Origin: Rubripirellula sp.
GTDB lineage: Bacteria; Planctomycetota; Planctomycetia; Pirellulales; Pirellulaceae
Reading direction: 5' to 3'
Length of the DNA stretch: 35,200 bases
Assembly: GCA_012270065.1 (NCBI GenBank)
Contig: JAAXJB010000066.1
Coordinates: forward strand, 4,361-39,560
Positions 1 through 35,200 of the stretch are shown piece by piece (positions within the stretch are counted from its first letter, which is position 1; every line of letters starts with the position of its first letter). The notes under the pieces are model-generated. The model ran no database searches. It saw only the letters and a program-made list of their open reading frames with translations, and was not told the DNA's origin. The position numbers and the translations under genes were made by a program.

Positions 1-1008
1 CGGGAGAAGATCGAGAATGGGCAGGCAACCAAAGAAGACGTCATTGCATGGATGAAAAATCAAAAAGGCTCTGGAAAAGAAAAAGAAGCTGCCGGCCCCA
101 GTGATGAAGAACTGGCGAGGCTGAAAGAGAAACTTGACACCATGGTAAAAGCTGGCACCTTGTCCGAAGAACAGGCAGCCAAGCTTCTGGCAACCATGCA
201 AGGCAACAGCAAGAGCCAACAGAATCAACCCAAAGACATGGACGCCTACGGCGAAGAACTCAAAGCGGCAGTTCAATCGGGGAAGATGACCAAAGAACAG
301 GCCATCAAAGCGTGGAACCAGGCGATGGCGGGAACCAAGAATGCGAAAGCGACGGCCAGACCCGCAAAGGGCAAGATGGGCTCGAAAACCGGAGTTCGTC
401 CCGGGTCCTTCAACTTTTATGCAATTGTGATTGGTCGCCTGCGATCCAAAGACATTGAACTGGGTGAAATTGAACTCGATATCGATTACGTCATCAGCGA
501 CCGTGCCAAACTCAATCAGGAACTGATTGGGAATCGAATCAAGCTGGTCGGTATCTCGGGCGCATTTCTTGACAACCTGCTGCAGATCAAACGCGGAGAA
601 ACAATCAAAATCAGGACCGGTGATTATGACCCAGCTAAAAAGGTGCTTGGTTTTGGATACAAGTTTCAGGTTCTCGAACGCACCCCCCCATTCAAACCCG
701 AAGACTTTGGTGTGCCTCCCGCAGATTTCCGTGGATTTGATGGGCAATTGACGGGAAAAATCATCGAATCCGCAGGATACGAAGTCGTGATGGAACCGAC
801 CGAAATCAAGCCATCGGGTGACAACAAAGCCGGGCAACCCGAAAGCATCAAGGGCAAGCGGATCCGTGTCGCTGGCTTTTACAACCAACACAGCGATCTC
901 TATGCCGATCTGCATGAAGGCGACACGATTCGTCTCAGCGTTTCCCACAGAAACCCGGCCAGCGATTCGCTTCAAGTCACCGGTCAGCTTGAAAAACTTG
1001 AGAAGTGA
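1..1008 (+). CDS. Repeat-containing protein of unknown function (C-terminal part; start lies outside the window)
   Basis: The frame is open from the first base, so the 5' end is missing; an internal ATG at 52 is probably not the true start. The visible N-terminal part holds three degenerate helical repeats of about 30 residues, each centred on a 'G-x-x-(T/S)-x-E-(Q/D)-A' core (NGQATKED, AGTLSEEQA, SGKMTKEQA). A basic, low-complexity linker follows (GTKNAKATARPAKGKMGSK). The C-terminal ~190 residues look beta-rich and internally duplicated: GNRIKLVGISG...RGETIKIRTG and GKRIRVAGFYN...EGDTIRLSVS align as two copies of one fold, perhaps small beta-barrels. I do not recognise the family. It ends 87 bases before the cytochrome gene's ATG, on the same strand. 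Confidence 0.75.
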   Translation, partial: REKIENGQATKEDVIAWMKNQKGSGKEKEAAGPSDEELARLKEKLDTMVKAGTLSEEQAAKLLATMQGNSKSQQNQPKDMDAYGEELKAAVQSGKMTKEQAIKAWNQAMAGTKNAKATARPAKGKMGSKTGVRPGSFNFYAIVIGRLRSKDIELGEIELDIDYVISDRAKLNQELIGNRIKLVGISGAFLDNLLQIKRGETIKIRTGDYDPAKKVLGFGYKFQVLERTPPFKPEDFGVPPADFRGFDGQLTGKIIESAGYEVVMEPTEIKPSGDNKAGQPESIKGKRIRVAGFYNQHSDLYADLHEGDTIRLSVSHRNPASDSLQVTGQLEKLEK

Positions 1009-1095
1009 TTGGATTGCTGCGACTTGGGACCTGCCACATGCAGGGCCCTTCTGATCAATTCGATCTTCACCACAAACCTGACACCATGGATACCC

Positions 1096-3681
1096 ATGAG
1101 ACGTTGTTCACCCATCTTGATGATCCTTGTTCTCACCCAGAGCTTTTTCCAGACGGCCAGGGCCGAAGATATCGTTGCACCTGCATCCGAACGGTTTGAC
1201 AGGATTGACACCAAGGCAGTTCCCGATTTTCAGAAACATGTCGTCCCACTGCTGGGACGTTTGGGTTGTAATTCGGCGAAATGTCATGGGTCGTTTCAGG
1301 GACAAGGTGACTTTCGGCTGTCATTATTTGGATTCAATTTTCAGGCCGACCATGCCAGCCTGAACGATGCAGACAGAATCGATATCGATGCGCCCGCTGA
1401 CAGTCTGGCTCTCGCAAAGCCAACCCAACAGGTTGACCATGAAGGTGGTTTGCGATTGAGTGTCGATTCCTGGGAATACAATCTGCTGCACCGCTGGATT
1501 GCCACAGGTGCGAAAGGGATCGACAGCGTTGATACCAATGTCGAGCCTCAATCCACCGTAGCGGACCAGGATCGGGACGCGGGCATCGCTTTATACGAGA
1601 AATCGATCAAGCCGATGTTTCAGGACCACTGCTACGAGTGCCATGGCTTTGACAGTCGTAAAGGAGGCCTGTCTTTGACCACACGAGACGCTGCGCTCCG
1701 CGGCGGAGAAAGTGGACCGGTTCTCATCGCAAAGCGACCCGATGAAAGTCTTCTCATGCAGGCGCTGGTCCATGCAAACGAAAACCTGAAGATGCCACCA
1801 AGTGGGAAGCTCAAAGCGGAACAAATTGCCGATGTACGTGAGTGGATCAGACTTGGAGCACCATGGTCGAGCCAATTTGGTCCGGATGCTGGAAGAAATG
1901 CGAGACAGTTGGCGGCGTTGCATTGTGAGCCAGCTGAAATCGTTTTCGCTGAATCTGGCCAGCAACAGATCCGTGTGATCGCCCATTGGAACGATGGTAC
2001 CCATGAAGATGTCACCTGCCTGTCACGTTTTCAAACCAATGACGACTCGATTGCCACCGTCGACAATGATGGATTGGCCACGTCATCCGGCCCGGGTGAT
2101 ACTCATGTGGTCGTCTTCTACGACAACGGAGTGACCGCCATTCCGGTGCTCCGACCGTACGCTCATTCGACCTCGGCTCAGATCAGCCCATCGAAGACGG
2201 AAGCCGAACTACATCCCATCGACCAGATGGTAAATGAGAAACTCGAAAAACTTGCTTTGATACCATCAGAGCTCTGCACCGATGCCGAGTTTCTGCGTCG
2301 GGTCAGCATTGACATGACCGGTACGCTGCCGGATCCCGTTGAAATCAGGAAATTTCTGGCAGACTCATCACCTGACAAACGAGCTCGCAAAATAGATGAA
2401 TTACTGGAACGTCCTTCCTATGCAGCATGGTGGGCAAACAAGCTTTGCGATTTCACCGGATGCAATCCCAAATCGATCAGCAGCCTGATCGAAGTGGCCA
2501 GAGAAGAAGGCTATATCCAAGCATCACAATGGTACGACTGGATCAACGAACGTGTCATGAGAAATGAGCCTTATGACAAAATCGTCGAAGGGATCATGCT
2601 GGCTGATCTTTCGGGTCGAGGTGACGGTATGCCAACCTTCTGGACGCGGCAAAGCCTGAAAGAGCCCAAAGACACTGCGATGTCGGTCGCCCATGCGTTT
2701 CTTGGTATTCAGTTGCAATGTGCAGAATGTCACAAACACCCGTTCGACCAGTGGACGCAGGCAGACTTCAATGACTTTGGTCGGTTCTTCACGTCTGTCA
2801 CCACGACCAAGCGACAATCAAGAACCCGCGAGAAAACAACGCTCGGTTTATTGCGCAGCCAGACCATATCACTGGAACCAGGTGACGATCCCCGCGAACC
2901 AGTCATGAATTGGATGCGTGACAAGGAAAATCCCTGGTTCGCCCGTGCCTTTGTCAATCGGGTCTGGGCCGGCTACTTCCACATCGGCATCGTCAATCCA
3001 CCGGACCAATTTACCCCGGCCAACCCACCAAGTAATCCGGCATTGCTTGAATGGCTGACCACAGGATTCATCAATCAGAACTTTGACATGAAATGGCTGC
3101 ATCGCCAGATCACCAACAGTGCCGCCTACCAGAGAAGCTGGGTCCCGAACAATTCCAACCGGAACGATCGCCGCAACTACAGTCGGGCCATCCCACGGCG
3201 CATCCCAGCCGAGGTGATGTATGACGGAATGAAGCAGGCAACAGCATCGGCCGAGAAAATGCAGGAAGTACGAAATAATCTCAGACGACGGGCCTCGGGG
3301 CATCTCTCCATGCGGATGGCAGGCACCCATGCCATGAAAGTCTTTGGAAAACCCGATCGATCCATCAACTGTGACTGCGAACGAGTCAATGAGCCAACCC
3401 TGTTGCAATCCATTTTCACGCAAAACGACCCTCTGGTTCGCATGCGTGTGGCTGACAGCGATTGGATCATCGACATCGAAGATGCAGAAGCTGCGAAACA
3501 GCAGCTGGATCATGATTCACTTGTCGAGCAGGTCTGGTTGAGAACCGTTGCGAGATTGCCCAACAATCAGGAAAAGCAACGTGCCAAACAACACCTCAAC
3601 ACATCCGATACCATCGCTGCTGGCATTTCTGACTTGCTTTGGGCAATGATGAACACGAAAGAGTTCCTGTTGAATCACTGA
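1096..3681 (+). CDS. Planctomycete cytochrome-like protein (PSCyt1, Ig-like, DUF1549, DUF1553)
   Basis: Exported multidomain protein of about 861 residues. The frame opens further upstream, but I chose ATG 1096 because it gives a clean signal peptide (MRRCSPILMILVL...ARA-ED). Near residues 51-80 is the family's GCNSAKCHG motif; near 163-258 is a PSCyt1 domain with a CYECHG heme-type motif; residues ~275-355 look like a bacterial Ig-like (Big_2) domain. DUF1549 begins near 372 (HPIDQMVNEKL) and includes CAECHKHPFDQW. DUF1553 follows (NPWFARAFVNRVWAGYF) and runs to the C-terminus. In this group such genes are almost always followed by a DUF1501 gene, as here. The CxxCH motifs suggest heme binding; the biochemical role of the family is not established. 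Confidence 0.93.
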   Translation: MRRCSPILMILVLTQSFFQTARAEDIVAPASERFDRIDTKAVPDFQKHVVPLLGRLGCNSAKCHGSFQGQGDFRLSLFGFNFQADHASLNDADRIDIDAPADSLALAKPTQQVDHEGGLRLSVDSWEYNLLHRWIATGAKGIDSVDTNVEPQSTVADQDRDAGIALYEKSIKPMFQDHCYECHGFDSRKGGLSLTTRDAALRGGESGPVLIAKRPDESLLMQALVHANENLKMPPSGKLKAEQIADVREWIRLGAPWSSQFGPDAGRNARQLAALHCEPAEIVFAESGQQQIRVIAHWNDGTHEDVTCLSRFQTNDDSIATVDNDGLATSSGPGDTHVVVFYDNGVTAIPVLRPYAHSTSAQISPSKTEAELHPIDQMVNEKLEKLALIPSELCTDAEFLRRVSIDMTGTLPDPVEIRKFLADSSPDKRARKIDELLERPSYAAWWANKLCDFTGCNPKSISSLIEVAREEGYIQASQWYDWINERVMRNEPYDKIVEGIMLADLSGRGDGMPTFWTRQSLKEPKDTAMSVAHAFLGIQLQCAECHKHPFDQWTQADFNDFGRFFTSVTTTKRQSRTREKTTLGLLRSQTISLEPGDDPREPVMNWMRDKENPWFARAFVNRVWAGYFHIGIVNPPDQFTPANPPSNPALLEWLTTGFINQNFDMKWLHRQITNSAAYQRSWVPNNSNRNDRRNYSRAIPRRIPAEVMYDGMKQATASAEKMQEVRNNLRRRASGHLSMRMAGTHAMKVFGKPDRSINCDCERVNEPTLLQSIFTQNDPLVRMRVADSDWIIDIEDAEAAKQQLDHDSLVEQVWLRTVARLPNNQEKQRAKQHLNTSDTIAAGISDLLWAMMNTKEFLLNH

Positions 3682-3764
3682 TCAACCCGCTGGTTCAAAT
3701 CACCAACAACGCAAGATTCCAGCTTTGTTTTTGTAAACCGTCACCGTTTTTTACTGCTGCGACC

Positions 3765-5039
3765 ATGATGACTTTTAAACGCCGCGAAATGTTGCGAATC
3801 GGAATGCTGGGAACGGGATTGTCTCTGTCCCAGTACTTGCGTCTGCATGCAGCAGAAACACCCAACGCACCCAAACGGTCTGGTATCTTCATTTTTCTTG
3901 AAGGCGGTCCATCCCATCAGGACTCATTTGATCTCAAGCCTGATGCGCCCGTCGAAGTGCGTGGTGAATTCAAACCGGTCGCGACCAATGTCCAAGGCAT
4001 CCAGATCTGCGAGCATATGCCGCAATTGGCGAGTCGGGCTGACAAGTACGCGATCATTCGCGGCATCACACACAATGTCCCTGACCATGGTCTTGGCAAA
4101 AAATATCTGCTGACCGGAAACAAGCCATCACAGACGGTCAGTTACCCCGAATATGGCAGTGTTGTCAGTCACGAGCATCCCTCAGACCCCAACCTGCCGA
4201 CCTACGTTTCCATCGACGAATCGTTTGTCGGGCCCGGCTATCTGGGTACACAGTACAGCGCTTTGACAGCAGCCAAACCACGGCATGGGATACCGTATTC
4301 CGTAAGGGGTATTTCTCTAGAAGAAGGCCTGACGGTGGCACGATACAAATCACAGAAAAAACTGTTGGATGATTTGGATAACGCATTCAAAGGTTTTGAA
4401 GATCTGGATGATCAGGTCGTCGGAATGGACCGTTTCACGGAACAGGCCTACGACATCATCAGTGCTCCCAGAACCCGTGCGGCATTTGATCTGTCTCAGG
4501 AAGATGCTGCCGAGAGCGACCGCTTTGGCAAGCATGAGTTCGGTCAGTCCCTGCTACTATCTGCACGCCTGATTGAAGCTGGTGTGCACTTTGTCACTGT
4601 CCGGCTCCGTCCGGCGGAATTTGATTTCGACACCCATAGCGAAAATTTCCCGCGTTTGCGTACGCTTCTTCCCGCCTTTGACCGCGCCTTGGCAGGACTG
4701 ATTGACCGCCTGCAGGAACGTGATCTGTTGTCATCAACCGCGATCATGGCTGCGGGCGAATTTGGCCGCACACCGAAAATCAATGCCAGTGGAGGACGGG
4801 ACCACTGGGCTCGTGCCATGTGTGCGGTCATGGCAGGTGGTGACATCAAAGGTGGGCAAGTCGTCGGTGCTACTGATGCAACCGCCTCTGAGCCCGATTC
4901 CACCGGGTACAAACCCGATGATGTTGCAGCTTCATTCTTCAAGAATATCGGTATCGAATCCAAGACTGAGTTCGCTACGAATGTGGGCCGTCCCATCACT
5001 TTGCTCAGAGACGGCAGTCCGATTCGCGAATTGTTCTAA
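3765..5039 (+). CDS. DUF1501 family exported protein
   Basis: About 424 residues. ATG 3765 (or the next codon, 3768) is preferred over an upstream in-frame ATG at 3639, which lies inside the preceding gene, because it starts directly before a twin-arginine type leader (FKRREMLRIGMLGTG). The mature part begins with the DUF1501 hallmark GIFIFLEGGPSHQDSFDLKP and contains HNVPDHGLGKKYLLTG and GEFGRTPKINASGGRDHW, which resemble metal-binding regions of the alkaline-phosphatase-like superfamily. DUF1501 proteins are the regular partners of DUF1549/DUF1553 proteins in planctomycetes. The pair is 83 bases apart here and probably co-transcribed. Tat export suggests folding, and perhaps metal loading, in the cytoplasm. 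Enzymatic activity is unproven. Confidence 0.93.
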   Translation: MMTFKRREMLRIGMLGTGLSLSQYLRLHAAETPNAPKRSGIFIFLEGGPSHQDSFDLKPDAPVEVRGEFKPVATNVQGIQICEHMPQLASRADKYAIIRGITHNVPDHGLGKKYLLTGNKPSQTVSYPEYGSVVSHEHPSDPNLPTYVSIDESFVGPGYLGTQYSALTAAKPRHGIPYSVRGISLEEGLTVARYKSQKKLLDDLDNAFKGFEDLDDQVVGMDRFTEQAYDIISAPRTRAAFDLSQEDAAESDRFGKHEFGQSLLLSARLIEAGVHFVTVRLRPAEFDFDTHSENFPRLRTLLPAFDRALAGLIDRLQERDLLSSTAIMAAGEFGRTPKINASGGRDHWARAMCAVMAGGDIKGGQVVGATDATASEPDSTGYKPDDVAASFFKNIGIESKTEFATNVGRPITLLRDGSPIRELF

Positions 5040-5132
5040 CCGTATCAGACTGGGGTGGATCGTCATTCTCACTCACCCGAAATCATTGATACGATGACGC
5101 ATCGCGTGACTGGCATGACGTGCCCATGCAGC

Positions 5133-5138
5133 TAGAAT
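5133..5138 (+). promoter_or_regulatory. Possible -10 box (TAGAAT) upstream of the NIPSNAP gene
   Basis: TAGAATGA lies 92 bases upstream of the chosen NIPSNAP start. The same octamer occurs before the large PQQ gene (28862), and TACAATGA occurs before the sulfatase at 25360. No convincing -35 hexamer was found at 16-18 bases, so support is weak. Confidence 0.22.
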
Positions 5139-5153
5139 GATTTCTTCCGTTAG

Positions 5154-5172
5154 ACAACCGCCTGGCGGTTGT
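5154..5172. repeat. Perfect 9-bp-arm inverted repeat in the leader of the NIPSNAP gene
   Basis: ACAACCGCC-T-GGCGGTTGT is a perfect palindrome about a single central base, lying between the possible -10 box and the NIPSNAP start. It could be an operator, a transcript hairpin or part of a dispersed repeat family. No T-tract follows, so it is not a typical intrinsic terminator. Confidence 0.6.
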
Positions 5173-5229
5173 GGCGGTCATTTGCCACCTGCTGGCACAC
5201 ATCCTTCCTCAATCATCCGGAGACACTTG

Positions 5230-5988
5230 ATGACCATCCCCTCGCATATCAAGCATTGGATCACTGCCTGCGTTCTCGTCACGGTCACTCAATCATTTTC
5301 AACCGCTTCGGCTGATGTTTTTGAATTACGGACCTACACGACCAAAGAGGGAAAACTGGATGCTCTCAACGCACGTTTCCGTGATCATACGATCCGGTTG
5401 TTCAAGAAACATGGAATCGAATCCATCGGATACTGGGTTCCAACCGACGAAGAAAAATCCAAAAACACATTGATTTATGTAATCAAACATCAAAGCCGCG
5501 ATGCGGCAGCGGCTTCCTGGAAAGCATTCATCGCGGATCCCGAATGGAAAAAGGTCTACAAAGAATCGGGGGTCGGTCCACTGGCGAGTCCGCCCGAATC
5601 GGTCTACATGGAAACGACTGACTACTCACCCCAATGGAAGAATGGCTCCCACGACGAGGATGATGTTTTCGAATTGCGGATTTACAAGGCAGCGCCCGGA
5701 AAACTTGGCAAATTGGATGCCCGATTTCGTGACCATACAATCGATCTTTTCAATCGGCATGGGATCAAATCGGTTGCTTATTGGCATCCGACAGACAAAC
5801 CCGATTCCGAAGACATGTTGATCTACATCATCAAACATGACAGCCGGCAGGCCGCCGGGAAATCATGGAGAGCATTCATCGCAGACCCGGATTGGAAGAA
5901 AGCCGCCAAGGAATCAGGTGTTGGTCGCCTGGCCAAGCCACCAGCATCTACCTACATGAAAGCGACAGACTATTCAGCCTTGAAGTAG
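5230..5988 (+). CDS. Secreted tandem NIPSNAP-domain protein
   Basis: About 252 residues. ATG 5230 is chosen because GGAG at 5219-5222 sits 7 bases upstream and the start gives a signal peptide (HWITACVLVTVTQSFSTASA). The mature protein is two near-identical NIPSNAP modules, roughly residues 29-135 and 143-248. Each starts VFELR-Y and shares FRDHTI-LF--HGI-S--YW-PTD, LIY-IKH-SR-AA--SW-AFIADP-WKK and a terminal Y/M-TDYS. NIPSNAP modules are ferredoxin-like dimeric alpha/beta barrel folds, and a tandem pair could form the dimer within one chain. Function is unknown in planctomycetes, where such small exported versions are frequent. It converges with the minus-strand propeller gene. Confidence 0.92.
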   Translation: MTIPSHIKHWITACVLVTVTQSFSTASADVFELRTYTTKEGKLDALNARFRDHTIRLFKKHGIESIGYWVPTDEEKSKNTLIYVIKHQSRDAAAASWKAFIADPEWKKVYKESGVGPLASPPESVYMETTDYSPQWKNGSHDEDDVFELRIYKAAPGKLGKLDARFRDHTIDLFNRHGIKSVAYWHPTDKPDSEDMLIYIIKHDSRQAAGKSWRAFIADPDWKKAAKESGVGRLAKPPASTYMKATDYSALK

Positions 5989-6102
5989 TCAATGACCGAA
6001 TCACGTTTGCAAGAATGCTGTTATCGATCACTGCCTGCGTTGTTTGAATCGGCTGCTTACGTTTCATGACCGGTCTTCATCCTCCGGACGGATCGCGTCG
6101 AC

Positions 6103-7110
6103 CTACTTTGGCGCGCCTTCCATGTGTGGATAACGGTAATCTGCGCGGTCGTTTGTCGAAACTTTTCTGGTAGATCCGTCCGACAGCTTGTAAAGAAACA
6201 GTTTTTTGCCCGCGTGATAGACAATTGATGACTCATCCCGGGACCAACGTGGATACGCGAACCAGATTGGCTTGCCATCCGCGTTGGCAAACGCTTTCAG
6301 ATTTGTAATTGCCCGCTTCTCAGCATCAAAGTCACCCACATAGAGTGTTCGGCCCGGGACCTGCTTCTTGAACCCCGGCTGGAATTCAAAACAGATTTTT
6401 TTTTCGCTGGGAGACAGGCTGACACGGTCGAGTACGCCTGTCTTTTCCAAATCACAACTGATGCGTTCAAATCCGGGTTCTGTTTTGTCACGAGGTGTCA
6501 TGAGGTAATAACCCCAACCCAGATCGGGGTGCTTCGAACGGACAAGAATCCGTCCATCCATCAGGCAGGTGAAGGCCCATGTGTGATACCGCTTGTCGGT
6601 CAAAGCAATTTCATCACCAGGCCGCGCCCCCACCTTACTGGCCATCACACGATAACCACCGGTCTTGGGGTTCTTCCGATTCCAGATCGGAGTATTGGTG
6701 CCATCACGGGTCCATGTTTGATTGAAATCCGTGTGTGTGCCGTCACTCAAAGGATGCAGCCCTGTTCCATCAACATTGATCACATGGATTGCGGTCTTCC
6801 ACTTGGACACATCAGGATCATTTTTCAACCTGCGAAAGAACACCAGCATGTCACCGGTTTTTGACCATGATGGCTTGAAGTCCCAGTGCCCTGTCGTCAA
6901 TGGTTTCTTTTCAGACGTTCCGTACACATTGACATGGATCTCACCATTGACGAAGTACGCGCCACGAAATCCTTGCCCTGTTTCCCCATCGGGCCCGTTG
7001 CCAACAGCCAAGGCAGGAAGCGTCGCAAAAACGGTCAGCCATGCTGCCAGAACAGTTGAATTGCAAATTAATCCCCCTGGCAGCAGGTTCGCCAACGCAC
7101 GACACATCAT
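6103..7110 (-). CDS. Exported TolB/WD40-like beta-propeller protein
   Basis: About 335 residues on the minus strand. Three consecutive ATG codons lie at 7113, 7110 and 7107, just downstream of a strong Shine-Dalgarno (GGAGGAGA, complement of 7114-7121). The middle one gives the best spacing, and the far-upstream ATG at 7197 is unlikely. A hydrophobic leader (STVLAAWLTVFATLPALA) indicates export. The mature part has TolB-type blades: DFKPSWSKTGDMLVFF, IHVINVDGTGLHPLSDG, DFNQTWTRDGTN, VSLSPSEKKICFE, YPRWSRDESSIVYHAG and KLFLYKLSDGSTRKVS. Such proteins usually act as binding or scaffold propellers. No catalytic domain is fused, and nothing in the context fixes a partner. Confidence 0.88.
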   Translation of the reverse strand: MMCRALANLLPGGLICNSTVLAAWLTVFATLPALAVGNGPDGETGQGFRGAYFVNGEIHVNVYGTSEKKPLTTGHWDFKPSWSKTGDMLVFFRRLKNDPDVSKWKTAIHVINVDGTGLHPLSDGTHTDFNQTWTRDGTNTPIWNRKNPKTGGYRVMASKVGARPGDEIALTDKRYHTWAFTCLMDGRILVRSKHPDLGWGYYLMTPRDKTEPGFERISCDLEKTGVLDRVSLSPSEKKICFEFQPGFKKQVPGRTLYVGDFDAEKRAITNLKAFANADGKPIWFAYPRWSRDESSIVYHAGKKLFLYKLSDGSTRKVSTNDRADYRYPHMEGAPK

Positions 7111-7113
7111 CAT

Positions 7114-7121
7114 TCTCCTCC
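7114..7121 (-). promoter_or_regulatory. Strong ribosome binding site of the propeller gene
   Basis: GGAGGAGA on the minus strand lies directly before three consecutive ATG codons and decides the start of the 6103-7110 gene. Confidence 0.75.
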
Positions 7122-7588
7122 AGAATCTCATTTCGGCATGTGAAAAAGTTATTTGCATCAGTGCAGCAGTCCAGTCTAACTGCGAAGCCCGGGCCAAATG
7201 AACTGGACGGTAGAGAACTCAGGATTCGGTTACACACAGTTACTTTTTTATGACCGTAAAACGGATACGGTAATGATCCTGATGGTTGCCAGTGAAGCAG
7301 AAATCCAGAAGAAAAATATTTTCACAGGTAATTTCAGTGGAAGCGGTAGTGACAGAGTGCTTCGAGGCACAAGTGATTGACCGGTTTCCTTGGACATCCC
7401 GGGGACCCTTGCCAGTCTGAACCCAACAACAATTGATCCTCACGGTTTGGCAACTGTGCGGCAGTCCCGACTGCCCGAGTGATATTCGCAATCTTGATGT
7501 CAACAAATTCGATGAGATGGAAGCTTCCATTCAATTGATCACCCACCATTGATTACCGCCAGACGAAGCAAAGTTACGTTTTCACTCA
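7122..7588. other. Non-coding or decayed region between divergent genes
   Basis: This stretch of about 470 bases has no convincing intact gene. Short open frames exist on both strands but have no family signature or ribosome binding site. From about 7552, plus-strand frame 1 reads a plausible peptide (RSKVTFSLNATTTIHVQ, then SIEVLAKSS) that stops near 7682. The next ORF then continues in frame 2, so the region may hold the broken 5' end of the ORF that overlaps it. Confidence 0.35.
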
Positions 7589-8164
7589 ATGCTACAACAA
7601 CCATCCATGTCCAGCGCAGCAGCAGATCAGGATTTGAGTATCGTGCAAATACCAAAAGTATCGAGGTGCTGGCGAAGTCGTCTTGAGGATGGACCAAGAC
7701 GTACATATGGTCGGTGGCTGCCCGGCACATCAAACCAGAAACCAATGCTTGACTGCATTCCTTGCCAGACCGAAAAAGACAAAACCATCTACACCGTGTC
7801 TTTTTCAACCACAGTTCCCGATGCTGCACCTGTCATGGCAGGCAAGCGCAGCATCATCAACTTCAAAAGTCGCTTGGATCGTCCTGCTGATCTGTATGTA
7901 GGAATGACCATGAAAACTGCTGAGGGAAACTTTGCGGGCAGATTCCAGGTGGTACTGCCAAGCAGTGAATTCCAGTCCGGTGCTGCTTTCAATTACTCTG
8001 TTGAAATAGAAGATTTCACACTTGATCCCTCTCTTTCGACAATGAAGAACGACCCCGACACATCAACCGATCAACTGATTGTGGAATCGATGTGGTTGCA
8101 CACGCTTTATCAACAGGCTGGACGTGCAGTCACCTCGGTGGAACTCACGGAGAAAACTGAATGA
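7589..8164 (+). CDS. Beta-rich hypothetical protein, possibly the remnant of a longer (FecR-associated type?) gene
   Basis: An open frame of 191 codons whose stop overlaps the sulfatase start by four bases (ATGA), implying translational coupling. The first ~60 residues are poor in family-like features and carry no signal peptide. The C-terminal ~110 residues look like a real beta-sandwich (SIINFKSRLDRPADLYVGM, NFAGRFQVVLPSSEF, FNYSVEIEDFTLDP). This reminds me of the jelly-roll region that ends planctomycete FecR-type anti-sigma proteins, but I cannot confirm it. The true start may lie further downstream, for example the ATG encoding MLDCIPCQ near 7746, or the gene may be a frameshifted remnant of something starting upstream. 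Confidence 0.5.
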   Translation: MLQQPSMSSAAADQDLSIVQIPKVSRCWRSRLEDGPRRTYGRWLPGTSNQKPMLDCIPCQTEKDKTIYTVSFSTTVPDAAPVMAGKRSIINFKSRLDRPADLYVGMTMKTAEGNFAGRFQVVLPSSEFQSGAAFNYSVEIEDFTLDPSLSTMKNDPDTSTDQLIVESMWLHTLYQQAGRAVTSVELTEKTE

Positions 8165-9699
8165 ATGTCCTTTTCAGTTTTTCGGGTCCGGCTCCCATTG
8201 TGATCGTACTTCTTGCAATGCTCCCGCTGGGACCACAGCTGACAGCAGGCCAGGTACCCAATGTTGTTCTGTTGCTTGCAGATGACCTGGGCTCCAAAGA
8301 CCTTGGCTGCTATGGAGGCCCCGTCAAGACTCCGGTCCTCGACAGGTTAGCCGCCAATGGTGTGCGCTTCACCGATTTCCATGCTGGCGCGGCAGTATGC
8401 TCACCGTCACGCGCGACGCTGTTGACTGGCAGACAAAATCTTCGCACCGGAATTTATGGTGTCCTGCAAGATCAGTGGCACGACATGCATCTTCTTGAGC
8501 GTGAAGTGACGTTGGCGGAAGTGCTGCAAAAAGCCGGCTATGGAACCGCTCATTTTGGCAAGTGGCACATCGGGATGAGCTCGGGCAAGCGGGTGAAGCC
8601 ATCACCAGCCGAACACGGTTTTGACTACTGGTTCGGCCTCTCCAACGGAGCCAGCCCAAGCCACAAGGATCCCGTCAACTTCATTCGCAACGGAAAACGG
8701 GTTGGCCCAATGAAGGGTTACTCCTGCCAGATTGTTGTCAGTGATGCGATCGAATGGCTGGAAAACAAGGCACACCCCAATCAGCCATTCTTCATGAATA
8801 TCTGGTTCAACGAACCCCATCACAAGCTTGCAGCACCCGATGAGATTGTGGCACTGTACGGAGACCTCAAGGATGAAGCCGCTATTTATTCGGCCACCAT
8901 TGACAACACCGACCGAGCCATCGGACGACTTGTTTCCAAACTCGAGACGATGGGCAAGCTCGACAACACTCTGATCATCTACTCGTCCGACCACGGCAGC
9001 TATCGAACCGATCGCAATGGTGGGCTGAACGGCAACAAGGGGTCAAACTTCCAAGGTGGTCTGCGCTCACCCGGGATCTTCTTCTGGCCGGATGGTTTCC
9101 GAGGAGGACGAGTTGAGAATACGCCCTCGGGATCAGTTGATTTATTGCCAACCATCTGTGGCTTGGCCGGCATCGATAAACCCAACGGCGTGCATCTTGA
9201 TGGCGCGGATCTGTCACCTTTGCTGATTGAGAAAGGGACGTTTCAGCGCTCGCAACCCATGATCTGGCTGTCGCCGTGGTCCGGGCACCTTGCGACACTA
9301 CGCGACGGCAATTACACGCTGATGGGTTACCGTGGCTACCAATTGCCTTCGGATCAGGCCAGGCAAAATGACTTGCTGCAGCAGATGGCCAAAATGGCGG
9401 GCATCGATCCGGCGACGCCCAATCTTGGCTCCCGCGTTACCAATACCACTTTCACCAGTCCCGAATACAATCGGCTGAAGAGCGAGTTCGTTCGTTTAAG
9501 AACTTTTCAGGAAGCGTGGATTCCAACGATCAAGGCAGGCGGATTCAGTCGGTTCGCTCTCTACGACTTGAGCTCGGATCCGCTGCAAAAGAAGGAAATT
9601 TCAAGGCAGCGTCCGGAAGTCACCGAGCGACTCAAGAAGAAACTGCTGGAGCTCTATGAAGACATCATGGCCGATGCACCCGACTGGCCGTCAAAATGA
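8161..9699 (+). CDS. Sulfatase (formylglycine type, S1 fold), exported
   Basis: 512 residues. The ATG overlaps the previous stop (ATGA). An N-terminal hydrophobic leader ends near residue 30 (QLTAGQ). The metal-binding DD is at 41-42. The sulfatase signature C80-S-P-S-R84-ATLLTG supplies the cysteine converted to formylglycine. The second signature GYGTAHFGKWHIG is at 127-138. The later metal site reads SSDHGS (D277, H278) where most family members have DN, and FQGGLRSP replaces the common EGG-R-P. The catalytic domain is clearly paralogous to the sulfatase at 11410 (PVKTPVLD, VRFTDFH, YGDL, TIDNTDRAIGRL in both). It would hydrolyse sulfate esters in the periplasm; the substrate cannot be inferred. 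A maturase is not in this window. Confidence 0.95.
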   Translation: MNVLFSFSGPAPIVIVLLAMLPLGPQLTAGQVPNVVLLLADDLGSKDLGCYGGPVKTPVLDRLAANGVRFTDFHAGAAVCSPSRATLLTGRQNLRTGIYGVLQDQWHDMHLLEREVTLAEVLQKAGYGTAHFGKWHIGMSSGKRVKPSPAEHGFDYWFGLSNGASPSHKDPVNFIRNGKRVGPMKGYSCQIVVSDAIEWLENKAHPNQPFFMNIWFNEPHHKLAAPDEIVALYGDLKDEAAIYSATIDNTDRAIGRLVSKLETMGKLDNTLIIYSSDHGSYRTDRNGGLNGNKGSNFQGGLRSPGIFFWPDGFRGGRVENTPSGSVDLLPTICGLAGIDKPNGVHLDGADLSPLLIEKGTFQRSQPMIWLSPWSGHLATLRDGNYTLMGYRGYQLPSDQARQNDLLQQMAKMAGIDPATPNLGSRVTNTTFTSPEYNRLKSEFVRLRTFQEAWIPTIKAGGFSRFALYDLSSDPLQKKEISRQRPEVTERLKKKLLELYEDIMADAPDWPSK

Positions 9700-9769
9700 A
9701 CGGGCTCAACATTTGACAACCAACGAAGCAACACATGACACATCGGATCCACACCCTGCTAACCCTCAA

Positions 9770-11365
9770 ATGAACATGAAACCCACTCTCACGTGTTTCT
9801 GCTTCCTGCTACTGACTGCGTTTGCGTCAGCTGAGGTCAGACAGCCCAATGTTGTTTTGATTTTTGCTGATGACATGGGTTACGGCGACGTCACCTGCTA
9901 TGACGCCCAATCCAGAATCCACACGCCAAATCTGGACCGGCTGGCCATGGGTGGCATGCGATTCACCGATGCACATTCGGCCTCGGCTGTCTGTACGCCG
10001 TCACGCTACGCCCTGCTGACCGGACGCTACGCGTGGAGAACCGGATTGAAGAGTGGCGTGCTCGGTGGCTTCTCACAACCCCTGATTGAGAAGGGACGCA
10101 TGACTCTGGCTGATCTGTTCCAAGGCAAGGGCTATCGCACTGCCTGCATTGGGAAGTGGCATCTGGGAATGGACTGGTCCGGAGGAATCCGCGGGGAAAA
10201 TGGATACAACATGCGAAACAATTCCGAGGGAATTGATTTCACAAAACCGATCCAGAACACCGCTGTTGTCAACGGATTTGACGAGTACTTCGGGATTGCT
10301 GCATCTCTGGACATGCCCCCCTACGTTTTCATTCGAAATGACCGTGTCACCGAGCAGCCCACTTCCAGTTTGAAGGAAGAAGACAAAGGTGGCCGTCCGG
10401 GGCCCGCGGCTCCCGGCTGGCGACATAAACACGTCATGCCGACCTTGACCGACGAGGTCATCTCCTTCATCCAGCGCAGCAAACCAGGGCCCTTTTTCGT
10501 ATACATGCCGCTCAATGCACCTCACACACCTCACGCGCCCGGTGATGCTTTCGTCGGTAAAAGCAAACTGGATATCTACGGCGATTTCATGGTGGAAGTG
10601 GATCATCACATCGGAAGGGTGATGGATGAGTTGGATCGACTGAAACTCTCAGACAACACCTTGGTGATTGTGACCAGCGACAATGGTCCAGAGACCAACA
10701 TGTTTCCAAGGCTTAACAAGTCTGGTCACGACAGTTCCTCCCACTTCCTGGGAGCCAAACGGGACAACTGGGAAGGCGGACACCGCGTTCCCTTCATTGC
10801 CCGGTGGCCTGGAGTGATCGCGCCAGGATCGCAATGTGACACGCCGTTCTGTCTTGTCGACATGATGGCGACATTCGCGGAAATTGCCTCGGTGGCACTT
10901 CCCGAAGATCAGGGCGTCGACAGCGTCTCCATTCTTCCTTTGATGCATGGAAAAAACGGTGACTACCGAAACAGGCATGCGATCATCCATCACTCATCGA
11001 CGGGTCGATTTGCGATTCGCAGGGGTGACTGGAAATTGCTGTTGCATGCCGGATCTGGTGGAAATGGTTACGGTACTGGGAAACGCAGCACGAGATACAA
11101 CGGGACGATCGAACAGAAGTCATTCAATACTGCGGACCGCCAACTCTACAACATGCGGACTGATCCGGATGAGACAACCAATCTGATCGAGAAATATCCT
11201 GAAGTCGCCAGTGAATTGACTGCTCTCGCTGGCGAATATGTCAGCAAAGGACGCAGCACGCCGGGACCTCGCCAGGAAACCATCCTGCAAAACTGGCCCC
11301 AACTCGACTGGCTGTCGCTGGATCCAGTTCCAACAGCTTCAGGCGACACCGCAAACCCAAATTGA
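9770..11365 (+). CDS. Arylsulfatase-like sulfatase, exported
   Basis: About 531 residues from ATG 9770 (an alternative ATG is at 9776). The frame is open upstream but overlaps the previous gene there, and ATG 9770 gives a signal peptide (TLTCFCFLLLTAFASA-EV). Motifs: metal DD at 34-35, C75-T-P-S-R79-YALLTG (formylglycine site), GYRTACIGKWHLGM at 121-134, PLNAPHTPHAP near 247-257 and TSDNG at 302-306 (D304, N305). It resembles the arylsulfatase A-like branch and is distinct in its catalytic domain from the two flanking sulfatases. Even so, its first ~30 residues closely match those of the next gene (LLLTAFASAEV-QPNV). It lies 70 bases after the preceding sulfatase and 44 bases before the next start, on the same strand. 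Confidence 0.94.
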   Translation: MNMKPTLTCFCFLLLTAFASAEVRQPNVVLIFADDMGYGDVTCYDAQSRIHTPNLDRLAMGGMRFTDAHSASAVCTPSRYALLTGRYAWRTGLKSGVLGGFSQPLIEKGRMTLADLFQGKGYRTACIGKWHLGMDWSGGIRGENGYNMRNNSEGIDFTKPIQNTAVVNGFDEYFGIAASLDMPPYVFIRNDRVTEQPTSSLKEEDKGGRPGPAAPGWRHKHVMPTLTDEVISFIQRSKPGPFFVYMPLNAPHTPHAPGDAFVGKSKLDIYGDFMVEVDHHIGRVMDELDRLKLSDNTLVIVTSDNGPETNMFPRLNKSGHDSSSHFLGAKRDNWEGGHRVPFIARWPGVIAPGSQCDTPFCLVDMMATFAEIASVALPEDQGVDSVSILPLMHGKNGDYRNRHAIIHHSSTGRFAIRRGDWKLLLHAGSGGNGYGTGKRSTRYNGTIEQKSFNTADRQLYNMRTDPDETTNLIEKYPEVASELTALAGEYVSKGRSTPGPRQETILQNWPQLDWLSLDPVPTASGDTANPN

Positions 11366-11409
11366 CCGACGCGCAAGCGGATAACGTAAACACCGACTCC
11401 ACAAATGAC

Positions 11410-13812
11410 ATGAAAACCATCCTCACATTGTGTTACTCGCTCCTGCTGACTGCGTTTGCCTCTGCAGAAGTCAAGCAACCGAATGTCATCACCCTGCTCG
11501 TCGACGATCTGGGCTACCGCGACCTGGGCTGTTATGGTGGCCCTGTGAAGACCCCGGTCCTCGATGGCCTGGCTGCAGGTGGCGTGCGCTTCACCGACTT
11601 CCACTCCGGGGCGCCCGTCTGCTCACCCTCACGAGCCACCTTCCTGACCGGCCGTAACCACATCCGCGCCGGAGTCTATTCCGTCCTCAGTGAACAGCGT
11701 CACAGAATGCATTTGCTTCGGAGTGAAATAACTCTCGCCGAAGTTCTGAAAGACGAAGGCTACTCCACGGCGCATTTTGGCAAGTGGCACCTCGGCATGC
11801 CCGTCAACGGGCGCGACAATCCTACCCCGGCCGATCATGGCTTCGACTACTGGTTCGGCCTGGTCAATGGGGCTCACCCCAGTCACAAAGATCCCACCAA
11901 CTTTCTGCGGAACGGCAGACCGGTCGGACCAATGAAAGGCTACGCCTGCCAGATCGTCGTTGACGAAGCCATTGCCTGGCTCAAGGAGAAACGCGACACC
12001 GACGCTCCCTTTTTCCTCAACCTCTGGTTCAATGAGCCCCATGCGGTCATCGCGGCTCCCGAAGAGATTGTCTCCGAATATGGCGATCTCAACGATCAAG
12101 CCGCCATCTACAACGGCACCATCGATAACACCGATCGCGCTATCGGGCGCCTTCTCGCAAGGCTGGAAGAACTTGGCGAGCTCGACAACACCATCATCAA
12201 CTACTCCTCGGACAACGGCAGTTACCGCCAGGATCGGTGTGGCAAACTGCGAGGGAAAAAGGGATCGCACTTCGAAGGCGGCCATCGCGTCCCGGGAATC
12301 TTCTACTGGAAAGGAAAAATCCCTGGCGGCCGTGTCGAGGATGAGCCAGCTGGAGCCGTCGATCTTCTGCCCACAATCTGCGGACTGCTCGGCATCGACA
12401 AACCAAAAGACGTTTTCCTCGACGGCTCCGATCTCACGCCTCTTCTCACCCGGACAGGTGCCTTTGAACGCCACCAGCCTCTCTTCTGGATGAACGGCTC
12501 CACCATGGTTCTTCGCATGGGAGACTACACCCTCTCAGCCCCGAATACGGCAAAACTCCCTTTTGACAACGCGAAGGCAAGTCGCTTGCTGCAGCAGACA
12601 AAGACGGCCCTGGGGGACGACATTGAAAAAGAGCTGGGGGGATTGGATCTACGTTCCCGCATGTTCAACGGCAGATTCGCAAATCCCGAGGCCGATCAGC
12701 TTCGCGATGAATTCCGGGCCATGTTTTACTTCAATGAAGCCCTGATACCACTGATGAAGAAGGGAGGCGTCAATCAGGTTCAACTCTACGACCTTGCAAC
12801 CGACCGGAGCCAGCAGCAAGACATCGCGGCTCAAAAGCCGGAAATCGTCTCCCGAATGAAAGAGAAAGCCAACGCCATTTTCCAAAGCGTCATGGTCGAC
12901 GCTCCGGAATGGCTCCCACCCAGAGAGCAGGCCGCAGCAAACAGGCATCGCGAAAATACACCAAACCGATCCGACCTCGAATCATCCAACACCGATACTG
13001 CAGACCTCCTGGCCCGGATCGACAAGAACAGTCTTCCGAAGGGCTACCAGGGAAGCCTCCACCAGAGTTACGTCGATCGCGTTATGGCAGGCCTCCAACC
13101 CGAACAGCGTGCCCGGGTCGGCCGGCTCTGGAAACAGAAACGTCACCTCGATCCTGACATGCCCAACCCGGGAGCCTCTTTTGTCAGAATCCTCACCCAT
13201 GTCGCCGTCGCGGCAGAAAAAAACAAACGTCCCAAAGTTGCAATTGATCCGCAGGAAAATGCTGGAACCCGTTCCTCCACTGCAAAGAATGCCGCAGCTG
13301 AAAAACAGATGCAAATCCATCGGCTGAAAACAACAAAACGTTCCCGGTTTGATGCTTTTGCTTACCTCAATCGCATTCCTCTGGAACGCGAAATCGATGA
13401 AACACCTGATGACTTGAGCGGACGTATTCTGGGCCGCTTGGCCAACCAGGAAGGGCGTGTTCTGGTAAAACTTCCACCAGGCATGAATCGGATTGCTTAT
13501 CAGGGATTCAAAATCGCTCTGGACAGTGGACAAGCCCTGCATGCAGGAAACTGTTTCTCCTGCCATCAGCTTCCTGATTGCTCGCTCGCTACTTCAAAGC
13601 CCGTCACACCTTCCCTCCGCAATACTTCCTATTCGATCAAGCAACTGCAGCAAGTCATCAAGACCGAACCGCATCGCGATCTTCAACTTGATGAGAGTGA
13701 CCTCAACCGGTTGCTGGCTTTACTGAAAACACTCAACGATGTTCCCGATGCAGACTTCCGGAACTTGATCCTCAACGCCACCGTCCTCGACACTTCTGGA
13801 GAACTGGAATGA
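11410..13812 (+). CDS. Sulfatase fused to a C-terminal cytochrome c-like domain
   Basis: About 800 residues. ATG 11410 is chosen over an in-frame TTG at 11362 because it begins a signal peptide (MKTILTLCYSLLLTAFASA-E). Residues 22-500 form a sulfatase with DD 32-33, C71-S-P-S-R75-ATFLTG, GYSTAHFGKWHLGM, SSDNG (D268, N269) and HFEGGHRVP, a paralog of the sulfatase at 8161. About 300 further residues follow. Residues 531-600 are a module shared with the next gene (LPKGYQGSLHQSYVDRVMAG, VGRLWKQKR, GASFVRIL). Then come a charged linker and a cytochrome c-like domain with C715-F-S-C718-H719 and PSLRNTSY. The stop overlaps the next ATG by four bases. A normal sulfatase ends near 500, so this is an unusual fusion. 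The sulfatase part looks richer in C-ending codons than the tail. Confidence 0.93.
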   Translation: MKTILTLCYSLLLTAFASAEVKQPNVITLLVDDLGYRDLGCYGGPVKTPVLDGLAAGGVRFTDFHSGAPVCSPSRATFLTGRNHIRAGVYSVLSEQRHRMHLLRSEITLAEVLKDEGYSTAHFGKWHLGMPVNGRDNPTPADHGFDYWFGLVNGAHPSHKDPTNFLRNGRPVGPMKGYACQIVVDEAIAWLKEKRDTDAPFFLNLWFNEPHAVIAAPEEIVSEYGDLNDQAAIYNGTIDNTDRAIGRLLARLEELGELDNTIINYSSDNGSYRQDRCGKLRGKKGSHFEGGHRVPGIFYWKGKIPGGRVEDEPAGAVDLLPTICGLLGIDKPKDVFLDGSDLTPLLTRTGAFERHQPLFWMNGSTMVLRMGDYTLSAPNTAKLPFDNAKASRLLQQTKTALGDDIEKELGGLDLRSRMFNGRFANPEADQLRDEFRAMFYFNEALIPLMKKGGVNQVQLYDLATDRSQQQDIAAQKPEIVSRMKEKANAIFQSVMVDAPEWLPPREQAAANRHRENTPNRSDLESSNTDTADLLARIDKNSLPKGYQGSLHQSYVDRVMAGLQPEQRARVGRLWKQKRHLDPDMPNPGASFVRILTHVAVAAEKNKRPKVAIDPQENAGTRSSTAKNAAAEKQMQIHRLKTTKRSRFDAFAYLNRIPLEREIDETPDDLSGRILGRLANQEGRVLVKLPPGMNRIAYQGFKIALDSGQALHAGNCFSCHQLPDCSLATSKPVTPSLRNTSYSIKQLQQVIKTEPHRDLQLDESDLNRLLALLKTLNDVPDADFRNLILNATVLDTSGELE
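13003..13209 (+). other. Module A copy 1 (shared 68-residue segment) within the sulfatase-cytochrome fusion
   Basis: Residues 532-600 of the fusion protein align without gaps to residues 605-672 of the next gene's product, with about 35 of 68 identities by hand count. Shared anchors are IDK, LP--Y, HQ-YVD, MAG, VGRLW, PD, GA and FVRIL. It sits between the sulfatase domain and the cytochrome c-like tail. Confidence 0.85.
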
Positions 13813-16346
13813 ATCTTACCAGCGGCGCAACTCGTCAGAAGATTTCCCACCATTTCCAATCAGGGCCCAAGTTTCGGCCAGTCATTCACATTGCATTCAT
13901 GTTCCTGATAACTGCTGTCGTTGTGGCGACAGAGTCGAACGCTGACGAGTCGGAACAACAGTCAATTGCGGGTCGTGTTGTAAACTCGGCTGGCAGCGGA
14001 GTTGAGGGTGTGATGGTTTCGGCCATTGATGAGGATCAACGAAAATGGACATCCGTGTTCACGGGGCCAGACGGTTCGTTTTCCATTCCCAGCCTGAGGA
14101 ACATTGATTACAGAATCCGAGCCCGCTTGATGGGTTTAGGTGATGAATGGATCAGTGATGTGCCCGCTGGCACCAATGATCTGATGATTTCAACTCACCC
14201 TGCAGTGGGCGCTGAATTGGAAGCACAACGTCCTGCGAGCAGTGCTTTCAACATGCTGAAGTTTGACAACCCTCGAGACAAAATGAACTTCAAGATGTTC
14301 TGCTCCTATTGCCATCAGGTAGGAACACTGGGGTTTCGAACTCCCGAAGAACCGGTTGACTGGGAAACCATGCTTCGACGCATGGATGGTTTTGGCGGAC
14401 TTTATCCGCACACGCAGGACACCATCATTCAAAGACTGATGGAAACCTACAAAGACGATGCTGTCGAAAAGTGGCCTACCTTCATTCCACCCCCGGCACC
14501 AACCGGACTGGCTGCAGCGGCCACAATCACGATGTGGGAAATGGACAAGCCGCTGCAGGGATCATTCCACGATCTGGAAATCGGTCGGGATGGAAACGTG
14601 TACGCAGTCAACATCAGCCGGGGACGGATGATCGCCTTGAATCCCCAAACGGGTGAACAGACAGCGATCAAGTTTCCACGTGGCGCGCACGCACCACACT
14701 CCATCGAGACCGCGAACGATGGCAGCCTCTGGGTAACGATGTGCGCGAGCGGCCACATGGCTCGCTACGACATCGAAACCAAACAGTTTGGGGTCTACAG
14801 CAGCGCCGAGGCACCAAAAAAACGCGGCAACTATCCGCACACACTGCGAATCAACCCGAAAGATCCAGAAGGCCTGATCTGGTACACCGACGCCGGTTCA
14901 AACTCCTGTTTCTCGATCCATCCCGAGACCCATGTGGTCAAGGAATACAAACTGCTGAGCGCCGGGCAAGCTGTGGCGGCAGGTCGCGGAGAGTCACGGG
15001 GTATCACACCGTATGGTTTGGATTTTTCTCCGGTTGATGGCATGATCTGGTACTCCAAACTCAATGGCAACCGTATCGGCCGAATAGATCCCAATGCCGA
15101 CGATGGCGACATCAAGGAATGGAATCCACCTTTCCGTGGCCCACGGCGTCTTCACGTCGCTCCCGACGGCATGGTGTGGGTACCAGGTTTCGGCTCGGGT
15201 GTCTTTGGAAAATTCAATCCAACAACAGAACAATGGACGGTCTACGAACTCCCTGATGCTGAAAACCAGATTCCGTATGCTCTGAATGTTGATTCAAAAG
15301 GAATTGTCTGGATTTGTGGTACCCACAATGACACGATCAACCGCTTTGATCCAAAGACCGAAACCTTCACCGAAATCCGTTTGCCAACAAGAGTGTCCTA
15401 CACTCGCGAGATTGAATTTGATGACGAGGGGAATGTCTGGACCAGTACATCAGGGCCCGCTCGCCACATGGAACGCGGCGTGGGTGCGGTCATCCGGATC
15501 TCTCTGCCAGACACAGTGACCAATGAAGGCAGCATTCAACTGGTCGGCAAAACGTTTGATGGAACTCACGATGTTGGCAACCTTGCCGCGGCACCGAAGG
15601 TGCAACGTAACAAGAACGCGGCCCTGTTTGCAATGATCGACAAAACCGACCTGCCAGAAGCTTACAGGAAGCAACCTCACCAGAAGTATGTCGATCATCG
15701 GATGGCAGGCATGCCACCAGGATCACGCGAACAGGTTGGACGGCTTTGGAATGAATTTCGCCGTGCAAACCCGGATCGAAATCGCGATGGCGCCATGTTC
15801 GTTCGTATCCTTGAATATGTCGCTGAGCAACAACCGGGCTCGATGCCAGCACGAAGATTTATCAAAAAATGGCAACACCACTACTTTGGCAAAGCCGCTG
15901 ACCAACTGGCCAATCGCTCCATTGAAAATGGCAAACTTGTCTATGAACAGGCTGGCTGCAATCGCTGTCACACGATTCATGGAAAAGGAGCAAAATATGG
16001 CCCGGATCTCACGGACATTGCCAAGCGATTCCAGGGATCCAAATTGCTGGAACAATGCGTGAAACCATCGGCAGAAATTCACAAGGAATATCAGACCCAG
16101 CAGATTCTGCTCGATGACGGAAGGTTGCTCACCGGCCTGGTTGTGGAGGAAACGGATGAGCAAATTCGCCTCGTTCCCAATCTCCTCAAACCAGACAAGT
16201 TCACTACGATAAACAAAGGCAGCATCGAACAGCGCCGCGCCGCAGAGGTATCAAGTATGCCTGCGGGACTGCTTGATACGTTCAACATCGAGGAGATACT
16301 CGATCTCGTCGCTTTCCTGCAATCACGCAATGGTGTGAAACAATGA
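13809..16346 (+). CDS. Multidomain cytochrome / Vgb-like propeller / heme-binding-domain protein
   Basis: 845 residues. The ATG overlaps the upstream stop (ATGA). A membrane or signal segment lies at about 26-42 (VIHIAFMFLITAVVVA). Order of parts: a carboxypeptidase-regulatory-like beta domain at ~51-118 (SIAGRVVNSAGSGVEGVMV, FTGPDGSFSIPSL); a first CxxCH, C165-S-Y-C-H169, in a small cytochrome-like region; a virginiamycin B lyase/NHL-type propeller at ~240-580 (DGNVYAVNISRGRMIALNP, DGMVWVPGFGSGVFGKFNP, GIVWICGTHNDTINRFDP); the shared module at 605-672; and a C-terminal domain with C717-N-R-C-H721 of the Pirellula/Verrucomicrobium putative heme-binding type (GPDLTDIAKRF, DDGRLLTGLVVEE). This is probably an envelope redox protein. 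The propeller's exact activity is unknown, and antibiotic lysis is unlikely in this context. Confidence 0.92.
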   Translation: MNLTSGATRQKISHHFQSGPKFRPVIHIAFMFLITAVVVATESNADESEQQSIAGRVVNSAGSGVEGVMVSAIDEDQRKWTSVFTGPDGSFSIPSLRNIDYRIRARLMGLGDEWISDVPAGTNDLMISTHPAVGAELEAQRPASSAFNMLKFDNPRDKMNFKMFCSYCHQVGTLGFRTPEEPVDWETMLRRMDGFGGLYPHTQDTIIQRLMETYKDDAVEKWPTFIPPPAPTGLAAAATITMWEMDKPLQGSFHDLEIGRDGNVYAVNISRGRMIALNPQTGEQTAIKFPRGAHAPHSIETANDGSLWVTMCASGHMARYDIETKQFGVYSSAEAPKKRGNYPHTLRINPKDPEGLIWYTDAGSNSCFSIHPETHVVKEYKLLSAGQAVAAGRGESRGITPYGLDFSPVDGMIWYSKLNGNRIGRIDPNADDGDIKEWNPPFRGPRRLHVAPDGMVWVPGFGSGVFGKFNPTTEQWTVYELPDAENQIPYALNVDSKGIVWICGTHNDTINRFDPKTETFTEIRLPTRVSYTREIEFDDEGNVWTSTSGPARHMERGVGAVIRISLPDTVTNEGSIQLVGKTFDGTHDVGNLAAAPKVQRNKNAALFAMIDKTDLPEAYRKQPHQKYVDHRMAGMPPGSREQVGRLWNEFRRANPDRNRDGAMFVRILEYVAEQQPGSMPARRFIKKWQHHYFGKAADQLANRSIENGKLVYEQAGCNRCHTIHGKGAKYGPDLTDIAKRFQGSKLLEQCVKPSAEIHKEYQTQQILLDDGRLLTGLVVEETDEQIRLVPNLLKPDKFTTINKGSIEQRRAAEVSSMPAGLLDTFNIEEILDLVAFLQSRNGVKQ
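15621..15824 (+). other. Module A copy 2 (shared 68-residue segment) within the propeller-cytochrome protein
   Basis: Residues 605-672, between the propeller and the C-terminal heme-binding domain. It aligns without gaps to residues 533-600 of the preceding gene's product. The position just ahead of a cytochrome domain is the same in both proteins. Confidence 0.85.
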
Positions 16347-17851
16347 TCACGGCGTCACGAACCAAAAACCGCGCTTTCCCGAGTGCTTTGGGTGCAGTCC
16401 TTCTTGCCGGACTGATGCTGGCCAACTCACTTCAAGCGGATTGGCCGCAATTCCGAGGCAACAATTCCGATGGAATTGGCACGGGTTCGCCACCCACAGA
16501 GTTTGGTCCCGACAACAATGAGTTGTGGCATACCACCCTGGCACCGGGACACAGCTCGCCCTGCATTTCAGGCAAACGTATCTTTGTCACCACCTATGAC
16601 AAAGATGAGTCAGCGGTCGCCGTGGTCTGTTTGAATCGGATGACAGGACAAGTGCTGTGGGAAAAAAAGATCACGGTTGAGAAACTGGAAGATGGTCACC
16701 CCTCATTCAATCCGGCCAGCAGTTCACCCTGCTGCGATGACCAGGGCGTGATTGCCTACTTTGGTTCCTACGGCTTGATCTGCCTGGATCTGAATGGCAA
16801 TCTGCTTTGGGAAAAAAAGCTGCCCCTGACCAGATCATTTTCCGGCAATGCCACCTCACCCATGATCGCGGGTGACAACGTGATTCTGTACCGCGGCAAT
16901 TATGTCGACCACTATCTGGTGTGTCTCGACAGGAAAACGGGCGAAGAACGCTGGCAGATTCCCCAAAAAGAAAAGTTCACTGGCGAGATGGCCTGCACTG
17001 CCTGTCCCATCATCGTGGGTGAAAAACTGATCTGTCACACCGCGAGGTCTGTTCAGGCTTTCGACATCAAGACAGGGCAAACAGTCTGGACGGCGAAATG
17101 TGCAACGACAGCAACAAGCACACCTGTAGTGGCAGGAAATGAGATCATTGTTGCTGCGTGGAATAAACTTGGCGAACCCGATCTCAGGCCACCTTTTCCA
17201 ACCTTTGAAAAACTACTGGCTGACCATGATCAGAATGACAACCAGCTGATCGAAAGAAAAGAGTTTCCCAAACTCTGGATTTTCCACCGCCCGGAGGGGA
17301 TCGAAGCCGCCATGAATGGTGCGCCCGTCTCCTGGAAACACGCCAACAAAAATGGTGATGCAAATCTCAATCGTGAAGAGTGGGAGAAGGCGGTGGATGA
17401 GTTGGAACGCTTTCGGGCGGGTTATGAAACGCATGGATTACTTGGGATCCCAATCGACAGTGAAGGTTTCGTCGCCGCGGAGGATGTCCGAACGCTGGCC
17501 ATCGATGGTATTCCGGAAGTTCCCAGTCCGATCTTTGATGGCACGCATGTCTATCTGGTCAAGAACGGTGGATTACTGACCTGCATCAATCTCGCCGAAG
17601 GCGAGCGGGTTTATCGGACTCGAACGCGAGGAAAGGGAACACACTACGCATCACCGCTGATCGCCGATGGCAAACTCTATACCTTTGCCGGCGACGGGCA
17701 AATCAGCGTCATCGAACTGGGGCCATCGCATCGAATTCTGGCACAGAACAGGATGCCCGATGGTGTTTACGCAACTCCAGCAATCATCGACGGTGTCATC
17801 TATGTGCGCACCCACTCGACTTTGTATGCCTTTCAGGAAACCGACGACTGA
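16343..17851 (+). CDS. PQQ-like beta-propeller protein with an inserted EF-hand pair
   Basis: 502 residues. The ATG overlaps the previous stop by four bases. The signal peptide spans about residues 10-32 (GAVLLAGLMLANSLQA). The mature part starts DWPQFRGNNSDGIG, the usual opening of planctomycete PQQ-like (BamB/WD40-like) propellers, and repeats blades such as VVCLNRMTGQVLWEKK, LICLDLNGNLLWEKK, YLVCLDRKTGEERWQ and VQAFDIKTGQTVWTA. Between blades, at ~285-355, is an insert with two EF-hand loops: D296-Q-N-D-N-Q-L-I-E-R-K-E307 and N335-K-N-G-D-A-N-L-N-R-E-E346. These imply calcium binding. The family name does not prove PQQ binding, and no dehydrogenase catalytic residues were recognised. It is embedded in the overlapping gene set and shares one base with the next gene (TGATG). 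Confidence 0.93.
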   Translation: MITASRTKNRAFPSALGAVLLAGLMLANSLQADWPQFRGNNSDGIGTGSPPTEFGPDNNELWHTTLAPGHSSPCISGKRIFVTTYDKDESAVAVVCLNRMTGQVLWEKKITVEKLEDGHPSFNPASSSPCCDDQGVIAYFGSYGLICLDLNGNLLWEKKLPLTRSFSGNATSPMIAGDNVILYRGNYVDHYLVCLDRKTGEERWQIPQKEKFTGEMACTACPIIVGEKLICHTARSVQAFDIKTGQTVWTAKCATTATSTPVVAGNEIIVAAWNKLGEPDLRPPFPTFEKLLADHDQNDNQLIERKEFPKLWIFHRPEGIEAAMNGAPVSWKHANKNGDANLNREEWEKAVDELERFRAGYETHGLLGIPIDSEGFVAAEDVRTLAIDGIPEVPSPIFDGTHVYLVKNGGLLTCINLAEGERVYRTRTRGKGTHYASPLIADGKLYTFAGDGQISVIELGPSHRILAQNRMPDGVYATPAIIDGVIYVRTHSTLYAFQETDD

Positions 17852-20358
17852 TGTTTTCCGATAGATGCATTACAAATCGATCGATCGCAAGCAAGGGATA
17901 CGTGCATTTCAGTGATCTGCAAACCGCCATTCATTGGCGACATATGGCGGTCATGACTTTACTGCTCTCGCTGTTATCCTGCAGCCGGTTGGCAGCCGAA
18001 GCACCCTCAGCATTGAATACGCTTATCCAGGATTCCTGCATCGATTGTCACGATGAGAATACGGAAACCCGAATCGACTTCACAGATCTCGACCAGAACT
18101 TCAAAGACCCCAGCACGTTTCGTTCGTGGGTCCAGATCGTGGACCGTCTACAAAAAGACGAAATGCCTCCGGCATCAGAACCTCGACCCGACTCACGAAC
18201 GAAAGTCGCCGCGCTGAAATTCCTCAACACGAAACTCCTCGACGCTAACCGCTACCTGCAGAAAACCCGCGGCCGAGTCCCCTCGCGACGCCTATCGCGA
18301 GTTGAATACGAACACACCTTGCATGATCTGCTTGGCATTGGCGGCCAGATTGCAAAGTTACTTCCGCCGGAAAACAAGTCAGGGTCCTTTGACGTCGTCG
18401 CGGCAAAACAGGACATGTCCAACGTGCATGTCAAAGGCTTCCTCAAAGCTGCTGACGCCGCACTCGACGAAGCGATTCAACTCGGGCCCGAGCCGAAAAT
18501 AATGCACGAGCTTGACTACGTGAATTCGCGTTACATGCAAATGTGGTTTGAGCGTTCGGTACGCCGGGGCGGAGGGACGGTTTTCCCAGACCAGGATGAT
18601 CTCATCATGTTCCGCGGCGAGAATTACAATTTGCGTTCTGACGCCAACGGTTTGCGGTTTCCTGTTGCCGGCCGATACCGGATCACTGTCACCGGCGCGG
18701 CTTATCAGCCAAGGTCTTCGGTAACGATGAGTCTTAAACGCCAAAACGACATTCAAGGCGACAGCGAATTGTTTGCCGCGTGGGACGTAGACGAAAAGCT
18801 CCGCACGGTATCAACGATCAAATACATGCGTACCGACGACTATTTTTACGTTAGCGGCGACGAGCTTGAACCTGCGCCTGACGGAAAAATCATCTACAAC
18901 TCACAACCGGCGAGCGAATTCAAAGGTGAAGGCGTCCGGGTGCGCAGAGTTCTTATCGAAGGTCCGCTGGAGTCCACCTGGCCCCCACAACGTACGCGAG
19001 CTCTGTTTCCCGGCGTCGAATGGGAACCAGCCGCAAACGGTCGCTATTACCGGCCAATTACCAGAAAATCCCATTACGAACACATTCGTGATGCTGTTGC
19101 AGCGCTTGCCCCCAGAGCATTTCGACGACCAGTGACAGATGAAGAAATCCAGTACTTCACGAATCTTGCCGTACCGGCACTCGAAGCCCGGCGCGGTTTC
19201 ATTGCCAGCGCTCGCGTACCACTGCGCGCCATCCTGATTGCACCCGAGACGCTTTTTCTGACCAACGAAACGCAATCCACGGAATCGGCGCTGACAAATC
19301 ATGCACTCGCCAGCCGGTTGGCATACTTCCTGTGGCGCAGCCTCCCCGATGAAGAACTCATTGAACTGGCCAATGACGGAAACCTTGCCGATGCCGGAAC
19401 ATTGGATGCCCAGGTCAGCCGGATGTTATCCGACCAACGAAGTGAGAGGTTCATCAATGAATTTCTTGACCAATGGCTTGATCTGGATCTGATCGACGCA
19501 ACCACGCCTGACGCGTATCTGTACCCGGAATACGATGACGTTCTCCGTCGAGCCATGCTGGCCGAAACGCGACTCGTCTTCCGGCATCTCATTGACGAAG
19601 ACCTCAGCATTACCCATCTCATCGACTCCGACTTCACATTCCTCAACCGAAAACTCGCTGAGCACTACGGGATTGATGGAGTCAAAGGCGAAGAGATGCG
19701 AAAAGTAATGCTCGACAAGGACAGCGTGCGCGGGGGTATTCTGGCCCATGCATCCATCGCAAAGGTGACGGCGAACGGAACCGTGACGACCCCCGTCAAA
19801 CGGGGCAGTTTTGTTCTCACAAATCTGCTGGGCCAGCCTCCCAATCCTCCACCACCAGGGGTTGGTTCAATCGAACCTGACACCCGAGGAGCAACCACCA
19901 TTCGCGAAACACTGGCAAAACACCAGGCAGTCGAAGCCTGCGCAACCTGTCACCGAAAGATTGATCCACCTGGTTTTGCCTTGGAGTGTTTTGATCCCAT
20001 CGGCAACTACCGACAGCGATACCGGCTCAGCAAAGGCGTCAAACGCAGTGCCGTCACCGGTCTTCGATTTCTACACAAGGATTACAACCTCGGTCAGTCA
20101 GTTGACTGCAAGGGACAGACAGAGGACGGCTTCACTTTTACTGACATTCGTGATTTCAAAAAGCATCTCATGAAGTCGAAGGATCAGGTGGCGCGAAACC
20201 TGGTCTCAAAGTTGATCACATTTGCCACAGGTGCTGAAATCCAGTTTGCTGATCGCGAGAAAGTGGAAGCCATTTTGAATCGTCACAGGAATTCCAACTA
20301 CACTTTGAAACAGTTGATTCATGAGGCAGTACGCAGCCAGATGTTTCAATGCCGGTAG
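17851..20358 (+). CDS. Planctomycete cytochrome protein (DUF1587/DUF1595/DUF1592/DUF1588/DUF1585)
   Basis: 835 residues from ATG 17851, which shares one base with the upstream stop. A start at 17944 would leave a more standard leader (MAVMTLLLSLLSCSRLAAEA). A cytochrome-like motif C63-I-D-C-H67 is followed by EMPPASEPRP. DUF1587 is near 145-208 (RLSRVEYEHTLHDLLGI). A beta-rich central region spans ~220-400. DUF1595 is near 408-470 (APRAFRRPVTDEEI), DUF1592 near 484-610 (LASRLAYFLWRSLPDEEL) and DUF1588 near 627-722 with a second CxxCH, C697-A-T-C-H701, before RKIDPPGFALECFDPIG. DUF1585 is at the C-terminus (LITFATGAEIQFADRE). Such genes are regularly paired with a DUF1552 gene, present six bases downstream. 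The likely role is an envelope redox or structural protein; the reaction is unknown. Confidence 0.94.
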   Translation: MFSDRCITNRSIASKGYVHFSDLQTAIHWRHMAVMTLLLSLLSCSRLAAEAPSALNTLIQDSCIDCHDENTETRIDFTDLDQNFKDPSTFRSWVQIVDRLQKDEMPPASEPRPDSRTKVAALKFLNTKLLDANRYLQKTRGRVPSRRLSRVEYEHTLHDLLGIGGQIAKLLPPENKSGSFDVVAAKQDMSNVHVKGFLKAADAALDEAIQLGPEPKIMHELDYVNSRYMQMWFERSVRRGGGTVFPDQDDLIMFRGENYNLRSDANGLRFPVAGRYRITVTGAAYQPRSSVTMSLKRQNDIQGDSELFAAWDVDEKLRTVSTIKYMRTDDYFYVSGDELEPAPDGKIIYNSQPASEFKGEGVRVRRVLIEGPLESTWPPQRTRALFPGVEWEPAANGRYYRPITRKSHYEHIRDAVAALAPRAFRRPVTDEEIQYFTNLAVPALEARRGFIASARVPLRAILIAPETLFLTNETQSTESALTNHALASRLAYFLWRSLPDEELIELANDGNLADAGTLDAQVSRMLSDQRSERFINEFLDQWLDLDLIDATTPDAYLYPEYDDVLRRAMLAETRLVFRHLIDEDLSITHLIDSDFTFLNRKLAEHYGIDGVKGEEMRKVMLDKDSVRGGILAHASIAKVTANGTVTTPVKRGSFVLTNLLGQPPNPPPPGVGSIEPDTRGATTIRETLAKHQAVEACATCHRKIDPPGFALECFDPIGNYRQRYRLSKGVKRSAVTGLRFLHKDYNLGQSVDCKGQTEDGFTFTDIRDFKKHLMKSKDQVARNLVSKLITFATGAEIQFADREKVEAILNRHRNSNYTLKQLIHEAVRSQMFQCR

Positions 20359-20364
20359 AACAAC

Positions 20365-21624
20365 ATGCATACACCCATTTCAAGACGTTCGGCACTGCGG
20401 GCCACTGGCGTTGCGTTGTCGTTGCCACTGTTGGATGCCATGAATCCAGCGATAGGATTTGAGGCAGCCAGCCAACCTGAACGCATGGTCCTGATATGCA
20501 ATGCGCTTGGTCTGTATCCACAGTCCCTGTTCCCGAAAACCCCCGGAACAGACTACGCAAATACGGAATACCTCAACCTGCTGAAAGAACACCGAAGAGA
20601 CTTCACTCTTTTTTCAGGGCTGTCTCATCCGGACCAGAATGGGAAGGAGCCTCATGATACGGAGCAGACGTTCCTGACGGCCGCGATCAATCCCGGGATG
20701 GGAGGTTTCAAGAATACGATTTCGGTGGATCAGGTAGCCGCGGTGCACCTCGGGCACACCACGAGGTTTCCATCGATTACTCTGGGGAGCAATACCCGGG
20801 AGAGTCAGTCGTACAACAGCAATGGTGTGATGCTGCCAGCCGACAATCGCCCATCGCGGGTGTTTGCGAAACTGTTCCTGGCAGGAAGTCCAGAAGAACA
20901 ACGGCGACAACGGCAGCGGCTCGCGGAAGGTCGCAGCATCCTTGATGCCATTGGCGATCAGACAAAGGCCCTCAACCGACGAGTGAGTGGTGGTGACCGA
21001 AAGCAACTGGATGAATACTTCGCTGCCATACGCACGGCAGAGAAGGAATTGGCAGCTTCCGATGCATGGCTCGATCGCCCCAAGCCTGTGGTGAACGCCA
21101 AGGCCCCCCAGGACATTGCGGAACCAACAGAACTGATCGGCAAAATTCGGGGTCTGATGAATCTGATCCCACTCATGCTGCAAACCGATTCAACACGTGT
21201 CGTCAGCCTGATGATTCAGGATCATCAAGTTGTGCCAAACATCGCTGGTGTCCAGGCGGAACATCACCCGCTGTCTCACCATGGACAGGATCCCACCAGA
21301 ATTGCACAACTGAAAATCATCGAATCGGGAATCCTCTCAACATTTTCAGACCTGTTGACACAGCTTGGCCTGAAATCAACCCAGGGGACTCGGCTGCTTG
21401 ATCACACAGCTGTACTTTTTGGCAGCAATCTGGGCAATGCAAATGCGCATGATCCGACGAATCTGCCAATCATTCTTGCCGGTGGTGGCTACAAACACGG
21501 ACGTTACATCGCATACAACAAAGATCGCAACACACCGCTGAGCAATTTATTTGTGAATCTTCTGCAGCGTATGGGCGTAGAGACAGACAGCTTTGCAACG
21601 AGCAATGGTGCACTGACCCTGTAG
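20365..21624 (+). CDS. DUF1552 family exported protein
   Basis: 419 residues. It starts six bases after the DUF1592-family gene. The N-terminus is a twin-arginine type leader (ISRRSALRATGVALSLPLLDAM), so export of a folded protein via Tat is likely. Family features include MVLICNALGLYPQSLFP, LFSGLSHPDQNGKEPHDTEQTFLT, LDEYFAAIRTAEKEL and the C-terminal HTAVLFGSNLGNANAHDPTNLPIILAGGG (split here as TAVLFGSNLGNANAHD and LPIILAGGG), a region resembling DUF1501. Length is normal for the family. The pairing with a DUF1592-type cytochrome protein parallels the DUF1549/DUF1501 pair at the left of the window. Biochemical function is unknown. Confidence 0.93.
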   Translation: MHTPISRRSALRATGVALSLPLLDAMNPAIGFEAASQPERMVLICNALGLYPQSLFPKTPGTDYANTEYLNLLKEHRRDFTLFSGLSHPDQNGKEPHDTEQTFLTAAINPGMGGFKNTISVDQVAAVHLGHTTRFPSITLGSNTRESQSYNSNGVMLPADNRPSRVFAKLFLAGSPEEQRRQRQRLAEGRSILDAIGDQTKALNRRVSGGDRKQLDEYFAAIRTAEKELAASDAWLDRPKPVVNAKAPQDIAEPTELIGKIRGLMNLIPLMLQTDSTRVVSLMIQDHQVVPNIAGVQAEHHPLSHHGQDPTRIAQLKIIESGILSTFSDLLTQLGLKSTQGTRLLDHTAVLFGSNLGNANAHDPTNLPIILAGGGYKHGRYIAYNKDRNTPLSNLFVNLLQRMGVETDSFATSNGALTL

Positions 21625-21670
21625 CATCCATCTGCTTCAATAATCAAATCCAGCAAGGACCAGAAAGAGC

Positions 21671-23002
21671 ATGAAAAACCAAACGATTCTCAGTACATGC
21701 CTGTTGTTAGTCGCCATCCCGCTGCCGGCGTTCGGTCAATCCTTTGCGGACAACTGGCATCAATGGCGTGGTCCGGATGCCACCGGTGTTTCAACCACCG
21801 CTGATCCCCCCGTGGAATGGAGCGAAGATGAGAATGTGAAATGGAAAGTGGCCATTGAGGGACAAGGAACCTCAACGCCCATCATCTGGGGTGACAAGGT
21901 TTTTGTGTTGACTGCAATCAATACCGGTATCAAGGATCCATCCATTCCGGATCCAAAGGACCAACCCAAAACCAATTTCTTCGACATCAAGCGTCCCAAT
22001 GCACAGCATGCGTTCGTCGTTCTTTGCCTCGATCGGAATACCGGCAAGGAAGTTTGGCGACAGGTTGCTACGACGAAAATTCCACATGAGGGCGCGCACA
22101 ACGACAATGACTTTGCACCCGCATCCCCAACCACGGATGGAAAGCACCTTTATTGCTGGTTCGGATCGGCTGGACTGTTTTGCTTCGACTTGCAGGGAAA
22201 CAAAATCTGGGAAAAGGATCTCGGAGAGGTGAAGGTCGGATCAAGTCTGGGCGAGGGCTGTTCGCCCGTTCTGCACAACGGAAAAATTGTGATTGTTCGA
22301 GACCATGCAGGCCAAAGTACAATCCAGGCTCTTGATGCCAGGACAGGAAAAGAACTTTGGACACGAGATCGTGATGAGGGAAATGCGTGGGCAACACCGA
22401 GGATCATTCAACACAGCGGAAAAACCCAGATCATCACCGCTGCTTCCGGCTTTGTCCGCAGTTACGATCTCGACAACGGTAACATCATCTGGCAATGCAG
22501 TGGACTGACTGGCAATGCGATTCCCTGTCCGGTCATTGAGGGTAACCATGTGATTTGCATGAGTGGTTATCAAGGCTACTCAGCCATGGCAATTCCGTTG
22601 ACAGAGACCGGAGACATCTCGGACAGCGACAAAATCCTCTGGAAAAAAGACCGTGGCACACCCTACATTCCTTCCCCGCTGCTGTACGAGGGACTTCTCT
22701 ATTACAACCAGTCCAATCAGTCAATTCTGACATGCCTCGATTCCAAAACTGGCGAAGTTGCCTTTGGACCAGAACGTGTTGGTGAACTGTCCAATATCTA
22801 TGCTTCGCCTGTCGGAGCAGGCGGGCGCGTGTATTTGACAGGTCGTAATGGCAACACGCTTGTACTTCAACGCGGCCCGGAATACAAAGTCACGGCTCTC
22901 AACAAACTTGATGACAGATTCGATGCATCACCCGCTCTGGCAGGGAATCAACTCTTCCTCCGAGGTGCGAAGCACCTGTACTGTCTGGAAGCCGGGCAGT
23001 GA
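21671..23002 (+). CDS. PQQ-like beta-propeller protein
   Basis: 443 residues. A signal peptide is present (MKNQTILSTCLLLVAIPLPAFG-Q). The mature part begins WHQWRGPDATGVST and shows typical blades: FVVLCLDRNTGKEVWRQ, LFCFDLQGNKIWEKDLG, IQALDARTGKELWTRD, VRSYDLDNGNIIWQ and LTCLDSKTGEVAFGP. The AGAAAGAGC just before the ATG gives a modest ribosome binding site. It is a paralog of the other propellers in this cluster but lacks extra domains. Such proteins are usually scaffold or binding modules of the BamB/PQQ-like superfamily. The 46-base gap to the DUF1552 gene is compatible with the same transcript. Confidence 0.92.
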   Translation: MKNQTILSTCLLLVAIPLPAFGQSFADNWHQWRGPDATGVSTTADPPVEWSEDENVKWKVAIEGQGTSTPIIWGDKVFVLTAINTGIKDPSIPDPKDQPKTNFFDIKRPNAQHAFVVLCLDRNTGKEVWRQVATTKIPHEGAHNDNDFAPASPTTDGKHLYCWFGSAGLFCFDLQGNKIWEKDLGEVKVGSSLGEGCSPVLHNGKIVIVRDHAGQSTIQALDARTGKELWTRDRDEGNAWATPRIIQHSGKTQIITAASGFVRSYDLDNGNIIWQCSGLTGNAIPCPVIEGNHVICMSGYQGYSAMAIPLTETGDISDSDKILWKKDRGTPYIPSPLLYEGLLYYNQSNQSILTCLDSKTGEVAFGPERVGELSNIYASPVGAGGRVYLTGRNGNTLVLQRGPEYKVTALNKLDDRFDASPALAGNQLFLRGAKHLYCLEAGQ

Positions 23003-23085
23003 GAAGGCCGACTGAGCGACGCGGTGTGTCTGACTGCTTCCCTGATTGGATGGACTCTAGTTGCAATAGGGAAAATGGTCCACTG

Positions 23086-23105
23086 CCCTACCCTGCCCTG
23101 CCCTG
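23086..23105 (+). repeat. Short CCCTG tandem repeat in a leader
   Basis: CCCTA followed by three exact CCCTG units, 46 bases upstream of the ATG at 23151. This 5-base microsatellite is short, but its length could vary by slippage. Confidence 0.55.
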
Positions 23106-23150
23106 CACTTTTTAACTTCATTGCTTCATTCTCCTTACCGGACTCACCTC

Positions 23151-25022
23151 ATGTCTCGAGTGATTGGATTGGCTGCCTGTTTGATTCTCACCACCATGCC
23201 TCTCGTCCGTGGCGTTGATCATTGGACGCGCTTTCGCGGCGACGATGGTAATGGCGTGGCAAAAGACAATGCCAAACTGCCAACCCGGTGGAGCACAACA
23301 GAAAATGTCCGATGGGCAGTTGATGTTCCGGGCTGGGGATGGTCCTGCCCAATCGTCTGGGGCGACAAGGTTTTTCTGACGACCGTTGTCAGTGACGAAC
23401 AGAATCTCGCCCCCAGTAAGGGACTTTATCTCGGGCAGGGAGTCCGGGATCCGGGCAAGGGAATCCACCATTGGATGGTTTTCTGCTTTGACTTGAACAC
23501 CGGTCAGACCATCTGGAAACACGAGGCGCACACGGGCCAACCGCAAGTGCCCCGACATCCCAAGAGTACTTATGCAGCTGAGACCGCCACAACCGACGGT
23601 GAACGACTCTATGTCCTGTTCGGCGATGTGGGCCTGTACTGTTACGACCTCGATGGAAAATTGCTGTGGTCACGGGATATCGAACCTCGAAAGACGTTCA
23701 TGGACTATGGGGCCGCAGCCTCTCCTGTCGTACACGACGGCCAGGTATTTGTGGTCTATGACAATCTCGAGAAATCATGGATTGCATCCTTCGATGCAAA
23801 AACCGGAAAAGAGCGTTGGAAGCGGGAGCGTAATGAAACCCACTCATGGGCAACGCCATTGATCTGGCAAAACGAAAAACGCACCGAAATTGTTGTTCCC
23901 GGTAAAAAGTCCAACCGCAGCTACTCACTCGCCGGAGATCTTCTCTGGGAATTTGATGGAGAGATGTCTAACCTTGTCATTCCGTCACCGATGAGTGCAC
24001 ACGGAATGTGCTACATCGCATCAGGATATGTAGGTGATGCCCATCGACCTACTTTTGCAATCAAGCCTGGCGCAAGCGGAAATATCACGCCGGATGGAGA
24101 CTACACCGACAATGAATTCATTGAATGGTACCAGGGGACATCATCGTCCTATAATCCAAGTCAAACTGTTTATGGGGACTATCTTTATACGCTGTATGAT
24201 CAGGGATTCCTGACCTGTCATGACGCCCGGACCGGTGAACAGGTCTATGGAAAGAAACGCTTCTCACCCTCAGGATCATTCACGGCATCACCATTTGCCT
24301 ACAACGGTTACCTGTTCTGTCTGAGTGAAGACGGGTTGACGTATGTAATCAAAGCCGGCGAAAAGTTTGAAATTGTTGCGCGCAATGAACTCGATGAACT
24401 ATGCATTGCATGCCCGGCAGTGGTCGGTGACAAATTGCTGATCCGAACCGCCTCGAAACTTTACTGCCTTTCTGAGGGGTCACAACTCGATCCCACCATG
24501 GCAGCCCAATTGAAACCACGACGCTCATCGAACCCCATCAACGATATCTGGGCAGCAGCCACAGCGGGTGACAACACCGCAATCAGACGATTTCTGGATG
24601 CCGGGGTCGGTGTGAATGCGAAACAGGGACGACGTGGTGAAACGCCTCTGCGTAAAGCCATTCTTAAAAACCGGATCGATTCTGCCCGGTTACTGATGGA
24701 ACGAGGAGCCGATGTCAACTTGAAAGGACCTGATGGCAATACGCCACTTCATCTGGCAGCTTTTTTCGGAGATCAAACTCTGGTCAAACTGCTGCTGGAA
24801 AAAGGAGCCGATGCCAACATCATGAATCCCAAGGGAGAAACCGCGTTGGACCTTGTATCCAAAGACATGGATTCCCAATTGCAAAGGGTCTATCAGAATA
24901 TTGGTCAGGCCATGAATCGCGAATTTGATATCAGCCGCTTGCAGAAAGTGCGACCACAGATCGCTTCTTTGCTGAAGCAGAACATGGCCAGAACAAGCGA
25001 AGATAATCCGACACCGGAATGA
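23151..25022 (+). CDS. PQQ-like beta-propeller fused to C-terminal ankyrin repeats
   Basis: 623 residues from ATG 23151. An in-frame TTG at 23121 is less likely because the ATG begins a signal peptide (MSRVIGLAACLILTTMPLVRG). Residues ~22-445 form a PQQ-like propeller (DHWTRFRGDDGNG, CFDLNTGQTIWKHEA, LYCYDLDGKLLWSRD, IASFDAKTGKERWKRE, TCHDARTGEQVYGKK). After a short linker (LKPRRSSN) come ankyrin repeats at about 461-575: DNTAIRRFLDAGVGVNAKQ, ETPLRKAILKNRIDSARLL, DGNTPLHLAAFFGDQTLVKL and LLEKGADANIMN. A helical tail follows. Ankyrins imply a protein-binding role for an exported scaffold. It lies 148 bases after the previous propeller gene, so it may have its own promoter. Confidence 0.93.
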   Translation: MSRVIGLAACLILTTMPLVRGVDHWTRFRGDDGNGVAKDNAKLPTRWSTTENVRWAVDVPGWGWSCPIVWGDKVFLTTVVSDEQNLAPSKGLYLGQGVRDPGKGIHHWMVFCFDLNTGQTIWKHEAHTGQPQVPRHPKSTYAAETATTDGERLYVLFGDVGLYCYDLDGKLLWSRDIEPRKTFMDYGAAASPVVHDGQVFVVYDNLEKSWIASFDAKTGKERWKRERNETHSWATPLIWQNEKRTEIVVPGKKSNRSYSLAGDLLWEFDGEMSNLVIPSPMSAHGMCYIASGYVGDAHRPTFAIKPGASGNITPDGDYTDNEFIEWYQGTSSSYNPSQTVYGDYLYTLYDQGFLTCHDARTGEQVYGKKRFSPSGSFTASPFAYNGYLFCLSEDGLTYVIKAGEKFEIVARNELDELCIACPAVVGDKLLIRTASKLYCLSEGSQLDPTMAAQLKPRRSSNPINDIWAAATAGDNTAIRRFLDAGVGVNAKQGRRGETPLRKAILKNRIDSARLLMERGADVNLKGPDGNTPLHLAAFFGDQTLVKLLLEKGADANIMNPKGETALDLVSKDMDSQLQRVYQNIGQAMNREFDISRLQKVRPQIASLLKQNMARTSEDNPTPE

Positions 25023-25359
25023 ACCGGCGGCGAGTCGAGTCTGGTCACAGGAAAGGTCGACTTATCGCCACGATGGAGAACTTGCGGTTGATTGCCGTAC
25101 CCACATGAAAAATCGAGTTCCTGATCTGACTGACGCGCTCGGGTCACGGTATCTGATTCCTTGCCAACGGAGTCCTGTTGGAAGCCCATTTGCGAGCCAA
25201 AACGTCTCCATCAATCAACACTCGTTTTCAGATTGCAGGGATCGCTTGCTGAGAACACACGGAAAAAACAGCCCACCGTCGCCTGTAGTTCCGGGGTTTG
25301 TGATTTACAATGAGGGTTGGCCGTTCTGGCCCACTGCTCCCTTCCTCACGAGAAATGAT
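25023..25359. other. Intergenic leader before the 25360 sulfatase
   Basis: 337 bases with no separate gene. The sulfatase frame stays open upstream to an ATG near 25105, but that extension has no signal peptide and places ~85 odd residues before the real leader, so I treat it as non-coding. The only element noted is the possible -10 box at 25306. Confidence 0.6.
25306..25311 (+). promoter_or_regulatory. Possible -10 box (TACAAT) upstream of a sulfatase gene
   Basis: TACAATGA lies 48 bases before the ATG at 25360 and resembles the TAGAATGA elements at 5133 and 28862. No clear -35 element is seen. Confidence 0.22.
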
Positions 25360-26901
25360 ATGCCCCGCGCCCTTTGGACTTCTGTCCTGATTGCTTGCCT
25401 GATACCGATTCTGTCTGCTTCTGCTCAAGGCGAAAAACCCAATGTGATTGTGATCATGGCGGATGACCTTGGATATGGAGACCTCTCCTGCTACGGAGCG
25501 ACATCACTGAAAACACCTCACATCGATCGACTCGCAGAGGGTGGATTGCGATTCACCAATGGGTACTGCTCCGCATCCACTTGCACGCCAACGCGTTATT
25601 CGATGCTGACCGGCACGTATGCCTTCCGTGGCGAGCGGACTGGAATCGCACCACCAACGGCACCAGCAATCATCAAACCTGGAACAGAGACTGTTGCAAC
25701 GATGCTCCAGCGAGCCGGATACAAAACAGCAGTGATTGGAAAATGGCATCTTGGTCTTGGTGGCCCTGATGGTCCGGACTGGAACGGCGAGCTGAAACCC
25801 GGCCCACTGGAAATCGGTTTTGATACCTGTTTTCTGTTGCCCACCACCAACGACCGGGTGCCTCAGGTTTACGTTCATGATCATCGGGTTCCCAATCTCG
25901 ATCCTGCTGACCCTCTATGGGTTGGCACGAAAAAGCCGAGTCCGGATCATCCCACCGGCGTCACGCATCGCGATACCCTGAAGATGGACTGGTCTCATGG
26001 TCATAATGCGACCATTCATAACGGGATCAGTCGTATCGGTTTCTACACCGGTGGGCACGCAGCACGCTTCCGCGACGAAGACCTTGCTGACAAGTGGGTC
26101 GAAAAATCGGTCGAGTTCATCGAAGACCACCAAAAAGAGCCATTCTTTCTGTTTTTCTCATCGCACGACATTCATGTCCCCCGGATTCCACATGAGCGTT
26201 TTCAGGGGAAAACCAAACTCGGATTTCGTGGAGATGCCATTATCGAACTTGACTGGTGCGTGGGCGAATTGATGAAAACCCTCGACCGCCTGAAGCTCAC
26301 AGAAAATACGCTGGTTGTGTTCTGCAGTGACAACGGCCCCGTGATGGATGACGGCTACAAAGACGAAGCACTTGAAAAAGTCGGGAATCATCGGGCGGGT
26401 GGTCCATTCACCGGTGGAAAGTACAGTGTCTATGAAGGCGGCACACGCACTCCCTTCATCACTTCGTGGAAAGGACGCATTGCCCCCGGAACCAGTGACG
26501 AAGTGGTCTGCACCATCGATTTGGCAGCCAGTCTTGCCGCTTTGACCAACCAGAAACTGACCTCAGATGGATACCTCGACAGTTTTGACGTGATCGGGGC
26601 GATGCTGGGTGACGAAAACGCCAAAGGCCGTGATCATCTTGTCCAACAGGACAATGGCAATAACGGAACGCTGGCGCTGCGAAGCGGCAAATGGAAACTC
26701 CATCGATACGGTAAGAACTTTGCCCGTAACGTGGTGGTAGAGAAAAAGCTGGCCAATACCAAAGTGACCAAATTCCAGCTCTTCGATTTGGACAAGGATC
26801 CTGCAGAGAAAAACAACATCATTGCAGAGAATCCTGAAGTCGCCGAACGACTCAAGAAACAGCTCGATGAGATCGTTCAATCAGGTCGCAGTCGCTCGTA
26901 A
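25360..26901 (+). CDS. Arylsulfatase-like sulfatase, exported
   Basis: About 513 residues. ATG 25360 is chosen because it directly begins a signal peptide (MPRALWTSVLIACLIPILSASAQ). Motifs: DD 35-36; C75-T-P-T-R79-YSMLTG, the formylglycine site; GYKTAVIGKWHLGLG; SSHDIHVPRIPHERF, a substrate-side histidine region; and CSDNGPV. The text between GKWH and the DNG motif (GPLEIGFDTCFLLPTTNDRVP, split as GPLEIGFD and LLPTTNDRVP) is typical of arylsulfatase A-like planctomycete enzymes. Length is normal. It ends LDKDPAEKNNIIAENPEVAERL, the common family C-terminus. It converges with the next sulfatase gene across a 132-base spacer containing a strong hairpin. Confidence 0.94.
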   Translation: MPRALWTSVLIACLIPILSASAQGEKPNVIVIMADDLGYGDLSCYGATSLKTPHIDRLAEGGLRFTNGYCSASTCTPTRYSMLTGTYAFRGERTGIAPPTAPAIIKPGTETVATMLQRAGYKTAVIGKWHLGLGGPDGPDWNGELKPGPLEIGFDTCFLLPTTNDRVPQVYVHDHRVPNLDPADPLWVGTKKPSPDHPTGVTHRDTLKMDWSHGHNATIHNGISRIGFYTGGHAARFRDEDLADKWVEKSVEFIEDHQKEPFFLFFSSHDIHVPRIPHERFQGKTKLGFRGDAIIELDWCVGELMKTLDRLKLTENTLVVFCSDNGPVMDDGYKDEALEKVGNHRAGGPFTGGKYSVYEGGTRTPFITSWKGRIAPGTSDEVVCTIDLAASLAALTNQKLTSDGYLDSFDVIGAMLGDENAKGRDHLVQQDNGNNGTLALRSGKWKLHRYGKNFARNVVVEKKLANTKVTKFQLFDLDKDPAEKNNIIAENPEVAERLKKQLDEIVQSGRSRS

Positions 26902-26928
26902 GCGATGGGCTGAATCATCTGAAACACT

Positions 26929-26981
26929 GCCTCAGGTCTGCAGAATCTACTCATGAGCAGAATCTACTCATGACCTGAGGC
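26929..26981. terminator. Hairpin between convergent sulfatase genes, with a 17-bp tandem duplication in its loop
   Basis: Perfect 10-bp arms GCCTCAGGTC (26929-26938) and GACCTGAGGC (26972-26981) enclose two back-to-back exact copies of GCAGAATCTACTCATGA (26940-26956 and 26957-26973). CAC/GTG flanks extend the stem after one bulged base. The site between convergent genes suggests a bidirectional transcription end. There is no long T-tract on either strand, so termination is inferred from position and stem only. Confidence 0.5.
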
Positions 26982-27033
26982 GTGATGGGACGCGAAACGG
27001 CAGAGCATCATCCACCGTGAATTGGTCAGCCTG

Positions 27034-28584
27034 TCAAGGAATCACGGGCAATAACGGTGTCTTGCCGTCATCGGGTGATACCGGGTAGAGCGCTTGATGT
27101 GCTTCCAGACCAGACTTCAGTTTTCCGACCATCTCTTTCAATACAGCAGGTTCCGTATCTGCAAGATTGGTGGACTCAAACGGATCAGAAGCAAGATTGT
27201 AAAGCTGGTAATGACCGCCCTCTGATCCTTTTGATGGAATGTAGTGGTAGATCACTTTCCAGTCTCCGTCCCGATACGTTGTGAAGTAATTACTCCGATG
27301 GGGCGAATGCGGATAATGCATCAGAAAAACTTCATCACGGGAAGCATCGGGTTGAGCCGTGAGAAGTTTTCCCAGATCGACTCCGTCAACAGCGTGACCA
27401 TCGGGTGACTTTGCACCCGTCAATCTGGCAATGGTCGGGTAAAGATCCTGAACCGCGGCAACCTGCGTTTGCAGGGTTCCGGGCGAAATCCCGAGCTGTT
27501 TCTGGTGCTTGTTGTTCTCACTCTGTTTGGCCCACGCCGCAATGAATGGAACTCGCATGCCACCTTCGTAATGTGCACCTTTCTTGCCGCGCAACGGCGC
27601 CGCACATGCCACCGCGTGCTGGTGGCCCAAGGGAGCATCGGAACCGTTATCACCCACAAAGAATACGAGCGTGTTTTCTGAAACTCCCAGAGCATCAAAG
27701 TGATCCAGCAAGTCACCAAGTGACTTGTCCATTCCCTCAATCAGCGTCGCGAATGCCTGCGCATTTTTTGGCTTGCCGGAATCTTTGTAGTGGTCAGCAA
27801 ATCGCGGATCCGAATGAAATGGTCCGTGCACGGCATAGTGCGACATGTACAAATAAAACGGCTTTCGCTTCAGGACGGAATCAGAAACGCGTTTCTTGGC
27901 TTCCAGTGTGATCGCTTCCGTCAAAAATGTATCGGAACCATGATATTGCTTGAGGTGAGGGACAGCGTGATGCGCACGCTTGGTCCCCAGGCCATAGTTG
28001 TCTTCGCCGTAATAACTGCCCGGCGCACCAAAGGAAGCCCCACCCACATTCACATCGAATCCGAGATTCAGTGGCTCAGAACCTTCGGTTCCATCTGGCC
28101 CAAAATGTCCTTTTCCCACGTGGATCGTCTGATAGCCGACTTTTCGAAGGAGTCTGGGCAGAGTCACATCGCTGCCTTTCAAGCCTTGCCAGTTCCACTG
28201 CGGCGGACCATGAGGACCCCGATTATCATTCCGTGGATTGATCCAGTTGGTGGCATGGTGCCTGGCCGCATTCTGGCCGGTCATGATTGAAATCCGTGTC
28301 GGCGAACACACGCTCATGGCATAAAAGTTGTTGAATCGCACTCCTTGAGCAGCCAATCGCTGCATGTTGGGCGTTCGGTAATAGTCGTTCAGCGGATATC
28401 GCTTCGGCTTTCCTTTTTCATCCGTCAGGAACGGTACCGAAGTATCCATCACACCCATGTCGTCGACCAGAAAGACAACGATGTTGGGCGCTTTTTGTGC
28501 TGCATTCGCAGCAGCTCCTGTGTGCCATACCAAAGATGTTACAACGACAGTCAGGCTGGTAACCAGCAAAGATATTTTGTTCAT
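27034..28584 (-). CDS. Sulfatase with a GKGH variant of the second signature, exported
   Basis: 516 residues on the minus strand. A signal peptide spans residues 1-28 (ISLLVTSLTVVVTSLVWHTGAAANA). Motifs: DD 41-42; C93-S-P-T-R97-ISIMTG, the formylglycine site; HVGKGHFG at 156-162, where most sulfatases have GKWHLG; YMSHYAVHGPF; VGDNGSD; and HYEGGMRVPFIAAW. The insert between DDMG and YYRTPNMQRLA (VPFLTDEKGKPKRYPLNDY) is longer than in the other sulfatases here and marks a different subfamily. The C-terminus retains YNLASDPFESTNLADTEP. The gene converges with the 25360 sulfatase and diverges from the large PQQ gene, so it is a separate transcript. Confidence 0.94.
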   Translation of the reverse strand: MNKISLLVTSLTVVVTSLVWHTGAAANAAQKAPNIVVFLVDDMGVMDTSVPFLTDEKGKPKRYPLNDYYRTPNMQRLAAQGVRFNNFYAMSVCSPTRISIMTGQNAARHHATNWINPRNDNRGPHGPPQWNWQGLKGSDVTLPRLLRKVGYQTIHVGKGHFGPDGTEGSEPLNLGFDVNVGGASFGAPGSYYGEDNYGLGTKRAHHAVPHLKQYHGSDTFLTEAITLEAKKRVSDSVLKRKPFYLYMSHYAVHGPFHSDPRFADHYKDSGKPKNAQAFATLIEGMDKSLGDLLDHFDALGVSENTLVFFVGDNGSDAPLGHQHAVACAAPLRGKKGAHYEGGMRVPFIAAWAKQSENNKHQKQLGISPGTLQTQVAAVQDLYPTIARLTGAKSPDGHAVDGVDLGKLLTAQPDASRDEVFLMHYPHSPHRSNYFTTYRDGDWKVIYHYIPSKGSEGGHYQLYNLASDPFESTNLADTEPAVLKEMVGKLKSGLEAHQALYPVSPDDGKTPLLPVIP

Positions 28585-28921
28585 GCCGACATCATAACCA
28601 TTGAAGTCGTATTCATGGGAATCCGTGCAGTGGAAGTCGAGATTACCGGGGATGCTGCATCAGGAATCTTTTGGCAATTTTCACGAATGGTTCCACGAAT
28701 CTGTGGCATGATGACCGAAAACCGCCATCCGCTCGGCTTGCTTCACCGGGTAACCACACGGATGACTGCGCGGTACAGCGGTTTAGTACTGAAAATATCA
28801 CAGAAAACGCGGCGATCTTTTCTCGAAAACGGGTCAGACCATGTCATGACCTGGGAATCGTTAGAATGACGGACCCTCGCCCATGCCTGTTCTCTCCATT
28901 CCTACTGAAACGAGTTCCATC
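28585..28921. other. Divergent intergenic region between a sulfatase gene and a PQQ-propeller gene
   Basis: 337 bases that must hold promoters for both divergent genes. Apart from the possible TAGAAT box at 28862, I see no convincing -35/-10 pair, operator or RNA gene. A plus-strand open frame passes through from inside the sulfatase gene but has no coding signature. Confidence 0.5.
28862..28867 (+). promoter_or_regulatory. Possible -10 box (TAGAAT) upstream of the large PQQ gene
   Basis: TTAGAATGA lies 54 bases before the ATG at 28922 and shares TAGAATGA with the element at 5133. No matching -35 was found. Confidence 0.24.
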
Positions 28922-31900
28922 ATGAGAATGCTCACTTCGACTGGACTGTTGGCTCTCCTGACCCTGGTGCCCGCACTTGGACAGACATCGACTGATACGG
29001 CTTTGAAGCCCGGTCAGAATGACAATCAGGACATCAAAATCACGTTACAGGATCCGGGGCTGGAACGCGGAATCGTGGGTGTCCTCGGTATCACCGTCGA
29101 TGAAGAGAACCTGCTTTTTGAATTGTGCGATCGGGAGGGGCTCCTTGTATTTGTACAAACCGATGACCAGACAACTGCTGCACGAATACGTGCTCGCGGA
29201 GATAAAGCCAAACTGCTTGGTGAGCGACTGTTTGTCGCGATGGGATCACTTCATAACATTCACCTGGGCAACAATGTTGCCGATCGTATTCTTGCAGGCG
29301 AAGGTTTGGACAAGACGATTCCCGAAGCGGAGGTGATGCGGGTTCTGCGACCCCGTGGTATCGCGAATATTGCCGGAAAGCAACATATCAAACCTGTTCC
29401 TTCGGGTACTGACGATTGGTCCCATCCGTATCACGGTCCAGACAATAATCCCCAATCCGACGATCAATTGGTGCGCGGTAATTTTCGCACACAATTCATC
29501 GGGTATCCCAAATTCAGTCCCATGCCTGAACAGACCGTCATCGCAGGCGGCCGAATCTACAAGGCGATGGGACACATCGCACACAAAGCCAATCAGAATG
29601 CGATGCTCAACAAACTCCTGTGCATCAATGCCTACAATGGCATGATTCTGTGGCAGCGGGATCTTCCTCCGGGATTCATGCTGCATCGAAACACCATGGT
29701 CGCCACCGACGATGCCTTGTACATGGGTGACCACGAGTCATGCAAAATCTTTGATGGCGAGACGGGCGAACTCAAAGATGAAATCAGGATCGACTCCAAA
29801 ATCAGTGATGGTCCGGTCTGGAAATGGATGGCGATGCGTGACGGAGTGCTATACGCACTGGTGGGCAACCCCGAGGTCAAAATCCAGACACAAAGAGCCA
29901 TCCGACGCGGCCTCGGGCACTGGCCATGGGGCATGTGGGACGGACATGACTACAGCGATCCTCGAACTTCCTTTGGATTCGGGCGAACCCTGATCGCGCT
30001 GAATCTGAAAACGAAAGAAAAAATCTGGCACTTCCGCGATGACGAGTTTCTGGACGCGCGTGCAGTGTGCATGAATGATACGCAGATCTTCTGTTACTGC
30101 CCTGGCAAGTTTTTGGCTGCGATCGATCGTTATACCGGCAAACTGGTTTGGAAAAACAGTGACAAGGATCTGCTCGATGCCATCGATGATCAGGAGAAAG
30201 CACAACACTACATCACTGGCTACGCCACAACCTGTTACATCAAGTGCGACAACAACTTTCTATTCTTCGCTGGTCCCCAGCGGACACGGATGGTGGTCGC
30301 CTCGGCCAAAGACGGCAAGCTGGCGTGGACGCATCCCACCGGTAATCTGCAACTGGTATTGCGTGACGATGGAATATGGGCAGCAGGACCGCAAAAGTCC
30401 GAAAATGGCATGAAACTTGACTACGCAACGGGAAAAGTTCTCGAAACGTTTCCGGCCCGGCGTGCCTGCACCCGCGCCACCGGTTGTGCAGATAGTGTTT
30501 TCTATCGAGCCAACGGCGGAACCGTTCGAGTTCTGACCGACACCAATACAGCGCAACACATCGACCCCATGCGACCACCATGCCAGGATGGTGTGCTTGT
30601 CGCCGGTGGGCATTTGTACTGGGGACCCTGGATGTGCGGTTGCCAGCTATCGCTTTATGGCAACATCGCGCTGCGTCCGGACAACCCCGGGCCAGACTCG
30701 CAACCGATACCTGAACCGGCTCTTCTGACGGGAGACCTGACAGCGCAAGTAGCCTCCATCGAAGCCAAACCCGGTGACTGGGTGACTTACCGCGGCAGCA
30801 ATGCAAGAAACGATCAGACTCAAAATTCAATCCCAGGTCATGTTTCTCTCAGTTGGTCGGTCGATCTGGCTGATCATGTGCTGCCAACCGCACCTGTAAC
30901 CGCCGGCGGTATGGTTTTCATTGCCGATCGATCCGGTGCCGTGCGCGCATTTCATGCTGACGGAACAGCCGCATGGACCGTCTATACCGGCGGACCTGTG
31001 TATTACGCGCCCACGGTTTCCAACAATCGGGTTTATGTGGGCTCAGCCGATGGGCGTGTTCATGCGATCGCTGCCCGTGATGGCAGATTCCTGTGGTCTT
31101 ATCGTGTCGGCCCAACTGATCAGTGGTTGCCTGTCTACGATCGCCTGATTTCTGCCTGGCCAGTAGCAGGTGGCGTCGTCGTTGAAGGTGATACTGTTTA
31201 CGCCGCCGCAGGAATCACCCATTACGACGGGACCCACGTGGTTGCTCTTGACGCCATCACTGGAGAACTCAAAGCATCAAACCGGACTTCCGGGACACTT
31301 GAACGCGAAGTCAACAACGGAATCAGTATGCAGGGCAACCTGACCATGGTGGATGGTGAACTGCGGTTTCTGGCCGGTGGTGTTTATGAAACGGCAAGGT
31401 ACGATCCCAAAACACTGGAATGCCTGAACACGCCGCGTAAACAGGTCACGTCGCAGTATCGAACTGCTTTCTACCCGTACTATCCTGATTACGGAAAGTA
31501 TGTCTCGCTCGACTACCAATGCAAGGATGGCTGCTCGTTGTCACACGATGCGAGCTATGAGGGCAGCCAGTTTGTCAACCTTTCCCGACAACCAGCGTTG
31601 CCACCCGGTACACAAAAGCCAGTCAAAGAAGCCGCCCGATGGGTACGCCGTGGTGGCAAACTACCTGAACCACTTTGGGCGGATACGGCCGATCGACGTT
31701 TCACCAGTTTTGTCGTCACAGAACAAACACTGCTGGCCACCGGCCATCCTGACAACCAACCCGACCAAAGCTTTCTGGTCGCAATCAATACGGCTGATGG
31801 CACCGATCAGTGGATTGCTCGCACACCTGCCAATGCCGTCAAAGGAGGTACAGCAGTTGATCCGACTGGACGAATCATGGTGGTTCTTGAAAACGGACAA

Positions 31901-31927
31901 CTGCTGTGTTTCGATGCGACTCCCTGA
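28922..31927 (+). CDS. Large PQQ-like beta-propeller protein with an N-terminal degenerate methyltransferase-like domain
   Basis: About 1001 residues from ATG 28922 (an alternative is 28928). A signal peptide is present (MLTSTGLLALLTLVPALG-Q). Residues ~48-155 resemble the class I methyltransferase-like head seen in a planctomycete propeller family: GIVGVLGITVDEENLLFEL, GLLVFVQTDD and EAEVMRVLRPRGIANI (compare VLRPGG). The glycine-rich SAM motif (GxGxG) is missing, so catalysis is unlikely. After DDWSHPYHGPDNNP come propeller blades (LLCINAYNGMILWQRDLPPG, SCKIFDGETGELKDEI, LAAIDRYTGKLVWKN, VRAFHADGTAAWTVYTGG, VHAIAARDGRFLWSYRVG). The length suggests two propellers. The family function is unknown. 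The single-gene transcript diverges from the minus-strand sulfatase. Confidence 0.9.
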   Translation: MRMLTSTGLLALLTLVPALGQTSTDTALKPGQNDNQDIKITLQDPGLERGIVGVLGITVDEENLLFELCDREGLLVFVQTDDQTTAARIRARGDKAKLLGERLFVAMGSLHNIHLGNNVADRILAGEGLDKTIPEAEVMRVLRPRGIANIAGKQHIKPVPSGTDDWSHPYHGPDNNPQSDDQLVRGNFRTQFIGYPKFSPMPEQTVIAGGRIYKAMGHIAHKANQNAMLNKLLCINAYNGMILWQRDLPPGFMLHRNTMVATDDALYMGDHESCKIFDGETGELKDEIRIDSKISDGPVWKWMAMRDGVLYALVGNPEVKIQTQRAIRRGLGHWPWGMWDGHDYSDPRTSFGFGRTLIALNLKTKEKIWHFRDDEFLDARAVCMNDTQIFCYCPGKFLAAIDRYTGKLVWKNSDKDLLDAIDDQEKAQHYITGYATTCYIKCDNNFLFFAGPQRTRMVVASAKDGKLAWTHPTGNLQLVLRDDGIWAAGPQKSENGMKLDYATGKVLETFPARRACTRATGCADSVFYRANGGTVRVLTDTNTAQHIDPMRPPCQDGVLVAGGHLYWGPWMCGCQLSLYGNIALRPDNPGPDSQPIPEPALLTGDLTAQVASIEAKPGDWVTYRGSNARNDQTQNSIPGHVSLSWSVDLADHVLPTAPVTAGGMVFIADRSGAVRAFHADGTAAWTVYTGGPVYYAPTVSNNRVYVGSADGRVHAIAARDGRFLWSYRVGPTDQWLPVYDRLISAWPVAGGVVVEGDTVYAAAGITHYDGTHVVALDAITGELKASNRTSGTLEREVNNGISMQGNLTMVDGELRFLAGGVYETARYDPKTLECLNTPRKQVTSQYRTAFYPYYPDYGKYVSLDYQCKDGCSLSHDASYEGSQFVNLSRQPALPPGTQKPVKEAARWVRRGGKLPEPLWADTADRRFTSFVVTEQTLLATGHPDNQPDQSFLVAINTADGTDQWIARTPANAVKGGTAVDPTGRIMVVLENGQLLCFDATP

Positions 31928-31979
31928 GAGCGACTCGGAACCGGTGAGTTTTTCACAAACCGGGATGATGAAACCCTGA

Positions 31980-32007
31980 TTTACCGGGGAACGCTTTACC
32001 GGGGAAC
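31980..32007 (+). repeat. 13-bp direct repeat (TTTACCGGGGAAC) at 15-base spacing
   Basis: Exact copies at 31980-31992 and 31995-32007, 47 bases before the small ORF at 32054. It may be a tandem regulator site or a small duplication. Confidence 0.6.
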
Positions 32008-32053
32008 ACTGCCCCACCGAGAAAAGGGCGAAAAGCGTATTGAGTGCCAGGCA

Positions 32054-32455
32054 ATGAAAACAGATAAGAAACCACAACGGGAAACACAGGCAGCGATTGA
32101 GGCGTTGGTTACAGGGCCGGGGGCCGTGTTGTATATGCCTCAGTTTCGTGGCGAGTTTGTGTTGGCCCGGGTAGAGTTTGGCAAAGACGAACAGGGCAGG
32201 TTCATGAAGTGGGTTGGTATCAACCCAGAAACCGGCCACGACATTCATTGGACGGGGTACAAACGACTCGACAGTGTTGGCGACTATCTGTTTTTGTTGG
32301 GCAACGACGACGAACTGATCGCAGAAGTAAGCACTCTGGAGGAAGCCCCATACACGGAGGCCGAGGTGTTGCGTGGCCGGTTGGAAAAGTGGCGGCACAT
32401 ACTAACCCTCCACAACAACCAGAGGAACTTTGATGAATTCTTCGACAATGAATGA
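32054..32455 (+). CDS. Small hypothetical protein
   Basis: 133 residues, no signal peptide, no membrane segment. I do not recognise it. The sequence is balanced and looks coding: a central beta-rich part (GPGAVLYMPQFRGEFVLARVEF, split as GAVLYMPQF and GEFVLARVEF; WVGINPETGHDIHWTGYKRL) followed by a helical acidic part (YTEAEVLRGRLEKWRHILTL). CCAGG just before the ATG is a weak ribosome binding site. It is one of few cytoplasmic-looking products in the window, and its T/G-rich stretches (GGGGGCCGTGTTGT) differ from its neighbours, perhaps indicating a separate origin. Two exact 13-bp direct repeats lie just upstream. Confidence 0.62.
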   Translation: MKTDKKPQRETQAAIEALVTGPGAVLYMPQFRGEFVLARVEFGKDEQGRFMKWVGINPETGHDIHWTGYKRLDSVGDYLFLLGNDDELIAEVSTLEEAPYTEAEVLRGRLEKWRHILTLHNNQRNFDEFFDNE

Positions 32456-32564
32456 ACCCGCCTTGCCACGTGCAAATTTCCAGTTTTCTGAAACTTCCGG
32501 CAGTCCCGGGGGTTACAACCAGAATGCATAAAAAACTCGCCTCATTGCCACCGGGTGCCGGATC

Positions 32565-33932
32565 ATGATTCGTTCAGCATTAGTGCTTCTTCCCATCCTC
32601 AGTTGCACCATCATGCCGATTTTGGCGCAAACACCTCGCAACCCCCGTTCCCGTGGTGGTAGCAGTCAAATGCCCCAACCGGGAACGATCCTCCCCACGG
32701 TGAAAGTGGTTGATGAACAAGGCCGAGATTTTTCGACCGCCAGTCTCCGCGGTAGTTACACCGTGCTGGTATTCGGTTGCCTGACCTGACCGCCTTTTCT
32801 CAGAAATGTCCCCAGTTTGGAGACAGTGCAACGTGACTATCAGCCCAAAGGGGTGAAGTTCTATTACATCTACAAGGCATTGGCTCATCCGGAAAACTTC
32901 GGTTACGTCACACCTTTCAACCTCAAAGAACGGTTGATGCATGTGGCCGAAGCAAAAAAGAGTCTCGGGACACAGATTCCATGGCTCTGTGACAACATGA
33001 ATAACGATTTGAAACATGCTCTGGGTAATCGGCCCAACTCGGAATTCATCATCGACCCGGATGGAAAAATCGTGATTGCCAGAGACTGGAGCCAACCGGA
33101 AAAATTGCGTGCCGATCTGGAACGACTGGCAGGTCCCATCACCAACCCAACCACTATCAAAGATCTGGATCTGCCCACTCGTGAACCACCGCAACAGGCA
33201 CGAACAGGAATCGTCGAGCGTATCACTCTTCCAGACAACATGTCTCCTCTCAAGATGACCGCCAGAAAATCGGACGCGCCTCACTATGCAAAACTGCGTG
33301 CTGAAATGAGTGGTGATCAACTCTATCTGGGGTTCTTCCTTGACCCCCTTTATCAAGTTCACTGGAACAACAAAGCTCCGGCATTGAGTTTCAGTATCGA
33401 AACGCCATCTGACGTTTCCGCAACGCCGTCAAGTGGCAAGGCTGAGAAGGTTGAAGTCGATGCTGATGCTGACCCTCGTGAGTTCCTTGTCACCATCGAT
33501 GGCCGATCCGCCGAACCACTGATCGTAACGGTCAACTACTTTGCCTGTGATGATGCTGAAACATTCTGTGTCCCGGTGACGCAACAGTACGAAGTTTCAT
33601 TTGAACGTGATCGCGACGGTGGATCACGAAGAAGATCCGGTGACCGAATGACTCAAAACCGTGGTCCTGGTGGAGGTCCGATGATGGGGGAAATGATGCG
33701 ACGCATGTCCATCATGCGAGCACTGGATGGCAATGGTGACGGAGAGATTTCTGCAGTGGAAATCGAAGCTGCCCCCCAATCGCTGCGCGAAATCGATCAA
33801 GATGGTAACGGCCGACTGAGTCGTGAAGAGATTCGAGGTGAAGGTATCGGCGGTCCGGGTGATCCACGATCGAGAAGACGACCGATGCAACGGTTTGGAA
33901 ACCCGCGATTCCGTGATTTCTCACCGAACTGA
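32565..33932 (+). CDS. Predicted selenoprotein: deiodinase-like thioredoxin-fold domain, DsbD-alpha-like domain and EF-hand pair (TGA 32787-32789 read as Sec)
   Basis: One frame of 455 residues with a single in-frame TGA at codon 75. It starts MIRSALVLLPILSCTIMPILAQ, a signal peptide (possibly lipoprotein-like). Across the TGA the peptide reads TVLVFGCLT-U-PPFLRNV, matching the iodothyronine deiodinase active site (FGSCTUPPF) and forming a C72-x-x-U75 redox pair. The thioredoxin fold continues (KFYYIYKALAHPENFGY, with the deiodinase-type HP; FIIDPDGKIVIARDW) to about residue 190. Residues ~208-346 resemble a DsbD-alpha-like beta domain ending VTVNYFACDDAETFCVPV (C328, C335). EF-hand loops are D388-GNGDGEISAV-E399 and D411-QDGNGRLSRE-E422. 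A SECIS-like hairpin lies at 32807-32825. A pseudogene or a TGA error is the alternative, but conservation on both sides argues against decay. Deiodination itself is not implied; peroxide or disulfide chemistry is equally possible. Confidence 0.85.
32787..32789 (+). other. In-frame TGA proposed to encode selenocysteine
   Basis: The TGA lies between codons for GCLT and PPFL, exactly where deiodinases and related redox proteins have Sec (or Cys in homologs). The frame is open on both sides from 32565 to 33932. Confidence 0.83.
32807..32825 (+). promoter_or_regulatory. Putative bacterial SECIS hairpin
   Basis: TGTC-C-CCA-GTT-TGG-A-GACA: a 4-bp lower stem, one C/A mismatch, a 3-bp upper stem and a three-base apical loop starting with G. 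The loop is 26-28 nt after the TGA. Bacterial SECIS elements lie within the coding region close downstream of the UGA and need a G early in a small apical loop, so position and form fit. The stem is short and needs folding and homolog comparison. Confidence 0.65.
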
Positions 33933-33943
33933 TCTTCGGATCA
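33930..33943 (+). other. Small UUCG-type hairpin over the selenoprotein stop codon
   Basis: TGATC-TTCG-GATCA: a 5-bp stem with a stable tetraloop beginning at the stop codon. No T-tract follows, so a terminator role is uncertain. Confidence 0.35.
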
Positions 33944-34097
33944 AGAAATGGGAAACACTGTCGCCTCATGAGGCAAGCGATCCGAATCCGAAGGCACATC
34001 GATCGCGTTTGGACAGCGAATGCTGGCAGTTTGCCGCTGCCAACCACTGAAAAGGTCCGTTTGAAGCGGCGACATCATCGTCTGAACGGCCCGGCTG

Positions 34098-34295
34098 TTA
34101 TTCGCCGAGCGCTTCTCTGACAAGAGCTTCAATGTCCATTCCGCCCGTACCGATGGAATCCATGATCGAATCGTGCTGGGTTTTTTCCTCATAGTCCTCA
34201 ACACGCGTGATGATCGACTGAATTTCTTCAGGACCATGTCCACGTTCGACAAGATAATCTTTCAGGACCTGATAATTGTCTTCGTTGGATGCCAT
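34098..34295 (-). CDS. Small acidic helical protein, unknown function
   Basis: 65 residues on the minus strand, with GGAG placed 8 bases before the ATG. The sequence is coherent and helical: YQVLKDYLVERGHGPEEI, then IITRVEDYEEKTQHDSIMDSI, ending MDIEALVREALGE. No signal peptide or cysteine is present, so it is probably cytoplasmic. I do not recognise a named family. It stands alone, facing the selenoprotein gene across 165 bases in which I see no clear terminator. Confidence 0.7.
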   Translation of the reverse strand: MASNEDNYQVLKDYLVERGHGPEEIQSIITRVEDYEEKTQHDSIMDSIGTGGMDIEALVREALGE

Positions 34296-35082
34296 CTGAT
34301 GATCTCCGCGTTCCGCTTGAATCCCGTCGCTGTGTCGGGCTCAGTGTCAGGGTCAGTGTCACTGTCAATTCTCACCGCCAGCAGCAGAATCTCCAAGTAA
34401 AATCAACCGTCTGATTTTTCTACCGAGACAGGCCGGACGTAACACTGCCTGAGAAACCTACGTCAGTTTGAATTCACGAGTGCTGGAAGCGACACATGGA
34501 ATGCACTGGAATTCAAAAAATGCCTGATCAATTGTATTAATCGCTGCATTCTGACCAAAGAAAACCCCGACAGCACCTGCGACGGTGCTGTCTGAACCGA
34601 AGTTGTTGGGAATTCTACTCTTGCGTAAAAAAGCAACTTTCGGTGGCGGCACCAACGATGTCGACTGGCTGCGAGGACGCGAACTTTTCGACCTGATGGA
34701 TGTCCTCTGAATGAATGTCCGACATTTCGGACTCGATTGAACACGGCGGGTGAAGTACGGGACGACTGGACCCGAATAAACGAAAGCAGTACGACCACGG
34801 TAATTCGAACCGTTAGCAGAGGACACTTGGCCAACGATCACACAATTTTCGGCCCGGATGCGAAATGGCGAATTTGCTGATACACTTCCCGTGCGATCAC
34901 CGTTTCGTTTGCAGGCGTGGTTGCCTTGCTGGTGCGACAGCACCAACAAGATATTTTTGGAAGGTTCTCAACCCGCAAGTACGATATTCGATCGTGGTCG
35001 GAATATGGTAATCGACTTGTGGGCCAGTCATCGCTTCGGCACAACTGGTTGAGATCCGGAAAACGCCGCAGATTGCGGCATC
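34296..35082. other. Region without a convincing gene
   Basis: About 790 bases between the small minus-strand gene and tRNA-Leu. A minus-strand open frame at 34458-34949 (163 codons) is the longest, but it is serine/arginine-rich, lacks a good ribosome binding site and matches nothing I know. The visible elements are a hexanucleotide-periodic tract at 34332-34367 and a small hairpin (GCCGCA-GAT-TGCGGC, 35065-35079) immediately before the tRNA. Confidence 0.5.
34332..34367 (-). repeat. Imperfect hexanucleotide repeat (TGACAC type)
   Basis: On the minus strand the tract reads as successive TGACAG, TGACAC, TGACCC, TGACAC, TGAGCC and CGACAC units. It lies 37-72 bases upstream of the small minus-strand gene's start, so it falls in its leader or promoter region. 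Confidence 0.55.
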
Positions 35083-35168
35083 GCCCAGGTGGTGGAATTG
35101 GCAGACACAGGGGATTTAAAATCCCCCGGCTGGTAACGGCTATGCGGGTTCAAGTCCCGCCCTGGGCA
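35083..35168 (+). tRNA. tRNA-Leu (UAA)
   Basis: An 86-base class II tRNA. The acceptor stem is GCCCAGG/CCTGGGC with discriminator A. The D-arm is TGGTGGAATTGGCAGACAC. The anticodon stem GGGGA/TCCCC encloses loop TTTAAAA with anticodon TAA at 35117-35119. There is a long variable arm and a T-arm with GGTTCAAGTCC. The 3' CCA is not encoded (ACTG follows), so it must be added after transcription. Confidence 0.97.
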
Positions 35169-35200
35169 CTGCAATTGACGGGGTTTTTGACTTTCTCGCT

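What the first reader, a model, noticed from the sequence alone, without database searches (positions are those of the whole stretch)
32565..33932. Bacterial deiodinase-like selenoprotein hidden by an in-frame TGA
Seen: the frames 32565-32789 and 32790-33932 are the same frame, separated only by TGA, with no other stop. The peptide across it is GCLT-U-PPF, almost the iodothyronine deiodinase active site, and it makes a CxxU pair. The downstream sequence is a coherent thioredoxin-like fold with the deiodinase-type HP motif. A standard gene caller would give a 74-residue fragment plus a truncated 'hypothetical protein'. Known: vertebrate deiodinases use Sec in SCTUPPF, and deiodinase-like proteins occur in bacteria. 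Inference: this is an expressed, exported selenoprotein.
Basis: partly seen in the sequence, partly recalled or inferred. Interest (0 to 1): 0.93.

Follow-up and report, generated by a model that had tools for sequence, protein, structure and literature searches.

The report
Planctomycete selenoprotein with tethered reductase-like domain
A planctomycete gene that standard software would cut in two at a stop codon very probably encodes one exported selenium-containing redox protein, related to thyroid-hormone deiodinases and joined to what looks like its own electron-supplying domain.

Summary
In detail: one frame, 32565-33932, broken only by TGA at 32787-32789. That TGA is almost certainly selenocysteine (Sec). 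Of 128 related loci, 100 have TGA there and 28 a Cys codon. The host has tRNA-Sec, selA, selB, selD. In its family SelA accompanies 57 of 67 Sec-form genomes and 0 of 21 Cys-only ones. A hairpin after the TGA, with an invariant loop G, is kept by compensatory changes in Sec forms and not in Cys forms.

The name needs correcting. The first domain is a thioredoxin-fold relative of deiodinases but is under Pfam's deiodinase cut-off.

Best reading: exported two-domain selenoenzyme; Sec75 reacts, Cys72 resolves, the tethered domain re-reduces. Sec insertion about 0.97, relay about 0.55, substrate unknown. Bacterial deiodinase-like selenoproteins have been in print since 2005 (PMC1088965 passages); this CxxU, DsbD_N-like fusion was not found in searches.

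The parts
32565..33932 (+). Whole selenoprotein gene, 455 residues including Sec75, ending at TGA 33930-33932
   Evidence: single internal TGA; start kept as MIR(S/T).. or MMIRS.. in close relatives L025-L028
32565..32630 (+). Probable signal peptide (residues 1-22, ...PILAQ)
   Evidence: read by eye; no signal-peptide program was available
32679..33134 (+). Thioredoxin-fold, deiodinase/redoxin-like domain (about residues 39-190)
   Evidence: AhpC-TSA 33.1 bits and Redoxin 29.4 bits, both over cut-off; NF038285; two-domain model pLDDT 92.4 matching ResA and DIO3
32778..32780 (+). Cys72, proximal Cys of the CxxU motif, proposed resolving residue
   Evidence: Cys in 65 of 65 rows
32787..32789 (+). 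In-frame TGA = Sec75
   Evidence: TGA in 100, TGT in 19, TGC in 9 of 128 related loci
32807..32825 (+). SECIS-like hairpin (bases 18-36 after the TGA), loop G at 32815
   Evidence: 96.5% of 434 cells paired, 32 cells changed on both sides; loop G in 62 of 62 Sec forms against 2 of 22 Cys forms
32988..32990 (+). Cys142, possible counterpart of the deiodinase distal Cys
   Evidence: Cys in 48 of 52 other Sec-form rows and 2 of 12 Cys-form rows of A1
33228..33614 (+). DsbD_N-like beta-sandwich domain (about residues 222-350)
   Evidence: PF11412 in 25 of 49 members at E<=1, best 2.4e-5, window protein 0.016; model pLDDT 91.5, ten best PDB matches are nDsbD structures
33546..33569 (+). Cys328 (33546-33548) and Cys335 (33567-33569), conserved pair of the second domain
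   Evidence: 64 of 65 rows each, the remaining row a gap; invariant in the 56 rows of A2
33723..33836 (+). EF-hand-like calcium-binding motifs in an Arg/Gly-rich tail
   Evidence: PF13202, PF00036 and PF13405 over cut-off for the whole protein, best stretch residues 407-424; the first motif was read by eye

Best explanation
The gene encodes an exported two-domain selenoenzyme. SHOWN by sequence evidence: UGA codon 75 is read as selenocysteine with the help of a hairpin that starts 18 bases downstream. The N-terminal domain has a thioredoxin fold of the deiodinase/redoxin group, with Cys72 three residues before Sec75. The second domain resembles the N-terminal (alpha) domain of DsbD and keeps a Cys pair. 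INFERRED: Sec75 attacks an oxidised or halogenated substrate in the cell envelope. Cys72 then forms a selenenylsulfide with it, as the proximal Cys does in human DIO1. The tethered DsbD_N-like domain (Cys328/Cys335) reduces that bond within the same molecule and is itself recharged by the host's membrane DsbD. I think a peroxide, sulfenic-acid or disulfide substrate is likelier than a thyronine-type one. Rough odds: Sec insertion 0.97; Sec-Cys72 chemistry 0.7; intramolecular relay 0.55.
For: tRNA-Sec 70.8 bits, over cut-off and by ARAGORN; selA 515 bits, selB 297 bits, selD 260 bits, all over cut-off and these three together on contig C73. Sec/Cys exchange at codon 75. SelA over cut-off in 57 of 67 Sec-form genomes against 0 of 21 Cys-only genomes. 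Hairpin covariation. Third-base-biased divergence on both sides of the TGA but 0-1 differences in the 21 bases at 16-36 after it, against four close relatives. Cys72 invariant, Cys328/Cys335 in 64 of 65. DsbD_N hits and nDsbD structure matches. Confident two-domain model, pTM 0.87. The host has one DsbD_TM protein, with DsbD_N and thioredoxin parts. DIO1 proximal-Cys selenenylsulfide: PMC9141512, passages and part of the abstract.
Against: No Rfam family matched the region at E<=1, and the window's own hairpin region is not unusually stable (z +1.19). Two of the five covariation measures are no better than shuffles (105 and 153 of 500). DsbD_N is under the Pfam cut-off for the window protein (15.7 against 25 bits); Foldseek TM-scores to nDsbD are modest (0.39-0.44 by query length), with NEAT and adaptin-ear folds close behind; a sequence-profile search of the PDB with this domain gave no nDsbD; a profile comparison with the host's own DsbD N-terminal part was not significant. 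No model coordinates were available, so the distance from Sec75 to Cys328/335 was not measured. Three Sec-form assemblies (G187, G228, G229) show no SelA, SelB or tRNA-Sec over cut-off. Sec and Cys forms are separated by one change on the tree, so repeated switching is not shown.
Confidence: 0.75

Rival explanations
1. It is a reductive dehalogenase in the strict deiodinase sense, removing iodine or bromine from an aromatic compound met in the sea or on algae.
For: TUPPF and HP motifs, NF038285 kinship, DIO3 as best solved match to the family profile and a DIO3 structural match at rank 30 with 24% identity over 175 columns.
Against: Below the PF00837 cut-off. In the alignment with DIO3 most of the loop insertion is missing (gaps of 6 and 2 residues), with the Trp and second His that fall in those gaps, and the relay Glu is replaced by Leu (one search read with PMC11592359 passages).
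Confidence: 0.1
2. It is a thiol-disulfide reductase of the ResA/TlpA type, for example for cytochrome c or copper-protein maturation, and the DsbD_N-like domain delivers electrons to it.
For: After six DipZ chains, ranks 7-25 of the structure search are ResA or a Bacillus thiol-disulfide oxidoreductase; the NCBIfam ResA model hits 42 of 65 members at E<=0.1, best 4.2e-7; DsbD passes electrons through its alpha domain to envelope proteins (PMC4460558 passages).
Against: The usual second Cys of a CxxC motif appears to be Phe78 here (my reading; ResA motif recalled), leaving CxxU with Sec in the second place. No neighbour gene is shared across the family in flanks of up to 4 kb; the neighbours were not named one by one.
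Confidence: 0.25
3. The TGA is a sequencing error or a nonsense mutation and the gene is broken or split.
For: Standard translation gives two fragments.
Against: Same TGA in 100 of 128 loci, purifying selection on both sides, full Sec machinery, codon-level conservation of the hairpin.
Confidence: 0.01
4. The second domain is a substrate-binding or structural beta-sandwich rather than an electron relay.
For: NEAT, adaptin-ear and other sandwich folds score nearly as well; W-N-N and D-x-x-P-R motifs are as conserved as the Cys pair.
Against: Near-invariant Cys pair with six residues between; DsbD_N is the commonest Pfam hit (25 of 49 members at E<=1, best 2.4e-5; the next family 4 of 49, best 0.11).
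Confidence: 0.3

Closest known systems
Bacterial deiodinase-like selenoproteins (PF00837; Sargasso Sea and GOS surveys)
   Same: Trx-fold domain, Sec and Cys forms, bacterial SECIS, presumed redox role (PMC1088965 and PMC2398784 passages)
   Different: Two reviews list the motif as UxxC (PMC9312934 and PMC13188914 passages); the GOS table gives none. Here it is CxxU with Phe at the UxxC position, and there is a DsbD_N-like domain. Whether the survey sequences include this subfamily could not be checked: only passages were seen and the alignments are figures.
Iodothyronine deiodinases DIO1-3
   Same: T-U-P-P-F, Tyr and His-Pro in the aligned places, a proximal Cys, and a distal Cys 67 residues after Sec (69-76 in deiodinases, PMC9141512 passages)
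   Different: Proximal Cys at -3, not -2; most of the loop insertion, the relay Glu and the second His are absent in the alignment; an extra domain; thyroid hormone is not an expected bacterial substrate
DsbD N-terminal (alpha) domain, PF11412, PDB 1jpe/3pfu
   Same: Beta-sandwich with a Cys pair near its C-terminal end; in DsbD it passes electrons on to envelope proteins (PMC4460558 passages)
   Different: Tethered to a Sec domain with no DsbD transmembrane part seen; C-x6-C spacing; sub-threshold Pfam score in the window protein
ResA/TlpA and AhpC/TSA redoxins
   Same: Fold and general place of the reactive residue
   Different: No second Cys of CxxC (my reading); no Prx PxxxTxxC motif (motif recalled)
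GOS fusion selenoproteins (Prx-PP2C, Prx-like 3/Unknown_3 and others)
   Same: Trx-fold selenoproteins fused to Cys-bearing domains (PMC2398784 section 9)
   Different: None of those named in that section is a deiodinase-like/DsbD_N fusion; Unknown_3 has a CxxC among three conserved Cys

Membership tests
Bacterial selenoproteins | In-frame TGA with homology continuing past it and Cys at that place in relatives | tested here: met
Bacterial selenoproteins | tRNA-Sec, SelA, SelB, SelD in the genome | tested here: met
Bacterial selenoproteins | SECIS hairpin just after the UGA with G in a small apical loop | tested here: met
   definition from PMC1088965 passages; no Rfam family matched
Bacterial selenoproteins | Selenium found in the expressed protein | not testable with these tools
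   needs labelling or mass spectrometry
Iodothyronine deiodinase (PF00837) | Score over Pfam's gathering cut-off | tested here: not met
   22.8-23.7 against 27 bits for the window protein; the best of 65 relatives reaches E 5.2e-10
Iodothyronine deiodinase (PF00837) | Loop insertion, relay Glu and second His of DIO enzymes | tested here: not met
   gaps and a Leu in the alignment to DIO3 chain 4tr3; residues named in PMC11592359 passages
Iodothyronine deiodinase (PF00837) | Removal of iodine from thyronines | not testable with these tools
   enzyme assay needed
NCBIfam NF038285 deiodinase family protein | Score over curated cut-off 250 | tested here: not met
   50.4 bits; still 65 of 65 relatives match at E<=0.1
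AhpC/TSA and Redoxin superfamily | Score over Pfam's cut-off | tested here: met
   33.1 against 26 and 29.4 against 26.6 bits
DsbD_N (PF11412) | Score over Pfam's cut-off | tested here: not met
   15.7 against 25 bits in the window protein; 25 of 49 relatives match at E<=1, best 2.4e-5
DsbD_N (PF11412) | nDsbD fold | tested here: inconclusive
   nDsbD are the ten best PDB matches, but E 7.6e-4 to 6.6e-3 and TM 0.39-0.55

The most novel reading that the evidence does not exclude
A self-contained envelope selenoenzyme: a deiodinase-fold Sec domain that carries its own DsbD-alpha-type reductase on the same chain, so that in planctomycetes and acidobacteria it reductively removes halogen (or peroxide oxygen) from marine substrates using electrons handed directly from membrane DsbD, without glutathione or a free thioredoxin. 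It would be a bacterial counterpart of the deiodinase cycle with a built-in electron supply.
Probability: 0.25. Interest if true: 0.8.

Novelty: new variant of a known kind. Interest (0 to 1): 0.6.

Why it matters
Selenoproteins of this subfamily sit in dozens of planctomycete and some acidobacterial genomes, and plain gene calling would cut each at its reactive residue. [quoted passage not shown] It also offers bacterial Cys and Sec forms to compare side by side.

Tried and rejected
Rfam scan of 32400-34200: no match at E<=1. Folding the window's own hairpin alone: z +1.19, no support; the support comes only from comparison. A paralogue in the own genome: none beyond two matches to the EF-hand tail. 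A conserved neighbour gene: none; besides the gene itself, the only cluster shared with the window is a PQQ-propeller gene upstream, in 8 of 61 sources counting the window. Repeated Sec/Cys switching: not shown, one change on the tree, SH-aLRT 81. Homology to the host's own DsbD N-terminal part by profile comparison: not significant. Sequence-profile search of the second domain against the PDB: best E 1.7, a lectin. A weak NCBIfam hit of the EF-hand tail to a type III effector model (19.7 against a cut-off of 120 bits): rejected as an EF-hand match. PF00837 search of the own genome found nothing, not even this gene, and its controls did not ring, so it says nothing. Plasmid collection: one distant hit, a Mycolicibacterium deiodinase-like protein. 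The idea that Sec-form genomes without SelA disprove the case: 6 of the 10 have SelB over cut-off; G227 has tRNA-Sec 8.9 kb from the start of its contig, where in G226 and G232 selA lies 10-11 kb from tRNA-Sec, so a contig break is a fair explanation there; G187, G228 and G229 stay unexplained. Two papers holding both 'deiodinase' and 'planctomycet' (PMC13405943, PMC6627142) were seen as a listing only and not opened.

Full report
WHAT IS IN THE SEQUENCE. The frame starting at 32565 runs 455 codons to a terminal TGA at 33930-33932 and meets one internal TGA, codon 75 at 32787-32789. Conventional ORF calling gives 74 aa (32565-32789) and 371 aa from a TTG at 32817, so the N-terminal part and the reactive residue would be lost from the longer product.

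IS THE TGA SELENOCYSTEINE? Four lines say yes. (a) Machinery: the window's genome (G000, 6.99 Mb, 122 contigs) has tRNA-Sec at 70.8 bits (also ARAGORN), and selA, selB and selD, all over cut-off and together on contig C73. (b) Exchange: in 128 related loci the codon is TGA in 100, TGT in 19 and TGC in 9. The 128 include the window's own locus, distant relatives and some genomes that came in through two collections; 104 remain after collapsing loci identical around the site. In the near family (L024-L133) the motif is GC(L/M)T-U-P or GCLT-C-P throughout. (c) Co-occurrence: a search of 241 genomes of the same family found 164 with some match, many of them weak. From the listed rows with E below about 1e-50 I counted 67 genomes with the TGA form (G109 has both forms and is counted here) and 21 with only a stop-free form; 17 of those 21 were read and have Cys, four (G143, G144, G148, G150) were not fetched at that gene. 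SelA over the curated cut-off is present in 57 of 67 and 0 of 21 (Fisher p 4e-13, which ignores kinship), and in 63 of the other 153. Of the 10 Sec-form genomes without SelA, 6 have SelB over cut-off; G227 has tRNA-Sec near a contig end; G187, G228 and G229 have none of the three over cut-off. (d) Hairpin: in 62 Sec forms the 48 bases from the TGA align without gaps. The stem of bases 18-36 after the TGA is 96.5% paired over 434 cells, against at most 56.7% when slid, with 32 cells changed on both sides (shuffle mean 9.3; 0 of 500 as high). Two further measures, the number of pairs with a change on both sides and the number of pair types, are no better than shuffles (105 and 153 of 500). The outermost pair occurs as C-G, U-A and G-C, and is unpaired in 9 of 62. 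The loop G is present in 62 of 62 Sec forms and 2 of 22 Cys forms. With one more, mostly mismatched position counted, Sec forms pair in 435 of 496 cells and Cys forms in 75 of 176; two stem pairs that hold in 59 and 60 of 62 Sec forms hold in 0 of 22 Cys forms, while three others hold in most Cys forms too. Against: Rfam finds nothing and the single-sequence fold is unremarkable.

SELECTION. Against four close relatives, differences fall mostly on third codon positions both before and after the TGA, while the 21 bases at 16-36 after it differ at 0-1 sites. This argues strongly against a pseudogene or an error.

ANATOMY. (1) A likely signal peptide, judged by eye. (2) A thioredoxin-fold domain, about residues 39-190: AhpC-TSA and Redoxin over cut-off, T4_deiodinase under it. 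In the 65 members of A1, T4_deiodinase is hit in 59 and AhpC-TSA in 63 at E<=0.1, and NCBIfam's deiodinase family in 65, though the window protein is far under that model's cut-off (50.4 against 250). The family profile's best solved match is mouse DIO3; with the single sequence DIO3 ranks second. Cys72, Thr74, Sec/Cys75, Pro76, His108 and Pro109 are invariant. (3) A second domain, about 222-350, with W-N-N and D-x-x-P-R motifs and Cys328/Cys335 kept in 64 of 65 rows, the other row being a gap. Pfam DsbD_N matches 25 of 49 members at E<=1, best 2.4e-5, but only 0.016 in the window protein. An AlphaFold2 model of it (pLDDT 91.5) has nDsbD structures as its ten best PDB matches, with modest scores (E 7.6e-4 to 6.6e-3; NEAT and adaptin-ear folds follow). 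A sequence-profile search of the PDB gave no nDsbD, and a profile comparison with the host's own DsbD N-terminal part was not significant. A two-domain model has pLDDT 92.4 and pTM 0.87; its best matches are DipZ, ResA and, at rank 30, DIO3 with 24% identity over 175 columns. (4) An Arg/Gly-rich tail with EF-hands. A rough pattern finds EF-hands in 28 of 62 Sec forms and 4 of 22 Cys forms, so the tail seems optional.

THE THIRD CYSTEINE. Cys142 is Cys in 48 of 52 other Sec-form rows but in 2 of 12 Cys-form rows. It lies 67 residues after Sec75; vertebrate deiodinases keep a 'distal' Cys 69-76 residues after Sec, with an unsettled role (PMC9141512 passages). In the alignment with DIO3 the two Cys are in the same segment but not the same column.

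MECHANISM. In human DIO1 the proximal Cys forms a selenenylsulfide with Sec, which is what glutathione reduces (PMC9141512, passages and part of the abstract). In E. coli, electrons flow to the DsbD alpha domain and then to envelope proteins (PMC4460558 passages). This protein appears to have both halves on one chain, and the host has one DsbD with DsbD_N, transmembrane and thioredoxin parts. I therefore propose Sec75 as nucleophile, Cys72 as resolving residue, Cys328/Cys335 as tethered reductant and DsbD as source. Every step after Sec insertion is inference. Most of the deiodinase loop insertion, the relay Glu and the second His are missing in the alignment (with PMC11592359 passages), so I favour a peroxide, sulfenate or disulfide substrate; dehalogenation is not excluded.

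DISTRIBUTION AND HISTORY. Sixty loci in genome contigs are mostly planctomycetes by record title, with six titled Acidobacteria/Acidobacteriota, Solibacteraceae or Terriglobia (L072, L075, L079, L088, L099, L101) and two titled only 'bacterium' (L060, L103). In an even draw of 392 genomes of the phylum, 55 match at 1e-10; four of the 63 matched stretches cover nearly the whole profile, the rest only part, chiefly the first domain, and 51 of 63 hold a TGA (3 of them also a TAG). These stretches were not read further. On a tree of 65 rows all 53 Sec forms lie on one side of a single branch (SH-aLRT 81), so the Sec form looks old and no repeated loss is shown.

WHAT IS KNOWN. Bacterial deiodinase-like selenoproteins with Sec and Cys forms were reported in 2005 (PMC1088965 passages) and counted again in 2008 (PMC2398784 passages and section 9). 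Two reviews list the family with a UxxC motif (PMC9312934 passages; PMC13188914 passages). A planctomycete genome paper describes Sec machinery and selenoproteins including fdhA and fmdB (PMC4807772, passages and section 17), but its candidate list is in a supplement I could not see. Six literature searches led me to no description of this fusion; of their listings I opened the five papers named in this paragraph, and the library holds open-licence papers only.

VERDICT. Very probably a real selenoprotein, and a new variant of a known kind: a CxxU deiodinase-like redoxin fused to a DsbD_N-like domain. Calling it a deiodinase would overstate what was tested.

Noticed in passing
L134-L137 (G138, G135, G131, G115); L135:686-1798: Other genomes of the same family encode a separate TGA-bearing protein with the vertebrate-type motif GSCTUPPF; L135 scores 88.6 bits in T4_deiodinase (cut-off 27) and has EF-hands.
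   Followed up: partly
L144, L145, L148, L149, L152, L153: A further Cys-form group with GNFTCGPF at the same place; none of the 16 distant relatives with a closed frame shows the second domain's motifs.
   Followed up: no
L019 (G000 contig C73): The host's selD lies in a 754-residue frame with a long N-terminal extension and CRGCGCK; it looks like the Ndh-SelD fusion described from GOS (PMC2398784 section 9). The extension was not scanned.
   Followed up: partly
L164:166-2742: The only DsbD_TM match found in the host is a protein with two DsbD_N stretches and a C-terminal thioredoxin part.
   Followed up: yes
G187, G228, G229: Sec-form genes in assemblies where SelA, SelB and tRNA-Sec were not found over cut-off; missing contigs or recent loss of decoding.
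   Followed up: partly
G200 contig C146:13165-15513: Two Sec-form copies of the family side by side on the same strand.
   Followed up: no
window 8161-13812, 25105-26901 and 27034-28584: Five sulfatase genes in one window.
   Followed up: no
window 1009-3681 and 17851-20358: Planctomycete PSCyt/PSD multi-domain proteins, one with a planctomycete cytochrome c domain.
   Followed up: no
window 23121-25022: A PQQ-propeller stretch followed by ankyrin repeats in one protein.
   Followed up: no
L165 (NZ_CP126902.1 plasmid of Mycolicibacterium vanbaalenii): A gene annotated as deiodinase-like protein on a plasmid, next to carboxymuconolactone decarboxylase family and glutaredoxin-domain genes.
   Followed up: no
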